Shown here in pieces: positions 1-64,000 of a stretch of 64,000 nucleotides of DNA. The stretch is taken from assembly GCA_027483505.1 (NCBI GenBank), contig JAIXUP010000058.1:1-64000 (forward strand), given 5' to 3'. Origin of the DNA: Hyphomicrobiales bacterium (lineage in GTDB: Bacteria > Pseudomonadota > Alphaproteobacteria > Rhizobiales > Beijerinckiaceae). Numbering within the stretch: the stretch's first letter is position 1; each line of letters starts with the position of its first letter. A program made the position numbers and the translations under genes. The notes below the pieces were generated by a model. That model worked only from the letters and a program-made list of their open reading frames with translations, ran no database searches and was not told the origin of the DNA.

Positions 1-941
1 ATCTCCTCCATCGAGGAAGAGGCTTCCTCGGTTGACGCAGCCTGCTCGGTCGAGCCTTCCGACATCTGCTCCGCGCTCGCAGACAGCTGCTGGCTCCCCG
101 CAGCGACATTGGAAGCCGCCGTATTGACGTCGCTGACGATGCGGCGCAGATCTGCCGCCATATCGTTCAGGCTGTTGATCAACTCGTTGACCTCGTCGCG
201 GCCCTTGGCCGACGCCGAAGCGCCGAGGTTGCCGTTTGCCACCTCCTTCGCGAGGCCCAGCGCAGCGGCCAGCTTGCGGCGGATTCCGAACGCGATCATG
301 AGAGTGGTGAGGACGCCCAACAGCGTGATCGCGATGCCGACGGCGATCATCATCAGCTTGAGCTGGTCAAACAGTTCCCCACTCTGTTTGCGCAAGTCAC
401 GTGACGCTAACAGCTGATACTCCGTCAGCCGGCTCAAGGTTGCGCTGATCGGATCGATGGTCGCATAAAGGTCATTGACGACGAAGCGCTCGAGCGCAGA
501 CATGTCCTGCGCGCGCACAATCTCACGCAACTCGCCGATGTTGCCCGCCGCCTTGGTTCTCGCCGCGTCCACGGCGTCTGCGAGGGCTTTCTCGGCCGAA
601 GAATGCCGGTCGGATCTGTAATCCTTCCACTCTTGGTCGATCTTGGTCGCGGCGCTGGTGAGGGCCTCTTGTGCCACGCTCCAGCTCAGCGTGCCGGCCC
701 TGACCTTGTGGGAGGTGTCGACGATGTCCACGCCATAAGCATCCGAAACCGTCTTGAGCTGCTGGATGGATTGGACACGGTCAGAGTACAGGGTTTCGAC
801 ATTGGCTTCGAGCCGGGACATGCCGTAGAAGGCAAATCCGCCGACGCAGCCAGCTATCGTGACGCTTGAAATCAGCTGAACCAGGGCGATCCTCGCAGCA
901 ATGCCAGTGAACATGGAGTTTTTCCTCGAAGCGTCGGCCAT
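1..941 (-). CDS. methyl-accepting chemotaxis protein, 3' end cut by window
   Basis: Inner-membrane chemoreceptor that would signal to the CheA/CheW encoded just upstream. The visible 313 residues hold a first membrane helix (about 14-38), a periplasmic helical sensor region (about 40-195) consistent with a four-helix-bundle domain, a second membrane helix (about 196-219), a HAMP region (about 220-270) and the start of the Ala/Ser/Glu-rich methyl-accepting coiled coil. The C-terminal signalling tip lies outside the window. I chose the ATG preceded by AAGGA eight bases upstream; an in-frame ATG ten codons later is the alternative. It is the last gene of the chemotaxis operon, 74 bp after cheW. 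The ligand cannot be inferred. Confidence 0.93.
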   Translation of the reverse strand, partial: MADASRKNSMFTGIAARIALVQLISSVTIAGCVGGFAFYGMSRLEANVETLYSDRVQSIQQLKTVSDAYGVDIVDTSHKVRAGTLSWSVAQEALTSAATKIDQEWKDYRSDRHSSAEKALADAVDAARTKAAGNIGELREIVRAQDMSALERFVVNDLYATIDPISATLSRLTEYQLLASRDLRKQSGELFDQLKLMMIAVGIAITLLGVLTTLMIAFGIRRKLAAALGLAKEVANGNLGASASAKGRDEVNELINSLNDMAADLRRIVSDVNTAASNVAAGSQQLSASAEQMSEGSTEQAASTEEASSSMEE

Positions 942-1015
942 TCGCTTTGTCCTTTCTGGTTTGCGGCGCTCTTGGTCCGCCTGCGGCATGAAGGGTGATG
1001 TCGGGGGTGGGGGGA

Positions 1016-1495
1016 TCAGCTCAGAAGCAGTTCAAGATCCGGCATGAGGACGAATTCATCCCCCCAGCGGATCATGAACTGGATGAAATCGGGGTTCCAG
1101 CGCGCGCCGATCCGCGGCGTCGGCAAGGATTGGGCGGATTGCACTTCGGTGACTTCGAACACCTTGTCGGCGATGAGCCCAACAATGATGGGATCGCCAT
1201 CGACTTCGATTTCGACGACCACGAAGCGCGTGTCGGGCGTCTCGGGACCGCGCGGCAGGCCGAGGCGCAGCGCGATGTCAGCAAGCGGGATGACATTGCC
1301 CCGCACGTTGATGAGTGCCGGAAGGAAGCTGCGCGCGCCGGGCACGAGCGTGAGCGGAACCGGATCGATGATCTCGCGCACGCTTTCGGTGCGGATCGCG
1401 AGGATTTCGGATCCCAGCCCGATCATCAGCACCTGCAAGGTCACGTCGGCACGGGCAGCTGCCGGCAGGGGTGCGGTGGCTTGGATGTCCATCAT
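1016..1495 (-). CDS. cheW: chemotaxis coupling protein CheW
   Basis: Cytoplasmic adaptor linking receptors to the CheA kinase. The 159-residue protein is a single CheW/SH3-like domain after a short Ala/Pro-rich N-terminus. Family hallmarks include the segments REIIDP, LINVRGNVIPLADI and GLIADKVFEV. The start codon overlaps the cheA stop in an ATGA, so the two are probably translationally coupled and made in matched amounts. Length is normal for the family. Family assignment is secure; which receptor it serves beyond the neighbouring MCP is unknown. Confidence 0.95.
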   Translation of the reverse strand: MMDIQATAPLPAAARADVTLQVLMIGLGSEILAIRTESVREIIDPVPLTLVPGARSFLPALINVRGNVIPLADIALRLGLPRGPETPDTRFVVVEIEVDGDPIIVGLIADKVFEVTEVQSAQSLPTPRIGARWNPDFIQFMIRWGDEFVLMPDLELLLS

Positions 1496-3546
1496 GCTGC
1501 CTCCGCGGGCCGTTCGGCGCTGCGCTGTGTGTGGGACATCGTGAGAAGCTGCGCCACGTCGAGGATCAGTGCGACCGAGCCATCGCCGATGATGGTGGCG
1601 CCCGAGAACATGGCGGCGTCCGCCTGAAGCTTGCTCAGTGTCTTGATGACTGTCTGGTGGCTGCCGATGATCTGGTCGAGGACCAGTCCGACACGGGTTT
1701 CGCCGATGGTGACGATCACAATCTTCTGAAATGGCTTGGGATCGCCGGGCTCGCAGAACAGTTGGCGCAACTTGAGGAATGGCACCAGGTCACCGCGCAC
1801 ATCGAGCATGTTGCGTCCACGTGCGCGCGCCTCGATCTCCGGCGTCAGCTCGATGCATTCCTCGATGGCGGAGAGAGGGATGATGTAGCGGCTGCGGCCA
1901 ACCCGGACGAGCAGGCCATCGATGATGGCCAGCGTCAGCGGCAGGCGCAGCGTCATCGAAGAGCCCTTGCCGGCCACGGTGGACACATCGATGGTGCCGC
2001 GCATCGCCTCGATGGTGCGCTTGACCACATCCATGCCGACCCCGCGCCCCGACAGGGCCGAGACGGTCTTGGCAGTGGAGAAGCCAGGGTGGAACAAGAA
2101 CTGGTGGATGTCGTGGTCGCTCATCGGCGCACCGAGGGCAAGCAGCCCGCTTTCTTCGGCCTTCGCGCGGATGCGCGCCGTGTCGAGACCGGCGCCGTCA
2201 TCCTGCACGGTGACCAGCACCTGCGCGCCGACATAGCGCGCCGAGAGCTCGATCCGCCCGGTGGCCGCCTTGCCCGAGGTCGCACGGCGCTCGGGGGATT
2301 CGATGCCGTGATCGATCGCGTTGCGGATCAGATGAACCAGCGGATCGGCGAGCCGCTCGATCATGGTCTTGTCGAGTTCCGTGTCCTCGCCGACGGTGAC
2401 GAACTCGACGGGCTTTCCAAGATCGCGCGACAGGTCGTGGATGAGGCGGCGGAAGCGCCCGAAGAGGGAGCCCATCGGCACCATGCGCACGCCCATCGTC
2501 GAATCCCGCAGCCCCGATGCCAGCCTCTCGATCTCCTCGGCGATCGCCTTGATCGCGAGGTCTGCGCCGGCATGGGCGATCTGGCTGAGGCGCGCCTGGA
2601 CGATGACGAGTTCGCCCACCCGGTCCATGAGTTCGTCCAGCCTTTCGGCCTGCACGCGCACCGTCTGTCCCTTGGCGTCCGTCCGGCGCACGGCGTCGTT
2701 CCTGTCCGCAGCGTCGCGCTCGGCGGAGTGGGTTGGAGCCGAGGTCGCAGGCCGCGTCGGCGTGCTGTCTTGCTGTTGCGCCACCTCGGGGTGAAGGCCA
2801 GGCGGCTCGGGCACGACAGCGGCTTCAGCGTCGCCCAACGGCTCGATGACCAGGTCCATCTCGTCGCGCACGAACAGAAACACGTCCTCGATGTCAGCGC
2901 GCGTGCAGTCCGCAGCCAGTTCGACAGACCAGGAGATCAAGCAGTCGAGCGGCTCGAGGGCCGACAGTTCGGGCACGGCGTCGGTGTTGGCCGTGATCGT
3001 GCACTGTCCGAGTTCGCGCAGGTCGTCGAGCAGAGCCAGGGGATTGGCCCCGTTGCGCATCACCTCGGGCGCAAAGGCGATCCGTATCCGCCAGCCTTGC
3101 TGCCCACCGGGCGGGATGGCGGATTCGGCAGGCCCTGCGGCCATGGCCGCGGGCGAGACAGTGGCTGCGCCATCGCCCGCCAGAAGCTTCTGAAGGTTGC
3201 TGACGATTCGCTGGCCCGGAGCCTCGCTCGTGCTGATCGGGTCCTCGATGAGCAGGCGGATATGGTCCTTCGCTTCCAGCGAGAGGGTCACGATCTCGTG
3301 GTTGGCGGCGATCTTGCCCTTGCGGATCAGGTCGAACGCCGTCTCGAAATCATGGGTGAAGGACGCAACGCGGTCGAAGCCGAACATGGCACCCGAGCCC
3401 TTGATCGTGTGCAGGGCCCGGAACGCCGCGTCCACCAGTTCGCCGTCGCCGGGCTTCTGGCCGAGATCGAGCAGGGCGGACTCGAGGCTTTCGAGAAGTT
3501 CGGCGGCCTCCTGGCGGAAGACCTCGGCGGGATCAAGATCCATCAT
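1492..3546 (-). CDS. cheA: chemotaxis histidine kinase CheA
   Basis: Autophosphorylating kinase that passes phosphate to CheY. In the 684 residues: an HPt domain with phospho-accepting His46 in ALHTIKGSG; a linker and P2-like region (about 150-235); dimerisation helices (about 295-345); an HATPase domain with N box HLIRNAIDHG (405-414), G1 box DDGAGL (449-454), F box FLFHPGFS (483-490) and G2 box GRGVGMDV (500-507); and a CheW-like regulatory domain (about 540-670). All catalytic motifs are intact. The start overlaps the cheY stop (ATGA) and the end overlaps cheW. No cheB, cheR or cheD is visible in this window. Confidence 0.97.
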   Translation of the reverse strand: MMDLDPAEVFRQEAAELLESLESALLDLGQKPGDGELVDAAFRALHTIKGSGAMFGFDRVASFTHDFETAFDLIRKGKIAANHEIVTLSLEAKDHIRLLIEDPISTSEAPGQRIVSNLQKLLAGDGAATVSPAAMAAGPAESAIPPGGQQGWRIRIAFAPEVMRNGANPLALLDDLRELGQCTITANTDAVPELSALEPLDCLISWSVELAADCTRADIEDVFLFVRDEMDLVIEPLGDAEAAVVPEPPGLHPEVAQQQDSTPTRPATSAPTHSAERDAADRNDAVRRTDAKGQTVRVQAERLDELMDRVGELVIVQARLSQIAHAGADLAIKAIAEEIERLASGLRDSTMGVRMVPMGSLFGRFRRLIHDLSRDLGKPVEFVTVGEDTELDKTMIERLADPLVHLIRNAIDHGIESPERRATSGKAATGRIELSARYVGAQVLVTVQDDGAGLDTARIRAKAEESGLLALGAPMSDHDIHQFLFHPGFSTAKTVSALSGRGVGMDVVKRTIEAMRGTIDVSTVAGKGSSMTLRLPLTLAIIDGLLVRVGRSRYIIPLSAIEECIELTPEIEARARGRNMLDVRGDLVPFLKLRQLFCEPGDPKPFQKIVIVTIGETRVGLVLDQIIGSHQTVIKTLSKLQADAAMFSGATIIGDGSVALILDVAQLLTMSHTQRSAERPAEAA

Positions 3547-3908
3547 GCGCGCACCAGCTTGGCCACGACAGCGTGAAGCTGCTCGGGCTTGAACGGCTTG
3601 GTGATCCAGCCCGTGGCGCCAGCCTGCTTGGCTTCCATCTTCATGGCGTCGTCCGACTCCGTGGTGAGGAAAACGATGGGGGTGCCGGTCAGCGCCGGCA
3701 GCTGGCGGAGGTTCTTGATGAGGGCGATGCCGTTCATCACCGGCATGTTGAGGTCGGTGAGGACAAGGTCGAAGCGCTGCGCCTTGGCCTTCTCGAGCCC
3801 TTCGGCGCCGTTGCCGGCTTCGGCCACATCATGACCCGCCGAGGACAGCACCATCTTGACCATCTGCCGGATGCTGGGGGAATCGTCGACTGTGAGGATG
3901 GCTGCCAT
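3543..3908 (-). CDS. cheY: single-domain response regulator CheY
   Basis: Stand-alone receiver domain of 121 residues that would carry the signal from CheA to the flagellar motor or another output. Acidic pocket residues are Asp8 and Asp9, the phospho-acceptor is Asp52 in LVLTDLNMP, the conserved Thr lies in FLTTES (82-83) and the switch Lys is Lys104 in ITKPF. I trimmed the longer open frame to the ATG preceded by GGAG, because the fold begins at MAAILTVDDS and the extra 31 upstream residues have no receiver homology. It sits between the STAS gene and cheA in the operon. Confidence 0.95.
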   Translation of the reverse strand: MAAILTVDDSPSIRQMVKMVLSSAGHDVAEAGNGAEGLEKAKAQRFDLVLTDLNMPVMNGIALIKNLRQLPALTGTPIVFLTTESDDAMKMEAKQAGATGWITKPFKPEQLHAVVAKLVRA

Positions 3909-3949
3909 GGCTTGCTCCAGGGAAAGATGAGGAGATGTGTCGGCGCGCG

Positions 3950-4219
3950 TCAGAGGTTGAGGCCGGCGCGGCGCGCGGCATCCCGGAGCGGTTCGCTGCA
4001 ATTCTCGATGCGCAGCGCGGAACCCGCGCGTGCGGCGGACTTGCCGGCCGCGACCAGAATCTGAAGCCCGGCAAGATCGATGCGTGTGAAGCCCGAGCCA
4101 TCCAGAACGATTTCGCCTGGTGGAATCGTGATCTGCCTCGCTGCTGCCAGAACGTCGGTGGCCGTCGAGAGCACAAGCTCGCCATCAAAGATCTGACCGA
4201 AAGGGGGACTCGCCTTCAT
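3950..4219 (-). CDS. STAS-domain protein, first gene of the chemotaxis operon
   Basis: Small 89-residue cytoplasmic protein with the STAS fold of anti-sigma-factor antagonists; members of this family are often encoded at the head of che operons. The core motif is present as VLDGSGFTRIDLAGLQIL (38-55). The position that carries the phosphorylatable Ser or Thr in SpoIIAA-type proteins (IDSxGL) is Leu49 here, so switching by serine phosphorylation looks unlikely. It is the promoter-proximal gene, 41 bp ahead of cheY. Role inferred from context: a structural or regulatory accessory of the chemotaxis array. Confidence 0.85.
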   Translation of the reverse strand: MKASPPFGQIFDGELVLSTATDVLAAARQITIPPGEIVLDGSGFTRIDLAGLQILVAAGKSAARAGSALRIENCSEPLRDAARRAGLNL

Positions 4220-4909
4220 GGTGCACCTTACGAGTTACGCAACTATAAGTTGTATATGCCGCGGGCCAATTAAGGTTCTGTAAAAATGCTTGTTAAACTC
4301 AGACAAACTTTGCTGCTTTCTCCGCACCCGCACCGTCGAACAGGCTCAGCACCTGTCAATCTGCGAGCGAGCGTGGTTCAGCGTCCCTTTCGAGGGGACT
4401 CGGATGAGTGGTCAGTTTCTGCTGGCCGAGGTGCCAAATGGCTCGGATCACGCCACTTTTTCCGTTGGCTCACCGGGTGCCGCATTGTCCCATGGGGTTC
4501 GTGACACTGCCCCCGACAAGACGTGTTGTGAAACGCGACGTAGCGCAGGCTGACGATGCCATCAGCGTGCCAAGACACGGCGCAGGCCACAGCAAGACGC
4601 GCAGAAGAAGCGGACTGCTGGCAGCAGCGTCCTCCGCATAACCAGTTGCCAGATCATTCGTGGCCCCTTTAATCAGGGATCAACTTACAGAACGCGTGAA
4701 ATAAGGACTGTATTCTGCTTTTGTCTTCTGTTTTATTTCGGATGGCATTGGGATTGTTCACCCGTTCCGTCGCTTGTGCAGTATGGCATCAGGCCCTGCG
4801 CGCCAGAGATGGCAACTCCCGCCATGCAGCCAAAACCCATGGCTCAAACCGTTGTTCATCCGGTTGTGGCGGGAAGCATGGATCCTGGCCGGCGCCAGTC
4901 GCCGGTAGC
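4220..4909. other. 690-bp gene-poor spacer between the che operon and the LysR gene
   Basis: No convincing gene on either strand: the short open frames overlap each other, lack recognisable domains and have no good ribosome sites. The left end (about 4225-4310) is AT-rich and must carry the promoter of the chemotaxis operon, which points left. The stretch around 4665-4740 is also AT-rich, unlike the surrounding high-GC sequence. The 3' end of the LysR gene closes the spacer. It could be a decayed gene or mobile-element scar, but I cannot name one. Confidence 0.5.
4240..4252 (-). promoter_or_regulatory. inverted repeat CAACT-ATA-AGTTG in the chemotaxis operon promoter region
   Basis: A perfect 5-bp inverted repeat with a 3-bp centre lies about 20 bp upstream of the STAS start codon, inside an AT-rich patch. 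About 20-40 bp further upstream are TTAA-type blocks (TTAA-N7-TAAA on the plus strand, TTAA-N7-TTTT on the minus strand) that resemble weak CtrA boxes. The repeat is seen directly; a regulatory role is inferred from position only. Confidence 0.35.
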
Positions 4910-5815
4910 TCAGATGGCGGCGTAGCGGTGCAGGTCGTCCGAAAGCCGTCTGGCCAGTTGGTCGGCAGGCGGGCTGAGCGAGCGGTTGGCCGGCACGACA
5001 AGGCCGAGCCGCAGCGTATTGACCTGCGCCGACACGAGCGGCCGCCAGGCGATGCTGCCCTGTTCGATCTCCTGCAGGAAGCCAAGTCGCGTAAAGAACG
5101 ACACGCCCATGTTCAGCATGATGGTCAGCTTCAGCATCTGGATCGAGTTTGACTGCAATCGCGGGCGCAATTGCTCCTTGAAGGTCGCGAAGGCTGCGTC
5201 GATGTCCGTTCCGCGCGGCAAGGGCCCGGACTGGGTCACGATCGGGTAGCGCGCAACCTCGTCAAAGGTCACGCTGAGCTGGTTGGCCAGCGGGTGGTCG
5301 GCGCGCATCACAACGCCGATGGGGGCGGAGATGTCGGTGAGAAAGCGGACCCCATGCGGGATCTGGCCGACGAAGGTGAAGCCCATGTCGACATCGCCGG
5401 CGGCGACCAGGGGCGTTACGTCAGGCGGCTGCACTGCCATGACGGAATAGGTGACGGCCGGAAAGTCGAGCCGGAAGCGGTCGATGGCGCGCGGCAGGAA
5501 GTCGACGAGCAGCGAGTCCACGGCAGCCATGGCGACATGCCCGGAGCGGGCGGCCTTGAGATCGTCGATGGCCGCGCGGACCCGATCGAAATCATGCAGC
5601 GTGCTGGCGACATGGCGCAGCAGCAGGTCGCCCGCCGTTGTCAGCCGCATGCCGCCCGGCAACCGGTCGAACAGCGGCGTGCCGAGATCGGTCTCGAGAT
5701 TGAGGATTTGCCGGTTGATCGCGCTTGCGGCCACATTCAGCGACTGGGCGGCCCGGCGGATCGAACCGATGCGCGCCACCTCGCGGAAATAGAACAGGGC
5801 GGCGGCGTGAAGCAT
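4910..5815 (-). CDS. LysR-family transcriptional regulator
   Basis: 301-residue one-component regulator: winged helix-turn-helix over residues 1-60 (alanine-rich helix followed by the recognition segment AASAINRQI) and a periplasmic-binding-protein-like effector domain (about 90-295). It lies 63 bp downstream of the enoyl-CoA hydratase gene on the same strand, so it may be the last cistron of the ABC/CoA-transferase operon and regulate it; LysR genes are more often divergent from their target. The effector is unknown but could be the imported substrate or a CoA-linked intermediate. Confidence 0.9.
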   Translation of the reverse strand: MLHAAALFYFREVARIGSIRRAAQSLNVAASAINRQILNLETDLGTPLFDRLPGGMRLTTAGDLLLRHVASTLHDFDRVRAAIDDLKAARSGHVAMAAVDSLLVDFLPRAIDRFRLDFPAVTYSVMAVQPPDVTPLVAAGDVDMGFTFVGQIPHGVRFLTDISAPIGVVMRADHPLANQLSVTFDEVARYPIVTQSGPLPRGTDIDAAFATFKEQLRPRLQSNSIQMLKLTIMLNMGVSFFTRLGFLQEIEQGSIAWRPLVSAQVNTLRLGLVVPANRSLSPPADQLARRLSDDLHRYAAI

Positions 5816-5878
5816 GGCTTTACCGGGGGAAGCGTGATCGACCCACCATAGGCCAGCGGGCGGGGCGCCGGAAGCCCG

Positions 5879-6658
5879 TCAGCGCCCCGTCCAGACGGGC
5901 TTGCGCTTCTCGACAAAGGCTTTGACGCCCTCGCTGGAATCAGCCGAGTTGAGCGCCTCGACGAGGGCCGGCAGGCGTTGGGCCTGAGCCTCGACCGCCG
6001 TCAGATGGGCGGTGCGCCGCACCACCTGCTTGATCGCACGCACGGAGAGCGGCGCACAGGCGAGGATATCGGCCAGCCAGCGCTCGACCGCGGCGTCCAG
6101 GTCGGCCAGCGGGACGACCTCGTTCACGACGCCAAGCTGGAGCGCCTCCGCCGCCTTGATCCTGCGGCCGGTCAGCATGATGCCCATCGCGGCGCGGAAC
6201 GGAATCTGCCGCTGCAGGAGCGTCATGCCGCCATCAAGCGGCAGCCTTCCGACGCGCGCTTCAGGCAGGCTGAAAGTTGCATTCTCGCTCGCGACAACGA
6301 TGTCGCAGCCCAGCACCATTTCGAAGCCGCCGCCAGCCGCATGGCCGTTGACGCGGGCGATCACCGGAACATCGAGCGTCTGGCGCAGGGCAATGCCGCC
6401 AAAGCCGTTTGGCCTCGCGGCAGCCCAATAGTCGAGCCCGGAGGCACCGCTGCCACCCTTCATGTCCGCGCCGGTGCAGAAGGCGCGTTCGCCGCCACCT
6501 GTGAGCACGACGGCCCGCACGGTGCGGTCCGCCTCGATGGCCGACCAGATTGCATCCAGTTCACGCTCGGTGGCCGCATCGACGGCGTTCAGGACCTCGG
6601 GCCGGTCGATGGTGACCCGCGCGACATGGTCACGGACGTCGAAATGGACCGGCATCAC
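5879..6658 (-). CDS. enoyl-CoA hydratase/isomerase (crotonase) family protein
   Basis: 259-residue crotonase-fold enzyme that would hydrate or isomerise an acyl-CoA thioester. The two oxyanion-hole segments are visible (AFCTGADMKG and NGHAAGGGFEMVLGCD), and a Glu in SLPEARVGRLP sits where the catalytic Glu is expected. The start overlaps the stop of the CoA-transferase gene in an ATGA, so activation of a carboxylate to its CoA ester by that transferase followed by this step is a natural reading. The substrate is not determinable from sequence. Two adjacent ATGs exist; the difference is one residue. Confidence 0.9.
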   Translation of the reverse strand: MMPVHFDVRDHVARVTIDRPEVLNAVDAATERELDAIWSAIEADRTVRAVVLTGGGERAFCTGADMKGGSGASGLDYWAAARPNGFGGIALRQTLDVPVIARVNGHAAGGGFEMVLGCDIVVASENATFSLPEARVGRLPLDGGMTLLQRQIPFRAAMGIMLTGRRIKAAEALQLGVVNEVVPLADLDAAVERWLADILACAPLSVRAIKQVVRRTAHLTAVEAQAQRLPALVEALNSADSSEGVKAFVEKRKPVWTGR

Positions 6659-7818
6659 TCGGCCGCGCGGGCTGTGGCAAGGCCAAGTTCGCTCAGCACC
6701 GCCTCGGTGTACTGGCCAAGCCTGGCAGGCGGAATCCTGATCGTCACTGGCGCCGCCTCCATGTGAATCGGGGAGCCGACGACGCGGATACGTTCGACCT
6801 CGCCATCCGCCTCCAGGACCATGCCGTTGATCGCTGTCTGCTCGTCGGCGAGCGCTTCGGCCAGCGTCCGCACCGGGGCGCAGAGCAGATCCTGCTGCTC
6901 GAGGCGGTCAAGCCAGAAGGCGGTCGTGTTGGTCGCGAAGCGGCTCCGGAAGATCGCGTGCAGCGCAGCCTTGTTGGCGACCTGAACCGCATGGCTCGCA
7001 AAACGCGGATCCTGCGACAGATCCCCGATCTGCAGCGCGTTGGAAATGTCGAGCAGCGGGTTGGCCTTGAAGGCGCCCACCAGCACGACGGCGCCGTCTG
7101 TCGTAGCGAAGACGCCGGACAGGGGCATCGCACCCCAGTTCACCTCGCGCCCGCGCATCATCTGCGCCGCCGCCTCCTGGGTCTGCGCCGCCAGCATGGA
7201 ATCCAGTAGCGAGACGCTGATGCGCTGGCCCATGCCGGTCTTGGCCCGCTGCAGCAGCGCCAGAAGCACGCCCTGCACCAGATGCATTCCAGCCGAATAG
7301 TCAGCGAAGGTCGTCGAGTATATCGACAGGGGCAGGCTATCGTCGGAGCGGCGGTGCATCACGCCCGACATGGCCTGCGCCAGCACATCCTGTCCGCCCT
7401 TGTGGGCATAAGGGCCCGTCAGGCCAAAGCCGGTGCCGACAGCATAGATCAGACGCGGGTTGAGCTTCGACAGCTCGTCGTAGCCGAAGCCGAGACGCTC
7501 CATCACCCCGGCGCGGAAGTTGTTGACCACCACATCCGCAGTCTCCACCAGCTTCAGCACGGCGGCCTTGCCCTCGGCGCTGCGCGTGTCGAGAACCACC
7601 GAGCGCTTGTTGCGGTTCAGCGAACAGTACACCGGTCCGAGCAGGCCCGCCGGATCGTTCGGAAAGGCAGTGCGGGACAGATCGCCGGTACCGGGCTTTT
7701 CGATCTTGATGACGTCCGCGCCATAATCGGCCAGCATCTGGGTGGCCACCGGCCCCATCATCACCTGGGTGAAGTCAATGACGCGAATGCCAGCGAGGGG
7801 AAGGTCAAAGGTGCTCAC
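6655..7818 (-). CDS. class III (CaiB/BaiF) CoA-transferase
   Basis: 387-residue family III acyl-CoA transferase that moves CoA between carboxylates through a mixed anhydride on an Asp. Seen: the N-terminal Rossmann-type segment (IRVIDFTQVMMGP), the LNRNKRSVVLD motif (68-77), the VVNNFRAGVMERLG segment and the candidate catalytic Asp144 in GGQDVLAQAM. It overlaps both neighbours by ATGA junctions, FAD oxidoreductase upstream and crotonase downstream. It is distinct from the second CaiB-type gene at 26.8 kb. The likely role is activating an imported acid; the substrate is unknown. Confidence 0.92.
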   Translation of the reverse strand: MSTFDLPLAGIRVIDFTQVMMGPVATQMLADYGADVIKIEKPGTGDLSRTAFPNDPAGLLGPVYCSLNRNKRSVVLDTRSAEGKAAVLKLVETADVVVNNFRAGVMERLGFGYDELSKLNPRLIYAVGTGFGLTGPYAHKGGQDVLAQAMSGVMHRRSDDSLPLSIYSTTFADYSAGMHLVQGVLLALLQRAKTGMGQRISVSLLDSMLAAQTQEAAAQMMRGREVNWGAMPLSGVFATTDGAVVLVGAFKANPLLDISNALQIGDLSQDPRFASHAVQVANKAALHAIFRSRFATNTTAFWLDRLEQQDLLCAPVRTLAEALADEQTAINGMVLEADGEVERIRVVGSPIHMEAAPVTIRIPPARLGQYTEAVLSELGLATARAAE

Positions 7819-9167
7819 GCGGCCGTCTCCATGATCGTTGCGTTCTGCGACGGAACGTCCCCCGGATCGCCGCCCTGGGCCCGCACGCGCGCGCAGATCG
7901 CCGCAGGGCTTACCGCACGCGGCTTGATGCCGGCCGACAGGGCGAGGGCAGCGGCCACGCCGGCAGATTGGCCCATCGACATGCAGGGCGGTATCTCGCG
8001 CGACAGTTTCTGGGCCGATTCTGTGGCGGAGTAGTGCCGGCCTGCGACGATCAGGCCGTCGATATCCTGCGGCAGCATCGACCGGTACGGCGTGTAGTAG
8101 TCGCGGCCGCGCGCCACGGTGTCAGCGAAGTGGACCCTGTTGTTCACGTCATCCTTGGTCACGACATACTCGCCCTGCAGCAGCCGTGTCTGGCGCACGC
8201 CGAGCTGCGGCGCGACGTCGATGACATAGGCGTTGGCGAAGCCGGGCATGTTGGCGCGGACATAATCGACCAGCGCATAGATACGCTTGCGGCCATCGAA
8301 ATCGGCGCGGGTCTGGTCCTCGACCTTCATGGCGTCGTAACCGGTCATGTGTGGGCAGTTGCACCAGACCACGCCGGGCAGCGGCGTCGACAGCCACCAC
8401 CGGTCCCACGAGCCGCCGACCGCACGCTTGGCCTGCTTGTCGATGAGCGCAAAGGCTTCGGGCTCCTCATAGCGGAAGCGTTCGGCTTCAGCCGTGTCGA
8501 CGCCTCCGAGCCGGAACACGGTCGTGACCATGTACGCCCCTTCGGTGAATCGCGCGCCAGCGGCGGCGGCCACATCAAGGTCGCCGGATGTGTCGATCAC
8601 CACATCGCCCATGATGGCTTGCCGGCCAGCCTTGGTCTCGCAGATCACGCCCGCGATGCGGCCGTCGCGGACAATGGCCTTCGAGAACCAGGAATGCAGG
8701 CGCACATCCACGCCGGCTTCCTCGATCATCTCGTTGGAGGCGCGCTTCCAGCCATCGGGATCGAAGGCCGCCGCCATCACGATCGGATTGGGCTTGGTGG
8801 CGGATCGAAAGTCGAACACGCCCCAATGCGCCCACTTCTTGTAGACGTCCCAGCCATGACGCTGGTCCTGCTTCGGCGGATAGACGCAGGTGCCGACCCT
8901 GGCCATGCGCTCGATCATCTCCATGCAAAGGCCGGTGACGGTGACCTCGAAGCCATTGTTCATGTCGTCGAGCACCAGCACCATGCCGCCGGACGCAAGC
9001 CCGCCGAGATAGGGATAGCGTTCGATCAGCGTGACCGAGCAGCCCTCGCGCCGTGCGGCCACCGCGGCGGCGAAGCCGGCCGGCCCGCCACCGACCACCA
9101 CCACATCCGAACGGCGGACGACCGGAACCTGCCCCGCGGTTTCCTGCACGAAATCCTGCGATGTCAT
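7815..9167 (-). CDS. FAD-dependent oxidoreductase (FAD_oxidored family)
   Basis: 450-residue flavoprotein with an N-terminal ADP-binding motif VVVGGGPAGFAAAVAARREG and the downstream segment LGGLASGGMV typical of the PF12831-type family of predicted oxidoreductases. No signal peptide is seen, so it is probably cytoplasmic. A good GGAG ribosome site precedes the ATG. It sits between the importer genes (13 bp after the permease) and the CoA-transferase (ATGA overlap), so it probably oxidises the imported compound or an intermediate. It is not a p-hydroxybenzoate-hydroxylase-type monooxygenase, so it is a poor candidate for kynurenine 3-monooxygenase. Confidence 0.88.
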   Translation of the reverse strand: MTSQDFVQETAGQVPVVRRSDVVVVGGGPAGFAAAVAARREGCSVTLIERYPYLGGLASGGMVLVLDDMNNGFEVTVTGLCMEMIERMARVGTCVYPPKQDQRHGWDVYKKWAHWGVFDFRSATKPNPIVMAAAFDPDGWKRASNEMIEEAGVDVRLHSWFSKAIVRDGRIAGVICETKAGRQAIMGDVVIDTSGDLDVAAAAGARFTEGAYMVTTVFRLGGVDTAEAERFRYEEPEAFALIDKQAKRAVGGSWDRWWLSTPLPGVVWCNCPHMTGYDAMKVEDQTRADFDGRKRIYALVDYVRANMPGFANAYVIDVAPQLGVRQTRLLQGEYVVTKDDVNNRVHFADTVARGRDYYTPYRSMLPQDIDGLIVAGRHYSATESAQKLSREIPPCMSMGQSAGVAAALALSAGIKPRAVSPAAICARVRAQGGDPGDVPSQNATIMETAA

Positions 9168-9180
9168 GGTCTGTCTCCGG

Positions 9181-10029
9181 TCAGTGAAGGTTTGCGGGCT
9201 GCCAGCGGACCACGAGCCGCTCGATCAGCGTGATCGTCAGGAAGAACATCACCGAGAAAGCCGACCCGACGATCACCGTGGCGTAGAGCATGGCGCTGTC
9301 GAAATTGTAGGTCGACTGGATGATCAGCGCGCCGATGCCGGTGTTCGAGCCGATCCATTCGCCCACGATCGCTCCGATCACCGCCGTCGAGGCCGCAATC
9401 TTCAGGGCCGAGAACAGGTAGGGCACGGCATTGGGCAGGCGCAGCTTGAAGAACGTCTCCGATTTCGAGGCGGACAGCACCCGCATCAGTTCCAACTGCT
9501 GCGGGTTCACCGACTCAAGGCCCCTGACCATGTTCACCAGCGTCGGGAAGAAGCAGATCAGCGCCGCGATCGCGATCTTGGGCTCCATCCCGTTGCCGAG
9601 CAGCAGCACGAGGATCGGAGCCTTCGCCACCACCGGAATGGTGTTGAGCAGCACCACGACGGGGAAGAAGGCCTGCTCCAGCGACTTCTTGTGCACGAAA
9701 ACGGTGGCGATGAGGATTGCAGCCAGATTGCCGAGCAGAAAGCCGGAGATCGCCTCGATCGCTGTGGGCAACAGGTTGGTCATCAGCACGCCCCAGCGGT
9801 CAACCAGCGTGAACGCCACGAGTTGGGGCGACGGGGCGACGAAGGGGGGAACCTTGAGGACATAAACCAGCGCCGCCCACAATCCGATCAGGCTGACGAT
9901 GCCGACCACGGGCAGCAGGCGCCCACGGAGGCGCCGGCGCCGCTGCTCCGCGCGGAACGCATCTTCCGCGCTCCGGATGCTCTGCTCGCGGCTGGTGGCG
10001 ATCAACGATGTGTCCGGGATGGCGGTCAA
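9181..10029 (-). CDS. ABC transporter permease, NitT/TauT (SsuC) type
   Basis: 282-residue inner-membrane permease with about six hydrophobic helices and the BPD_transp_1 EAA-type loop (LMRVLSASKSETFFKLRLPN). N-terminal about 35 residues are charged and cytoplasmic. Its start overlaps the ATPase stop by ATGA. Together with the ATPase and the Tat-type binding protein it forms a complete importer of the nitrate/sulfonate/taurine class, which also includes transporters for pyrimidine precursors and aromatic acids. The substrate is unknown; the downstream CoA enzymes suggest an organic acid. Confidence 0.92.
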   Translation of the reverse strand: MTAIPDTSLIATSREQSIRSAEDAFRAEQRRRRLRGRLLPVVGIVSLIGLWAALVYVLKVPPFVAPSPQLVAFTLVDRWGVLMTNLLPTAIEAISGFLLGNLAAILIATVFVHKKSLEQAFFPVVVLLNTIPVVAKAPILVLLLGNGMEPKIAIAALICFFPTLVNMVRGLESVNPQQLELMRVLSASKSETFFKLRLPNAVPYLFSALKIAASTAVIGAIVGEWIGSNTGIGALIIQSTYNFDSAMLYATVIVGSAFSVMFFLTITLIERLVVRWQPANLH

Positions 10030-10802
10030 TGCGTGCCCTTCCCCAGATGTGCGCGCATGCGCGCGGCGATCGCCACAAACGCAGCGGTGTCCCGGATCAA
10101 AAGGTCACGGTCGCGCGGCAGATCGATGGTCTCGACAGCCGCGACCCGGCCCGGATTGGCCGCCAGCACCAGAACCTGATCGGCGAGAAACACCGCCTCG
10201 TACACCGAATGGGTCACGAACAGGATCGTGGCCCCGGTTTCGGCCCAGATCCGGCGTAATTCCTCATTGAGGCGGTCGCGGGTGATTTCGTCGAGCGCGC
10301 CGAATGGCTCGTCCATCAGCAGCAGACGCGGCCCGCCGAGCAGCGCCCGCGCAATCGCAACGCGTTGGCGCATGCCGCCGGACAGCTCATGCGGATAGCT
10401 GTTCTCCCAGCCCGCAAGCCCGACGAGCGCGAGCAACTCGCGCGGCGTGGCGGCGCCGGGCGGCAATGACCGGCGGCCACCCACCTCCAGCGGCAGTTCG
10501 ACATTCTGAAGGGCCGTCCGCCAGGGCAGAAGCGCCGCGTCCTGGAAGACGAATCCAAGCGAGCGGTCCTTGCGGGCCTCCTCCGGCGACAGCCCGAGCA
10601 CCGACATCTGGCCTTCGGATGGCGCAATGAGATCCGCCACCACGCGCAGCAAGGTCGACTTGCCGCAGCCCGACGGCCCCAGAAGGCTCGTGAAGCCTCC
10701 GGGCTGCACGCTGAAGGAAACATCCTCCAGCGCCGTGACGGTGCGCCGTTCGCTCAGGAAGCGAACGGAGACCCCGCGGCAGTCAACGGCCGGCGCGTGC
10801 AC
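10026..10802 (-). CDS. ABC transporter ATP-binding protein, NitT/TauT (SsuB) type
   Basis: 258-residue ATPase energising the neighbouring permease. Walker A GPSGCGKST, Q-loop region FVFQDAALLPW, signature [16 protein letters not shown], Walker B RLLLMDEPFGALD and switch His in FVTHSVYEAV are all intact. It lies 13 bp after the binding-protein gene and overlaps the permease gene, the standard order for this importer class. Confidence 0.95.
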   Translation of the reverse strand: MHAPAVDCRGVSVRFLSERRTVTALEDVSFSVQPGGFTSLLGPSGCGKSTLLRVVADLIAPSEGQMSVLGLSPEEARKDRSLGFVFQDAALLPWRTALQNVELPLEVGGRRSLPPGAATPRELLALVGLAGWENSYPHELSGGMRQRVAIARALLGGPRLLLMDEPFGALDEITRDRLNEELRRIWAETGATILFVTHSVYEAVFLADQVLVLAANPGRVAAVETIDLPRDRDLLIRDTAAFVAIAARMRAHLGKGTH

Positions 10803-10815
10803 GGAATGATCCTGC

Positions 10816-11844
10816 TCAGCCGAGCCTTGGACGGGAATCGGCCGTCATCTTGAGGATGTCGAGCGTCATCACCTCGTCGAGCTTCGGCACGCGCTTGGTG
10901 AACTGCCCGAGTTCGGCGTAGAGCGCGATCTGGTCCTGCCAGACGGCGGCATCCATCGCGCCCCAGCCCTCGGCCTTGGTCTTGTCTGAGAATGCGTACT
11001 CGAGCATCACCTTGGCGGCTTCCAGCTCATCGTCGCGCTTCAGGTTGGGGAATTCCTTGATCAGGAAGTCCACCGCCGCCGCCTGATTGGCGTAGGCATA
11101 GGCCCAACCCTTGCCGGTCGCGCGCACAAACTTGGCAAGCACGTCGGCCTTGGTCCGCAGTGTTTCGGCGGTGGCATAGTAAGGCAGGGCGTAGAGCTTC
11201 ACCCCGGTGTCCCACAGGCGCATGTCGACGCGCTGGTCGCCGAGCACTTTCAGGGCGGTCGTGTTCGTCAGCCAGCCGGTGACCACATCGACCTGGCCGG
11301 TCAGGAGCGGCGACATGTCCGCCCCGATCGTGACGATGGTTACGTCCTTCTCGGCGATCTTGTTCTTGGCCAGCAGCGCACGCAGCAGGATCACGCCGGT
11401 GGCCTGGATGCCGACCTTCTTGCCCACCAGATCCTTCGGCTCGCGCACCGGGTTCTTCTTGAGCGAGAAGAAGGTGTAGGGGTGAACCTGCGCGCCCGTC
11501 GCGAAACATTTGACGGGGATGTCCTGCGAGGCCGCCAGCATCAGCGAGGGGCTCGAGGAGACCTGCCCGACCTCGAAACGCCCGGCGGCGACCACCGCGA
11601 CGCCATCGATGTTCGGGCCACCGGCCTGGAATCGGAGATCGATGCCCTCGGCGTCGTAGTAGCCCATGGCCTTGGCGCAAACCTCGCCGAGCTGATTGCC
11701 GGACAGCAGCCAGCCGAGCTGGAGGTTCAGGACCGGCTTGCCCTGGGCGAAGCTCTCCACAACCAGTGTGGGGCCGAGCGCCATCGTGGCGGCGGCTCCC
11801 GACGCGGCACGCTTCAACAGACTGCGACGATCAATCGATTCCAT
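10816..11844 (-). CDS. ABC substrate-binding protein, NMT1/SsuA-like, Tat signal
   Basis: 342-residue periplasmic binding protein. The N-terminus carries a twin-arginine motif (DRRSLLKRA, residues 5-13), a hydrophobic stretch and a plausible cleavage site near residue 34 (ESFAQG). The mature part has the two-lobe NMT1/THI5-like pattern, including DLVGKKVGIQATG. GAGGTG precedes the ATG. It is the first gene of the seven-gene operon that ends with the LysR gene. Ligand unknown. Confidence 0.9.
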   Translation of the reverse strand: MESIDRRSLLKRAASGAAATMALGPTLVVESFAQGKPVLNLQLGWLLSGNQLGEVCAKAMGYYDAEGIDLRFQAGGPNIDGVAVVAAGRFEVGQVSSSPSLMLAASQDIPVKCFATGAQVHPYTFFSLKKNPVREPKDLVGKKVGIQATGVILLRALLAKNKIAEKDVTIVTIGADMSPLLTGQVDVVTGWLTNTTALKVLGDQRVDMRLWDTGVKLYALPYYATAETLRTKADVLAKFVRATGKGWAYAYANQAAAVDFLIKEFPNLKRDDELEAAKVMLEYAFSDKTKAEGWGAMDAAVWQDQIALYAELGQFTKRVPKLDEVMTLDILKMTADSRPRLG

Positions 11845-11896
11845 GATGCACCTCTTTCCGGCCCGGATATGGGTTGAGACACGACCGTGATCGGCA

Positions 11897-11967
11897 GTAC
11901 ATCACGATTTAGACCGTACGCGAAAGATCATGTTTTCGACATGTGCGTTCTGATTATGCGTACATGT
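11897..11967 (-). promoter_or_regulatory. cluster of ACATG-type repeats upstream of the ABC/CoA-transferase operon
   Basis: Within 75 bp upstream of the binding-protein gene the sequence contains CATGT-TTTCG-ACATG (11929-11943), a longer imperfect inverted repeat ACATGTGCG / CGTACATGT (11939-11947 and 11959-11967, 8 of 9 positions pairing), GTACAT at 11897 and again at 11960, and the palindrome CGTACG. The patch is AT-richer than the genes around it. It is a good candidate operator/promoter region for the operon on the minus strand. The repeats are seen; the binding protein is a guess, the LysR at the operon end being the obvious candidate. Confidence 0.45.
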
Positions 11968-12084
11968 TGAATCCTTAGGCAGGTGGTGGCGCGACGTGCA
12001 GAATCCCCGGCGGCACGCCCGCATGGCGCGCCCTTGCCAAACACCGGCAAGCTTGGTCATCTGTCACGGAACGGAGAGCGGGCG

Positions 12085-12528
12085 ATGGACATTGACCGGC
12101 TGATGGACATGGCGAAAACGGCGGCGCGTGGCAGTCCCAACAAGGTCCGCCAGGTCGGCGCGGCCATAGCCCTTGCGGATGGCGGCGAGCCGGTCAGCGC
12201 CTGCAACACCTTCCCCGTCGGCGTCGCCGATCTCGCGTGGCGCCATGAGGGTGATGGTCGCTTCGTCTGGATGGAGCATGCCGAGCGCAACGCGATCTAT
12301 GCGGCGGCGCGCGCCGGCAGGGGGCTTGCCGGCGCAACCATCGCCTCGACCTTTTTCCCCTGCATCGATTGTGCCCGCGCCATTGTGCAAACCGGCATCG
12401 CACGCCTGACGACCTATGATCCGCCGCTGGATGATCCGGTGTGGGGCTCGGCCTTTCCGCGCTCGCAGATCATCCTGGAGGAAGGCGGCGTGGCCGTCAC
12501 GCTGTTGCCGAGGCCGCCTGCGCCTTGA
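12085..12528 (+). CDS. cytidine/deoxycytidylate deaminase-family zinc protein
   Basis: 147-residue protein with the zinc-deaminase signature: His65-Ala-Glu67 (HAERNAIYAA) and Pro92-Cys93-x-x-Cys96 (FPCIDCARAI). His65, Cys93 and Cys96 would hold zinc and Glu67 act as the proton shuttle. Closest in layout to dCMP deaminase/ComEB-like proteins, but the substrate could be another amino-nucleobase. The chosen ATG has GGAG eight bases upstream and starts the fold directly. It is transcribed convergently with the DapA-family gene; their 3' ends overlap by 32 bp. Confidence 0.88.
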   Translation: MDIDRLMDMAKTAARGSPNKVRQVGAAIALADGGEPVSACNTFPVGVADLAWRHEGDGRFVWMEHAERNAIYAAARAGRGLAGATIASTFFPCIDCARAIVQTGIARLTTYDPPLDDPVWGSAFPRSQIILEEGGVAVTLLPRPPAP

Positions 12529-13492
12529 GGCTGCTCCGCGTCGGCGCGAGCCCGCTGCTGGCAAAGGCCTGCGCGATCACCTGACGCTCGGCCTCGCTCA
12601 AGGGCAGCATCGGCCGGCGCACCGCCCCTCCGGTCTGGCCCAGCAACTCCTGCCAGAACTTCGCGTGCGCCTGCGGCTTCTCGGGCGGCCGCGAGGCCTT
12701 GAAAGCGTGCCGGACCGGCTCGAGCGACTGCCAGATCGCCCGCGCGCCTCTGACGTCGCCGGCGAAAGCGCTCTCGGTGTAGTCATGCATGCGCAGGTCG
12801 CCGGCTGTCTGGAACAGGTAGGGCGGGTTGGAGCACAGATAACACTGCCAGTTCAGCTCGAGGATGTTGTCGAGCCATTCCTCCTCAGAGGCGGTGGAGA
12901 CGATGATCCTGTCGCCAACCATCTGCGTGAGCTTCACATACATCTCGCGCGGCACGCTGTACTTGATCGCCACGATGTTGGGCAGTTCGGCGATCCGGGC
13001 GCACAATTCCGGGCTCATGAGATAGCCTGAATCCGGATGGCTCCACATGGCGATGCCAATGTTCACCCGTTCCGAGATAGACTTGTAGTAGGCATACAGC
13101 GTCTCGTCCTGTGCCTTCAGGAAATGCAGGACCGGCGCATGCACGACGATGAAGTCGGCGCCGATCGCCTCGGCGTAGCGCGCCAGTTCGATGACCGTGT
13201 CCATGTTCTGGTCCGAACAGGACAGGATCGAGCCTGCACTTGTGCCGATCTCATCGACGGCGATATCGAAGGCCCGCTTGCGCTCATCCAGCGACATCGA
13301 GAAGAACTCGCCCTGCTTGCCGTTGATGAAGAGCCCGCGGATCTTGAGATCGTCAATCCAGTGGCGGATGTTGCTGCGGAAGCCGTGCTCATCGAGCGAC
13401 AGGTCCGGGCTGAACGGCTGGAGCGCCGCAGCCCAGATGCCGCGCAGCTTCTCCCGCGCATAGGCCTTCGCATCATTGCGGGCATACTTCAT
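12497..13492 (-). CDS. dihydrodipicolinate synthase (DapA) family lyase
   Basis: 331-residue TIM-barrel enzyme of the DHDPS/N-acetylneuraminate lyase family. The candidate Schiff-base lysine is Lys177 in IVAIKYSVPREMY; the substrate-loop region reads INGKQGEFFSMS (56-67). It is longer than housekeeping DapA and is the last gene of the kynurenine-type operon, so a catabolic aldolase or hydratase acting on a ring-cleavage product is more likely than lysine biosynthesis. The chosen ATG has GGGAG just upstream and overlaps the stop of the preceding gene as ATGA; a longer upstream start is possible but poorer. Confidence 0.85.
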   Translation of the reverse strand: MKYARNDAKAYAREKLRGIWAAALQPFSPDLSLDEHGFRSNIRHWIDDLKIRGLFINGKQGEFFSMSLDERKRAFDIAVDEIGTSAGSILSCSDQNMDTVIELARYAEAIGADFIVVHAPVLHFLKAQDETLYAYYKSISERVNIGIAMWSHPDSGYLMSPELCARIAELPNIVAIKYSVPREMYVKLTQMVGDRIIVSTASEEEWLDNILELNWQCYLCSNPPYLFQTAGDLRMHDYTESAFAGDVRGARAIWQSLEPVRHAFKASRPPEKPQAHAKFWQELLGQTGGAVRRPMLPLSEAERQVIAQAFASSGLAPTRSSLKAQAASATA

Positions 13493-15723
13493 CGCGCTTC
13501 TCCCTTGTGGGCCTGGGCTTGCAGGGCCGTCCAGATGGTCTGGGCGGTACATGGCATGTCGATCCGGGATACGCCAGCCGGCGCAAGCGCGTCATGGATG
13601 GCATTGATGATGGCGGCGGGAATGCCGATGCAGCCGGCCTCGCCCGCGCCCTTTGCGCCGAGCAGGTTCATGCGCGATCGTACCGGTCGGCTGACGATCC
13701 GCGCCGGCGGTATGTCGGCAGCGCGCGGGACCCGATAGTCCATCAGGCTTCCCGTCAGAAGCTGGCCGTCCGGATCATGGACAAGGCGCTCCATCAGGGC
13801 CTCGCCCAGACCTTGCGCCAGCCCGCCGAGAAGCTGGCCCTCCAGCAGAACGGGGTTGATCACGACGCCCGCGTCATCGATCCAGACGATCTGCCCGACC
13901 GTGGGAACGCCGGTGTCCGGATCGATGGTGACGGTCGCCACCACTGCGCCGGAGGCCCAGGCCTCGCCTTTCGCCTCGTAGCGAGCCGAGGTCGCAAGGC
14001 CCTTGTTGCGGACCCCGGGCGCCAGCGCCGCCTGGGCAAGCGCCTCCCAGGACAGGCTCGCCGTTCCCGTCGTGGTCACCCATCCCGCAGCGTTCCGGAC
14101 AAGGGAGCGCGGCTCGGCCTGCAAAACCGTGGCCGCCAGCGCGCGGGCCTTGCGCAGGAAGAGCCGCACGGCCTTGACGATGGCGCTGCCGCCGATCGGG
14201 GTCGAGCGGCTGGCGAGCGCGCCAATGCCTTCGGGTGTCAGCGCGGTGTCGCCATGGACCACCCGAACACGCTCCTCCGCGCAGCCCAGCGCACCCGCTG
14301 CGATCCGCGCGGCCGCAGTCTCGCGGCCCTGCCCCTGCGATGTCGAGCCGGTCGCGACAAGGATCGCACCGGAAGGATCAAGGCTGATGGCGGCGCTTTC
14401 CCAGCCATGGCCGCACGGCTCGGCATAAAGCGCCATTCCGAGCCCGGCGAGCGTGCCCCTTGCGCGCAGCCGCGCCACCTCGCGCCGTAACCCGCGCAGG
14501 CCCGCGCTTCGACGCAAGGTCGCGATCAGGCCGGGAAAGTCGGACGCGTCGAGGATGTCTCCGGACGCTGTCGGAGCGGGCAGGTCCGAGCGGGTGCGGA
14601 CATTCCTGAGCCGCAGTGCCACCGGATCGATGTTGAGTGTCCGCGCAGCCTCGTCGACCAGCCGCTCCATCAGCAGTGTCGCTTCCGGCCGCCCGGCCCC
14701 GCGGTAGATGCCGACCGGCGCGTGTCCGGTCAGCGCGGCGGAGACGGTGATGTCGACATGCGGCACGCTGTAGGGCCCCGGCAGGATGCGGCCGGCATTG
14801 CGCGCAGGCACGGCGCCGGAGAATGGCATCCAGCCGCCCAGCGGAAAAGCGCCCTCCGCTTCCAGCGCCACGAACGCCCCGTCGGCCATGACGCCAAGCC
14901 GCGCCGACAGGCGCCCGCCACGGCCGGCGGTGGCGCTCAGGAAATCCTCCGAACGGGTCGCCGTCCACTTCACCGGGCGTCCGGTCCTCATGCTTGCCAA
15001 AGCGACCACAGTGTCTTCGGGATAGAGTGACGCCTTGCCGCCGAAGGAGCCGCCGACATGTGGCGCGATCACGCGCACCTGGTCGGGCGACAGTCCGAGG
15101 ATGCGGGCCAGATCCATGCGCGCCCGATGCGGCGTCTGCGTCGGAAGCCAGACCGTGAGCGCCTGCGCGGCCACGTCCCAGCTCGCGAGCGCGGCGCGCG
15201 GTTCCAACGCCATCGGAGCCAGCAGCGCGTGCTGCACGGAAACGGTGATGACATGATCGGCACGCGCCATCGCCGCCAGCGTGTCGCCTTGTGACCAAGT
15301 CTGCCGCAGGGCCTCGCACGGCCCTGGCAGCTCCGGAGCGATCTCGACGCCGATGCTCTCGGCCAGATCCATCGCCGCCCAGCGGTCGCGCGCCACCACG
15401 GCGGCGACGGGCTGGCCAAGGCACAGGACACGGTCCTGCGCCAGCAACGGGGCGGGATGCGCCGACAGGCCGGGAACCAGCGGATTGACGGACGTCCGCC
15501 CAAGCGCGGCGACATCGCCCCCCGTCAGGATCAGGATCGCGTCTGCCGAGCGGCGCGCCGCCTCCGCATCAAGCCGCGTGATGACCCCGCCGGCATGGGC
15601 GCTGCGGGCAAAGCAGAGGAACAGGCAGCCTGCCGGCGCAAGATCGTCCACGAAGGTGGCCTGCCCGCGCAGGAGGGCATCATCTTCGCGCCGCACCGAT
15701 GTTGTGCCGGATATGCGGCTCAC
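13489..15723 (-). CDS. molybdopterin-binding large subunit, xanthine dehydrogenase/aldehyde oxidase family
   Basis: 744-residue large subunit of a molybdenum hydroxylase. Visible: the N-terminal aldehyde oxidase a/b-hammerhead (TSVRREDDALLRGQATFVDDL), the molybdopterin segment HVGGSFGGK, a second cofactor segment (ATGSTSQGQGRET) and the C-terminal GAKGAGEAGC containing the expected catalytic Glu. I place the start at a GTG that overlaps the stop of the dioxygenase gene (GTGA); an ATG 12 codons upstream inside that gene is the alternative. No [2Fe-2S] or FAD subunit gene lies nearby, so it must borrow partners or act unusually. A ring hydroxylation in the tryptophan/kynurenine route is an inference. 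Confidence 0.85.
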   Translation of the reverse strand: MSRISGTTSVRREDDALLRGQATFVDDLAPAGCLFLCFARSAHAGGVITRLDAEAARRSADAILILTGGDVAALGRTSVNPLVPGLSAHPAPLLAQDRVLCLGQPVAAVVARDRWAAMDLAESIGVEIAPELPGPCEALRQTWSQGDTLAAMARADHVITVSVQHALLAPMALEPRAALASWDVAAQALTVWLPTQTPHRARMDLARILGLSPDQVRVIAPHVGGSFGGKASLYPEDTVVALASMRTGRPVKWTATRSEDFLSATAGRGGRLSARLGVMADGAFVALEAEGAFPLGGWMPFSGAVPARNAGRILPGPYSVPHVDITVSAALTGHAPVGIYRGAGRPEATLLMERLVDEAARTLNIDPVALRLRNVRTRSDLPAPTASGDILDASDFPGLIATLRRSAGLRGLRREVARLRARGTLAGLGMALYAEPCGHGWESAAISLDPSGAILVATGSTSQGQGRETAAARIAAGALGCAEERVRVVHGDTALTPEGIGALASRSTPIGGSAIVKAVRLFLRKARALAATVLQAEPRSLVRNAAGWVTTTGTASLSWEALAQAALAPGVRNKGLATSARYEAKGEAWASGAVVATVTIDPDTGVPTVGQIVWIDDAGVVINPVLLEGQLLGGLAQGLGEALMERLVHDPDGQLLTGSLMDYRVPRAADIPPARIVSRPVRSRMNLLGAKGAGEAGCIGIPAAIINAIHDALAPAGVSRIDMPCTAQTIWTALQAQAHKGEAR

Positions 15724-16265
15724 TTCGCCTGCGGCCGGCCCGGATTGACGTGTCCGCACTTCTTGCAGGTCTGGTTCGCCGGGTCAGAGTAGTAGGCTTC
15801 GAACACCGGCGGCATGTCGCGTTCCAGATTCTCGATATGCACCGCCTTCTCGAAGATCACGGCGTTGCAGCTCTGGCAGTACCAGCGATGCGTGTCGAGC
15901 ATGCCATTCTTGCGGATGCGTTCGACGATCAGGCCGACCGTGTTCGCAGGCCGCATCGGCGCGTGCGGGACACCGGCCGGCAGCACATAGATCGAGCCCT
16001 CGTTGATTTTCACATCATGGGGCTTTCCGTCCTTCTGGATGCGCAGCGTCATCTCGCCGGTCAACTGGAAGAAGAATTCCTCGGTCTGGTTGACGTGGTA
16101 ATCAGTGCGCGCATTGGGTCCGCCCACGACCGTGACCATGAAATCATCCATGCGGAAAATGGTCTTGGCCGCAGTCGGCGGCTTGAGCTGCTCCCGGTTC
16201 TCGTCGATCCACTTCATCAGGTTGAACGATGCCGGTTCGGGGGCGATCTGCGGCGAGGTGGACAT
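15720..16265 (-). CDS. nbaC: 3-hydroxyanthranilate 3,4-dioxygenase
   Basis: 181-residue cupin that opens the ring of 3-hydroxyanthranilate to 2-amino-3-carboxymuconate semialdehyde, which cyclises to quinolinate unless decarboxylated. Iron ligands expected from the family are His57, Glu63 and His101. The C-terminal rubredoxin-like site of the bacterial/fungal enzymes is present as Cys130-x-x-Cys133 and Cys167-x-x-Cys170. It lies 54 bp after the kynureninase gene. Its presence implies that 3-hydroxyanthranilate is formed, yet no kynurenine 3-monooxygenase is in view. Confidence 0.96.
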   Translation of the reverse strand: MSTSPQIAPEPASFNLMKWIDENREQLKPPTAAKTIFRMDDFMVTVVGGPNARTDYHVNQTEEFFFQLTGEMTLRIQKDGKPHDVKINEGSIYVLPAGVPHAPMRPANTVGLIVERIRKNGMLDTHRWYCQSCNAVIFEKAVHIENLERDMPPVFEAYYSDPANQTCKKCGHVNPGRPQAK

Positions 16266-16319
16266 GGCCTGTGCTCCTGCGGATGAAGTGTCGGATGAAG
16301 GGTGGGTCGCGGCGCCCGC

Positions 16320-17570
16320 TCAGGTGGTCGGACCGTCGCGCTCGCCGGCAAAGCGACGCCAGTCGCCGGTCTCCATGATGTCGTGCAGCGTGTCGGCGGC
16401 GCGCCAGACCTCATCGAAGCTGGTGTAGAGCGGCGTGAATCCGAAGCGCAGGATGTCCGGCGCGCGGAAATCGCCGACGACGCCACGGCTGATCAGCGCC
16501 TTCATGATACGGAAGCCCTCGGGATGGCTCCATGAGACCTGGCTGCCTCGGACCCGGTCATCGCGCGGGGACGCAAGCGCAAGGCCATGCCGGGCCGCAT
16601 AGCCGTCGACGCAGGCGATGAAGAAGCGGGTCAGCTGCACGCTCTTGGCGCGGACGGCCTTCATCGATGTCCGTTCCCAGATATCCAGCGACGCTTCCAG
16701 CGCGGCATAGGACAGGATCGGCGGCGTGCCGCACTGGAAGGCGCGGATGCCGCCATCGGGTGCGTAGTCGAGGCTGAAGGCAAAGGGATCGCTGTGGCCA
16801 AGCCAGCCGGTCAGGGGCTGGCGCACATGCGGCTGATGCCGCTTCGGACAGTAGACGAAAGCGGGGGCGCCGGGGCCGCCGTTGAGATACTTGTAGCCGC
16901 AGCCGACAGCGAAATCGGCATGAGCTCCGGTCAGGTCGACCTCGAGCGCGCCCGCGCTGTGCGCCAGATCCCAGATCATCAGCGCCCCGGCGGCCTGGAC
17001 CTCGGCGGTCACGGCAACCATGTCATGGAAGGCCCCCGAGCGGAAATCGACATGGGTGAGCAGCACCACGCCGGCCCCGTCGAGCAGCGTCGCCAGCGGC
17101 CTGTCCGCCGTTGCGATCCTGATCTCGATGTCGCCCAGGAGGTCGCGGATCCCCTGGAGCATGTAGATGTCGGTCGGAAAATTCGACGCCTCCGACACGA
17201 AGACGCGGCGATCCGGCCGCAGCCGCAAAGCCGCACAGACCACCTTGAAGATGTTGAGCGAGGTGCTGTCGAGCGCGATCACCTCGCCGTCCTGTGCGCC
17301 GATCAGCCGACCGATCCGGTCACCGACCGCCTGCGGCTTCACGAACCATCCGGCCGTGTTCCAGCTGGCGATCAGGTTCTCGCCCCATTCCTGCCGAAGC
17401 GTGGCGAGGAGCCGGCCCTCCGCGCCCTTGGGCAGGGCGCCGAGGGAATTGCCGTCGAGGTAGATCTTGCCCTGCGGCAGGTGAAAGCTGTCCCTGAGGC
17501 CGGCGAGGCTGTCCGCCGCATCGAGCGCCTCGGCTTCGCGTCGCAGGCCAGCCAGTTCAGTGCTCGGCAT
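16320..17570 (-). CDS. kynU: kynureninase
   Basis: 416-residue PLP enzyme cleaving L-kynurenine (or 3-hydroxykynurenine) to (hydroxy)anthranilate and alanine. The PLP lysine lies in AVGCGYKYLNGGPGAP, and other cofactor-pocket segments (DSTSLNIFK, WDLAHSAGAL) are intact. Length is normal for the family. The start shares one base with the stop of the formamidase gene (TGATG), indicating coupled translation. Confidence 0.97.
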   Translation of the reverse strand: MPSTELAGLRREAEALDAADSLAGLRDSFHLPQGKIYLDGNSLGALPKGAEGRLLATLRQEWGENLIASWNTAGWFVKPQAVGDRIGRLIGAQDGEVIALDSTSLNIFKVVCAALRLRPDRRVFVSEASNFPTDIYMLQGIRDLLGDIEIRIATADRPLATLLDGAGVVLLTHVDFRSGAFHDMVAVTAEVQAAGALMIWDLAHSAGALEVDLTGAHADFAVGCGYKYLNGGPGAPAFVYCPKRHQPHVRQPLTGWLGHSDPFAFSLDYAPDGGIRAFQCGTPPILSYAALEASLDIWERTSMKAVRAKSVQLTRFFIACVDGYAARHGLALASPRDDRVRGSQVSWSHPEGFRIMKALISRGVVGDFRAPDILRFGFTPLYTSFDEVWRAADTLHDIMETGDWRRFAGERDGPTT

Positions 17571-18430
17571 CAGCTTGTCTTTCCATGTGCAAGGTCCAGC
17601 GTGGCGCGCGTCACCCGCGATCCGGGATCGGCGAGGTCCATCAGCGAATTGAAGTGATTGAGCCCCGGCTGAATGTAGACCTCCAGCGCCGGCATCGGCA
17701 AGCGCCAGGCCGCCGCCAGCGCCTCGGACTGGCGGTGGAAGCCCGGCGTCTCATGCTCGGCCCAGGTCATGGCAACGGGGCAGCGCAGCAGCGGGGTCTG
17801 GTGCGCGGGGCTGTTGCGGAGGGCCTCGGCCTCATCCATGCGCATCACATCGTTCACATAGCTCAGGCGGACCGGCTTGAGATCGAACACGCCCCCGATC
17901 AGGTGCAGCCCGGCCAGCGCGGGCAGGCCGCCGACGCCACGCACCGCAGCCATGGCGGCAAGATGAGCGCCGGCCGAGTGTCCTGCCAGCACGGTCCGGC
18001 CGGGATCGAAACCCAGTTCGGCCGCGCGGGCCACCAGAAAGGCCACGGCCGTCACGACGTCATCGACAATGCCGTCGAGCCGCGTCGTCTGCCCCAGGCG
18101 ATAGCTGATGGCCGCATAGTTCACGCCGCCCGCGCGCATGGCCGGCGCCGGAAAGCTGGCGACGTCCTTGGACAGCGCCTGCCAGAACCCGCCATGGATG
18201 AACACCACCAGCGGCTTGCCGTCTTCGCCGCAGGGAAAATAGTCGAGGACATGACGCTCATCAGGCCCGTAGGCGAGGCCCAGCTGCGTTGACGGGCCAA
18301 AGGCCGCGCGCGCCAGCCGGCTCTGCTCGGCGTAAAGCCAGATATAGTGCTCGATCCGCTCCACGGTCCTGCTCGGGGAGAAGTCAAGATCGAGGGCGGC
18401 CTTCAAGGCCGCGTCAGGCTGCCCGGTCAT
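17570..18430 (-). CDS. alpha/beta-hydrolase, probable N-formylkynurenine formamidase (arylformamidase)
   Basis: 286-residue alpha/beta-hydrolase. The oxyanion motif HGGFWQ (79-84), nucleophile Ser152 in AGHSAGAH and a C-terminal His259 in GLNHFNS fit the animal/fungal arylformamidase type, not the metal-dependent KynB common in bacteria. It would hydrolyse N-formylkynurenine, the product of the dioxygenase encoded immediately upstream (ATGA overlap), and hand kynurenine to the kynureninase encoded downstream. Function is inferred from family and order; the fold is secure. Confidence 0.88.
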   Translation of the reverse strand: MTGQPDAALKAALDLDFSPSRTVERIEHYIWLYAEQSRLARAAFGPSTQLGLAYGPDERHVLDYFPCGEDGKPLVVFIHGGFWQALSKDVASFPAPAMRAGGVNYAAISYRLGQTTRLDGIVDDVVTAVAFLVARAAELGFDPGRTVLAGHSAGAHLAAMAAVRGVGGLPALAGLHLIGGVFDLKPVRLSYVNDVMRMDEAEALRNSPAHQTPLLRCPVAMTWAEHETPGFHRQSEALAAAWRLPMPALEVYIQPGLNHFNSLMDLADPGSRVTRATLDLAHGKTS

Positions 18431-19596
18431 GCCGCGCCGGTCCTGCCGACCGCGCTTTTCGCCGTGCCGACGCGGGCCTCCCGCAACAGATCGACGAAGG
18501 ACGTCCCCCCGGTCCCGAGGCTGGCCATCTGGCCCGAAGGCTTGAGGATGTAGTCGACGCTGAGCCCGATATGCCGGCGCCGGAAGATGTCGAGCTGTTC
18601 CACCGCCGAATCATACGCAGCCCTCAGTTCGGCATGGCCCGCCCCCGCCACGCGCTGGCGCACCTGCGAGGCTGCCGCGAGATCCTGCACGAAGGCCCGA
18701 TGCCGCGTCGGCATGTAGTTCCGCATTTCGCGCAGGAAAACGGCGGCATGGCCCTCATGGCGGATGCCCAGCGCCGCGTCGAAGGTCTGGATCAGGGAGC
18801 TCTGCCCGGCGCTGCCGCCGGCCAGCACGACAGGGTTCGGCGACACCCCCTCATAGACCGCTCCGGGCGCGGGCCAGCCGGCGAGAAAGGGCCGGATCCG
18901 GTGAAAGAAGATGTACGGATCGCACCATTCCCGCATCCGTTCGAGCGCCACGATCAGGGTTGGCAGGCCCTCGGCCAGTTGCGACAGCGCGCGCGTCAGG
19001 CCGGCAAGGTCGCCGGCGTCCGCATGGCGCACGGCATCGGCCGAGGCCGCGATCAGCGGCGCGCCGAGGATCTCGATACCAAGCGTCGCAGTGAAGAACC
19101 AGGTCTCGTCCGAGCCGCCGAGAAAACCCAGGAGCAAGCTTGCATTGTCCGCTGAAACCGGACTGCCGCGGTCCACCCGCCGCCAGTTCTGAAGTGTCAT
19201 CGATGCGTGCGAGACCAGCGGCTTGCGGCCCAGCACGGCGGCCAGCTGGCAGACAGGACCAGCGATATTGGCCGGAATGTGGAAATCCGGCTCGACATCG
19301 CCCCAGACCCAGGCATTCGTCAGCACGCTCAGCGCCAGAAAAACGCGCTCCTGTTCGGCCGGGGTGGCAAGGCGTCCGACATCGATGGGCGGCAAAGCCC
19401 GTATGGCTTGCCTGACCCGCCGCATCCGGATCAGGGCGGCAAGATCCTGGGCGGCATCGTCCCATGCGGCGAACCAGTCGGGCGCGGTGATTAGTGGGTC
19501 CGCCTCGGGCACGAAGCCGGTCGTGGCGCTGATCCCGTAATCCGCCAGAGCTCCCAGGGTCTGCCGGGGCGCAACGGGCGTGGCTGCAAATGTCAT
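18427..19596 (-). CDS. indoleamine 2,3-dioxygenase (IDO) family haem protein
   Basis: 389-residue protein with IDO-family features and not those of the smaller bacterial tryptophan 2,3-dioxygenase: FFHRIRPFLAGW (230-241), GGSAGQSS (260-267), MRNYMPTRHRAF (291-302), the proximal haem ligand His342 in FRRRHIGLSVDYI and GTGGTSF (361-367). It would open the indole ring of tryptophan to N-formylkynurenine in the cytoplasm. The next three genes encode formamidase, kynureninase and 3-hydroxyanthranilate dioxygenase, in pathway order. Substrate preference (L-Trp, D-Trp or a substituted tryptophan) is not readable from sequence. Confidence 0.92.
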   Translation of the reverse strand: MTFAATPVAPRQTLGALADYGISATTGFVPEADPLITAPDWFAAWDDAAQDLAALIRMRRVRQAIRALPPIDVGRLATPAEQERVFLALSVLTNAWVWGDVEPDFHIPANIAGPVCQLAAVLGRKPLVSHASMTLQNWRRVDRGSPVSADNASLLLGFLGGSDETWFFTATLGIEILGAPLIAASADAVRHADAGDLAGLTRALSQLAEGLPTLIVALERMREWCDPYIFFHRIRPFLAGWPAPGAVYEGVSPNPVVLAGGSAGQSSLIQTFDAALGIRHEGHAAVFLREMRNYMPTRHRAFVQDLAAASQVRQRVAGAGHAELRAAYDSAVEQLDIFRRRHIGLSVDYILKPSGQMASLGTGGTSFVDLLREARVGTAKSAVGRTGAA

Positions 19597-19686
19597 GACA
19601 GGCCTTCTTCAACACCAGTCGTCACATCGACGGACCATGGCAGATTCCGCGCCGGAGGAGGAGCCCCCCGCAGCGCAGGACACATG

Positions 19687-20973
19687 TCAGGCGGCGCGTT
19701 CGTCGATCCAGTCGCGCGCCTGCATCCACCAGTAGGCGCCTTGCGTGGCGGCGCGTCCCACCGGGCCGCCGGCCCAGCGCACGGCCCAAGGCGAGAACAT
19801 GCGCCAGCGCCCGTCGCCTTCGGCAATGCCGGCCGCCACCACGATCGCCGCGGCGGCAGTCTGGGCCACGCCATGCCCACCGAAGGCCGAGGACAGCCAA
19901 AGGCCGTCCTTGAGGCGCGTCACATGCGGCATCATGTGCGTCGCATAGCCCATCACGCCGGGCCAGGCATGAGTGATGCTGACGTCCTCAAGCTGGGGAT
20001 AGACCGACAGGATGTCGCGGCGCATCATTTCCCGGAGGGCCGGCGGCTCGCGCGTGTCGGTCGTGATGCGCCCGCCCCAGAGCAGCCGATCGCCATCGAC
20101 GATGCGGTAGTAGTCGCCGGCGCGCCGGCTATCCGACAGGGCACCGCGCCAGGTCAGGGCCTGCGACAGGCGCGGACCAAGAGGTTCGGTCACGGCCACA
20201 TAGGTTGCGACCGGTAGCAACGCCCGCGCAGCGGCGCCGTGGATGCCGCCAAGGTCGGCATTGCCGGCCAGAACCACGTGGCGCGCGCTGATCTCGGCGC
20301 CGGAGCCGGTTCGCACGCGCCAGCCAGCACCGTCCGCGATCAGCGCGACGGCCTCCGTTCCCTCGTGGACAAGACCGCCCGCCCGCTCGATCCGCCGCGC
20401 CAGCGCCAGCGCCAGATTGAGCGGGTGAACCTGAAAGGCGCTCGGATCATGGCTGGCCTCGAAATACCGCTGCGAGTGCGCCACGGCGCGGACCTGTTCG
20501 ACGCTCCATGGCTCGGTGGCCGTTCCGAGACGCGCGGCCATCTCGCGGGTGCGGGTCGCGAAATCCGCGCCCTGCTTCTTGCGGTAAACCGTCAGCTTGC
20601 CGGTACCCATGACCAGGGCGGGGTCGGCCGCGAGCGCCACCTCGCGCACGAGTTCGACACCCTCGCGCGAGAGGCCGTAAAGCGCGCGCGCCGCCGTCTC
20701 GCCGACACGGGCGATGATCGGCGCCGCCCGTTGCGCATAGCCCGGGCTGACAAATCCGCCATTGCGGCCCGAGGCGCCCCAGCCGATTCGCCGGCGCTCC
20801 AGCACGGCGATGCCAAGCCCGCGTTCCGCCAGCAGCCGGCCGACATGCAGCCCCGCGAAGCCCCCACCGACGATGCAGACATCCCGCTTCACGGATGCGG
20901 CGGGCTCAGGGCGCACCGGATGATCCCGGCGCGTCGCGGCATACCAGCTGTCAGGATAGCCGCCTTGCTCCAT
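19687..20973 (-). CDS. FAD-dependent oxidoreductase, DAO family
   Basis: 428-residue flavoprotein of the D-amino-acid-oxidase-like family (related to gamma-glutamylputrescine oxidase). The dinucleotide-binding motif is VCIVGGGFAGLHVGRLLAERG near residue 30, followed by GWGASGRNGGFV. It probably oxidises an amine or amino acid C-N bond. It is one base after the PLP-enzyme gene and 90 bp before IDO. It lacks the aromatic-hydroxylase pattern, so it does not fill the missing kynurenine 3-monooxygenase step. Confidence 0.88.
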   Translation of the reverse strand: MEQGGYPDSWYAATRRDHPVRPEPAASVKRDVCIVGGGFAGLHVGRLLAERGLGIAVLERRRIGWGASGRNGGFVSPGYAQRAAPIIARVGETAARALYGLSREGVELVREVALAADPALVMGTGKLTVYRKKQGADFATRTREMAARLGTATEPWSVEQVRAVAHSQRYFEASHDPSAFQVHPLNLALALARRIERAGGLVHEGTEAVALIADGAGWRVRTGSGAEISARHVVLAGNADLGGIHGAAARALLPVATYVAVTEPLGPRLSQALTWRGALSDSRRAGDYYRIVDGDRLLWGGRITTDTREPPALREMMRRDILSVYPQLEDVSITHAWPGVMGYATHMMPHVTRLKDGLWLSSAFGGHGVAQTAAAAIVVAAGIAEGDGRWRMFSPWAVRWAGGPVGRAATQGAYWWMQARDWIDERAA

Positions 20974-20974
20974 T

Positions 20975-22192
20975 TCAGCCGGCCAGCGCCCGCTCGAGGC
21001 TGGCTGTCAGTCGGTCCACCTCCTCGATCGTGTTGTAGTGGACCATCGAGACGCGCAGCACGCCGCCGCCATCGGCGAGCCCGAGATGCTCGACCAGACG
21101 GCGGGAATGGAAATCCCCATGGCGGATGCCGATGCGGTCGGTGTCCACGCGCCTGACGATCTCATCCGACCGCCGGCCATCGAACTTGAAGGCGATGGTC
21201 GGAACCCGGCTCTCCTTGGGCGCATGGCGGTCGCCGATGATGCGCACATCATTGCGGTCACGCAGCCAGCCGAGCAGGCGCTCGCCGAGCACAGCCTCAT
21301 GGTCCGCAACCGCGTCGAAGGCCCGCACGATGGCCGCGCGGTCACCGGTGCCGCCGCCGAGCCCGTCGAAGTAATCGACAATGCCGGTGCAGCCCCAGGC
21401 CAGTTCGTAGTTGGCGTTGCCCGGCTCCAGCTTGGTCGGCACTTTGTCCTTTGTGTAGAAGTAGTGGTACTGGCTCTCGAGTTCGGCCAGCAGGTCGTAG
21501 CGACCCCACAGCATCGCGAAGTGCGGCCCGTAGGTCTTGTAGAACGAGAAGGCGTAGAAGTCGGCGCCGCAGGCCTGGACATCGACCGCCCGGTGCGGCG
21601 CGTAGGCGACGGCGTCGACCACCAGCTTTGCGCCGCCCGCATGCACGATGGCTGCGATCTCGGGGATCGGGTTGATCGTCCCCAGGATGTTCGAGGCATG
21701 GGTGACGGCGACCAGCCGCGTGCGCGTGCTCATCAGCGCACGCAGATCATCGAGATCGACGCCGAAAGTGTCGGGGTTGATTGTCCAGACCTTGAACACG
21801 ACCCCGCGCTCCTTGAGGATGTGCCATGGCCCGATGTTGGATTCATGATCGAAAACGGTGACGATGACCTCGTCCCCTGGGCTGAACTGCGGTGCCATGG
21901 ACGTCGCCAGCAGGCGCATCAGGGCCGATGTCGTCGGGCCGAGCACGACTTCTTCCGGCCGGCTGGCGTTGACGAACCGCGCGATGCTGGCCCGCGATTG
22001 CCCCAGCCGTTCCGAGGCGCGCACCGAGTGGCTGTAGGATGCGCCCGTCTGCACGCTCGTGGTCAGCAGGTATTCCGACACCCGCTCCGCCACATCACGC
22101 AGCACCAGTGAGCCGCCTGCATTGTCGAAATAGACGAAGCCGTCCGCAAGCGCGGGGAACCGTGCGCGCACGGCTGTCAGGTCAAGCATCAC
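20975..22192 (-). CDS. class V aminotransferase-fold PLP protein (cysteine-desulfurase-like)
   Basis: 405-residue fold-type I PLP protein resembling the cysteine desulfurase-like family TIGR01976. The PLP lysine is Lys219 in FSFYKTYGPH. The C-terminal loop that carries the active-site Cys in true desulfurases reads IRHGDFHSRR here, without Cys, so desulfuration is unlikely; a lyase or transaminase activity fits better. It follows the ABC ATPase gene by 39 bp and precedes the DAO-family gene by one base. Confidence 0.85.
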   Translation of the reverse strand: MMLDLTAVRARFPALADGFVYFDNAGGSLVLRDVAERVSEYLLTTSVQTGASYSHSVRASERLGQSRASIARFVNASRPEEVVLGPTTSALMRLLATSMAPQFSPGDEVIVTVFDHESNIGPWHILKERGVVFKVWTINPDTFGVDLDDLRALMSTRTRLVAVTHASNILGTINPIPEIAAIVHAGGAKLVVDAVAYAPHRAVDVQACGADFYAFSFYKTYGPHFAMLWGRYDLLAELESQYHYFYTKDKVPTKLEPGNANYELAWGCTGIVDYFDGLGGGTGDRAAIVRAFDAVADHEAVLGERLLGWLRDRNDVRIIGDRHAPKESRVPTIAFKFDGRRSDEIVRRVDTDRIGIRHGDFHSRRLVEHLGLADGGGVLRVSMVHYNTIEEVDRLTASLERALAG

Positions 22193-22231
22193 AGGGAAAG
22201 TCCTTCGGTCAGGGAACGAATGCGCAGCCTG

Positions 22232-22990
22232 TCACAGGATCTGGCTGAGGAAAAGCTGCGTTCGGTCATACTGGGGCCGCGCGAAAAACAGCTCGGGCGG
22301 GGCCTCCTCGACGATCTCGCCCTGATCCATGAAGATCACCCGGTCGGCCACCTTCCGCGCAAAGCCCATCTCATGCGTCACCACCACCATGGTCATGCCG
22401 CTCTCGGCCAGCTCGATCATGGTGGCCAGCACCTCGTTGATCATCTCGGGATCGAGCGAGGCGGTCGGTTCGTCAAACAGCATGATCTTCGGACGCATGC
22501 ACAGGGCGCGCGCAATCGCGACGCGCTGCTGCTGCCCGCCCGAGAGCTGCATCGGGTACTTGCGCGCCTGCTCCGGGATGCGCACGCGCGTGAGGAACTC
22601 CATCGCCAGCGCTTCTGCCTCATCCTTGGGCATCTGCTTGACCCAGGTCAGGGCGAAGGTGCAGTTCTCGAGGATGGTCAGGTGCGGAAACAGGTTGAAC
22701 GACTGGAAGACCATGCCGATGTCGCGCCGGATTTCGGTGTTGGCCTTCTCGTCTTTCGAAAAGCTCCGCCCTCCGACGATCACCGTGCCTTCCTGGTTGA
22801 CCTCAAGCTGGTTGATGCAGCGGATCATCGTCGACTTGCCTGAGCCGGACGGACCACACACGACGATCCGCTCGCCTTCATAGACGCGCAGATTCACGTC
22901 CTTGAGCACGTGGAACGCGCCGAACCATTTGTTGAGCCCGATCAACTCGATCACAGGCTCGCGGCGCACGGCCTTCTCCACGGCGCTCAT
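22232..22990 (-). CDS. aapP: polar amino acid ABC transporter ATP-binding protein
   Basis: 252-residue ATPase of the GlnQ/AapP type: Walker [10 protein letters not shown], signature [15 protein letters not shown], Walker [14 protein letters not shown], switch His in [10 protein letters not shown] chose the ATG that overlaps the stop of the upstream permease (ATGA); the longer open frame has no homology. It energises the Q/M permease pair of this operon. The second amino acid importer at 39.7-43.2 kb has no ATPase gene, so this protein may also serve that one. Confidence 0.95.
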
Positions 22991-24360
22991 CGCTTGTGCC
23001 CCGTGTTGAGCCGCTTCTCGAGGTTCATGCTGTATTGCGACATCGCGAAGCAGAACACGAAATAGATCACCGTGATGAAGAAGAACGGTTCGATGAACAG
23101 GCCGATCCACAGCGTGTCCTGCCCGACGGCGCGGGCCATCGACAACAGGTCGAGAAGGCCGATGATCGAGACCAGCGTGGTGTCCTTGAACAGGCCGATG
23201 AAGTTGCCGACGATGTTCGGGATCATGATCTTCAGCGCCTGCGGCATGATGATCAGCGCCGTCGACTGCCAGAAGCCGAGGCCCATGGCCGACGCCGCCT
23301 CATATTGTCCGCGCGGAATGGCCTGCAGTCCGCCGCGCACGATCTCGGCCATGTAGGCCGAGGCGAACAGGCAGACCGCCACGATCGCGCGCAGGAGCTG
23401 GTTGACCTCGACGCCGGCCGGCAGGAACAGCGGCAGCATCGTGTTGAACATGAACAGGATGGTGATCAGCGGCACCGAGCGGAACAACTCGATGAAGGTG
23501 GTGCAGAGCAGGCTGATCACCGGCATCTTGGAGCGCCGCCCGAGCGCCAGCACGATTCCGGCCGGCAGCGAAAAGGCGATCCCGAACCCGGAGATCACCA
23601 TGGTCAGGAACAGACCGCCCCAGACGCGGGTGCGCACCTCGACGAAATCGAGTTCGAAGACGATGAACAGCGCCACGCCGAACAGGGCCAGCAGAACGAC
23701 CTGCCCGATCCGGCTTTCCGCTTCCGCCGTGGTCGCGCCGAATTTGCGGGCAACCATGCGCAACACCGGTACGCCCCAGAGCGTCTCCGTCACGGCCGTC
23801 AGCACCGTCCACAGAAAACCGGTCAGGCCGACCGCAATCAGCGCCGTCCAGATCGCACCTTTCTCGCCACCCATGAACATGTAGGAGGCAAACAGCGGAA
23901 AGAGCAGCACCATCGACAGGCCGATGGCAACCTTCGAGTGCACCCTGGGCAGCCACAGCGGAACCAGCCAGACGATCAGCAGCGCAAAGGCGAGATTGAT
24001 GCGCCAGACCTCGTCCTTCGGATAAAGCCCGTAGATCAGGTTGGGAATCCAGACCACGACGCCGGGCCAGCACGCGCCTGCATTGCCGACCTTGTCGAGG
24101 CAGTCGCGGCGGCTGGACGCCTCCCAGACCGCATTGGTCCAGGCCCAGCCGATGAAGCCGTTGAGAACGGTGTAGACGACCCAGATGCCGAGGATGGTCA
24201 GAAACGCGCTCGGCACGCTCGAGAACATGTTCTTGCGTATCCAGGCGGCCGCGCCCAGCGTGCTGCTTGGCGCGGCCCGCGCCGCAGCAGGCACGAAGAC
24301 CTTCACCGTGTCCGGAGTATCGGTCAGATGAGCGGCCTGCGGAGGGGACAGGGTGTTCAT
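22987..24360 (-). CDS. aapM: general L-amino acid ABC transporter permease AapM-like
   Basis: 457-residue inner-membrane permease. An Ala-rich cytoplasmic N-terminus is followed by a membrane helix, a long extracytoplasmic loop with two Cys ([13 protein letters not shown]), several further helices and the C-terminal transport domain with the EAA-like loop ([17 protein letters not shown]-type: here [15 protein letters not shown]). This enlarged layout is typical of AapM, not of simple HisM-type permeases. It starts three bases after aapQ ends and overlaps aapP. Confidence 0.93.
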
Positions 24361-24363
24361 GGC

Positions 24364-25563
24364 TCACCGCTCCTTCAGCAGGACGCGGCGGTTATACTGG
24401 TTCATCACCAGCGACACGAACAGGCTGACCGCGCAGTAAAAGCCCATCGTCATCGCCACGATCGGGATCGCGCGGCCTGATTGGTTGAGCGATGTGTTCA
24501 TCCATACGCTCACCAGATCGGGGAACCCGATCGCGATCGCCAGCGACGAGTTCTTCGTCAGGTTGAGATACTGGCTGATCAGCGGCGGAATGATCACGCG
24601 CAGCGCCTGCGGCAGGATGATCGAGGCCATCGTGCGGGAGGGCTTCACGCCGAGCGCGCGCGCCGCCTCCGTCTGGCCATGGCTGACGGACTCGATGCCG
24701 GCGCGGACGATCTCGGCGATGAAGCAGGAGGTGTAGACCGACAGCGCGATGATCAACGCGCAGAAGGCCGGCGGCACGTTGACCCCACCGCGGAAATTGA
24801 AGCCCTGCAGCACCGGCTTGTTCCAGGCGAGCGGGCTCCCGAGCAGCAGGAAGGCCAGCACCGGCGCCGCGATGACGATGCCCAGCACAGGCCACAGCAC
24901 CGGCAGGATGCGTCCCGTCCGCTCACGCAGCCGGCGGGCCCAGACGCCGTAGGCGATCGCCCCGGCCACAGTGGCGGCGAGGACAATGAGGAACAGGCCA
25001 AAGCCGGGTTCGGGCACAGGTCCGGGGAAGTAGAAGCCGCGGTTGTTGAGATAGAACAGGTCGCTCCACGCAAGGCTCATGCGCGGGTTCGGCAGCAGGG
25101 TGAAAACCCCGAAATACCAGGCGATGATCTGCAACAGCAGGGGCGTGTTGCGCAGGATTTCGATGTACCAGCGGGCGAGATTGCGGATCACCCAGTTGTT
25201 CGACAGACGCGCCAACCCCATGAACAGGCCCATGATCGTGGCGAACAGGATGCCGATGGCGGCCACCAGCAAGGTGTTCGCGAGGCCGACCTGGAACACG
25301 CGCAGGTAGCTGTCGCCCTCGCGGTAGGGGATCAGCGTGAAGCTTATGTTGAACCCGGCGGAAACGCCGAGGAACTCGAAGCCGGCTGACATGCCGCGTT
25401 GCGACATGTTGGTGATGGTGTTGCTGACCAGATACCAGATGCCGCCCACGACAATGGCAAGCGTGAGGATCTGGTACAGGACCGCCCTGACCTTGGCGTT
25501 GTTCAGCCACGACCCGGCCTGCGCCGGCGCGGGCCTGAGGCTGCTGCTCTCGACAATTGCCAT
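24364..25563 (-). CDS. aapQ: general L-amino acid ABC transporter permease AapQ-like
   Basis: 399-residue permease partner of AapM, with a membrane helix near the N-terminus, a long loop containing GMSAGFEFLG, and a C-terminal transport domain with GQTEAARALGVKPS. The start has a strong GGAGGT ribosome site; the eight-codon upstream extension lacks one. It follows the binding-protein gene after a strong RNA hairpin, as expected where the binding protein is made in excess. Confidence 0.93.
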   Translation of the reverse strand: MAIVESSSLRPAPAQAGSWLNNAKVRAVLYQILTLAIVVGGIWYLVSNTITNMSQRGMSAGFEFLGVSAGFNISFTLIPYREGDSYLRVFQVGLANTLLVAAIGILFATIMGLFMGLARLSNNWVIRNLARWYIEILRNTPLLLQIIAWYFGVFTLLPNPRMSLAWSDLFYLNNRGFYFPGPVPEPGFGLFLIVLAATVAGAIAYGVWARRLRERTGRILPVLWPVLGIVIAAPVLAFLLLGSPLAWNKPVLQGFNFRGGVNVPPAFCALIIALSVYTSCFIAEIVRAGIESVSHGQTEAARALGVKPSRTMASIILPQALRVIIPPLISQYLNLTKNSSLAIAIGFPDLVSVWMNTSLNQSGRAIPIVAMTMGFYCAVSLFVSLVMNQYNRRVLLKER

Positions 25564-25623
25564 CCGTGACCTCCAGCCGATCCGCATCAGGCGCGATCGG
25601 CGCTGCCATCCCGCGAGCCGCTT

Positions 25624-25652
25624 GCGGGGCCGGGCTTACGGCCCGGCCCCGC
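25624..25652 (-). terminator. strong GC hairpin between aapJ and aapQ (attenuator / mRNA stabiliser)
   Basis: A perfect 12-bp inverted repeat (GCGGGGCCGGGC and its complement, 5-base loop TTACG) lies 15 bp after the aapJ stop codon and 60 bp before the aapQ start. There is no following T-run, so it is probably a 3'-stabilising or attenuating hairpin that lets the binding protein be made in excess over the membrane subunits. Confidence 0.7.
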
Positions 25653-25666
25653 GTTGCTTCGACAGA

Positions 25667-26692
25667 TCAACGGAACGGCGGGGCGTAGAGGATGCCGCCC
25701 TTGGTCCAGAGCGCGTTCAGCGAGCCGTCGCGCGGGATGTTGATGGGGGTCTTCGGCCCGACATGGCGCTCGTAAATCTCGCCGTAGTTGCCGGTGGCCT
25801 TGAGCACACGGACCATGAAGTCCTTGGTCAGGCCCATGCCTTCGCCGATGTTGCCTTCGACGCCGAGCAGGCGGCGGATGCCGGGATTGGTCGAAGTCAG
25901 CATCTGGTCGACATTGGCGGAGCTAACGCCGAGTTCCTCGGCTTCGATCATGCCGTTGAGCGTCCAGCGCACGATGTCGCCCCAGTTGTTGTCGCCATGG
26001 CGCACGACCGGGCCGAGCGGCTCCTTCGAGATGGTTTCCGGCAGGATGATGTGGTCATCCGGCTTGGCGAACGACGAACGGCGGGCGGCGAGGCCCGACT
26101 TGTCGTTTGTATAGGCGTCGCAGCCACCGCCCAGATAGGTACCGACCAGAACGTTCTCGTTCTCGGCGGTCACCGGTTTGAAGGTCATGTTGTTCGAGCG
26201 GTAGAAGTCGGCGATGTTGAGTTCGGTCGTGGTGCCGGTCAGCACGCACACGGTTGCGTTGTTGAGTTCCTTGGCGGATTTCACGCCCGAGGCCTTGGGC
26301 ACCATGAAGCCCTGGCCATCATAGAAGTTCACGCCCGCGAATTCGAGGCCGAGCTGGGTGTCGCGAACGGCGGTCCAGGTGGTCGTGCGGGACAGGACGT
26401 CAGACTCGCCGTTGGCCAGCGAGGTGAAGCGCACGGCCGACGTCACCGACTGGAACTGGATCTTCCTGGGATCGTTGAAGATCGCCGCGGCAAGCGCGCG
26501 GCAGATGTCAACATCCATGCCCGACCAGGTGCCGTCGGAGGCGAGGGCGTAGAATCCGGGCGTGGGCGGACCCACCTGGCAATTGAGGCTGCCGCGTGCC
26601 TTGACCTGCGCGAGAGTTGCCTGGGCTTGCGCCGGAGCGGCATAGGCCACCGCCGCGGTCACAGCCAGAGCAGAAAGAAGTGTCCTGATCAT
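25667..26692 (-). CDS. aapJ: amino acid ABC transporter periplasmic binding protein AapJ-like
   Basis: 341-residue family-3 solute-binding protein. The signal peptide (about residues 1-23, ending PAQAQA) precedes a mature protein starting QATLAQVKARGSLNCQV and containing GTWSGMDVDICRALAAA. The C-terminus (LNALWTKGGILYAPPFR) matches the AapJ subgroup. GAGG precedes the ATG. It is the first gene of the importer-plus-kynurenine operon, so its ligand (perhaps tryptophan or a relative) sets the substrate of the pathway. AapJ proteins can be broad-specificity. Confidence 0.92.
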   Translation of the reverse strand: MIRTLLSALAVTAAVAYAAPAQAQATLAQVKARGSLNCQVGPPTPGFYALASDGTWSGMDVDICRALAAAIFNDPRKIQFQSVTSAVRFTSLANGESDVLSRTTTWTAVRDTQLGLEFAGVNFYDGQGFMVPKASGVKSAKELNNATVCVLTGTTTELNIADFYRSNNMTFKPVTAENENVLVGTYLGGGCDAYTNDKSGLAARRSSFAKPDDHIILPETISKEPLGPVVRHGDNNWGDIVRWTLNGMIEAEELGVSSANVDQMLTSTNPGIRRLLGVEGNIGEGMGLTKDFMVRVLKATGNYGEIYERHVGPKTPINIPRDGSLNALWTKGGILYAPPFR

Positions 26693-26761
26693 CGATTGTC
26701 ATCCTCACCCGAGATTGTTGAGCCACGCCAATTCACAGCGTTATCAAGTGAAGCAGAATCC

Positions 26762-26776
26762 ATGCCAGTGGGCAAT
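26762..26776 (-). promoter_or_regulatory. possible T-N11-A type operator upstream of aapJ
   Basis: On the minus strand the 15-mer ATTGCCCACTGGCAT contains a T-N11-A dyad (TGCC/GGCA arms) about 70 bp upstream of the aapJ start. A separate 8-bp palindrome TTGCGCAA sits 10 bp further upstream (26786-26793). Both resemble regulator sites but no regulator gene is adjacent. Seen as sequence symmetry only. Confidence 0.25.
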
Positions 26777-26839
26777 GCGTACCGGTTGCGCAAATTCCGG
26801 GGTTCGTCGCCCAGAACTCACGCCGTCTTGCGGTCGCGT

Positions 26840-28054
26840 TCAGGCGTCCGTGGGCGGCTTGCCCAGGACGCCTCCTGCGAAAAGACTGGCGATCTCGGCC
26901 TCATCGAGGCCAAGTTCACGCGCGATGTCGCCGCTTGCCTCGCCAGCCGGCGGGATGTCGCGCCGGAGTTTCGGCCGCACGCCATCGATTTCGATGGGCA
27001 GCGAGGGCAACCGGGTCTTGCGGCCATCCGGCAAGGTGATGTCCGTCATCGCGCCCGGATGGGCGAGATGCGGATCATCGAACATGTCTTCGGGTCTGTT
27101 GATCGGCGCGAAGGGCAGGCCGATGCGTTCGCAGGTGGCGAGGATCGTGGCGCGGTCAAGGCTGCCGAACAGCGCACGGACCTGCGGCATGAACCGGTCG
27201 CGCGCAAGCACCCGCTCCCGGTTCGAGACCAGGACCGGGTCCGACTTGAGATGTTCAAGGCCGAACTCGGAGCAGAAGGCTGCCCATTGGCCATCCGAGA
27301 CAACCCCGACGAAAACCTGCGAGCCATCGGCCGTGTCAAACACATCGTAGATGGCCCAGGCGGCGACGCGGTTCGGCATCGGCGCGGCAGCCTTGCCGGT
27401 GACGGCGAACTGCATCATGTGCTGGCTGACAAGGAACATGTTGTTCTCGAACAGGCCGATCTTGAGCAGCCGGCCGAGACCGGTGCGCTGACGCTCATGC
27501 ACGGCCGCGAGGATGGCGATCACGCCAAACATCCCGCCCATGATGTCGTTGACCGACGCGCCGGCGCGCAGCGGCCGCCCGGGCGGGCCGGTCATGTAGG
27601 CCAGCCCGCCCATCATCTGCACGACCTCGTCGAGCGCGGTCCGGTTCTCGTAGGGCCCGGTCAGGAAGCCCTTCAGCGAGCAGTAGATCAGTCCGGGCCG
27701 ATCCGCCTTCAGCGCTTCGTAGCCGAGCCCCAGCGCCTCCAGCGCGCCGGGCCTGAAGTTCTCGGTCAGGACATCCGCCGTGCCGATCAGGCGCTTGATC
27801 AGCGCCAGCCCCTTGTCCGACTTGAGATCGACCTGGAACGAGCGCTTGTTGCGGTTGAACGACACGAAGAACCCGGCGCCCGACCCGGCCAGCGCCCGCG
27901 TGTTGTCGCCATGGCCCATCGGCTCGACCTTGATCACATCGGCGCCGAGATCGGCCAGGATGAGGCCCGAGCTTGGGCCCATCACCATGTGCGAGAACTC
28001 GATCACGCGGATGCCCGCCAGCGGCAGCGGGCCCTGCGTTGCCGTTGTGGTCAT
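26840..28054 (-). CDS. class III (CaiB/BaiF) CoA-transferase, paired with HMG-CoA lyase
   Basis: 404-residue family III CoA-transferase: FNRNKRSFQVDLKS (66-79), ENFRPGALEALGLG and candidate catalytic Asp142 in TALDEVVQMMGG. The start overlaps the lyase stop (ATGA). The pair fits activation of 3-hydroxy-3-methylglutarate or a similar branched dicarboxylate (citramalate-like) with CoA taken from succinyl-CoA, followed by cleavage. It ends 147 bp before aapJ, so read-through into the kynurenine operon is possible. Confidence 0.9.
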   Translation of the reverse strand: MTTTATQGPLPLAGIRVIEFSHMVMGPSSGLILADLGADVIKVEPMGHGDNTRALAGSGAGFFVSFNRNKRSFQVDLKSDKGLALIKRLIGTADVLTENFRPGALEALGLGYEALKADRPGLIYCSLKGFLTGPYENRTALDEVVQMMGGLAYMTGPPGRPLRAGASVNDIMGGMFGVIAILAAVHERQRTGLGRLLKIGLFENNMFLVSQHMMQFAVTGKAAAPMPNRVAAWAIYDVFDTADGSQVFVGVVSDGQWAAFCSEFGLEHLKSDPVLVSNRERVLARDRFMPQVRALFGSLDRATILATCERIGLPFAPINRPEDMFDDPHLAHPGAMTDITLPDGRKTRLPSLPIEIDGVRPKLRRDIPPAGEASGDIARELGLDEAEIASLFAGGVLGKPPTDA

Positions 28055-29007
28055 GGGGCGCCCTTTGCGGTTGCCGCGACAAAGCCCTTGGGAAGGCCTG
28101 CATCGGGGACATGGCCATACATGCTCTCACCCGGCAGCCCTTCACGGACCCGGTCGCGCGCCGCGATCAGCTTGTCGATGTCGATGCCGGTCCTCAGCCC
28201 CATGGCTTCGAGCAGGAACACCAGATCCTCCGTGACGATGTTGCCCGTCGCACCCGGCGCATAGGGACAGCCGCCGAGGCCGCCTTGCGAGGAATCGAAG
28301 GTGGTCACGCCCACATCCAACGCCGCGACGACATTCGCCAACCCCTGTCCGCGCGTGTTGTGCAGGTGCGCGCCGCCGGCCTTGAGGCCCACCTCGCTCC
28401 TGAGGCGCCTGAACAGGCGGCGCACCTGGGCGGGATTGCCCATGCCTGTCGTGTCGGACAGGTTGATCGTGTCGGCGCCGGCCTTCGCCAGCATGCCTGC
28501 GAGCGCCATCACCCAGTCCTCTGCGACAGGCCCTTCCAAGGTGCAGCCGAAGGCCGTGGAAATGCCGACCTCGACGCCGGGGCGGCCCCGGCCGGGCAGA
28601 TGGCCGGGGGGAAGGCTGTCGCGCAGTGCCACGACAGCCGCGACCTGCTGGACGGCTTGTTCGGGCGTCATGTTAATGTTGGACTGCGAATGCAGCCGCG
28701 AGGCAGAGACCGGCATGGAGACGCGGTGGACCCCGGCCGCAAAGGCGCGCTCTGCTCCCTTCAGGTTGGGCGCCAGCGCCAGGATGTCGACATCAGGCAG
28801 CTTGACGCTCGCTGCGACAACCTCGGCGGCATCCGCCATCTGCGGCAGCAGGCGCGGGGAAACGAAGGAGCCGACCTCGATCTCCGGCAGGCCGGCTTCG
28901 GCAAGGGCGGCAATCCAGCCGAGCTTGGCGGCCGTCGGCATCACCTGCCTGATGCTTTGCAGTCCGTCGCGAGGACCAACCTCGCTGACAACGACATCCC
29001 TGGTCAC
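28051..29007 (-). CDS. hydroxymethylglutaryl-CoA lyase family protein
   Basis: 318-residue TIM-barrel lyase of the HMGL-like family. The N-terminal GPRDGLQ (Arg13, Asp14), the metal-binding His pair in GAHLHNTRGQG and the Cys loop GGLGGCPYAPGATGN are intact. It would cleave HMG-CoA to acetoacetate and acetyl-CoA, or a related 3-hydroxyacyl-CoA. It is the first gene of a two-gene unit with the CoA-transferase and is divergent from the DUF3108 gene across about 195 bp. Confidence 0.92.
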   Translation of the reverse strand: MTRDVVVSEVGPRDGLQSIRQVMPTAAKLGWIAALAEAGLPEIEVGSFVSPRLLPQMADAAEVVAASVKLPDVDILALAPNLKGAERAFAAGVHRVSMPVSASRLHSQSNINMTPEQAVQQVAAVVALRDSLPPGHLPGRGRPGVEVGISTAFGCTLEGPVAEDWVMALAGMLAKAGADTINLSDTTGMGNPAQVRRLFRRLRSEVGLKAGGAHLHNTRGQGLANVVAALDVGVTTFDSSQGGLGGCPYAPGATGNIVTEDLVFLLEAMGLRTGIDIDKLIAARDRVREGLPGESMYGHVPDAGLPKGFVAATAKGAP

Positions 29008-29202
29008 CGAAGCACCCTCCCCGCACGGTTTTGTGACCGCTGCGCAGGGCTGTGTAAAGGATTCGCGGGGCGCTCGTGGCGGGGCGGACGAACGCCCGGT
29101 TCATTTGGCGTTGAGGAATTCTGAATTACAGAAGCTTAACCATGAGCCTTGGTTTTGTCAGAATCGGGCCTCATGCCACGTGTTCGGTTTCGGAGTCCGC
29201 CC

Positions 29203-30069
29203 ATGCACCGCGCCTCAATGTCCTGGCTGACAGGGTTTGTCGCTGCCGCCTGCCTGACGTCCGCCATTCCGGCTTGGGCGCAGACGGGCGGCTCGGGCAA
29301 ATGGCAGGCGACCTATGGCGTGTCGCTGATTGGCCTGCCGATCGGCATTGCCAATGTGACGGCGGCGCTTGAGCAGCAGCGCTACAAGATCGACCTTCAG
29401 GCCCGGCTCACGGGTCTGGCAGGCATGGTGTCCGGCGGTCGCGGCGCGGGTCAGGCCTCGGGCGGCCTCAGCGATGGCCGTCCCGTCTCCAGCGGCTATT
29501 CGGCGTCCGGCTCCAACGGCAGGGAATCGCGCACGGTCCGCATGGCCGTGAGCGGCGGCACGGCGACGGCGGTGGACATCTCGCCGCCGATCGTCAAGAA
29601 GCCGGACGCGATCCCGGTCGCCGAAAGCCACAAGCGCGGCATCACTGATCCGGTCTCGGCGCTGCTGATGCCGGTTCCCGCCGGTCAGAACCCGGTGTCT
29701 GCCGCAGCCTGCAACCGCTCGATCCAGATCTTCGACGGCAATGCCCGCTATGACATCGCGCTCAGCTATGCCGGCACGCGCAACGTCGAAGGGCGCGGCT
29801 ACAACGGCCCGGTCGCGGTCTGCAATGCGCGTTATGTGCCGATTTCCGGACATCGTGACGGCAAGGCCACGCAGTTCATGGCCCAGAACAGGGACATCCA
29901 GGCTTGGCTCGCCCCGGTCGCCGGCACCTCGCTGGTGGCGCCCTACCGCATAGCGGTCCGCAGCGAGATCGGCATGGTGGTGATCGAGGCCACCCGCTTC
30001 GAGGGCATGGTCAAGGCCGCTGAATCATCCGGCGAGCAACGGACCCAGAGCGCCAGCGCCCGGCGCTGA
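29203..30069 (+). CDS. DUF3108 domain-containing secreted protein
   Basis: 288-residue protein with a cleavable signal peptide (about 1-26, ending PAWAQT) followed by a beta-rich DUF3108 domain (WQATYGVSLIGLPIGIANV onward), a family conserved next to RNA-processing genes in alphaproteobacteria. Two Cys (ACNRSI and VCNARY) might form a disulfide. I chose the ATG with GGAG seven bases upstream; earlier in-frame starts add residues without homology. Function unknown; periplasmic or outer-membrane-associated by inference. Confidence 0.85.
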   Translation: MHRASMSWLTGFVAAACLTSAIPAWAQTGGSGKWQATYGVSLIGLPIGIANVTAALEQQRYKIDLQARLTGLAGMVSGGRGAGQASGGLSDGRPVSSGYSASGSNGRESRTVRMAVSGGTATAVDISPPIVKKPDAIPVAESHKRGITDPVSALLMPVPAGQNPVSAAACNRSIQIFDGNARYDIALSYAGTRNVEGRGYNGPVAVCNARYVPISGHRDGKATQFMAQNRDIQAWLAPVAGTSLVAPYRIAVRSEIGMVVIEATRFEGMVKAAESSGEQRTQSASARR

Positions 30070-30198
30070 TGGCGTCCCGCACGCCGTGAGCCAGCAAAGC
30101 CAGGCGTGAACAAACCCTGATTCCGCCCGGGGTCGCCGATTCGGTCCGGTTTCGTTCGCAACGCGTTCCATCGCTGTCGAGCCTGCGCTGAAACGACC

Positions 30199-33100
30199 GT
30201 GGACATGGCCCGAATGCGTGTTGCGCCCGTCATCCCGGCATGGTCAGTGCAAGCTGCAATGTCCGTCCGCGCCCTGACCCCCGCCGTCCGCACCCGTGGC
30301 GTCACAGCCGTGCTGGGGCCAACGAACACCGGCAAGACCCATTATGCGCTCGAGCGCATGACGGCCCATGCCACGGGCATGATTGGCCTGCCCCTGAGGC
30401 TGCTGGCGCGTGAGGTCTACGGCAAGCTGGTTGCGAAGGTCGGCGTCAAGGCTGTCGCGCTTGTCACGGGCGAGGAGAAGATCAAGCCGGACAATCCGCG
30501 CTTCTGGGTCTCGACCGTCGAGGCGATGCCGCGCGACCTCAATGTGGACTTCGTCGCTGTCGACGAGGTCCAGCTTGCCGCCGATTATGATCGCGGCCAT
30601 GTCTTTACCGACCGGCTTCTGAACCAGCGCGGCCGTTCCGAGACGCTGCTGATCGGGGCGGGGACGATGCGCCCGCTGATCGAGCAGTTGATGCCGGGCG
30701 TCCATGTGGTCACCCGGCCACGGCTGTCGAGCCTCAGCTTCGCAGGCGAGAAGAAGCTCACCCGTCTGGCCCCGCGCACGGCGATCGTGGCCTTCTCCGC
30801 CGACGAGGTCTATGCCGTGGCCGAGTTGATCCGCCGCCAGAAGGGCGGCGCGGCCGTGGTGATGGGCTCGCTCAGCCCGCGCACGCGCAACGCCCAGGTC
30901 GAGCTCTTCCAGAACGGCGACGTCGACTACCTTGTGGCGACTGACGCCGTCGGCATGGGACTCAATCTCGACGTCGACCAGGTTGCCTTCGCCGCCGACC
31001 GCAAGTTCGACGGCCACCGCTTTCGCCATCTCTATCCGGCCGAGCTTGGCCAGATTGCCGGACGCGCCGGCCGTCACATGCGCGACGGCCTGTTCGGAAC
31101 CACGGGCCGATGCCCGCCTTTTGATCCGGACCTGATCGAGGCGATCGAGAACCACCAGTTCGACGCTGTCCGCCAGTTGCAATGGCGCAACCCGGATCTG
31201 GATTTCCGCTCGCTCAATGCGCTGAAAGCCTCCCTCGCCGTTCAACCCAGTGAGCCCGGGCTCGCCAAGGCGCCGGCCGCAGACGACGAGATCGCGCTCG
31301 AAATCGTCTCGGGGGATGCCGAGCTGCGCAACCTTGCCAACGGCCGGGCGGCGGTCGAAAAGCTCTGGGACGCCTGTCAGGTTCCGGACTACCGCAAGGT
31401 TTCGCCGCATATCCATGCGGAACTCGTCGCCACCATCTATCGTTTTCTGATGGACCGCCGCGGCATCCCGGCGGACTGGTTCAAGCGCCAGATCGCGCAA
31501 CTTGACCGCACGGATGGCGACATCGACACCTTGTCCAACCGGATCGCCCAGATCCGGACCTGGACCTTCGTCGCCAACAGGCCGGACTGGTTACCGCAAG
31601 CAGAGCATTGGCAGGCCGTGACGCGTGCGGTAGAGGACAAACTGTCCGACGCGCTGCACGAGCGTCTGGCGGCCCGCTTCGTGGACCGCCGGACCAGCGT
31701 GCTGATGCGTCGCTTGCGGGAGAATACGATGCTTGAGGCTCAGGTCACGGCCACAGGTGACGTTCTGGTCGAAGGCCAGCATGTCGGCAGCCTGTCCGGT
31801 TTTCATTTCGTGCCGGACGCCAACGCCTCGGGGCCCGAAGCCAAGGCCCTGAATGCTGCCGCCCAGAAGGCGTTGGTAAGCGAGCTTGAAGCGCGCGCAG
31901 CCCGCGTCTCCCTCGCCGGCGACGAGGCGTTCGTTCTGGCCAATGACGGCCTGATCCGCTGGGTTGGCGAGCCGGTCGCCAAGCTCACGGCAGCGGAAAA
32001 GATTCTCGCGCCCAGGGTCCGCCTCATCGCCGATGAGGCCCTGATGGGTGCGGCGCGGGAACAGGTCGAACAGCGGCTGGAGTTGTGGATCAAGGCCCAG
32101 ATCACGCGGCATCTGGGAGCGCTTGTCGTTCTTGAGGACGCGCCCGACCTCACCGGCATCGCCCGCGGCATCGCCTTCCAGGTCGGCGAGGCGCTCGGCG
32201 TCCTCGACCGGACCAAGGTCGCAAACGACGTCAAGGCGCTGGAACAGGACGCGCGCGCATCGTTGCGCAAGCATGGTGTCCGCTTTGGCGCCTACCATCT
32301 CTACCTTCCGCTTCTGCTGAAGCCGGCTCCGCGCGCGCTGGCCTCCCTGCTCTGGGCCCTGAAGCACGGCGGCCTTGAGCAGAAGGGCCGCGACGAGATT
32401 GCCCATCTGGCGCTGTCGGGCCGGACGTCGATCCCGGCCGACAAGGAGGTGCACCGCGACCTTTATCGCGCCGCCGGCTTCCACGTGGCGGGCGAACGCG
32501 CGCTTCGGGTCGACATCCTGGAACGGCTGGCCGATCTGGTCAGGGCGGCGATCGCCTATCGCCCCGGCGTGACGGTCGGTGAGCCTCCACCCGGGGCGGC
32601 CGATGGCGACGGCTTCGTCATCACGGGTGCGATGACATCGCTGGTCGGAGCATCGGGACCGGACTTCACCAGCGTGCTGAAGGCGCTTGGCTACGCCGTC
32701 ACAACCCGGAAGGGCCCGGCGATCACGGTCCCCTTGCTGATGCCGGCTCCGACCACGCCGATCGTCGCCGCTGTTGCGGAATCCCCGGCCGAAGCCGCGC
32801 CGGGCGTTGTGGCCGAACAGCCGGCAGAGAGCGGGCAGCCGACCGAGCCTTCGGCCGCTGACGCTGCGCAGACAGAGGTTCCGTCGACCGAGCCCGTCGA
32901 GACAGCCGCCGTCGAGGCGACAGCGGAACCCGAGGTTGGCGAAGGCGCCGAAGTTTCTGCAGCCGTCGACGCTGCACCCGCGCCTGATGTCCCGGAGATC
33001 GAGGTCTGGCGCCCGCACCGCCAGCACCAGCGTGATCAGCGCGGCGGCCAGCGCCCGGGAGGTGGCCGTGGCAAGCCAGGTGGGGCGACAGAAGGCGCGC

Positions 33101-33579
33101 CGCGCCGGAACCATGGCCGCAGCGGCGCGCCTGCCACTCCGGCGCAGGGTGAGCCGCCATCGGATGGCGCGGCGCCCGCGTCAATCCGCCCCCGTGAGGA
33201 CCGTGCGGCCCGCTTCCGGCCTGACGCGCAGCGGGCCAATGGGCCGAGGATGCCTGGCGGCGGCCCCAGATCGGCCGATGCCGAAGGTGCAGCCCGCGCT
33301 GGCCGCGGCAAGCCTTTCGGAAATCGCGACAGGGGACCTGCGCCGCGCGCCATCGGCGACGACGCGGGTGAGGAGGCCGGCGGCAGGAGGTTTGGCGGAC
33401 GTGACCAGCGTGGTCCGCGCCCGGAGCATCGCGGCGACAAGCGCGGCGACGCGCGGCCGGATCGCGGCTTCCGCGATGAGCCACGCGCGCCGAGGCCCGA
33501 GCGCCAGCCGGATCCCGATTCACCCTTCGCGAAGCTGGCCGCCCTCAAGGCGCGGCTTGAAAGTGAACGCAAGCCCTGA
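30199..33579 (+). CDS. SUV3-like superfamily 2 RNA/DNA helicase
   Basis: About 1126 residues. Helicase core: Walker A GPTNTGKTHY (40-49), DEVQ box (122-125), C-terminal motifs DYLVATDAVGMGLNLD (243-258) and QIAGRAGRH (285-293), as in mitochondrial SUV3. A middle region follows, then from about residue 880 a Pro/Ala/Glu-rich then Arg/Gly-rich disordered tail that probably binds RNA. Likely role: RNA unwinding in decay or ribosome-related processing. The start is uncertain: a GTG gives this length, with ATGs 2 and 20 codons later. Followed after 15 bp by the S4 protein gene. Confidence 0.92.
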   Translation: MDMARMRVAPVIPAWSVQAAMSVRALTPAVRTRGVTAVLGPTNTGKTHYALERMTAHATGMIGLPLRLLAREVYGKLVAKVGVKAVALVTGEEKIKPDNPRFWVSTVEAMPRDLNVDFVAVDEVQLAADYDRGHVFTDRLLNQRGRSETLLIGAGTMRPLIEQLMPGVHVVTRPRLSSLSFAGEKKLTRLAPRTAIVAFSADEVYAVAELIRRQKGGAAVVMGSLSPRTRNAQVELFQNGDVDYLVATDAVGMGLNLDVDQVAFAADRKFDGHRFRHLYPAELGQIAGRAGRHMRDGLFGTTGRCPPFDPDLIEAIENHQFDAVRQLQWRNPDLDFRSLNALKASLAVQPSEPGLAKAPAADDEIALEIVSGDAELRNLANGRAAVEKLWDACQVPDYRKVSPHIHAELVATIYRFLMDRRGIPADWFKRQIAQLDRTDGDIDTLSNRIAQIRTWTFVANRPDWLPQAEHWQAVTRAVEDKLSDALHERLAARFVDRRTSVLMRRLRENTMLEAQVTATGDVLVEGQHVGSLSGFHFVPDANASGPEAKALNAAAQKALVSELEARAARVSLAGDEAFVLANDGLIRWVGEPVAKLTAAEKILAPRVRLIADEALMGAAREQVEQRLELWIKAQITRHLGALVVLEDAPDLTGIARGIAFQVGEALGVLDRTKVANDVKALEQDARASLRKHGVRFGAYHLYLPLLLKPAPRALASLLWALKHGGLEQKGRDEIAHLALSGRTSIPADKEVHRDLYRAAGFHVAGERALRVDILERLADLVRAAIAYRPGVTVGEPPPGAADGDGFVITGAMTSLVGASGPDFTSVLKALGYAVTTRKGPAITVPLLMPAPTTPIVAAVAESPAEAAPGVVAEQPAESGQPTEPSAADAAQTEVPSTEPVETAAVEATAEPEVGEGAEVSAAVDAAPAPDVPEIEVWRPHRQHQRDQRGGQRPGGGRGKPGGATEGAPRRNHGRSGAPATPAQGEPPSDGAAPASIRPREDRAARFRPDAQRANGPRMPGGGPRSADAEGAARAGRGKPFGNRDRGPAPRAIGDDAGEEAGGRRFGGRDQRGPRPEHRGDKRGDARPDRGFRDEPRAPRPERQPDPDSPFAKLAALKARLESERKP

Positions 33580-33594
33580 ACGCTCCGGCTGCCG

Positions 33595-33864
33595 ATGCGT
33601 GACGACAGGCAGCGGCTGGACAAGTGGATCTGGTACGCGCGCTTTGCCCGCACGCGCACGGCGGCGCAGGACTTGATCGAGTCCGGCCATGTGCGCATCG
33701 GCGGCCGAAGGGTGACGTCTGCCGCGCACGCCCTCAGATACGGGGATGTCCTGACCATCGCTGCCCCCCACGCGACGGCGGTGGTCCGGGTCATCGGCCT
33801 CGGCGCAAGGCGGGGCGATGCGGCCAGCGTCGCGGAGCTTTATGAGCCGGTCAATCCAGGCTGA
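33595..33864 (+). CDS. S4-domain RNA-binding protein (Hsp15-like)
   Basis: 89-residue protein consisting almost wholly of an S4 RNA-binding domain: RLDKWIWYARFARTR at the start, then ESGHVRIGGRRV and YGDVLTI. Hsp15 family members bind free 50S subunits carrying nascent chains. It is probably cotranscribed with the helicase gene just upstream. Confidence 0.9.
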   Translation: MRDDRQRLDKWIWYARFARTRTAAQDLIESGHVRIGGRRVTSAAHALRYGDVLTIAAPHATAVVRVIGLGARRGDAASVAELYEPVNPG

Positions 33865-33991
33865 TCCGCATTCGGCACAGCTTGAACACATGGCCGTGCG
33901 AGGCTAGACCTCGACCAAGGTTCGCCGCAGCCGGTCCCGAGGGGCCCGCGACCACAACCAATCGGCCCGCAGGGCCCGCCGGGGATAGTGA

Positions 33992-34330
33992 ATGACCTAC
34001 GTCGTTACCGAGAACTGCATCAAGTGCAAATACATGGATTGTGTCGAGGTTTGCCCCGTCGACTGCTTCTATGAGGGCGAGAACATGCTCGTCATCCATC
34101 CCGACGAATGCATTGACTGCGGCGTGTGCGAACCTGAATGCCCCGCCGAGGCGATCAAGCCGGACACCGAACCGGGCCTTGAGCAATGGCTGAAGCTGAA
34201 CGTCGATTACGCGAAGTCATGGCCCAACATCACCCGCAAGAAGGACGCGCCGGGCGACGCCAAGAGCTTTGACGGTGTGGCCGGCAAATTCGAAGCCTAT
34301 TTCTCGCCCGAACCGGGTGAAGGCGACTGA
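33992..34330 (+). CDS. fdxA: seven-iron ferredoxin FdxA
   Basis: 112-residue cytoplasmic electron carrier with one [3Fe-4S] and one [4Fe-4S] cluster, as in Azotobacter ferredoxin I: Cys9, Cys12, Cys17, Cys21-Pro, Cys25 and then Cys40, Cys43, Cys46, Cys50-Pro. GGGGA lies upstream of the ATG. The C-terminal WPNIT motif and acidic tail are typical. Located between the S4 protein gene and carD, a frequent arrangement in Hyphomicrobiales. Confidence 0.96.
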
Positions 34331-34351
34331 GTGCCCCGTGCGGCAGGAATC

Positions 34352-34384
34352 TGTTAACCATGTGCGTCCGGCGTGTGGTTAACA
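34352..34384. promoter_or_regulatory. 9-bp inverted repeat TGTTAACCA / TGGTTAACA upstream of carD
   Basis: Two perfect 9-bp arms are separated by 15 bp, so the half-sites lie about two helical turns apart, which suits a dimeric regulator. Each arm contains TTAACC; the left arm reads TTAACCAT, identical to a CtrA-associated half-site described in Caulobacter. A further TTAA lies 8 bp after the right arm. The site is 22 bp after fdxA and about 305 bp before carD. Confidence 0.5.
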
Positions 34385-34454
34385 AATCGCTTAAGCTTTG
34401 AAACCCGCTGAAATATGTGGTAACACCTTCTCTCAGTCGGAATTCAGGTCCACG

Positions 34455-34475
34455 CTCCCGCAAAGTGGGGGTTTT
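34455..34475 (+). terminator. weak Rho-independent terminator candidate after fdxA
   Basis: Stem CTCCCGC / GTGGGGG (with G-T wobbles), loop AAA, followed by TTTT. It sits 125 bp after the fdxA stop. The T-run is short, so it may be an attenuator in the carD leader instead. Confidence 0.35.
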
Positions 34476-34689
34476 CACAACAGGTTGTCGATCATTCCGA
34501 GCCGTAAGTGATTGCGGCCGGCAAGAAGCGGCGCGCCAGCGGGACATGCCTTTCACAACGGCTGAGGGGAAGTGCGCAAGCGTCTTGTCACGCATGCGAA
34601 GTCGTGATGGGCAACCTGTGCCGGCCCGGCATGGGCGGCCGTGGAGTGTTGTCTGCCGTCAGGCAGATCGATCAGGAGATTGATTCTAG

Positions 34690-35274
34690 ATGACCACAAT
34701 CAAGAAGAGCGTCACGCGCCAGGGCTTCAAGACCGGCGAACATGTTGTCTACCCAGCCCATGGCGTGGGTCAGATCGTGGCGATCGAGGAACAGGAAGTC
34801 GCTGGATTCAAACTTGAATTGTTTGTCGTCAGCTTTTCGAAGGACAAGATGACGCTGCGTGTCCCGACGGCGAAGGCGGCGACTGTCGGCATGCGGAAAC
34901 TGGCCGACGAGCCGACCGTGGCCAAAGCGCTCGAGACCCTGACGGGCCGTGCCCGCGTGAAGCGCACGATGTGGTCGCGCCGCGCGCAGGAATACGAGGC
35001 GAAGATCAATTCGGGCGACATCATCGCCATCTCGGAAGTGGTCCGCGACCTTCATCGCTCCGAGGCCCAGCCGGAGCAGTCGTACTCGGAACGGCAGCTC
35101 TATGAGGCGGCGCTTGACCGCATGGTGCGCGAAATCGCCGCGGTTGATGACGTCACCGACACGGAGGCGCTGAAGAAGATCGAAGGGCAACTCGCGAAAT
35201 CGCCGCGCCGCGCCGCCAAAGGCACGGAAGAGGCCGAGACTGACGAGGCAGGCGACGAGGCGGAAGCCGCCTGA
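34690..35274 (+). CDS. carD: CarD-family transcription factor
   Basis: 194-residue regulator that binds RNA polymerase and stabilises open promoter complexes. The N-terminal CarD/TRCF interaction domain is clear (GFKTGEHVVYPAHGVGQIVA, 13-32), followed by a helical DNA-binding domain and an acidic, low-complexity tail. AGGAG precedes the ATG. A textbook terminator follows. It is typically essential and rRNA/stress-related in alphaproteobacteria. Confidence 0.95.
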   Translation: MTTIKKSVTRQGFKTGEHVVYPAHGVGQIVAIEEQEVAGFKLELFVVSFSKDKMTLRVPTAKAATVGMRKLADEPTVAKALETLTGRARVKRTMWSRRAQEYEAKINSGDIIAISEVVRDLHRSEAQPEQSYSERQLYEAALDRMVREIAAVDDVTDTEALKKIEGQLAKSPRRAAKGTEEAETDEAGDEAEAA

Positions 35275-35298
35275 CCAGTCCAACCTCGCAATCAGAAC

Positions 35299-35330
35299 GA
35301 ACCCGGCGCTCCGGCCCGGGTTCTTTTTTT
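35299..35330 (+). terminator. Rho-independent terminator of carD
   Basis: Perfect 8-bp stem GAACCCGG / CCGGGTTC with a 9-base loop, followed directly by seven T. It lies 24 bp after the carD stop codon. Confidence 0.92.
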
Positions 35331-35449
35331 GCCTGCGTCAATCGGACTCAAGGCCCGGGACTGGAAATAAGCAAACAAAACGTTAGTGGCGGTGATCCAC
35401 TTGGAATATGTGTCCGTAAGACTACGTATCCTTGGGGGGAGTGCCGCGT

Positions 35450-36322
35450 ATGGCTGAGGTCGCCGGAGTTCAACGCAGTTTCATCAGGGCAGCGATGAAC
35501 GCTCCCTTTCTTGAACGCGATGAGGAGCGCGCCCTTGCCGTCCGTTGGAAAGACGACCGTGATGAGGTCGCCCTTCACCGCCTCGCGTCAGCCCATATGC
35601 GGCTCGTGATCGCCCTCGCTGCCCGGTTTCGTCACTACGGGCTGCCGATGGCGGACCTCGTTCAGGAGGGTCACATCGGCCTGCTTGAAGCTGCGGCGCG
35701 CTTCGAGCCAGACCGAGAGGTTCGCTTCTCGACCTACGCGACATGGTGGATCAGGGCCTCGATACAGGATTTCATCCTGCGGAACTGGTCGATCGTGCGT
35801 GGCGGCACGAGCTCTGCGCAAAAGGCGCTGTTTTTCAATCTGCGGCGCCTGCGCGCCAGGTTGACACGCAATGGCGACGAGCGCGTCAGCGACAAGGTTC
35901 ACCAGCATATCGCGACGACGCTTGGCGTCTCGAAAGCCGATGTCGCGACGATGGACGCGCGCCTCTCGGGACCGGACGTGTCACTCAATGCGCCCCTGCT
36001 TGACGATGACTCCGGAGCGACCGCGGAGCGGATGGACTTCATACCGGACAACGCCCCCTTGCAGGACGAAGTGGTGGGCGACGGCATCGACAGCGAACGC
36101 CGGACGAAGTGGCTGCGGGCGGCTCTGGCAGTCCTGTCAGAGCGCGAGATGCGCATCCTTCACGAACGCCGGCTCAGCGATGACCAGGCCACCCTTGAAT
36201 CGCTCGGGGCTGTTCTCGGCATTTCGAAGGAGCGCGTGCGGCAGATCGAGAACCGGGCGATCGAGAAGCTCAAACGCGCGCTCCTCGACCGGCACCCCAG
36301 GCCCGAGAGCGTGCTGGTCTGA
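35450..36322 (+). CDS. rpoH: RNA polymerase sigma-32 family factor (RpoH2-like)
   Basis: 290-residue alternative sigma factor. Region 2 is clear (MADLVQEGHIGLLEAAARF and STYATWWIRASIQDFI), the RpoH box is present as QKALFFNLR (124-132), and region 4 ends with GISKERVRQIENRAIEKL. The RpoH box separates it from RpoD and supports a heat- or oxidative-stress role. The ATG has GGGGGGA nine bases upstream. Many Hyphomicrobiales carry two or more RpoH copies; its short, divergent N-terminus suggests the RpoH2 group. Confidence 0.93.
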   Translation: MAEVAGVQRSFIRAAMNAPFLERDEERALAVRWKDDRDEVALHRLASAHMRLVIALAARFRHYGLPMADLVQEGHIGLLEAAARFEPDREVRFSTYATWWIRASIQDFILRNWSIVRGGTSSAQKALFFNLRRLRARLTRNGDERVSDKVHQHIATTLGVSKADVATMDARLSGPDVSLNAPLLDDDSGATAERMDFIPDNAPLQDEVVGDGIDSERRTKWLRAALAVLSEREMRILHERRLSDDQATLESLGAVLGISKERVRQIENRAIEKLKRALLDRHPRPESVLV

Positions 36323-36328
36323 CCGCGC

Positions 36329-37801
36329 CTACTCGGCGATGATCTTGTAGCGCTGGCCCGGTACCGGACCGGCATTGCGCTCCAGCCCGTTGAGAATGGC
36401 GAACTGTTCGAGCGCCTTGTCCTCGATCGCCATCTGCCCTGCCAGCGAAGCGAGCGTGTCGCTCGTGCCGGCGGTGACGATCTTGAGGCGCAGCGGCTTC
36501 ACGGCTGATGCTTCGGTCGGCGAAAGCTGGCGGAAACTGGTGATCACCGCGCGGAACTGCCGGTCGAGATCGCCCTCTGGCCCCCTCGCGGCAAAGATGA
36601 ACCGGAAGGTCCGCTGGTTGCTCTGGATGGCGGCAAGCCTGAAGTTCCAGTCGGTCCCCTTGCCTGAGGTCAAGGCGGCCGGCAGCCCGTTCACCGACAG
36701 GCGCTCCACCGGCCCGGGCGTGACGCCTTCGATCCAGCCAGCCCCCACATAGGATTCGAGCGTCTGGTTGCCGTCGAGCTGCACGCTATCAAAGCGCATG
36801 GCCCGGCTGCCGTTGCCGCCAACGCCGAGAACCGCATCGGCAGTGCTTTCGAGCGTCAGGCCCTCGGGCGCCGTGAAGCTGAGGCCAAGCGCCGGATTGA
36901 GATAGCGCCGTCCGCGCACGATCCCCTCCTTCGGCTCGTCGCCGAAGGTCACCCCGTCCAGGGCAGCCAGCCAGCCGTCCTTGTCGCGGATGCCGAGGCC
37001 CGGCGCCGAAATCTGCCGTGCCGACGCCAGCGTCAGCTGGACGCGTTCGGTTGTCGACGGATGGGTCGACAGGATGTCGAGGCCGTTCTGCCCCGGCCGC
37101 TCGCCCATCAGCATGGAGCGGTGGCTGGTGGTGCGGCCCAACGAGGCCAGAAAGCGCGAGGCTCCATAAGGATCATATCCCGCAACAGAGATCGCGCGGA
37201 CAGCGATCAGGTCGGCCTCAAGCTCCTGCTGCCGCGAGAAGCTGGCAATCGAGACCCGGGAACGCGCCTGCACCAGCGCGCCCGCCACCGGGTCTTCGAG
37301 AACCTGCGAGACAACCCGCTGCACCAGTTCCGAGCGCTGTTGCAGTTCGGCACGCTCGACCGCATGCCGCGCCTGCACATGGGCGATCTCATGGGCGATA
37401 ACGGCCGCCATCTCGGACTTGTCATTGGCGAGCGCAAGCAGGCCGCGCGTCAGGTAGAGTCGGCCGTTGGGCAAGGCGAAGGCATTGACCACCGGCGAGT
37501 TCAGCAAGGTGACCTCATACTGGCTGTCCGTCTTGCCCTCGCTGGCCGCCAGCTTGGCGATGATCTCCTCGATGGCGCGCTTGGCCGCCGGTGCACGATA
37601 CTCACCGCCGAAGGCGGACATCAGCCTGAGATGTTCGCGCTGGGCGGCGGCGTCGATCGCGTTGCCCACTCCGTTTGCCAGCACCGGCGGACGGCGCGTC
37701 GGCTCGGGCGGCAGGAACACCGGACGCTCGCCCGCGCAGCCGGCGAGGACCGCTGCTGCCAGCAGCGCTGCGAGCACGGGCTGGACCCGCGCCGCCCGCA
37801 T
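36329..37801 (-). CDS. M48-family metalloprotease lipoprotein (BepA/LoiP-like)
   Basis: 490-residue lipoprotein: signal with lipobox LAGC (Cys22), then zinc protease motif HEIAH (137-141) with third ligand Glu193 in QELEAD. The C-terminal part includes a LysM-like segment ending VPGQRYKIIAE. Probably a periplasmic protease that handles misassembled outer-membrane proteins. The chosen ATG has a strong GGGGAGG site; the frame extends 11 codons further upstream. Tail-to-tail with rpoH (6 bp gap). Confidence 0.92.
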   Translation of the reverse strand: MRAARVQPVLAALLAAAVLAGCAGERPVFLPPEPTRRPPVLANGVGNAIDAAAQREHLRLMSAFGGEYRAPAAKRAIEEIIAKLAASEGKTDSQYEVTLLNSPVVNAFALPNGRLYLTRGLLALANDKSEMAAVIAHEIAHVQARHAVERAELQQRSELVQRVVSQVLEDPVAGALVQARSRVSIASFSRQQELEADLIAVRAISVAGYDPYGASRFLASLGRTTSHRSMLMGERPGQNGLDILSTHPSTTERVQLTLASARQISAPGLGIRDKDGWLAALDGVTFGDEPKEGIVRGRRYLNPALGLSFTAPEGLTLESTADAVLGVGGNGSRAMRFDSVQLDGNQTLESYVGAGWIEGVTPGPVERLSVNGLPAALTSGKGTDWNFRLAAIQSNQRTFRFIFAARGPEGDLDRQFRAVITSFRQLSPTEASAVKPLRLKIVTAGTSDTLASLAGQMAIEDKALEQFAILNGLERNAGPVPGQRYKIIAE

Positions 37802-37844
37802 CAAACCTCCCCAGATGTCCGTCACGCGTCGCATGTCCGCCGTT

Positions 37845-38630
37845 TCAATCCACTCTCTCCACAGAGCTTGCGTCCGTGATCAGCATGCGTGCGGGATTGG
37901 CCGACCGGATCACCCCGCGCAACCTGAGAGTCTGGCCGCGAAGGCTGTCGCGTGTCCAGCCCTTGCGCTCGAGATCACGCCAGACCAGCAGGCTGAGCTC
38001 CGCGCTCGCGCCGGTTCCGCGCGCACCGAAATTCAGAAAGGCCGCCCGCCGGGTTTGCCCGACATGGCTGACACGCCCCTGCATCACCACCATCTCCCCT
38101 GCCCGGCCCGCGAGGACCTGCCCTTGTGTGGCGTCCATCAGGCCAGAACCGGCCCCGGCCCACAGGCCGCGCGCCGCCCTGCGGGCCACCGCCTCCGTTT
38201 CAAGATACGGAATGCGGCAGTTTGGCGGCATTTCTGGGGGCCACACCATGGCAAAGCCCGATTCCAGCAGGTTCAAGGCCAGGTCCCGCCCAGGATCAGC
38301 ACCCCGTGACACAATCGCGACGGCGACGCGTCCCCACCGGTCCGGTCCGGAGTCCGGCTCAAGAAGCGCCACGGCTGCCCCGGCCCAGGGCGACAGGACA
38401 CGGCTCAACATCTCCTCGCTGCCGGCCGGCGGACGGACGCGCAGACCTGGAAGCCGTCCGCGGCTGCCATCGCTCAGCAGCATGTCACCCTCCGCCGTGA
38501 CGCCATCGAACGAGAGGGTGGACGGCTCCTGCGTTGGCCATCCGCACGCCGCAGCCAAGGCCGGACAGGTGATCAGCCAGCCCGCCACCAAAACATGGGA
38601 CGCATGCCGGAGGCGCTTGCAATGCCCCAT
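37845..38630 (-). CDS. secreted staphylococcal-nuclease-like domain protein
   Basis: 261-residue exported protein with a signal sequence ending near PALAAACGW. The middle region resembles a thermonuclease (SNase) fold: VRPPAG, DRWGRV and RDLALNLLESGFAMVWP followed by CRIPYLETEAVARRAARGLWA-type segment. Classical catalytic residues are not all evident, so nuclease activity is uncertain. A C-terminal OB-like region follows. The start shares one base with the stop of the TauE gene (TGATG), which decides it; the longer open frame is a read-through of that gene in another frame. Confidence 0.8.
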   Translation of the reverse strand: MGHCKRLRHASHVLVAGWLITCPALAAACGWPTQEPSTLSFDGVTAEGDMLLSDGSRGRLPGLRVRPPAGSEEMLSRVLSPWAGAAVALLEPDSGPDRWGRVAVAIVSRGADPGRDLALNLLESGFAMVWPPEMPPNCRIPYLETEAVARRAARGLWAGAGSGLMDATQGQVLAGRAGEMVVMQGRVSHVGQTRRAAFLNFGARGTGASAELSLLVWRDLERKGWTRDSLRGQTLRLRGVIRSANPARMLITDASSVERVD

Positions 38631-39463
38631 CAGCGGCCTGTCGCCAGACTGTAGAGAAAGCGGACGCAGACGATCAGCAGGAAGATGCCGAAAGCGAGTT
38701 CCAGCCGCCGACGCGGCAACCTGTGCGCGAGGCTCGCGCCGAGCGGAGCGGTGAAGATGCTGGCCGGCACGATGCAGGCGAAGGCAATCAACGAGACATA
38801 TCCCAGCGAGCCCGGCGGCAGGATCGCCATCTTCGGCCAGCCGGCGAAAACATAGCCCAGGGCGCCCGGAATGGCGATGATCACGCCAAGTCCGGCCGAG
38901 GTCGACACGGCCTGCCGGATATCGCGGCCGTAAAGCATCATGAAGATGTTTGATATCTGGCCGCCGCCTATCCCCATCAACGAGGACATGGCCCCGATCA
39001 GCCCGCCGAACAGCCGCATGACCCCGTCTGATGGCAGCGTGTCCGAGATCTTCCACCTGTCGTTGCCGAACAGAAGGCGCGCGGCGGAGGCGCCAGCGAC
39101 AACGACAAAGACGATTTTGAACAGGCCAGCCGGCGCATAGCGCGCCACAAGACTTCCCAGAATGACGCCCAGCAGAACAGGAACCGCCCAGAGCCGGAGA
39201 ATGTCCTGCTCGACGAGCCCCTTGCTCAGATGCTTGCGATAGGAACTGATGGCTGTCGGGATGATCGCCATCAGCGACGTACCGACGCACAGGGGCATCC
39301 GCACCTCGGCCGGCACGCCCACCACGCCGAAGACCTCATAAAGGATCGGCACCATCACGGCTCCGCCGCCGACGCCAAACAGCCCAGCCAGGAGGCCGGT
39401 CACGGCGCCGCCGGCCAGAAGCGCGATGGCCATCAGGCCCAGTTCAAGCATGGTCGATGTCAT
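38630..39463 (-). CDS. TauE/SafE family membrane exporter
   Basis: 277-residue polytopic membrane protein with about eight helices and the duplicated glycine motif of the family: AGLFGVGGGAVMVP near the N-terminus and SSLMGIGGGQISNIF in the middle. Family members export sulfite, sulfoacetate or related anions. A longer start is possible but adds a basic, non-conserved N-terminus. It ends one base into the nuclease-like gene. Confidence 0.92.
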   Translation of the reverse strand: MTSTMLELGLMAIALLAGGAVTGLLAGLFGVGGGAVMVPILYEVFGVVGVPAEVRMPLCVGTSLMAIIPTAISSYRKHLSKGLVEQDILRLWAVPVLLGVILGSLVARYAPAGLFKIVFVVVAGASAARLLFGNDRWKISDTLPSDGVMRLFGGLIGAMSSLMGIGGGQISNIFMMLYGRDIRQAVSTSAGLGVIIAIPGALGYVFAGWPKMAILPPGSLGYVSLIAFACIVPASIFTAPLGASLAHRLPRRRLELAFGIFLLIVCVRFLYSLATGR

Positions 39464-39629
39464 GGAGCCCTGTTGCTGGCGGTTCGAGCGACGGAAATGC
39501 GGTGCCTGTGTGCGACAACGGCGCGCCGCCCGCAAGGGTCACGGCCGCAGGACAGCATGCGCTCAACCGACGGATCACGGTCCCGGCCTCTTCACCATTG
39601 TCCAAATCATGCTAAGGGAGAGCCCGTGC

Positions 39630-39706
39630 GGTTCCGTAGCTCAGCAGGATAGAGCAGTGGTTTCCTAAACCAAAGGTCAGGGGTTCGAATCCCTTCGGGA
39701 CCGCCA
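39630..39706 (+). tRNA. tRNA-Arg, anticodon CCT
   Basis: Acceptor stem GGTTCCG / CGGGACC (one T-G wobble), D stem GCTC / GAGC, anticodon loop TTCCTAA giving anticodon CCT (reads AGG), T arm with GGTTCGAAT, discriminator G and encoded CCA. The 27-43 pair of the anticodon stem is mismatched (G/A), which is tolerated. AGG is a rare Arg codon in such high-GC genomes. Confidence 0.95.
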
Positions 39707-39733
39707 TTTCCCCCTTTCCAAGGCCCTGGCCGT

Positions 39734-40786
39734 TCAGTGCCCCTTGGGCCCGCCTGCCTCGAGCGAGCGGCTCCAGCGCGAGAGGGCGAAGCAGATCAGC
39801 CAGTAGATGGTTCCGGCGAACAGGTAGGCTTCGATGTTCATGCCGACCCAGGCCGGGTCCGCAAGCGAACTCTGGGCGATGCCGAGCAGGTCGAGGATCG
39901 AGACGACCAGCACCAGCGTCGTGTTCTTGACCAGCGCGATGAACTCGTTGGTCATTGCCGGCAGCGAGATGCGCAGCGCCTGCGGCAGCGTGATCAGGCC
40001 TGTGGTCTGCCAGTAGCCGAGCCCGAGCGCAGAAGCGGCCTCCGCCTGGCCCTTGGGCAGCGCCTGCAGTCCCCCGCGCACCGCCTCCGCCATGTAGGCT
40101 GCGATGACAAGGCCAAGGCCGATGACGGCGCGCGCCAGCCGGTCAACGCCGACGCCGGCGGGCATGACCAGCGGCAGCAGCAGCGAGGCCAGAAAGATCA
40201 CCGCGATGATCGGAACCCCGCGCCAGAACTCGATGAACACCACCGACAAGGTCCGGATCAACGGCAGGCGCGATTGCCGCCCCAGCGCCAGCAGGATGCC
40301 CAGCGGCACGGCGATCAGCCCGGCATAGATGGCGATGAACAACGTCAGCATAAGCCCGCCCCAGGCCCGCGTCTCGACGGCTGCCAGCCCGTAGCCGCCG
40401 CCGATCAGCCAGACGCCCAGCGGCGGCAGAACCAGCAGCGCTGCGATTCCGAGCCGCAGCCGGGCCCTGCCGGTCAGGACGAACAGCGGCGCAATGGCCG
40501 CCAGCGACACGAGCCCGAACAGGTTGGGCCGCCAGCGCTCGGCCACCGGATAAAAACCGTACATGAACTGGCCGAAGCGGGCGCGGATGAAGACCCAGCA
40601 GGCCCCGCCCGGGACGCAATCGGCGCGCGTCTCGCCGCTCCAGGTCGCATTGACGAGTGCCCAGCGCGTGAAGGGCGTCAGCAGCCAGACCACGCAGACG
40701 GCGATCGCCAGCGTGATCGCGGTCTGCGCCGGGGTCGAGAACAGACGCTGCTGCCACAGCCGGAGGGAGGCGGCGCGCGCGCTCAT
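39734..40786 (-). CDS. aapM: amino acid ABC transporter permease, AapM-like (second system)
   Basis: 350-residue permease with a long loop carrying two Cys (RADCVPGGACW), then the transport domain with GQAEAASALGLGYWQTT and [15 protein letters not shown]-type segment (here TNEFIALVKNTT). It is shorter than the 457-residue AapM at 23 kb but matches it along the second half. The start overlaps the upstream permease stop (ATGA). No ATPase gene follows; the next feature is a tRNA. Confidence 0.93.
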   Translation of the reverse strand: MSARAASLRLWQQRLFSTPAQTAITLAIAVCVVWLLTPFTRWALVNATWSGETRADCVPGGACWVFIRARFGQFMYGFYPVAERWRPNLFGLVSLAAIAPLFVLTGRARLRLGIAALLVLPPLGVWLIGGGYGLAAVETRAWGGLMLTLFIAIYAGLIAVPLGILLALGRQSRLPLIRTLSVVFIEFWRGVPIIAVIFLASLLLPLVMPAGVGVDRLARAVIGLGLVIAAYMAEAVRGGLQALPKGQAEAASALGLGYWQTTGLITLPQALRISLPAMTNEFIALVKNTTLVLVVSILDLLGIAQSSLADPAWVGMNIEAYLFAGTIYWLICFALSRWSRSLEAGGPKGH

Positions 40787-41940
40787 CGCGTCACCAGTGC
40801 GATGCGGGCGTTGTACCAGTTCATCAGCGCCGAGACGATCAGCCCGAAGAACAGGTAGACCGCCAGTGTCATCGCGATGATCTCGATGGCCTGGCCGGTG
40901 TCGTTGAGCGCCGACCCCATGAACAGGCTGACCACATCGGGATAGGCAATGGCCGCACCGAAGGACGAGTTCTTCAGCACGTTGAGGTACTGGCTGGTCA
41001 TCGGCGGGATCATCACGCGCATCGCCTGCGGAATGACGACGAAGCGGAGAATCTGGCCGGGCTTCAGTCCCAGCGATGCGGCCGCTTCGCGCTGGCCCCT
41101 GGCCACGGCGCCGATGCCGCCGCGCACGATCTCGGCGACGAACCCGGCCGTATAGGTCACCAGGGCGGCCAGCAGCGCCACGAATTCGGGGATGATGACG
41201 AAGCCGCCGCGCAGGTTGAAGCGCCCGGCCTGCGGCATGTCCCAGCCGGTGGAGCGCGCCGCCCAGACCAGCGCCGCGATGGGCACAAGGGCGCACAGCA
41301 CCAGCCCGATCGCCAGCACCGGCGTGTCGGCGCCGGTCTCGGCCTTGCGGCGCGCAGCCCAGCGCGACACCAGCCATTGGGCGGCGAAAGCGAACAGGAT
41401 GGCCGCCAGCGCCCACTGGAACGGTGCGCCGCTGGTTGCGGCCGGCACCGTCAGCCCGCGATTGTTCAGGAAGATCGCCGAGAACAGGTTGAGGCTGTCA
41501 CGCGGTTGCGGCAAGGCGGCGATCACGCCGAAATACCAGAACAGCACGAAGAACAGCAGCGGGATGTTGCGCACGAACTCGACATAGGCTCCGGCAATGG
41601 CCGAGAGCAGCCAGTGCGAGGACAGACGCGCGAGACCGATCACGAAGCCGAGCAGCGTCGCCAGCAGCATCGAGATCAGCGACACGAACAGGGTATTGGT
41701 CACACCAGCCCAGAACAGCGCCCAGATGTTGTCTGAGGATTTGTAACCTGTCAGCGTGAAGGGAACATCGATCCCTGCCGAGCGCCACAGGAAATCGAAG
41801 CCGGAGGCGATGCCGGCATTGACCATGTTCTGCGAGGCGTTGCGAACGAAGAAGACCGTCAGCCCGACCAGCGACGCCGATATCGCGACCTGCCAGAACA
41901 GGTCACGTATCCTTGCATCATAGAACAGGCGGCGAAGCAT
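40783..41940 (-). CDS. aapQ: amino acid ABC transporter permease, AapQ-like (second system)
   Basis: 385-residue permease. The N-terminal helix is followed by the loop with GIASGFDFLWRSAG and a C-terminal transport domain with GQREAAASLGLKPG. Closely parallels the 399-residue permease of the first importer. Coupled to the AapM-like gene by an ATGA overlap, and separated from the binding-protein gene by a palindromic repeat element. Confidence 0.93.
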   Translation of the reverse strand: MLRRLFYDARIRDLFWQVAISASLVGLTVFFVRNASQNMVNAGIASGFDFLWRSAGIDVPFTLTGYKSSDNIWALFWAGVTNTLFVSLISMLLATLLGFVIGLARLSSHWLLSAIAGAYVEFVRNIPLLFFVLFWYFGVIAALPQPRDSLNLFSAIFLNNRGLTVPAATSGAPFQWALAAILFAFAAQWLVSRWAARRKAETGADTPVLAIGLVLCALVPIAALVWAARSTGWDMPQAGRFNLRGGFVIIPEFVALLAALVTYTAGFVAEIVRGGIGAVARGQREAAASLGLKPGQILRFVVIPQAMRVMIPPMTSQYLNVLKNSSFGAAIAYPDVVSLFMGSALNDTGQAIEIIAMTLAVYLFFGLIVSALMNWYNARIALVTR

Positions 41941-41983
41941 GGTTGATGGTATCCGGAAAGCGAGACGCAGATCAGCGGCCTGG

Positions 41984-42135
41984 TGCCCTCGCCCCTTTTG
42001 GGAGAGGGTTAGGGAGAGGGGTTGCGCAGGACTCTGAAAAGAGCGGGCCGCAAGCTTGGTTCGCGCGCGCTAATCGAAAAGGCAGCAAGCACTGTGCGAC
42101 CCCTCTCCCCAGCCCTCTCCCGCAAGGGGAGAGGG
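41984..42135. repeat. large imperfect inverted repeat (REP-like) between aapJ and aapQ of the second importer
   Basis: Two arms of about 40 bp face each other: the left (41984-42027) holds CCCCTTTTGGGAGAGGG and GGGAGAGGGG; the right (42093-42135) holds CCCCTCTCCCC and CCCTCTCCCGCAAGGGGAGAGGG-type sequence, its near complement. Each arm is itself palindromic. The CCCTCTCCC...GGGAGAGGG pattern is a familiar dispersed repeat type in Hyphomicrobiales. In the mRNA it would form a very stable structure between binding protein and permeases. Confidence 0.85.
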
Positions 42136-42182
42136 AGTTCATGGGCAATCCGCGATAACGACGGCAGCGAACCGTGCTCAGA

Positions 42183-43220
42183 TCACTGGAACGGCGGGGT
42201 GAACAAGAGGCCGCCCTTGGTCCACAGCGCATTCTGGCCGCGTTCGAGCTTGAGCGAGGAGTCCTTGCCGACCGTGCGGTCAAAGCTCTCGCCGTAATTG
42301 CCGACGGCCTTGATGGCGTTGTACATCCAGTCATTCGACAGGCCGAGCATCTGGCCGAAATTGCCTTCGGCGCCGAGCAGGCGGCGCACTTCGGCATTCT
42401 TCGAGTTGGCGCGCATGTCATCGACATTCTTCGATGTCACGCCAAGGTTCTCGGCGGCGATCATGCCGTTCAGCACCCAGCGCACCACCGCCTGCCAGCG
42501 CTCGTCGCCGTAACGCGTCACCGGCCCTTGCGGATCATTGGAGATCGGCTCGGCCATGATGATGTGGTCATCGGGTGTCTTCAGCTTGGCGCGCTGGCCG
42601 GCGAGGGCGCCGACGCCAGCGGTGTAGGCGTCGCAGCGCCCGGCGTCATAGGCGGCGATGGCATCGTCGTTCTTCTGGAAGTTGGTGATGGTGACCTTCA
42701 GGTTGCGCTCGCGGAACCAGTCGGCAGCATTCTTCTCTTCGGTCGATCCGGCCGCGACACAGACAGAGGCGCCGTCGAGGTCCTTGGCGGCGGTGGCCTT
42801 CGAGGCCTTGCGCACGATGAAGGTCTGGCCCTCATAGAAGTTGATGCCCTGGAAGTTCACGCCCAGCGTGGCGTTGCGCGAGAAGGTGATGGTGGTGTTG
42901 CGCGAGAGCAGGTCCACCTGGCCCGACTGCAGCACCGGCCAACGCTGCTGAACGGTCGTGGGGGTGAACTTCACCTTGCCGGCATCGCCGAGAACGGCGG
43001 CCGCGAGCGCCCGGCAATAGTCCACGTCAAGGCCGCTCCACTCGCCCTTGTCGTTCGGAAACGAGAAGCCCGGCACGCCGACATGCACGCCGCATTCGAG
43101 ATTGCCGCGGGCGCGGATGGCGTCCAGCGTCGGGCTTGGCACCAGTGTTTGCGCAACGGCGGCGCCACCGGCCAGCATGGCTGTTGCGGCGATCACGGCC
43201 GTCAGGTTGGTCTTGGTCAT
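42183..43220 (-). CDS. aapJ: amino acid ABC transporter periplasmic binding protein, AapJ-like (second system)
   Basis: 345-residue family-3 solute-binding protein with a signal peptide (about 1-23, ending AAVAQT). The mature part has ARGNLECGVHVGVPGFSF and GEWSGLDVDYCRALAAA, and the C-terminus NALWTKGGLLFTPPFQ, closely similar to the first binding protein in layout. The chosen ATG has GGGGAAG upstream. Given the downstream and upstream genes, the ligand may be glutamate (D or L). Confidence 0.92.
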   Translation of the reverse strand: MTKTNLTAVIAATAMLAGGAAVAQTLVPSPTLDAIRARGNLECGVHVGVPGFSFPNDKGEWSGLDVDYCRALAAAVLGDAGKVKFTPTTVQQRWPVLQSGQVDLLSRNTTITFSRNATLGVNFQGINFYEGQTFIVRKASKATAAKDLDGASVCVAAGSTEEKNAADWFRERNLKVTITNFQKNDDAIAAYDAGRCDAYTAGVGALAGQRAKLKTPDDHIIMAEPISNDPQGPVTRYGDERWQAVVRWVLNGMIAAENLGVTSKNVDDMRANSKNAEVRRLLGAEGNFGQMLGLSNDWMYNAIKAVGNYGESFDRTVGKDSSLKLERGQNALWTKGGLLFTPPFQ

Positions 43221-43284
43221 TGTCACATCTTCCCCGTTCTTGTTGACAAAATCGCGCATCGCCCCGGCCCGTGTCCGGATGCGA

Positions 43285-44283
43285 TCATCCCCAGAGCGTC
43301 GCAGGATAAGGGTGGACCGTTGATCCTTCAAATTGCAAGCCCGGAACACGGTCCAGCTTCAGCAGCAGCGGCCCGTCGAGATCGACGAACGCGGCGCCCG
43401 CGGCGATCAGCATGGCCGGCGCCATGGCCAGCGACGTGCCCAGCATGCAGCCGACCATGACCGGCATGTCGTGCCGGCGCGCCGCCTCCGCCACCTGAAG
43501 GGCGGCGCTCAGGCCGCCGGTCTTGTCGAGCTTGATGTTGATGGCGTCGTAGAGCTCCATCGTCGCGGCAAGCTTGTCGAGGCCATGGAAGCTCTCGTCC
43601 GCACAGATCGGGATCGGGCTGCTCAGATGCTGCAGCGCCCCGTCATCGGCGGCCGGCAGCGGTTGCTCGATCAGTTCGACGCGCGCTGCGGCGCAGGCCG
43701 CGACATTCCGGTCGAAAGTCGCCTCGGTCCAGGCTTCGTTGGCGTCGACCACGATGCGCGATTGCGGCGCGCCACGACGGACCGCGGCGATCCGCTCCGC
43801 ATCGCCCTCGCCGCCAAGCTTGACCTTGAGCAGCGGACGGTGGCTCGCAGCCTCGGCGGCGGCCTGCATGCTCGCCGGATCGCCAAGGCTCAGCGTGTAG
43901 CAGGTGATGACGGGCCGTGGAGCAGCAACGCCGGCCACCTCCCATACCCGTTTGCCGGCAGCCTTCGCCGCCAGATCCCACAAGGCGCAGTCAAGTGCGT
44001 TGCGCGCCGCGCCGGCCTTGAGCCCCGCCGTCAGCGACGCCTGATCACCGCCGCGCGCAAGCAGCCCGCCTTGTGCCTCGATGGCCGCCGCGACCCCCTC
44101 GACGGTCTCGCCATAGCGCGGATAGGGCACGCATTCGGCGCGGCCCACATGATGGCCATCCGACACCGTGGCGGTCACCACGACGGCTTCAGTCCGGCTG
44201 CCGCGCGAAATGGTGAAGGCCCCGGCGATCGGAAAACGTTCGATCGCCACGGTCAGGCTGAGAGGGCCGAACTGGTTCATCAT
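43285..44283 (-). CDS. dgcA: enolase-superfamily epimerase/racemase (DgcA-like or Ala-Glu epimerase)
   Basis: 332-residue muconate-lactonising-type enolase-superfamily enzyme. The acid/base lysines are in LLKVKLGG (Lys153, Lys155) and INIKLDKTGG (Lys251); metal ligands are Asp180, Glu206 and Asp229. This is the dipeptide-epimerase layout. Enzymes of this type beside a DUF1611 gene have been described as N-acetyl-D-glutamate racemase (DgcA), which fits here; L-Ala-D/L-Glu epimerase of murein recycling is the alternative. It starts 4 bp after the DUF1611 gene. Confidence 0.87.
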   Translation of the reverse strand: MMNQFGPLSLTVAIERFPIAGAFTISRGSRTEAVVVTATVSDGHHVGRAECVPYPRYGETVEGVAAAIEAQGGLLARGGDQASLTAGLKAGAARNALDCALWDLAAKAAGKRVWEVAGVAAPRPVITCYTLSLGDPASMQAAAEAASHRPLLKVKLGGEGDAERIAAVRRGAPQSRIVVDANEAWTEATFDRNVAACAAARVELIEQPLPAADDGALQHLSSPIPICADESFHGLDKLAATMELYDAINIKLDKTGGLSAALQVAEAARRHDMPVMVGCMLGTSLAMAPAMLIAAGAAFVDLDGPLLLKLDRVPGLQFEGSTVHPYPATLWG

Positions 44284-44287
44284 GCCC

Positions 44288-45319
44288 TCAATGGGTCTTG
44301 GTGCGGGTCGATGCGGGGTACTCGGCCGTGATCCTGTCGACGATGGCGCCGACGCCGAAGCGCACCGGGTCCACCGCGGGCAGGTGATGCTTCGCGGACG
44401 CTTCCGCGAGCACGTGCAAGGCGGCTGCCTGATCGAGCGCCTGTGTGTTGATGGCGATCCCCACGCAGCGGATGGCCGGATTGGTCAGTTGCCCGCAGGC
44501 GATGGTCAGGTCGATCACCTGCTGGATCGTCGGCAACGGATGCTGCACGCCACGCATCCTGGTGCGGGTCGGCTCATGGCAGACGACGAAGGCATCAGGC
44601 TGGGCACCGTGCAGCAGCCCGAGGGTGACGCCGGAGAACGAGGGATGGAACAGCGACCCCTGTCCTTCGATCAGATCCCAATGGCCCGGGTCGGCGGCCG
44701 GCGCGATCCACTCCACTGCGCCGGAGATGAAATCCGCGACCACGGCGTCGATCGCCACGCCCCGGCCCGAAATGAAGATGCCGGTCTGCCCGGTCGCGCG
44801 GAAATCGGCGTCGAAGCCGCGCGTGCGCATCTCCTTCTCCAGCGCCAGCGCCGTGTACTTCTTGCCGGCCGAACAATCCGTGCCGACCGTCAGCAGCCTG
44901 AGGCCCGGGCGCTTGGTCCCCTTGCCCGTGGCGAAACGCTGGTCGGTGTGGCGCACGTCGAACAATTGCCGGCCATGCCTGGCAGCGGCGGCAGCAATCT
45001 CGGCATTGTCGCCCAGTTTCATGTGCAGCCCGCTGGCGACATCCATGCCGGCCTCGATCGCCGCGACGATGGAGCTGGCCCAATGCGCCGGCAGCACGCC
45101 GCCGGCATTGGCGACGCCGACGATCATCGTCTTCGCGCCTTTGGCACACGCCTCGGCGATGGTCATGTCCGCAAGATGCAGGTCGGCGCCGCAGCCCGGC
45201 AGGCGCATCTGCCCGATGCACCACTCGGCTCGCCAGTCGACGATGCCATGCGCCGTCTTGGCCGCGAGCTGGTCCGGGACATCGCCAAGGAACATGAGGT
45301 AGGGCGGATTGATCTGCAT
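44288..45319 (-). CDS. dgcN: DUF1611 protein, probable D-glutamate N-acetyltransferase (DgcN-like)
   Basis: 343-residue cytoplasmic protein of the DUF1611 family. A Rossmann-like N-terminal part (ADMTIAEACAKGAKTMIVGVANAGG-type region near 50-74) precedes a P-loop-like segment GTDCSAGKKYT (146-156). Family members encoded with an enolase-superfamily racemase have been reported as DgcN, which acetylates D-glutamate before racemisation. I chose the ATG nearest the fold; it is the first gene of the operon and faces the divergent LysR gene. Confidence 0.82.
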   Translation of the reverse strand: MQINPPYLMFLGDVPDQLAAKTAHGIVDWRAEWCIGQMRLPGCGADLHLADMTIAEACAKGAKTMIVGVANAGGVLPAHWASSIVAAIEAGMDVASGLHMKLGDNAEIAAAAARHGRQLFDVRHTDQRFATGKGTKRPGLRLLTVGTDCSAGKKYTALALEKEMRTRGFDADFRATGQTGIFISGRGVAIDAVVADFISGAVEWIAPAADPGHWDLIEGQGSLFHPSFSGVTLGLLHGAQPDAFVVCHEPTRTRMRGVQHPLPTIQQVIDLTIACGQLTNPAIRCVGIAINTQALDQAAALHVLAEASAKHHLPAVDPVRFGVGAIVDRITAEYPASTRTKTH

Positions 45320-45344
45320 GGTGATGCTTGGCCTCGGTTGGTGT

Positions 45345-45359
45345 ATGCCAAGACTGCAT
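45345..45359. promoter_or_regulatory. operator site 1, ATGCCAAGACTGCAT
   Basis: A T-N11-A dyad with ATGC / GCAT arms, 26 bp upstream of the dgcN-like start codon. It matches site 3 at 12 of 15 positions. Location near the start suggests it overlaps the promoter or leader of the catabolic operon. Confidence 0.65.
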
Positions 45360-45379
45360 GCAAGCACGTGTCAGGGCCA

Positions 45380-45394
45380 ATGCAAAGCCCGCAA
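45380..45394. promoter_or_regulatory. operator site 2, degenerate copy ATGCAAAGCCCGCAA
   Basis: Matches site 3 at 11 of 15 positions and keeps the T-N11-A frame, but the right arm ends GCAA. It lies between sites 1 and 3, 35 bp from site 1, a spacing often seen between LysR-type recognition and activation sites. Confidence 0.45.
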
Positions 45395-45452
45395 AAGGGC
45401 ATGGCGCATGGCAGCCGGATGACGCTGCGTGGCAACCATCCTTGCCCGGATG

Positions 45453-45467
45453 ATGCAAAATCTGCAT
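45453..45467. promoter_or_regulatory. operator site 3, perfect dyad ATGCAAAATCTGCAT
   Basis: Perfect 5-bp arms ATGCA / TGCAT with a 5-bp AT-rich centre, containing a canonical LysR T-N11-A box. It lies 83 bp upstream of the LysR gene start and 133 bp upstream of the divergent operon start. The symmetric form suggests the high-affinity site, used both for activation and autoregulation. Confidence 0.7.
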
Positions 45468-45550
45468 AGCTTTCGTCGGATCGACGCCGGCTGACCTGTA
45501 CCGAAGCCTGCGCGGCGGCCGATCGGCATCCCTCGGTGCGGAGATTTGCG

Positions 45551-46489
45551 GTGGACACACGCTGGCTGCAGGACTTTCTGACCCTCGCGGAAACCCGGAA
45601 CTTCACGCGCGCCGCAGCCCGGCGCAACACCTCGCAGGCCGCCTTCAGCCGCCGGATCCAGTCGCTCGAAGCCTGGGCGGGCGCAGCCTTGATCGACCGG
45701 GGTGTGTTTCCGCCCGCCCTCACCACGGCTGGCGAGCAGTTCCGCACCCACGCCGGCGATCTGCTCGCGCGGCTCGCGGAAGCGCGGGGCGACATCGAGG
45801 GTCGGCCCGTCTTCGGGCGTGACCATGTCCGCGTCGCCCTGCCCTATGTCATCGCGACGTCGATGTTCAGTGGCTGGTGGTCGGAGTGGACCGCCGCCAG
45901 CGGCGCCACCTGCGCCCTGGTCCACGGCAATGTGCTCGACCTCGTCGGCTCGCTGGTCTCCGGCTCAACCGACATCATGATCTGCCACGAGACGGCACAG
46001 CAGCCTGTCCACCTCGACCCGGCCCAGTTCGAACGCATTGTGCTCGGCCGCGATGTCCTCAGACCGTGGGCGGGCAAGGCGGCCATGGCGCGCGGCTGGA
46101 GCTTCCCTGGCAGCGAGACTCGCCCGGTGCCGCTGCTGATGTACTCGCCGGCCATCTACTTTGCCCGGCTCGTGGACCTGATCATCGAGGCCGCGCCGCA
46201 ACGCCTCCTCGGCGCCCGCCATGCGGAGAGTGACATGGCCGACGTGCTGCATGCCATGACCTGCGCGGGCCTCGGGGTCGGCTGGTTCACCGATGCCACA
46301 GTCAGCCATCACGGCACGGAGCTTGTCCCTCTCGGCGGATCGGGCTGGACACTGCCGCTGTCCATCGTGGCGTTCCGCGCCAGGCATGCGCGCCGCAGGA
46401 GCGTGGCCGATATCTGGTCGCACATGCTGGCCCATGCGGCGCTGAAGCAAGGCGCGGAACATCCTGAACGGACCCGCAAAAGGCCATGA
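45551..46489 (+). CDS. LysR-family regulator of the D-glutamate-type operon (DgcR candidate)
   Basis: 312-residue LysR protein: helix-turn-helix in the first 60 residues (LAETRNFTRAAARRNTSQAA) and a C-terminal effector-binding domain. I chose the GTG preceded by GGAG at seven bases, which begins DTRWLQDFLTL as usual for LysR proteins; a GTG five codons earlier is the alternative. It is divergent from the dgcN-like operon, and three related dyads lie between. The effector is probably glutamate or N-acetylglutamate, by inference. Confidence 0.9.
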   Translation: MDTRWLQDFLTLAETRNFTRAAARRNTSQAAFSRRIQSLEAWAGAALIDRGVFPPALTTAGEQFRTHAGDLLARLAEARGDIEGRPVFGRDHVRVALPYVIATSMFSGWWSEWTAASGATCALVHGNVLDLVGSLVSGSTDIMICHETAQQPVHLDPAQFERIVLGRDVLRPWAGKAAMARGWSFPGSETRPVPLLMYSPAIYFARLVDLIIEAAPQRLLGARHAESDMADVLHAMTCAGLGVGWFTDATVSHHGTELVPLGGSGWTLPLSIVAFRARHARRRSVADIWSHMLAHAALKQGAEHPERTRKRP

Positions 46490-46571
46490 TCGTCGGCCAC
46501 GGCTCTGGCAGGACTTGCCTTTGCCCTGCGTGCATGGCGAGGCTGGCTGTTCACGAATCAGCAGGCTGGAC

Positions 46572-49184
46572 ATGGACATGACGCCGACAGGACAGTGGGA
46601 TGGGCAGAGCCTTCGGCAGCGCGGCGTCTGGCGCCGTGTTTCGTCGGGGAGCATGCGCCTGCTGGTCTTGATGCTGTTCGTCCTGACCCCGTGCATGACC
46701 GTCCTCGCGCAGACCCCCGCTGAGCCGGTCTCGCCGCGTGTCCGCCTCGATCTGCTCCGCACGGAACTGCAGCAGATGGAAACAGCGCTGTCGGGCAGGG
46801 AACTGGATGATCCGGCCCTGCAGCGCATGCGCCTGCGCGCCGGACCCGTGCTCGACGAATTGAGGGCGATGGTGGACGATCTTGGTCCGCGCGCCGATCA
46901 GGCGAGGGCGCGTCTCGAGCAGCTTGGCCCCAAGCCGGACGCCAAGGCCCCCCCTGAAAGCGCCGATCTCGCCAACGAGCGCGCCGTGCGGGAAAAGGCG
47001 CTCGCCGATGCCGACGAGATGGCAAGGCTTTCGCGAACCCTGCAGCTCCAGACCGAACAGATCACCAGCACGATTGCCGACAAACGACGGGCGCTGTTTG
47101 CGCGGACACTGTTCGAACACGGACCCAGCCTGTTCAGCCCCAGCCTTTGGCTGTCGGTCCTGTCCTCGCTTCCCGACGATGTGCGTGCGCTCAACCTGCT
47201 GGCGCGCGACTGGCTGCTCTCGATCTCTTCGCGGCTCGGCGACAGCAGTTTCCTGCTTGTGATCCTGTCAGCCATCGCTGCGACGGGTCTTTATCTGGCC
47301 CGCTCGCGTTATCTGCCGGTGGTCATGGCGCGGTTCGGCGCCGAAACCGAGGCGACGCGCATGAGCCGCGTGGTGGCGGGCATCGTCAGGCTCGCCGCCG
47401 GCACGCTGCCCGCAGCCATCGGAAGCTGGTTGTTCTATACCGCGCTGATCAATGGCGGCCTCGTTCCGCGCCGGGTCGAGCCCTTTGCCTGGGCCATCCT
47501 CGGCGGGCTGGCCTTTCTGGCCTTTGTCAGCGCCCTGTCTGATGCGACGCTCGCGCCGAAATGGCCGCAGCGCCGCATTTTCGGCGTCGCCGACCGCAAC
47601 GCGGCTGCGCTGAAGAAGATGGTTGTCGCCTGCGCTGCCGTCCTTGTCACGGCGAAGGCGGTCGAAGCGCTGTTTCAGGCCATCGCGGCTGGCCTGTCCA
47701 TCTCGATCGCGGCGCGCTCGGCCTTCGCGCTGCTGTTCGCGACCGTGCTGGCCTATTGGCTCAACAAGCTGCGCGACACCTCCGAAGAGCAGGACGAGGA
47801 AGGGCTTGGTCCCTACGTTCCGGTCGATGGCGCGGTCCTCGCGCCGCTCAGGCTTCTGGGCTGGGCGCTGGTCATCGCCATCGGCACCGGAACCTTGCTG
47901 GGCTACGTCGCCTTCGGCTCGTTTCTCGTCGAGCAGTCGGCCTGGGTGCTGATCGTCGCGACGCTGATCGGCCTGGCGCTCATCCTCGCCGACGAAGGGC
48001 TGCAGACCATCCTCGCCGGCGACGGCAGGGTCTCGACCATGCTGCAGACCAATGTCGGCCTGCGCAAGCGCTCCCTGGAGCAGGCTGCCGTGGTGACGGC
48101 GGGACTGGTCAAGCTGGTCCTGATCATCGTGGCGCTGATGCTGATCCTGGCACCCTGGGGCATCGAATCCGCCGACCTGACATCATCGCTGAAAGCCGCG
48201 TTCTTCGGCTTCAAGGTCGGCGACGTCACGATCTCGCTCTCGGCCATCGTGGTCGCCGGCGTGCTGTTCGCCCTGGGCCTCGCCGCAACCAAGGCGCTGA
48301 CGCGCTGGCTCGACGAGCGCTTTCTGCCGGCCACCGACCTCGACACCGGGCTGCGCAATTCGCTGCGCACGATGGCGGGATATATCGGCTTTGTGGCCGC
48401 GCTGGCCCTCGCCATCTCCTCGCTTGGCCTCAGTCTGGAGCGGCTCACGATCGTGGCGGGCGCGCTGTCGGTCGGCATCGGCTTTGGCCTTCAGTCGATC
48501 GTCTCCAATTTCGTATCGGGGTTGATCCTGCTTTGGGAGCGCCCGATCAGGGTCGGCGACCTGATCGTGGTCGGCGATGGCGAAGGCATCGTCAGGCGCA
48601 TCAACGTGCGCTCGACCGAGATCGAGACATTTGACCGCTCGACGGTGATCGTACCGAACTCGAACCTGATCTCGGGCGTCGTCAAGAACCGGGTCCGTTC
48701 GGACCGTACGGGCCGCGTCATCGTCTCGCTGACCGTGCCGCGCACGGCCGATCCCGCGCGGGTCAACGACGTGATGCTGGCGGCGGCGGCGCGCCATGCG
48801 CAGGTCCTGAAGGAGCCGAAGCCACGTGTGCTGTTCAAGAAGATCACGGAAAGCGCGCTCGATTTCGATCTGATCTGCATCGTGCCCGAGGTCGACAGCG
48901 TGGGGCTGGTGGCCAGCGACCTGCATTTCGCCATTTTCGCCAACCTGGTTCAGGAGGGCATCGGCCAGCCTGAACGCGAGGTCGCGATCAAGGGGCTGGA
49001 CCGCATCGAGGACACGCTTGAGGACCTCGTCGACACGCTTGAGGACGCCCAGGAAGCTCAGACGGCCGCGATCCAGGCGCGCCGCCGGCCCCAGAGCGCC
49101 GCAGCGGTCCAACCCGCCGCGCAACAACCGGCCGGGACCGGCGGCAAGGCGAGGGCCGCGACGCGCGGACCGGCAAAGCCTTGA
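46572..49184 (+). CDS. DUF3772-containing mechanosensitive channel (MscS family)
   Basis: About 870 residues. A signal-like N-terminus (RLLVLMLFVLTPCMTVLAQ) precedes a periplasmic coiled-coil DUF3772 region (about 55-170), then around ten membrane helices and a C-terminal MscS pore and beta domain: GIGFGLQSIVSNFVSGLILL, ERPIRVGDLI and NSNLISGVVKNR. It ends in an Ala/Arg/Pro-rich tail. Probably an inner-membrane osmotic safety valve of the large MscK/YnaI-like class. Start uncertain among ATGs at this point, two codons on, and 27 codons on. Confidence 0.9.
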   Translation: MDMTPTGQWDGQSLRQRGVWRRVSSGSMRLLVLMLFVLTPCMTVLAQTPAEPVSPRVRLDLLRTELQQMETALSGRELDDPALQRMRLRAGPVLDELRAMVDDLGPRADQARARLEQLGPKPDAKAPPESADLANERAVREKALADADEMARLSRTLQLQTEQITSTIADKRRALFARTLFEHGPSLFSPSLWLSVLSSLPDDVRALNLLARDWLLSISSRLGDSSFLLVILSAIAATGLYLARSRYLPVVMARFGAETEATRMSRVVAGIVRLAAGTLPAAIGSWLFYTALINGGLVPRRVEPFAWAILGGLAFLAFVSALSDATLAPKWPQRRIFGVADRNAAALKKMVVACAAVLVTAKAVEALFQAIAAGLSISIAARSAFALLFATVLAYWLNKLRDTSEEQDEEGLGPYVPVDGAVLAPLRLLGWALVIAIGTGTLLGYVAFGSFLVEQSAWVLIVATLIGLALILADEGLQTILAGDGRVSTMLQTNVGLRKRSLEQAAVVTAGLVKLVLIIVALMLILAPWGIESADLTSSLKAAFFGFKVGDVTISLSAIVVAGVLFALGLAATKALTRWLDERFLPATDLDTGLRNSLRTMAGYIGFVAALALAISSLGLSLERLTIVAGALSVGIGFGLQSIVSNFVSGLILLWERPIRVGDLIVVGDGEGIVRRINVRSTEIETFDRSTVIVPNSNLISGVVKNRVRSDRTGRVIVSLTVPRTADPARVNDVMLAAAARHAQVLKEPKPRVLFKKITESALDFDLICIVPEVDSVGLVASDLHFAIFANLVQEGIGQPEREVAIKGLDRIEDTLEDLVDTLEDAQEAQTAAIQARRRPQSAAAVQPAAQQPAGTGGKARAATRGPAKP

Positions 49185-49197
49185 TTGGAGGTCAGCG

Positions 49198-49692
49198 ATG
49201 AGTTGCACACAGGCAGCCGCCGCGCTCGTGGCCATGCTGGGGCTGGCGGGCTGCGCCGACACCCAGCGCGGCGCAGGTGGCCAGCCGGCTTTCTATGCCG
49301 ACCTTGGCCGGACCGGTGCCGTCGTCGACAGCGCGCAGGCCCGCGCCATGATCTCGGCCTACCGGATGAACAAGGGGCTCGGCGCCCTGCGCCTTGATCC
49401 GGCTCTTTCCGCCGCGGCGCTGAGCGAAGCCCGGGCGATGGCGGCTTCGGACACGCCCGCCTCGGCCGAGGCCGCCAAGGACCGCCTGCGGCGTGGAGGA
49501 ACAGCCGGTCCCGAGGTCAACCTCTCGGCCGGTTACCGCACGCTCGCCGAAGCCTTCTCCGGCTGGCGTGACTCAGCCCAGCACGACCGCGTCATGCGCA
49601 GCACGAGCGCGACGCGCATGGGCATTGCAACCGCCTATGCGCCGGCCTCGAAATACAAGGTCTACTGGGCGCTCGTCGTGGCCGCCGACTAG
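49198..49692 (+). CDS. CAP/SCP-domain lipoprotein
   Basis: 164-residue protein with a lipoprotein signal (LGLAGC, Cys at residue 19) and a CAP/SCP (PF00188-like) domain: YRMNKGLGALRLDPALSAAA, SEARAMAAS, and the terminal YKVYWALVVA. The usual first His of the CAP cavity is not obvious. GGAGG precedes the ATG. It lies 13 bp after the channel gene, so both may be cotranscribed. Function unknown; surface or periplasmic. Confidence 0.85.
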   Translation: MSCTQAAAALVAMLGLAGCADTQRGAGGQPAFYADLGRTGAVVDSAQARAMISAYRMNKGLGALRLDPALSAAALSEARAMAASDTPASAEAAKDRLRRGGTAGPEVNLSAGYRTLAEAFSGWRDSAQHDRVMRSTSATRMGIATAYAPASKYKVYWALVVAAD

Positions 49693-49700
49693 AAGGTCCT

Positions 49701-50525
49701 TCAGGGCTTGAGCCCCAGGGGCAAGGGCGGCTGCTCATAAAGCAAGGTGATGGTCACGCGCCGGTTCGCGGCAAGATCCGGGTTGTCCGGGAACATCGGG
49801 TCGGTCTCGGCCTTGCCCGTGACAGAGGCGAAACGGCTGTCCGGAACGCCGGCGCTGGCCAGAATCTCGCGCACGGCCGCCGCACGGCCCACTGACAGCT
49901 CCCATCCGCCGCCGGGCAGGCGCTGGCCAGGCCGCGGACCGGATGTATGCCCGCTGATCGCAATTCGGTTCGGCATGCGGCGCAGGGTCGGCACGACCGC
50001 CTCCAGCACCAAGCGGGTCCGCTCGAACGGATTGACCGATCCGTCCGCGAACATCGAACGCCCGTCCTGGTCGACAAGCGAGAGGTTCAGGCCGTCCTTG
50101 GTTTCCTCGATGATGATGTTCTTCGAGACCTGCGCGATCTCGGGCATGTCGTTGAGCGCCTGCCGCAGCGATGACGCCGCGAGTGCAAAGCCGCGGTCGA
50201 CGCTCGCGGCCGCGGTCCCTTCGGTCCTGCGCTTGAGATCGTTGGGCGCTGTGAAGTCCGAGGCTTCCTCGATCGGCTTGAGCTTCGCATTGAGCAGATG
50301 GGGCCGGGTCGGAATGCCGTTAAGCTCGACGATGCCCGCAAAGCGGTTGTCCTTGTTGCTGCCGAACGCCTCGCGGAAAGACCCCGCGATGACCTGCATC
50401 TTCTCCTTGTTCTGTGAAGAATAGGCTGCGACCATGACGAAGAAGCTCATGAGCAGCGCCATGAGGTCGGCGAAGGTCACGAACCAGCCATGTCCGCCAT
50501 GTGCTCCCCGCTTCTTCTTGGCCAT
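49701..50525 (-). CDS. motB: flagellar motor stator protein MotB
   Basis: 274-residue stator subunit. One N-terminal membrane helix carries the essential channel Asp20 in WFVTFADLMALLMSFFVM; a linker precedes an OmpA-like peptidoglycan-binding domain (about 150-270, including ISGHTSG and NRRVTITLLYE). Works with the MotA encoded 32 bp upstream. Its genes are far from the che operon in this window but likely serve the same motility system. Confidence 0.93.
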   Translation of the reverse strand: MAKKKRGAHGGHGWFVTFADLMALLMSFFVMVAAYSSQNKEKMQVIAGSFREAFGSNKDNRFAGIVELNGIPTRPHLLNAKLKPIEEASDFTAPNDLKRRTEGTAAASVDRGFALAASSLRQALNDMPEIAQVSKNIIIEETKDGLNLSLVDQDGRSMFADGSVNPFERTRLVLEAVVPTLRRMPNRIAISGHTSGPRPGQRLPGGGWELSVGRAAAVREILASAGVPDSRFASVTGKAETDPMFPDNPDLAANRRVTITLLYEQPPLPLGLKP

Positions 50526-50557
50526 CGCCAGCTGCCTGTCCTGCACGCCGCGAATCG

Positions 50558-51325
50558 TCAGGCGTCCGCGAATTCGGCGCGGTGATTGTCAGGCAGGTAA
50601 GCCAGCAGCATCTCCTTGATCAGCGTCGGGCTCTTGGAGTCGCGCATCTGAAGGACGCCGTCGATGATGAGCGTGCGAGATATCTCCTCCTCCTCGATCT
50701 TGACATGCAGCTTGTCCGCGATCGGGGTGGCGATGGCATTGGCGATGACCGCGCCGTAAAGCGTCGCCAGCAGGGCTGTGGCCATGGCGGGGCCGAGCTT
50801 GGACGGGTCGGACATATTGGCGAACATGGTGACCATGCCCAGTATGGTGCCGATCATGCCCCAGGCCGGCGCGCAGTCGCCGATGGCGCGGTAGACCTTC
50901 GAGCCCTCGTCGAGCCGTTGAAGGAAGTTGTCACGGTCGCGCTCCATCGTGTCGCGGATGAAGTCCTTGTCGTATCCGTCCGCGATGTAGCGGGCGCCCT
51001 GCGCCAGAAACGGATCGGAAATGGTCGCGCTCTCAAGCCCGACCGGACCTTGCTTGCGGACGATGTCGGCCAGCGTCGTGATCTCGCCGATAAGGTCGCG
51101 CGGATGGAACGCGCGCATCTGGAACGCGAACTTCAGGCCCATCGGGATGCCATGGATGATCACGGAGAAAGGATAACGCACCATGGTCGAGGCGATCACG
51201 CCGCCGAAGATGATGATGACCGCGTGTTTGTCGAAGAAGGCGCCGAAATTGCCGCCATCGATGATGATGATCGCGCAGATCGTCGCCATGCCGGCGATCA
51301 GACCAAGCCCTGTTGCGATATCCAT
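50558..51325 (-). CDS. motA: flagellar motor stator protein MotA (PomA-like)
   Basis: 255-residue membrane protein with four helices: IATGLGLIAGMATICAIIII, the second helix AVIIIFGGVIASTMV, and the third and fourth helices with GDCAPAWGMIGTILGMVTMF and ATALLATLYGAVIANAIATP. The cytoplasmic loop (about 60-145) has the charged segment ERDRDNFLQRL. Length and N-terminus resemble the shorter PomA-type stators, often sodium-driven, but ion choice cannot be set from this alone. GGGAG precedes the ATG. Confidence 0.92.
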   Translation of the reverse strand: MDIATGLGLIAGMATICAIIIIDGGNFGAFFDKHAVIIIFGGVIASTMVRYPFSVIIHGIPMGLKFAFQMRAFHPRDLIGEITTLADIVRKQGPVGLESATISDPFLAQGARYIADGYDKDFIRDTMERDRDNFLQRLDEGSKVYRAIGDCAPAWGMIGTILGMVTMFANMSDPSKLGPAMATALLATLYGAVIANAIATPIADKLHVKIEEEEISRTLIIDGVLQMRDSKSPTLIKEMLLAYLPDNHRAEFADA

Positions 51326-51460
51326 CGATGACTCCCGGAAACACAAGGAACTGGGCGCACTCAGCCCACGTTCACGCTTGCAGTTTTATCCTCCGGTGCT
51401 TGAAGGAAGCGTTAAGGATGAGACTTTCCTCTGAAGTCTCGCTCCGCTACATCTCGGACC

Positions 51461-53317
51461 ATGTCGATGTTCAAGATCTATCTTCGCGTTCTGGGACAGC
51501 TTGGTCCCGAGAAGCGGCTGGGCGTCTTCCTCGCCCTTGCCAACCTGTTCCTGGCGGTTGCGGCCTTCGCCGAACCGGTGCTGTTCGGCAAGATCATCGA
51601 TGTCCTGACCCGGACGGCCGGCACCGGCGTGAAGCCGACCTGGCCGGAACTGATGCCGTTGATGCTGGGCTGGGTCGGATTCGGCATCTTCACCATCATG
51701 GCCGGCGTTTTTGTGGCCCTGCATGCCGACCGGCTCGCACATCGCCGCCGCCTTGCGGTGATGGCGGACTATTTCGAGCACGCGCTGACGCTGCCGATCG
51801 CCTACCACACCGCCACACATTCGGGCCGCGTGCTGAAGGTCATGCTGGATGGCACGTCAGGCATGTGGGGCCTTTGGCTTTCGTTCTTCCGCGAGCATTG
51901 CGCCTCGATCGTGGCGCTGTTCGTGCTGCTGCCCTTCACCATGTGGCTCAACTGGCAGATGGGCCTGCTGCTGGTCGTGCTGGTGCTCTTTTTCGGGGCG
52001 CTCACCGCCTTCGTGCTGCGCAAGACCGAGAAGCTGCAAGGCAGCGTCGAGCGCTACCATTCCGACCTCGCCGAGAGGGCGTCGGACGCGCTCGGCAATG
52101 TGCCGGTGATCCAGAGCTTCACGCGCATCGAGACAGAGGTGCGCGGCCTGCACACAACCATCAAGAGCCTGCTCGATGCGCAAATTCCGGTGCTGTCTTG
52201 GTGGGCGCTGGCGACCATCGCCACCCGCGCCTCGGCCACGCTGACGGTGTTGTCGATCTTCTCGCTCGGCACGTATCTCTACATGCAGGGGCTGACCACG
52301 GTCGGCGAGATCGTGACCTTCACCAGCTTCGCCACCATGCTGATCGGGCGGCTCGAACAGGTGGTCGGCTTCGTCAACTTCATCTTCATGCAGGCCCCGA
52401 AGATGCGCGAGTTCTTCGAGGTCATGGACACCTTGCCGCAGGTGCGCGACAAGCCGGATGGCAGGGAAGCGACGCGCCTGTCCGGGCAGATCAGCTTCAG
52501 CAACGTCTCCTTCTCCTATGATGGCAAGCGTCCCGCCGTGCTGGACGTGTCGTTCGATGTCTCCCCCGGCGAGACGATCGCCATCGTCGGCTCGACCGGC
52601 TCGGGCAAGTCGACCACGCTCGGGCTGCTGCACCGCGCCTTCGATCCGCAATCGGGTGGCATCAGCGCCGATGGCGTCGACCTGCGCGACTACACGCTCG
52701 GCTCGCTGAGGCGGAACATCGGCGTCGTCTTCCAGGAGCCGATGCTGTTTGCCCGCACCATCCGCGAGAACCTTCTGGTCGGCAAGCCGGACGCGACCGA
52801 GGATGAAATGCGCGAGGCGATCGAGCGCGCGCAGGCGACCGAGATCATGGGCCGCCAGACCGACGGGCTCGACACCATGGTGGGCGAGCGCGGCCGCACG
52901 CTCTCGGGCGGCGAGCGCCAGCGCATCTCGATTGCCCGTGCCTTGTTGAAAAATCCCCCGATTCTCATTCTGGATGAAGCGACCTCCGCGCTCGACGCGA
53001 CCACCGAGGCGAAGCTGCAGAAGGCGCTCGACGAGGTGATGAAGGGCCGCACCACATTCGTCATCGCCCACCGCCTCGCCACGATCCGCAATGCCACCCG
53101 CATCCTCGTCTTTGAGCAGGGCAAGGTTGTCGAAAGCGGCTCCTTCGAGGAACTGGTCGCCAAGGGTGGCCGCTTCGCCGCGCTGGCACGCGCGCAGTAT
53201 CTGGCGACGGACAAGCCTGCTGCCGACGGAAAACCCGCGAAAAAGGGCAAGAAGGCGGTCAGGGCCGCAGAGGAGATCGTGGCTGGCGGGCTGGCTGCGA
53301 AGCTGGGCGAAACGTAG
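51461..53317 (+). CDS. ndvA: cyclic beta-1,2-glucan exporter NdvA/ChvA
   Basis: 618-residue half-size ABC exporter: six membrane helices in residues about 20-310 and a nucleotide-binding domain with Walker [10 protein letters not shown] (377-385), signature [16 protein letters not shown], Walker [13 protein letters not shown]. Matches NdvA/ChvA, which exports cyclic glucans to the periplasm for osmoadaptation and host interaction. It has a basic tail. No cyclic glucan synthase (ndvB/chvB) is in the window. Confidence 0.93.
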
Positions 53318-53499
53318 TCGCGGCAGGCCCCCCGAAGGACTGGCGGGCTTGTTGCAACACTCAAGAATTGTGCAACGCCCAGCCACGCCAAACAACTCAA
53401 TCACGTCGGTGTTGCATGACTCCGTTTCGAAATGAATTTCGCGACTGCGTGCCGCCGGGGCCGGGTTTGTGTTCTGCCGCCCACGATCCGCATCCAGTT

Positions 53500-53544
53500 C
53501 CGCGGCTGTGAAAAACCGCGGATGGTCGGGTCAGGCCCGACCAT
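53500..53544 (-). terminator. tandem hairpins between ndvA and the corC-like gene
   Basis: Two adjacent inverted repeats: CCGCGG / CCGCGG (53500-53521) and a perfect 9-bp stem ATGGTCGGG / CCCGACCAT with a 5-base loop (53522-53544). Read on the minus strand, the second is followed by CGCGGTTTTTC. Placed 36 bp after the corC-like stop in a tail-to-tail gap, so a terminator for that operon is likely, perhaps in both directions. The rest of the 263-bp gap has a GTTGCA / TGCAAC dyad (53351-53376) and no gene. Confidence 0.6.
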
Positions 53545-53580
53545 TGCGGCGCAGTGCCGGGGGATCCAGATCGTCCATCC

Positions 53581-54873
53581 TCACGCCGCCTTCTTCTCCA
53601 CCGGCGTGATCTTCAGGCTCGTTACCTTGTTGCGGCTGCGGCGCATCACTTCGAAGCGGAAGCCGTGGAAGGTGAAGGCCTGGCCGGCATCGGGGATGAG
53701 GCGGGCTTCGTGGATGACCAGACCGGCGATGGTGGTGGCTTCCTCGTCGGGCAGGTTCCATTCCATGGCGCGGTTGACGTCGCGGATCGGGACAGAGCCG
53801 TCGACCACGACGGAGCCGTCAGGCTGCGGGCGCACCCCCTGCACGGTCAGGTCATGCTCGTCCTTGATGTCGCCGACGATCTCCTCGAGGATGTCTTCAA
53901 GCGTCACCAGTCCCATCACCTCGCCATATTCGTCGACGGCGAGGGCGAAGTGCGTCTTCTTGGCGAGGAAGGCCTTGAGCTGACCCGACAGCGACGAGTT
54001 GACCGGCACGAACCAGGGCGAGAACGAAATCTGCTGCACGTTGAGCTTGCCGGCGTCGCCTCCGACCGCGTCGAGCGCGCGCAGCAGGTCCTTGGCGTGC
54101 AGCACGCCGATGATGTTCTCGGTCGTGCCCCGCCACAGCGGCATCCGCGTATAGGGCGAAGCCAGCACCTCGCGCACGATTTCCGCAGGGCCGAGATCCG
54201 CATCGATGGTCCGCATCTTGGTGCGGTGGATCATCACGTCCTCGACCGTGAGTTCCTTGAGGTCGAGCAGGCCACCGAGCATGTCGCGGTCGGACTTGAC
54301 CACCCCGCCCTCGCGATGCAGCAGGTCGACCGTGCCCTTGATCTCGTCATGGGCGGAGAGCATCGACTGGTTCTCCCCGATGATCACGCCGAAGGGGCGC
54401 AGGATCAGGCGCACCAGGGCCTCGATGGCGTAGAGCAGCGGGGCGAACAGCGCCACCGCCCAGGACACGGGCCGCGCGAACAGCAGCGCCACCTGGTCAG
54501 GTTTGATGATGGCCACGGTCTTCGGCGTAACCTCGGCGAAGACGATGATGAACAGGGACATCAGCAAGGTGGCATAGATCACGCCGGCATCCCCGAACAT
54601 GCCGACCAGCACCACGGTGGTGAAGGACGACACGCCGACATTGACGATGTTGTTGCCGACCAGCATCGCGCCGATCAGCCTCTCGCGCGTCATCAACAGC
54701 CGGTTGACGATGGTGGCGCGCTTGTCGCCGCCGCTTTCGAGCGCATGCATGCGGGCGCGGGACGCGGCCGTGAGGGCGGTTTCGCTGGCCGAGAAGAAGG
54801 CCGACAGGGCCAGGCACAGCACGACGATCGCCAGCGCGATCCACGGGTTTGAGGAGATGTCGAAGATGTCCAT
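53581..54873 (-). CDS. HlyC/CorC family membrane protein (DUF21-CBS-CorC_HlyC)
   Basis: 430-residue protein: N-terminal DUF21 membrane domain (about 1-190, four helices including ALAIVVLCLALSAFFSASETA), a CBS pair (about 205-330) and a C-terminal transporter-associated domain (about 345-425). Family members act in magnesium/cobalt efflux or copper and heat tolerance. It lies 25 bp after aroB and completes the aroK-aroB-corC unit common in alphaproteobacteria. Confidence 0.92.
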   Translation of the reverse strand: MDIFDISSNPWIALAIVVLCLALSAFFSASETALTAASRARMHALESGGDKRATIVNRLLMTRERLIGAMLVGNNIVNVGVSSFTTVVLVGMFGDAGVIYATLLMSLFIIVFAEVTPKTVAIIKPDQVALLFARPVSWAVALFAPLLYAIEALVRLILRPFGVIIGENQSMLSAHDEIKGTVDLLHREGGVVKSDRDMLGGLLDLKELTVEDVMIHRTKMRTIDADLGPAEIVREVLASPYTRMPLWRGTTENIIGVLHAKDLLRALDAVGGDAGKLNVQQISFSPWFVPVNSSLSGQLKAFLAKKTHFALAVDEYGEVMGLVTLEDILEEIVGDIKDEHDLTVQGVRPQPDGSVVVDGSVPIRDVNRAMEWNLPDEEATTIAGLVIHEARLIPDAGQAFTFHGFRFEVMRRSRNKVTSLKITPVEKKAA

Positions 54874-54898
54874 GGCAGTGAAGTAGTGCGAAACGGCC

Positions 54899-56029
54899 TC
54901 AGGTGCCAGCCATCTCGTGGTGCAGAAAGCGGATCACCGTCTTGGCCGGGATGTTGCGGGCGATGAAACTGTCCCCGATGCCACGGGCGAGGATGAACGT
55001 GAGTTCACCGGCGCTCACCTTCTTGTCCTGCGCCATTGCATTCAGCATCGCTTCCGGCGAACCCGCGCCGCCCGGCACATCGCCAAGGCGCGTCGGCATG
55101 CCGAGCGCGTTCAGATGGGCCGTCACGCGTGCGGCGTCCTGCCCGGAGCACAACGCCAGCGCAACCGAAAACCGGAAGGCAAGCGCCAGTCCCACCGAGA
55201 CCGCCTCGCCATGCACCATGCGGGCATTGTCATAGGCGACAATCCGCTCGATGGCATGGGCGAAGGTATGGCCGAGATTGAGCAGTGCACGCTCGCCGTC
55301 CTCGCGCTCGTCCCGCATGACGATGGCCGCCTTTGCGGCGCAGCTCATGGCCACGGCGTGATCCAGTTCCGGGCCGCCGGCGATGACCGCAGCGCCGTGG
55401 CGCTCGCACCATTCGAAAAAGCCGTGGTCATTGATCAGGCCGTACTTCACCACCTCGGCATAGCCGGCCTTGCGCTCGCGCGGCGGCAAGGTGTCGATCA
55501 GGGCGGTGTCGGCCAGCACCAGAGCCGGTTGGTGGAAGGCGCCGACAAGATTCTTGCCATGGGGCGAGTTGATCCCCGTCTTGCCGCCCACCGATGAATC
55601 GACCTGGGCCAGCAATGTTGTCGGCGCCTGCACCAGGCGCACGCCGCGCCGCAGCGTGGCGGCGGCAAAACCGGCCAGATCGCCGACCACGCCCCCGCCT
55701 AGCGCAAGCACCACGTCCTTGCGCTCGATCCTGGCCGCCAGAAGCCCGTCGCAGACCTCGGCGAACATGCCATAGGACTTGGATGTCTCGCCGGGCGGAA
55801 TGCTGATGCGGGCATGCTCCAGCCCTGCCGCCGACAGCGACGCCTCCAGCGCAGCCGCGTGCAGCGGCCCGACATGATCGTCGGTGACGATCGCGACCTT
55901 GCGCACCTGCCCCAGCGCTGCGATGCGCTGGCCGGCGCCTGCCAGAAGGTTGCGGCCGATGCTGATGTCATAGGCGGCCCCCGGAAGGGTCACAGTGACG
56001 GTTGCAGGAGGCGCAACTGGCTGGCTCAT
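54899..56029 (-). CDS. aroB: 3-dehydroquinate synthase
   Basis: 376-residue shikimate-pathway enzyme converting DAHP to 3-dehydroquinate with NAD and zinc. Family signatures: PPGETSKS, ALGGGVVGDLAGFAAATLRRG-type region, QVDSSVGGKTGIN, KAGYAEVVKYGL and LNLGHTFAHAIE. Start overlaps the aroK stop (ATGA). Confidence 0.97.
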   Translation of the reverse strand: MSQPVAPPATVTVTLPGAAYDISIGRNLLAGAGQRIAALGQVRKVAIVTDDHVGPLHAAALEASLSAAGLEHARISIPPGETSKSYGMFAEVCDGLLAARIERKDVVLALGGGVVGDLAGFAAATLRRGVRLVQAPTTLLAQVDSSVGGKTGINSPHGKNLVGAFHQPALVLADTALIDTLPPRERKAGYAEVVKYGLINDHGFFEWCERHGAAVIAGGPELDHAVAMSCAAKAAIVMRDEREDGERALLNLGHTFAHAIERIVAYDNARMVHGEAVSVGLALAFRFSVALALCSGQDAARVTAHLNALGMPTRLGDVPGGAGSPEAMLNAMAQDKKVSAGELTFILARGIGDSFIARNIPAKTVIRFLHHEMAGT

Positions 56030-56631
56030 GCCTCGCGCCGCTCGTCTGTCGCAGGCCGTTCGGCGAACTCTTCAAGGGCCGCCAGCACGGCTTCAACGAC
56101 CACCTCGTGCGGCTCCTCGCGCGACATCACGGCGATGTCGGCCAGGGCGTAGACCGGTTCACGGTCCGCGATCAGGGCGCGCAGCGTGGCCTCCGGATCG
56201 GGCGTGCGCAGCAAGGGCCGGTTGCTGCGCTTCTTCACGCGTCGGTACAGCGTGTCGAAATCAGCCCGGAGCCAGACGGATATCGCGGTCTGGGCGATGC
56301 GGGCGCGGGTCTCGGGGCTCATGAAGGCGCCGCCGCCGGTCGCGATCACCTGCGGCCCCTGCCCCAGCAGCCTGGCGATGACCCGCCGTTCACCGGCCCG
56401 GAACTCCGCCTCGCCATGGCTGGCGAAAATGTCGGGAATCGACATGCCGGCGGCTGTTTCGATCTCGGTGTCGGCATCCACGAAGCGCAGCCCCAGCCTT
56501 GCAGCCAGGCGGGTGCCGATCGTGCTCTTGCCCGATCCCATCATCCCCACCAGCACGACCGGGCGCTCCCCGAGCCGCTCTCGCAAGCTCGAAGCCGGCA
56601 GTGCCATCGTCGTGGTGCTCGTTCCGCCCAT
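56026..56631 (-). CDS. aroK: shikimate kinase
   Basis: 201-residue kinase phosphorylating shikimate. Walker A GMMGSGKST (29-37), shikimate-binding DADTEIE and FRAGERRVIARLL, and the conserved TGGGAFM. A Thr-rich N-terminal tail precedes the fold; an in-frame ATG eight codons on is the alternative start. First gene of the unit, divergent from the xerD pair. Confidence 0.96.
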   Translation of the reverse strand: MGGTSTTTMALPASSLRERLGERPVVLVGMMGSGKSTIGTRLAARLGLRFVDADTEIETAAGMSIPDIFASHGEAEFRAGERRVIARLLGQGPQVIATGGGAFMSPETRARIAQTAISVWLRADFDTLYRRVKKRSNRPLLRTPDPEATLRALIADREPVYALADIAVMSREEPHEVVVEAVLAALEEFAERPATDERREA

Positions 56632-56777
56632 TGAGCGCCTCTAGCATGGGCGGCCGGCCCAAGTCATCCTGCCGCAGCCCTGCAGCCACAGCGAACTTCG
56701 CCCGAGGGAAGGCTTGCAAGCCGTCCGGCAACAGGCCATTGAAAGGCGCAACAGCCTCCCAACCACGGGTTCAGACT

Positions 56778-56921
56778 TTGCCGACACTGTTCAGGTTTCT
56801 CGGATTTCTGGCCATTCTGGGAGCGATCGTGTTCGGCGGCATGCTGGCACTCACCATCTTCGTCACGCCGGAGCAGCGCGAGATGAGCGCGCCGATTCCG
56901 GCCCAGCGGTTCAACCGATGA
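56778..56921 (+). CDS. small 47-residue membrane protein coupled to xerD
   Basis: A short open frame, translated from a TTG, gives a protein with one membrane helix (LGFLAILGAIVFGGMLALTIF) and a tail ending PAQRFNR. Similar short proteins with an FVxP-type turn after the helix precede tyrosine recombinase genes in other Hyphomicrobiales. The stop overlaps the xerD start (ATGA), which supports that it is translated. No ATG is available nearby, and longer upstream starts would enter the aroK promoter and gene. Function unknown. Confidence 0.65.
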   Translation: MPTLFRFLGFLAILGAIVFGGMLALTIFVTPEQREMSAPIPAQRFNR

Positions 56922-57850
56922 GCGGGCGGGGCCAGCGGCTCATAACGCTGTTCCTTGACATGATGGCCGCCGAGCGCGGCGCGGCCAGGACCACCCTGTC
57001 AGCCTATGAAGCCGACCTGTCGGATTATGCCGGCTTCCTGCGCCGCGATGCCGGGGTCCTGGCGGCGACGCCCGACCAGATCCGGGCCTACCTGGCCGAT
57101 CTGCGGGACCGGGGGCTGAAAGCCTCCTCGGCAGCGCGCCGGTTGTCGGCCGTGCGCCAGTTCCACCGCTTCCTCTATGCGGAGGGGCACCGCGCCGATG
57201 ATCCGACCGCCGCGCTCAGCGGCCCGAAGCGCGCCCGCAGCCTGCCGAAGACGCTCAGCATCGCCGATGTCGACCGGCTGCTGGCGGTAGCGCGCGAGCC
57301 TCTCGACAGCGCCGCCGCGAGTCACGGTGAGAAGCTGAGGGCCGCCCGGATGAGCTGCCTTCTCGAACTGGTCTACGCAACAGGCCTGCGCGTCTCGGAA
57401 CTGATCAGCCTTCCGGTGTCCGCAGCGCGTGCGAAGGAGGACTTCCTGATCGTCAGGGGCAAGGGCAACAAGGAGCGGCTCGTGCCGCTTACGCCCGCTG
57501 CGAAGGCGATGGCGCGGATCTATCTCGATCTGGCTGGAACGCCGAGCAGGAGCGCCAGCGCCTTCCTCTTCCCGGCTGACAGTGAAAGCGGCCATCTCAC
57601 ACGGCAGGCCTTCGCCCGCGATTTGAAGCTGGTCGCTGCAGGCGCCGGCCTCAGCGCGGATCTGGTCAGCCCGCATGTTCTGCGCCATGCCTTTGCCAGC
57701 CATCTGCTGCAGAATGGCGCTGATCTGCGTGTGGTCCAGGAGCTGTTGGGGCATGCCGACATCTCGACCACGCAGATCTACACGCACGTCCTCGACGAGC
57801 GCCTGAAGGCGATGGTGCGGGACCTTCACCCCCTCGGCGAGAAGCCCTGA
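56918..57850 (+). CDS. xerD: tyrosine recombinase XerD
   Basis: 310-residue site-specific recombinase resolving chromosome dimers at dif with XerC. Catalytic residues are all present: Arg158 (GLRVSEL), Lys182 (RGKGNKERLVP), His253 and Arg256 (HVLRHAFASHLL), His279 (LLGHADISTTQ) and Tyr288. An N-terminal SAM-like DNA-binding domain occupies the first 100 residues. The layout is that of the housekeeping protein, not a phage or integron integrase. Confidence 0.95.
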   Translation: MSGRGQRLITLFLDMMAAERGAARTTLSAYEADLSDYAGFLRRDAGVLAATPDQIRAYLADLRDRGLKASSAARRLSAVRQFHRFLYAEGHRADDPTAALSGPKRARSLPKTLSIADVDRLLAVAREPLDSAAASHGEKLRAARMSCLLELVYATGLRVSELISLPVSAARAKEDFLIVRGKGNKERLVPLTPAAKAMARIYLDLAGTPSRSASAFLFPADSESGHLTRQAFARDLKLVAAGAGLSADLVSPHVLRHAFASHLLQNGADLRVVQELLGHADISTTQIYTHVLDERLKAMVRDLHPLGEKP

Positions 57851-57871
57851 CCGCGCTGGTGCGGGCGGCTG

Positions 57872-58180
57872 TCAGACAGACCGCTTGAACGCTGCGAGGA
57901 ACAGAGGCAGCAGCACGCTTGAGAGCCCGCAGACGAGCAGGGCATTGGTGAAATCCCTTCGGTTTGGCGGCATGCCAAGCCAGTTGAGCAGCAGCAGGCC
58001 CAGGCTGGCGCCGATGAACATCAGGATGGTGTTGAGAATGATCCCGAAGCTCAGCCGCTCCATGATCAGGTCGATCATGTAAGCCATGATCAGGAAGACG
58101 CCGAAGGAGACGCCGATGAGAAACCACAGTTCGTCCCGCGAGATGAACCTCAGTCCCAGCAAGTGCACAATTTCCGCCAT
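57872..58180 (-). CDS. small three-helix membrane protein, unrecognised
   Basis: 102-residue protein with three hydrophobic segments: ELWFLIGVSFGVFLIMAYMI, FGIILNTILMFIGASLGLLLLNW and ALLVCGLSSVLLPLFLAAF, and a short basic tail. No known domain is recognised. It lies in the interval between xerD and the YihY gene, reading left, with an AT-rich upstream region (about 58190-58250) likely to be its promoter. Reality supported by clean start, hydrophobic pattern and codon use. Confidence 0.75.
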   Translation of the reverse strand: MAEIVHLLGLRFISRDELWFLIGVSFGVFLIMAYMIDLIMERLSFGIILNTILMFIGASLGLLLLNWLGMPPNRRDFTNALLVCGLSSVLLPLFLAAFKRSV

Positions 58181-58312
58181 GCGCGCACCTCGAATAACAA
58201 TTCTTGAATGAAATATCGGTCAAAGTCGCATAAAATGAATGACAAAGGATGAAGGCAATTGCCACGTTTCCGGGGCATGCCGCACACCGCGTCAAGCCCG
58301 CGAGCGGGGAGG

Positions 58313-59173
58313 TCAGAAGGTCGACAACGCCTCGCGGATCTTGGGCCGCGGCTTTGTCTCATCCTCGATCGCGCCGTTCAGTTCGGCCCCCAGCAGGAAG
58401 ATTGCCGACAGCACGTAGAGGAACACGAGCGCGATCATCGCCGTGGCCAGGCCGGCATAGGTCGTGACATAGGCTCCGGCAAAAGAGTCGAGATAGGCGC
58501 CGAAGATCACGCCTCCCAGCAGCCAGAACACAAGGGTGAAGATGATGCCGGGCCGCAGCGCCGGCCAGCTCATGCGCCCGGCCGGCAGGAGCCGGTGCGC
58601 GATCGCCAGGGCAAAGATCACGATGAGCGCGGCAACGGCGATGCGCGTGAAGGCGAGGACGCCGCCAAACGGAGCCAGGGCCGGCACCCAGCGCAGGAGC
58701 GCGCGCCAGCCGAGCGGGAACAGCACGATCAGAAGGGCAAAAGCGATCATGGCGATCGCCGCCGCGATGACGTAGCCGATCGATTCCAGGCGCGTGACCC
58801 AGAAGCTGCGCCATTCATAAGCCTCGTAGGCCCGGTTGAGTCCGACGCGCAGCGCCTCCACACCCGATGACGCGAAATACAGCGACAGGATCGCGCCGAT
58901 GACGAGCGCATCGCCGCGCACCGCCGTCAGGACCGAGCGGATTTCGTTGGCGATCGGTTGCGCCACCTCCTTCGGCCAGGCTTCCAGCAGCAGGCGGGCC
59001 ACCTCATTGGCCAGGTTCTCCGAGCCGAACAGCCCGGCGAGCGCGGTCACCAGTATCAGGAACGGGAACAGCGACATCAGCACCGAAAGGGCGATGTGGC
59101 TGGCGATCGCCCAGCCGTCATGGGCGATGAAACGGTCGAAGGCCGACCTCAGGAGACGAAGCGCGCGGATCAT
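58313..59173 (-). CDS. YihY/BrkB family inner-membrane protein
   Basis: 286-residue protein of the YihY/virulence factor BrkB family with about six membrane helices; clear segments are IALSVLMSLFPFLILVTALAG, FASSGVEALRVGLNRAY and TYAGLATAMIALVFLYV. Function in the family is unproven (not RNase BN). It is 43 bp downstream of the ABC exporter gene on the same strand. Confidence 0.9.
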   Translation of the reverse strand: MIRALRLLRSAFDRFIAHDGWAIASHIALSVLMSLFPFLILVTALAGLFGSENLANEVARLLLEAWPKEVAQPIANEIRSVLTAVRGDALVIGAILSLYFASSGVEALRVGLNRAYEAYEWRSFWVTRLESIGYVIAAAIAMIAFALLIVLFPLGWRALLRWVPALAPFGGVLAFTRIAVAALIVIFALAIAHRLLPAGRMSWPALRPGIIFTLVFWLLGGVIFGAYLDSFAGAYVTTYAGLATAMIALVFLYVLSAIFLLGAELNGAIEDETKPRPKIREALSTF

Positions 59174-59216
59174 CGGGCCTGACTATCATGAAAGCTCCGG
59201 CGTTGCAGGCCGGCGC

Positions 59217-61007
59217 TCACTCCTGCGAGCCGAACTGCAGTTGCGCCAGCCGCGCATAGAGCCCGCCGCGCGCGACCAGCGCTTCGTGCGTCCCCTCCTC
59301 GACGATCCGCCCCTTGTCGATCACCACGATCCGGTCCGCCGACAGGACGGTCGCCAGCCTGTGCGCCACCACCAGCGTCGTGCGGCTGCGCATCAGCTCT
59401 TCAAGGGCTAACTGCACCGCCCGCTCGCTTTCGGAGTCGAGCGCCGAGGTCGCCTCGTCGAGCAGGAGAATAGGCGCATCCTTCAGAATGGCGCGCGCGA
59501 TGGCGAGCCGCTGCCGTTGGCCGCCGGACAGCGTCACGCCGCGCTCGCCGATCTCGGTTTCGTAGCCATGCGGAAGGCCGGCGATGAAATCATGCGCCGA
59601 CGCCATCTGCGCCGCCTTGAGCACATCGGCGTCGCTGGCCTCCGGCCGGCCATAGCGGATGTTGTCGCTGACGCTCGCGCCGAAGACCACCGGGTCCTGC
59701 GGCACGAGCGCGAAGGCCCGGCGCCAGTCGGTCGGATCGGCTCCGGTGGACGCGATGTTGTCGACCGTGATCACGCCCGCCTGGGGATCGTAGAAGCGCA
59801 AGGCAAGCTGCAGCACCGTGCTCTTGCCGGCGCCTGACGGCCCCACCAGCGCGACGCGCTCTCCCGGCTTCACATGCAAGGTGAAGTCATCGAGCGCGGC
59901 GTCGTCGCGGCCCGCATAACGGAAGGTGACGTGGCTGAACGAGAGCGATCCGGCAATCCTCGCGGGCAGCGGCGCCGGGTTGGGCGGCGGCGCCACCGCC
60001 GGACGCGCGGCCAGCAATTCGCCTATGCGACCGGCAGACCCGGCCGCCGCTTGGACCTCGCCATAGACCTCGGACAGTTGCCCGAGCGAGCTTGCGGCGA
60101 AGACGGCATAGAGCACGAACTGCGAAAGCCGCCCGCCCGTCATCGTGCCGGCCATCACGTCGGCAGCCCCCGTCCACAGCACCCAGACCACGCTGGCGGA
60201 CACCATGAAAATGCCGAAGCCCGACAGCCAGGCGCGCGCCGCCGTCGATTTCCGCGCAGCCTCGAAGGCGTTCTCCGCCGCCACGGAAAAGCGCCGCGTG
60301 GTCTCGGCCTCCGCGCCGAACGCCTGCATGGTGCGCGAGGCGCCGATCGCTTCGGTGGCGTAGGCCGAGGCGTCGGCCAGCTTGTCCTGCGCCGTGCGTG
60401 CCTGACGCCGCACGCCGCGTCCGGACAGCACGAGCGGAATGACGATCAGCGGAATGGCGGCCAGAACAAGCATCGACAGGCGCGGGCTGGTGATGATCAT
60501 CATCACCGTCGCGCCCAGGAACAGCAGCGTGTTGCGCAGCGCGATCGAGGCGGACGCGCCGAAAGTCGACTGGATCTTGGTGGTGTCCGCCGACAGCCTG
60601 GAGACGATCTCACCCGACTTGGTCCGGTCGAAGAAGGCTGCGTCAAGCGTCGTGAGATGCCGGAAGACATCCTGCCGGACGGATGCGACAATGCGTTCCC
60701 CGAGCGTGATCACGAGGTAGTAGCGAACGGAACTGGCGATGGCGAGGACGGCGACGACGACGATCAGCGTCATGAAGTAGCTGTCGGTCCGGGAGCGCTC
60801 GGCCGCGTCGAAGGCGGTGTCGATGACCCTGCGCAGCGCCATTGGCAGGGTCAGGGTCGCCAGCGAAGCGACGAGCAAGGCGGCCAGCGCGGCCGCGATC
60901 TGCCATTTGTGTTGCCCGACATAAGGCAGCAGCGCCTTCAGCGCAGACATGGGGGCCTTGGGCGCCGCACCGCTGTCCGGGGTTGAACCCTTCTTTGGCT
61001 TTCGCAA
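59217..61007 (-). CDS. ABC exporter, fused permease and ATPase (MsbA/ABCB type)
   Basis: 596-residue half transporter: six helices over about 25-320 and a nucleotide-binding domain with Walker A GPSGAGKST, signature LSGGQRQRLAIARAIL, Walker [14 protein letters not shown] and D/H-loop RTTLVVAHRLATV. Probably a homodimeric exporter of a lipid, peptide or drug. It differs from the NdvA-type exporter in the window by its longer basic N-terminus. Divergent from rpmE. Confidence 0.92.
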   Translation of the reverse strand: MRKPKKGSTPDSGAAPKAPMSALKALLPYVGQHKWQIAAALAALLVASLATLTLPMALRRVIDTAFDAAERSRTDSYFMTLIVVVAVLAIASSVRYYLVITLGERIVASVRQDVFRHLTTLDAAFFDRTKSGEIVSRLSADTTKIQSTFGASASIALRNTLLFLGATVMMIITSPRLSMLVLAAIPLIVIPLVLSGRGVRRQARTAQDKLADASAYATEAIGASRTMQAFGAEAETTRRFSVAAENAFEAARKSTAARAWLSGFGIFMVSASVVWVLWTGAADVMAGTMTGGRLSQFVLYAVFAASSLGQLSEVYGEVQAAAGSAGRIGELLAARPAVAPPPNPAPLPARIAGSLSFSHVTFRYAGRDDAALDDFTLHVKPGERVALVGPSGAGKSTVLQLALRFYDPQAGVITVDNIASTGADPTDWRRAFALVPQDPVVFGASVSDNIRYGRPEASDADVLKAAQMASAHDFIAGLPHGYETEIGERGVTLSGGQRQRLAIARAILKDAPILLLDEATSALDSESERAVQLALEELMRSRTTLVVAHRLATVLSADRIVVIDKGRIVEEGTHEALVARGGLYARLAQLQFGSQE

Positions 61008-61123
61008 CTTGCGTCTCCCCCCTGGTTCGGTTATGACCCGCCCACTTTACCAACACTGTCGCATGACGTCGCGGTTGTCACTTTGATGTGACGCAAGATG
61101 TGTCCTGCGCGCAAGAGGCTGCG

Positions 61124-61351
61124 ATGAAAGACAAGATTCACCCGGACTATCACTTCATCAAGGTCGTGATGACCGACGGCACCGAGTACATGACGCGCTC
61201 GACCTACGGCAAGGACGGCGACACGATGAACCTCGACATCGATCCCAAGACCCACCCGGCCTGGACCGGCGGCACCCAGACCCTGATGGATCGCGGCGGC
61301 CGGCTGTCGCGTTTCAACAACAAGTTCAGCGGCATTTCCTTCAAGAAGTGA
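61124..61351 (+). CDS. rpmE: 50S ribosomal protein bL31
   Basis: 75-residue ribosomal protein starting [18 protein letters not shown] and ending [10 protein letters not shown]. It has no Cys at all, so it is a zinc-free (C-minus) form. GAGG precedes the ATG. A short dyad GTCAC-TTTGAT-GTGAC lies about 40 bp upstream and a strong terminator follows. Confidence 0.95.
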
Positions 61352-61384
61352 GCACCCGGCGCCGTGCGCCACGGTGCTGTCTGA

Positions 61385-61409
61385 AAGCCCGGGACCGCCC
61401 GGGCTTTTT
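61385..61409 (+). terminator. Rho-independent terminator of rpmE
   Basis: Perfect 9-bp stem AAGCCCGGG / CCCGGGCTT with a 4-base loop ACCG, followed by further T residues (five T in a row including the stem end). It is 33 bp after the rpmE stop. Confidence 0.88.
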
Positions 61410-61514
61410 GCTGTCCGGCCGGACTTCTCCGAAAGTTGCTCTCGACGCCATACGCGCGGCATGATGTGACAGCGCGATGTCGCCCGGCAGAAGGCGGCAG
61501 GCAGGGAGCGAACG

Positions 61515-63425
61515 ATGGGCGACAGCCGCTATCACGAGGCCTACCGCAGCTGGCAGGCGGATCCCGAGGCGTTCTGGCGGGATGCGGCCTCCGCAATCGA
61601 CTGGATCAAGCCGCCGTCGGTGATCCTCGACCGCCAGGCGGGCCTCTACGGGCGCTGGTTCACCGACGCAACCTGCAACACCTGCTACAACGCGGTCGAT
61701 CGCCATGCGGACGGATCGCGTGCGGATCAGGCGGCGCTGATCTATGACAGCCCGGTCACCGGCAGCACGCGCAGCTTCACCTTTGCTCAGCTCAAGCGCG
61801 AAGTGGCGACGCTCGCCGCCGTACTCGTTGAGATGGGCATCGCCCGCGGCGACCGGGTCATCCTGTACATGCCCATGATCCCCGAGGCCGTGTTCGCCAT
61901 GCTGGCCTGCGCCCGCATCGGCGCGATCCATTCGGTGGTGTTCGGCGGTTTTGCCGCCAAGGAACTGGCCACGCGCATCGACGACGCCAGGCCCAAAGCC
62001 ATCCTTGCGGCCTCCTGCGGCATCGAAGGCGCCAGGATCGTGGCCTACAAGCCGCTGCTGGACGAAGCGATCGATCTTTCCGCCCACAAGCCGGAGAGCT
62101 GTCTCATCCTGCAGCGCCCGCAACTCGCAGCCGCGCTCAAGGCGGGGCGCGACCATGACTGGGCCGGCGCGGTCGCAGACGCCCGCGAGATGGGCCGGAC
62201 GGCTGACTGCGCCGAGATGCGTGCCACCGATCCGCTCTATGTGCTCTACACCTCGGGAACCACGGGCAAGCCCAAGGGCGTGGTGCGCGACACGGGCGGT
62301 CACATGGTGGCCCTCGCCTGGTCCATGTTCAACCTTTACGGCGTCAGGCCCGGCGAGGTCTTCTGGGCCGCTTCCGATGTCGGCTGGGTCGTCGGCCACA
62401 GCTACATCGTCTACGGACCGTTGCTGGCCGGCTGCACGACCCTGCTCTACGAGGGCAAGCCCGTCGGCACGCCCGACCCGGGCGCCTACTGGCGCGTGAT
62501 CGCCGAGCACAAGGTCGCCGCGCTGTTCACGGCGCCGACGGCGTTCCGCGCCATCCGCAAGGAAGACCCGGAGGCGAAGCACCTCAAGCGGGAGACGCTG
62601 AGCCATTTCCGCACCCTGTTCCTCGCCGGCGAGCGGGCCGACCCGGATACGGTCAGATGGGCGGAAGACATCCTGCAGGTCCCCGTGATCGACCACTGGT
62701 GGCAGACCGAAACCGGCTGGTGCATGGTCGGCAACCCGGTCGGCCTCGGCATGCTGCCGGTGAAACACGGCTCGCCGACGGTTCCGATGCCGGGCTATGA
62801 CATCCAGGTCGTCGACGAAGCGGGCAAGCCCGTGCCGGCCGGGCAGATGGGCTCGATCGTGGTGAAGCTGCCCCTGCCGCCCGGGGCCTTTCCAACGCTC
62901 TGGCAGGCGGATGAGCGCTTTCGCGAGGCCTACCTCGCCGATTTCCCCGGCTTCTACAAAACGGCCGATGCGGGCTATATCGACGCCGACGGCTATCTCT
63001 ACATCATGGGCCGCACCGACGACATCATCAACGTGGCCGGCCACCGTCTCTCCACCGGCGGCATGGAGGAGGTGCTGGCCTCGCATCCGGCCGTGGCGGA
63101 ATGCGCGGTGATCGGCATCGCCGATGCGCTCAAGGGCGAGGCCCCCTGCGGCTTCGTGGTGCTGAAGGCCGGCGTCAACACGCCCCACGCCACGATCGAG
63201 GCCGAACTCGTGCAGCTGGTGCGCGACAGGATCGGTCCGGTCGCCGCTTTCAAGCTCGCCATCACCGTTGCGCGTCTGCCCAAGACGCGCTCGGGCAAAA
63301 TCCTGCGCGGCACCATGAAGAAGATCGCCGACGGCGACATATGGACCGCACCGGCCACCATCGACGATCCGGTCATCCTTGACGAAATCACCGCTGCCCT
63401 GAAAGCCAAGGGCCTCGGCGCCTGA
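61515..63425 (+). CDS. prpE: propionyl-CoA synthetase
   Basis: 636-residue acyl-CoA synthetase of the AMP-forming class. P-loop TSGTTGKPKG near 248-257 is followed by VVRDTGGH, a mark of PrpE over acetyl-CoA synthetase; the C-terminal catalytic Lys595 is in SGKILRG. GGGAG precedes the ATG. It makes propionyl-CoA from propionate and ATP. No methylcitrate-cycle genes are in view. Confidence 0.94.
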   Translation: MGDSRYHEAYRSWQADPEAFWRDAASAIDWIKPPSVILDRQAGLYGRWFTDATCNTCYNAVDRHADGSRADQAALIYDSPVTGSTRSFTFAQLKREVATLAAVLVEMGIARGDRVILYMPMIPEAVFAMLACARIGAIHSVVFGGFAAKELATRIDDARPKAILAASCGIEGARIVAYKPLLDEAIDLSAHKPESCLILQRPQLAAALKAGRDHDWAGAVADAREMGRTADCAEMRATDPLYVLYTSGTTGKPKGVVRDTGGHMVALAWSMFNLYGVRPGEVFWAASDVGWVVGHSYIVYGPLLAGCTTLLYEGKPVGTPDPGAYWRVIAEHKVAALFTAPTAFRAIRKEDPEAKHLKRETLSHFRTLFLAGERADPDTVRWAEDILQVPVIDHWWQTETGWCMVGNPVGLGMLPVKHGSPTVPMPGYDIQVVDEAGKPVPAGQMGSIVVKLPLPPGAFPTLWQADERFREAYLADFPGFYKTADAGYIDADGYLYIMGRTDDIINVAGHRLSTGGMEEVLASHPAVAECAVIGIADALKGEAPCGFVVLKAGVNTPHATIEAELVQLVRDRIGPVAAFKLAITVARLPKTRSGKILRGTMKKIADGDIWTAPATIDDPVILDEITAALKAKGLGA

Positions 63426-63467
63426 TATCCGGGGCGGCGAAAGAAGCCGCAACCCGGCCACGATGCA

Positions 63468-64000
63468 TCAGGCGTCGTCGTCGCGCTTGAGCTGCTTGAG
63501 TTTGCCGAACACGGAATCGGCGGTGTGAACCTCCGGCCTGCGCGGCGCGGCGTCTTCATCCGGCTCCGGCTGCAGCGACGCCTCGGCGGAGAGAAGGGTC
63601 GGACCCAGTTCAGGCTCGATCTTCGGCCTGTCCTTGGTGCTGCGCGCGATCTCCATGTCGAGATCGATCTGCGAGCACAGGCCAAGGCTGACCGGATCCA
63701 TCGGCGACAATTGCGCCGAGTTCCAGTGCGTGCGCTCGCGGATCTGCTGGATGGTGTGCTTGGTCGTGCCGGCAAGACGCATCACCGCAGCGTCCTTGAG
63801 CTCGGGATGGTTGCGCAGCAGCCACAGGATGGCGTTGGGCCGATCCTGGCGCTTGGACACCGGGGTGTAGCGCGGGCCGCGCACCTTTTTCATCTCCGGA
63901 ACGCGCACCTTCGGCTCCGCCACCTTCAGGCGATGATCCGGGTTCTTCTGGGCCCGTTCGAGCTCCTCGCGGGTCAACTGGTTCGTGCTGATCGGATCAA
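63468..64000 (-). CDS. trcR: TrcR/DUF1013 cell-cycle transcription regulator, 5' end cut by window
   Basis: The visible 177 residues include DPISTNQLTREELERAQ-type region, PNAILWLLRNHPELKDAAVMRL (a helix-turn-helix-like stretch) and TTKHTIQQIRERTHWN, then an acidic tail ending KLKQLKRDDDA. This is the alphaproteobacterial TrcR (DUF1013) family, reported to associate with RNA polymerase and CtrA/CcrM-regulated promoters. The N-terminal part (about 60 residues) lies beyond the right edge; a TTG inside the window is an internal Leu codon, not the start. Confidence 0.88.
   Translation of the reverse strand, partial: DPISTNQLTREELERAQKNPDHRLKVAEPKVRVPEMKKVRGPRYTPVSKRQDRPNAILWLLRNHPELKDAAVMRLAGTTKHTIQQIRERTHWNSAQLSPMDPVSLGLCSQIDLDMEIARSTKDRPKIEPELGPTLLSAEASLQPEPDEDAAPRRPEVHTADSVFGKLKQLKRDDDA

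Follow-up and report, generated by a model that had tools for sequence, protein, structure and literature searches.

Twelve consecutive minus-strand genes, at 12497-26692 of the window (the whole 64,000-nt stretch of Hyphomicrobiales DNA that was analysed), would constitute a catabolic operon whose upper part, which opens tryptophan, is linked to a module for 3-hydroxyanthranilate (3-HAA) that recurs in alphaproteobacteria and would have a decarboxylase-free exit. We give this reading a little short of an even chance of being correct. The identities of the genes and their order are direct observations. All the open reading frames of the packed array described in an earlier note are present, its junctions can be read directly, and the gene list given there is upheld by the family assignments. 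The features, all on the minus strand, are:

26752..26768, minus strand: sigma54-like promoter element, GG-N10-GC, 59 nt upstream of the start codon of aapJ
25667..26692, minus strand: AapJ-like periplasmic amino-acid-binding protein (PF00497)
24364..25587, minus strand: AapQ-like permease (PF00528; TIGR01726 over cut-off)
22987..24360, minus strand: AapM-like permease (PF00528; TIGR01726 over cut-off)
22232..22990, minus strand: AapP-like ATPase (PF00005; ATGA overlap)
20975..22192, minus strand: class-V PLP enzyme (TIGR01976 397 bits, cut-off 352)
19687..20973, minus strand: FAD-dependent amino-acid oxidase, DAO family (PF01266 190 bits)
18427..19596, minus strand: indoleamine 2,3-dioxygenase, IDO (PF01231 317 bits, cut-off 26)
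17570..18430, minus strand: alpha/beta-hydrolase (PF20434; HGGFW and GHSAG motifs)
16320..17570, minus strand: kynureninase (KynU), bacterial type with Trp70 and Thr282 (TIGR01814 297 bits, cut-off 246)
15720..16265, minus strand: 3-hydroxyanthranilate 3,4-dioxygenase, 3HAO (NF009763 232 bits, cut-off 220)
13489..15723, minus strand: xanthine-dehydrogenase-family molybdenum-binding large subunit, XDH-L (PF02738, PF20256, PF01315)
12497..13492, minus strand: DapA-family lyase (PF00701 103 bits; ATG start 13492)

Junctions, in order of transcription:
aapJ, 79 nt, permease, 3 nt, permease, ATGA, ATPase, 39 nt, PLP enzyme
PLP enzyme, 1 nt, DAO, 90 nt, IDO, ATGA, hydrolase, TGATG, KynU
KynU, 54 nt, 3HAO, GTGA, XDH-L, ATGA, DapA

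This spacing, with no gap above 90 nt, suggests a single transcript. The six minus-strand sites that resemble terminators all fall outside the intergenic gaps (on both strands nine such sites were observed versus 6.3 in shuffles), and the 79-nt gap after aapJ has a GC-rich hairpin without a run of Ts. At 0.65-0.68, the GC content of the region is unremarkable. The listed starts of the ATPase, XDH-L and DapA genes are probably too far upstream, and 22990, 15723 and 13492 are better: ATG at 22990 is likely for the ATPase, whose longest open reading frame begins with GTG at 23110, GTG at 15723 is likely for XDH-L, and 13492 is the common start in the DapA subfamily alignment. That these are chance open reading frames is ruled out by family matches over cut-off and by selection, dN/dS of the eleven non-IDO genes against a sister contig (L032) being 0.03-0.20, with aapJ at 0.03. 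A 95-aa open reading frame at 19593-19880 was rejected as a gene, having no family match and overlapping the FAD oxidase gene. No viral relatives appeared in one scan of viral contigs with six peptide patterns, and PrnB (PF08933), tried as an outgroup family, gave no match anywhere.

Control of the operon by sigma54 is a plausible inference from sequence. The GG-N10-GC pattern, composed after the site had been seen, occurs once in the window versus 0.04 expected, and is present in 4 of 100 shuffles. With a stricter pattern allowing one mismatch, three sites were found versus 7.3 expected, that of aapJ not among them, so the promoter claim draws on the position of the site and on its presence in L032 (in another sister genome, G1133, it is within a deletion). 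The AapJ-like protein scores 156 bits with TIGR01096, under the cut-off of 256.

The product of 18427-19596 is, judged by profile, alignment and predicted structure, a genuine IDO, as had been proposed, rather than a tryptophan 2,3-dioxygenase (TDO), which these three lines of evidence rule out. It scores up to 190 bits against human IDO1; its model has a mean pLDDT of 86.4, and all 50 PDB matches listed are IDO1 or IDO2, with TM-scores by query length of 0.84-0.89. Its His342, Arg235, Phe230 and Phe231 align with human residues that we take to be His346, Arg231, Phe226 and Phe227, and H342 and R235 are invariant across 26 sequences. A divergent protein of the TDO family PF03301 (76.7 bits versus the TIGR03036 cut-off of 390.7) is encoded elsewhere, at C42, adjoining infC, so IDO is not the genome's sole gene of the two tryptophan-dioxygenase families. 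At 79 other IDO loci, queried with the operon proteins at E<=1e-10, there was no DapA, 3HAO, KynU or XDH-L. These loci came from a scan that kept 80 of 304 and whose two peptide patterns were derived from the operon IDO and four Sphingomonad-like IDOs; IDO1-like bacterial IDOs may consequently be missed.

The next gene encodes an alpha/beta-hydrolase that is probably arylformamidase-like, in keeping with the suggestion that such a hydrolase stands here in place of KynB. It matches kynurenine formamidase 4e11 with 41 bits over residues 20-275, a lipase and esterases scoring higher, and hydrolases 35-41% identical occur in loci of the 3-HAA module that have no IDO. One protein of the KynB family (PF04199) is encoded elsewhere in the genome; its scanned neighbours look like a different catabolic set, and it was not assigned to the operon. 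The kynureninase is of bacterial type, with 438 bits to Pseudomonas fluorescens 1qz9 versus 141-157 to entries that, from their presumed species, we take to be of animal type. The description of the route as animal/fungal-type thus holds for IDO and perhaps for the hydrolase; for the kynureninase it fails.

Nor is the kynurenine route complete, since the operon has no kynurenine 3-monooxygenase (KMO), and typing of the genome's seven highest-scoring FAD_binding_3 loci, out of 25 PF01494 matches, named none as KMO (for one locus the typing used a stretch of 166 aa). The kynureninase shares with the P. fluorescens enzyme a Trp/Thr pair, which we take to signify preference for kynurenine, and kynurenine would then yield anthranilate, which is not the substrate of 3HAO. 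The genome may nevertheless encode an anthranilate 3-hydroxylase. With IDO, hydrolase, KynU and 3HAO, four of the five steps of the eukaryotic-type de novo NAD route from tryptophan to quinolinate are represented, yet that route is a very unlikely purpose for the operon given the missing KMO, the inclusion of an importer, XDH-L and DapA, and the co-occurrence of DapA and 3HAO with transporters in plasmid loci.

Comparison of three same-genus genomes that have the block from PLP enzyme to DapA (the window's own, G1134 with contig L032, and G1133) shows which parts are retained. The seven non-IDO genes of the block are open in all three. In L032 IDO is frameshifted and also differs at eight more sites that are conserved among 71 outgroup IDOs, and the rest of the operon is open; the window's IDO has no unique difference at conserved sites of this kind. 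In G1133 the importer is deleted, a loss that may be masked by other AapJ relatives; four of these, 47-54% identical, are found elsewhere in that genome. IDO evolves fastest of eight genes compared (dN/dS 0.28-0.42 versus 0.06-0.23). Import and IDO, earlier seen as one regulated unit, are kept together in neither of the two nearest relatives; they are labile, and it is the lower part that forms a stable core. It is possible, if rather doubtful, that kynurenine or 3-hydroxykynurenine imported as such is the real substrate and IDO a late, dispensable addition, as the decayed IDO of L032 and the plasmid loci with KynU and module in the absence of IDO would fit. However, the IDO of the window and G1133 has no internal stop and some constraint (dN/dS 0.28), and it overlaps the hydrolase gene by ATGA.

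Between importer and IDO are the PLP enzyme and FAD oxidase genes, both under purifying selection. The nearest solved relatives of the former are FGM3 (312 bits) and UstD (215 bits); the latter has weak matches only in the PDB, and its relatives at E<=1e-70, in 22 of 199 genomes of the family, are 34-48% identical besides the window's own. The placing of these genes could be accounted for if they prepared D-tryptophan, or an N-alkyl or hydroxylated tryptophan, for IDO, and a ring-hydroxylated substrate would make KMO unnecessary. This is improbable: in two plasmids relatives of the PLP enzyme adjoin amino-acid importer genes where no IDO was detected.

The 3HAO assignment is also over cut-off with TIGR03037. 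XDH-L has as nearest solved chains CoxL, 6-hydroxypseudooxynicotine dehydrogenase and quinoline 2-oxidoreductase. Judged with one valid query, no small 2Fe-2S subunit was found beside it (six Fer2_2 matches are all on other contigs), nor beside XDH-L in 18 of 19 related loci. The DapA-family lyase was rejected as a 4-hydroxy-tetrahydrodipicolinate synthase, its 72 bits with TIGR00674 being well under the equivalog cut-off of 206. Lys197 in AIKYS, presumably the Schiff-base lysine, is invariant across 18 sequences of the subfamily. The family usually has a second catalytic tyrosine, which here seems absent, with HAPxLxF at that place. The subfamily profile matched 19 PDB sequences at E<=1e-20, N-acetylneuraminate lyases and DHDPS. 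Family matches gave no amidohydrolase of the ACMSD family in the operon, and the genome's one aspartate dehydrogenase gene is on another contig next to a cupin gene.

By sequence the DapA subfamily is discrete: of 385 genomes in the class 23 have it, including the genome that contains the window, and 47 plasmid records found at E<=1e-60 are all of 60-80% identity. (Its plasmid annotation is only 'dihydrodipicolinate synthase family'.) Recurrent linkage is directly observed. Among 55 fetched loci, which are not mutually independent, 3HAO is nearby in 45 (some of the other ten have contig ends), aspartate dehydrogenase in 33 and KynU in eight, two of these being the window's sisters. XDH-L alone is present in 19, in each of which it directly adjoins DapA, an aldehyde dehydrogenase (ALDH) alone in 30, neither in six and both in none. 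Mapped on a 45-row DapA tree, these labels need 6-7 changes, which fits mutual replacement of XDH-L and ALDH; a sign test on independent pairs was not significant (two supported pairs). KynU accompanies the module without IDO in single loci on Shinella, Ensifer, Roseateles, Tritonibacter and Phaeobacter plasmids. Genes for DUF4863, which we take to be 2-hydroxylaminobenzoate mutase, and flavin reductase adjoin it in two plasmid loci, one of which also has a gene for an NAD(P)H-dependent oxidoreductase. KynU in some loci and DUF4863/flavin reductase in others suggest 3-HAA as the shared entry point. No gene was annotated as an ACMSD-family amidohydrolase in 13 plasmid loci, whose gene tables are incomplete. 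Also near the module are a carboxymuconolactone-decarboxylase-family gene in one locus (L026) and a TatD-family gene in another (L189).

In the preferred reading, for which substrates and order of reactions are inferred, the Aap-type ABC importer would take up tryptophan, kynurenine or an analogue. From family membership, IDO would open the indole ring, the hydrolase take off the formyl group and kynureninase release alanine, and, as no KMO was found, the 3-position hydroxyl would have to come from the imported compound or an enzyme encoded elsewhere. 3HAO would convert 3-HAA to 2-amino-3-carboxymuconate semialdehyde (ACMS), whose aldehyde XDH-L (ALDH in many relatives) may oxidise in place of the usual decarboxylase. 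The DapA-family enzyme, via its Schiff-base lysine, could then add water and cleave the oxidised product to oxaloacetate or iminosuccinate (C4) and malonate semialdehyde (C3), iminosuccinate presumably being converted to aspartate by the aspartate dehydrogenase of many relatives. Quinoline 2-oxidoreductase, an N-heterocycle hydroxylase, is among the best-scoring solved relatives of XDH-L, which might instead hydroxylate quinolinate formed spontaneously from ACMS, with DapA later in a pyridine route; this is unlikely, as 30 of the 55 loci have ALDH and no XDH-L, and we know of no reason to expect an ALDH to hydroxylate a pyridine ring. More generally, and as a tentative proposal well below an even chance, 3-HAA degradation without ACMS decarboxylase, by a lone molybdenum subunit or ALDH plus a DapA-subfamily hydratase-aldolase yielding C4 and C3 products, may recur in alphaproteobacteria and have been captured in the window's lineage by an IDO-led tryptophan importer operon.

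With IDO placed between an importer and product-using enzymes, a testable context for a bacterial IDO is provided, and comparison of the three related genomes illustrates the ways in which parts of such an operon are lost. The module of DapA, 3HAO and XDH-L or ALDH, at times with aspartate dehydrogenase, on alphaproteobacterial chromosomes and plasmids suggests an unrecognised decarboxylase-avoiding exit from 3-HAA, and might account for growth on kynurenines, 3-HAA or 2-nitrobenzoate. As to the system being little described, this seems so for the DapA/3HAO/XDH-L part; a bacterial IDO as such is not new. Among the papers listed in a survey of open-licence PMC literature, none was seen to describe the module or operon, and no paper there was found to join 3-hydroxyanthranilate, dihydrodipicolinate synthase and aspartate dehydrogenase.

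The rhizobial Aap general amino acid transporter comprises a binding protein, two long permeases and an ATPase, and the operon's set is alike in gene order and PAAT-type domains (the window has another set of this kind, with 42-46% identity). Hydration and retro-aldol cleavage via a Schiff-base lysine are the chemistry of NahE and like DapA-family hydratase-aldolases and that proposed for the operon's DapA. A Haladaptatus cluster likewise combines, in a prokaryote, an IDO with an alpha/beta-hydrolase and a kynureninase, but differs in having benzoate-CoA ligase and acyl-CoA genes nearby and no 3HAO, DapA or importer annotated alongside. Bacterial IDOs, for which passages of PMC4191572 and PMC4217691 cite Yuasa 2011, are of the same family, and their heme His and substrate Arg positions are also kept in the operon IDO. 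The Erythrobacter litoralis-type enzyme is slow according to a passage of PMC4217691, efficient IDOs being confined there to a mammal/fungal/Gemmatimonas/Streptomyces branch; the operon IDO is by score nearer to human IDO1 than is a Qipengyuania IDO (135-142 bits), in a comparison that took in these two bacterial enzymes. Lastly, in the onb 2-nitrobenzoate pathway of Cupriavidus ST-14, as outlined in part of PMC5817917, the 3-HAA ring is similarly cleaved by a 3-HAA dioxygenase, and OnbD then decarboxylates ACMS ahead of a dehydrogenase and a deaminase, whereas in the operon no such decarboxylase was seen and the linkage is to a DapA-family enzyme along with XDH-L or ALDH.

The twelve-gene minus-strand layout described in the earlier note was borne out, with every gene in place and neighbouring genes either overlapping or separated by no more than 90 nt. 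In transcription order, Pfam and NCBIfam models assign them to an amino-acid importer, a PLP enzyme of class V, an FAD oxidase of the DAO family, IDO, an alpha/beta-hydrolase, kynureninase (KynU), 3-HAA dioxygenase (3HAO), a lone large subunit that binds molybdenum (XDH-L) and a lyase of the DapA family. The operon and its flanks are as follows.

147 nt upstream of the operon, minus strand (as the operon): CoA-transferase and HMG-CoA-lyase-like gene
12497-26692, minus strand: the twelve-gene operon
Downstream, meeting the DapA end, plus strand: deaminase-family gene

A sigma54-like element lies 5′ of aapJ both here and in L032, a contig of the Lake Pavin MAG G1134 from the same genus; the pattern was composed after the site had been seen, and a stricter one gave no enrichment. 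The closest solved relatives of the class-V PLP enzyme (20975-22192) are FGM3 and UstD, enzymes of C-C bond lyase or aldolase type, and it is 60-68% identical to proteins adjoining amino-acid importer genes on Microvirga and Mesorhizobium plasmids. A second Aap-like importer set (39737-45367; AapJ 46%, AapQ 42% and AapM 46% identical to the operon's) is accompanied by enolase-family (MR_MLE) and DUF1611 genes, and is possibly D-amino-acid related.

Assignment of the ring-opening enzyme to IDO, made earlier from sequence, holds in a profile search (PF01231, 317 bits). Against human IDO1 the protein scores 190 bits, and the alignment conserves that enzyme's proximal His, its substrate Arg and its two Phe residues. 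An AlphaFold model (26 sequences, mean pLDDT 86.4) gave IDO1 or IDO2 in 50 of the 50 PDB matches listed, at TM-scores of 0.84-0.89 by query length. In one pattern search of 79 other IDO loci in the genome collection, 60 carried xG(Q/E)TG(S/A)QS(S/G), one DGGSAAQSS and 18 neither; the window protein has AGGSAGQSS at this site, as does human IDO1. Because of that motif and its 190 bits, against 135-142 bits for a Qipengyuania IDO, it looks more IDO1-like than the Qipengyuania type. Erythrobacter litoralis-type IDO is reported to be slow (PMC4217691). IDO is rare: a sample of 398 genomes of the phylum has it in 8 (E<=0.001; 7 above cut-off) and one of 397 genomes of the order in 3, the window's own counted in both. 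Bacterial IDO is already known. Elsewhere, an IDO-like gene adjoins groES/groEL on a Methylocystis rosea plasmid (L015), the match in genome G187 (L007/L024) is split into two abutting pieces, and a Haladaptatus plasmid (L016) groups IDO, alpha/beta-hydrolase and kynureninase, with acyl-CoA genes and one for benzoate-CoA ligase in the vicinity, which might make up an archaeal route from tryptophan to 2-aminobenzoyl-CoA. The window's own genome also encodes a divergent TDO-family protein (L133:9574-10509, contig C42), far under the TIGR03036 cut-off and adjoining infC and a BacA-like ABC transporter.

Among 67 genus genomes, 32 have the DapA gene (E<=1e-50), the window's own among them; of the others, two are closely similar, at 97% and 92% identity, and the remainder are at 63-66%. 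Import plus IDO as a single regulated unit, in the sense of the earlier note, is kept in neither of the two close relatives. The full operon is present in G1134, but its IDO (L032:10001-11179) has lost 4 bp close to its 3′ end and is frameshifted. At 75 positions at least 90% conserved across 71 outgroup IDOs, the window IDO departs at 21, all common to L032, which ahead of the deletion departs at 29; MAG error could be the source of the deletion, but hardly of the eight further changes. In the second close relative, G1133, IDO is without internal stops, but about 4.4 kb corresponding to window 22367-26788 is deleted, which removes aapJ with its promoter region, the two permease genes and the greater part of the ATPase gene. 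The deletion point is at about 11100 of L236 (G1133:C31), where the ATPase gene survives as its 3′ end; four other AapJ relatives are found elsewhere in that genome. The PLP, DAO, hydrolase, KynU, 3HAO, XDH-L and DapA genes are open in all three genomes, with dN/dS over the three genome pairs of 0.06-0.23 versus 0.28-0.42 for IDO. The layout is thus real, yet, because of the frameshifted IDO in one relative and the deleted importer in the other while the seven genes are open, importer and IDO were either joined recently or are weakly held together. The IDO-importer-3HAO-DapA arrangement was seen only in the window's lineage.

The kynurenine-route interpretation stands in part: genes for IDO, alpha/beta-hydrolase, kynureninase and 3HAO are present, but kynurenine 3-monooxygenase was not found at the seven top-scoring loci out of the genome's 25 FAD_binding_3 matches (best models: PobA for one; PRK08132 for one, matched over 166 aa; a generic FAD family for two; UbiH-type hydroxylases for two; and 3-hydroxybenzoate 6-monooxygenase for one, under its cut-off), and the kynureninase has Trp70 and Thr282, matching the P. 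fluorescens enzyme. This gap at the 3-hydroxylation step is the weakest point of the catabolic reading. The hydroxyl group would be present on the compound when it is imported, or an unassigned monooxygenase would add it to kynurenine or anthranilate; an anthranilate hydroxylase is described in Geobacillus (PMC4539516).

A more novel lead than the IDO arrangement is the DapA-3HAO module. The DapA protein belongs to a sharply bounded subfamily, which 23 of the 385 genomes sampled from the class, taken to be Alphaproteobacteria, possess (57-70% identity apart from the window's own) and which also occurs in 47 plasmid records (E<=1e-60), every one 60-80% identical, one being labelled Roseateles (a label flagged as unverified). 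Neighbours, called by tblastn with fixed identity and distance limits, were compared in 55 loci (22 from the class sample, 20 from the genus sample and 13 plasmids), some of which reach a contig edge, making absences upper bounds, and some of which are near-copies and so non-independent: 3HAO is close by in 45 (42 of the 49 that span 12 kb or more), aspartate dehydrogenase (AspDH) in 33, alpha/beta-hydrolase in 23, KynU in 8 and IDO in 2. With the window's proteins as queries, DapA, 3HAO and KynU were not found in the 79 IDO loci outside L032. XDH-L is present in 19 of the 55, an SSADH-like ALDH in 30, both in none and neither in 6, and the two are apparently interchangeable as putative aldehyde oxidisers. 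On a 45-row DapA tree 6 label changes are needed for ALDH and 7 for XDH-L, with 4 and 2 respectively forced by supported branches; an independent-pairs test of XDH-L versus ALDH, with two supported pairs only, was not significant. In the plasmid loci, DUF4863 and flavin-reductase genes adjoin the module twice, L026 carries a gene of the carboxymuconolactone-decarboxylase family and L189 one of the TatD family; no amidohydrolase annotation occurs in the 13, whose gene tables are incomplete.

The single AspDH match in the window's genome, on contig C34, shares 50% identity with the module protein of S. mexicanum. It adjoins a LIV-type importer, the binding protein of which shares 61% identity with one from a module. 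The locus (L195:10011-17768) comprises a cupin gene (320 aa), a MetE-like gene, the importer and AspDH. Because of the cupin and MetE-like genes alongside, this AspDH may serve another pathway; perhaps the locus is for a related amino-aromatic one.

K197 of the DapA subfamily is invariant in 18 sequences, and the stretches GKQGE, HAPxLxF and WSHPDSGY appear atypical of DapA; a subfamily profile against the PDB (E<=1e-20) retrieved 19 sequences scoring 79-102 bits, which are neuraminate lyases and DHDPS. For the steps after 3HAO, 2-amino-3-carboxymuconate semialdehyde would be oxidised to 2-amino-3-carboxymuconate, which would then be hydrated and split by retro-aldol cleavage beside C2, the imine or keto carbon. 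The products would be malonate semialdehyde and a C4 acid, either oxaloacetate or iminosuccinate, the carbon balance being 7 in and 7 out. Presence of AspDH in many module loci is consistent with iminosuccinate as the product. In the onb route (PMC5817917) the 3HAO product is decarboxylated, next oxidised and then deaminated. In contrast, a decarboxylase of the onb type was not seen in the module loci, which instead have the DapA-family lyase and, in most, one or other of the two putative aldehyde-oxidising enzymes.
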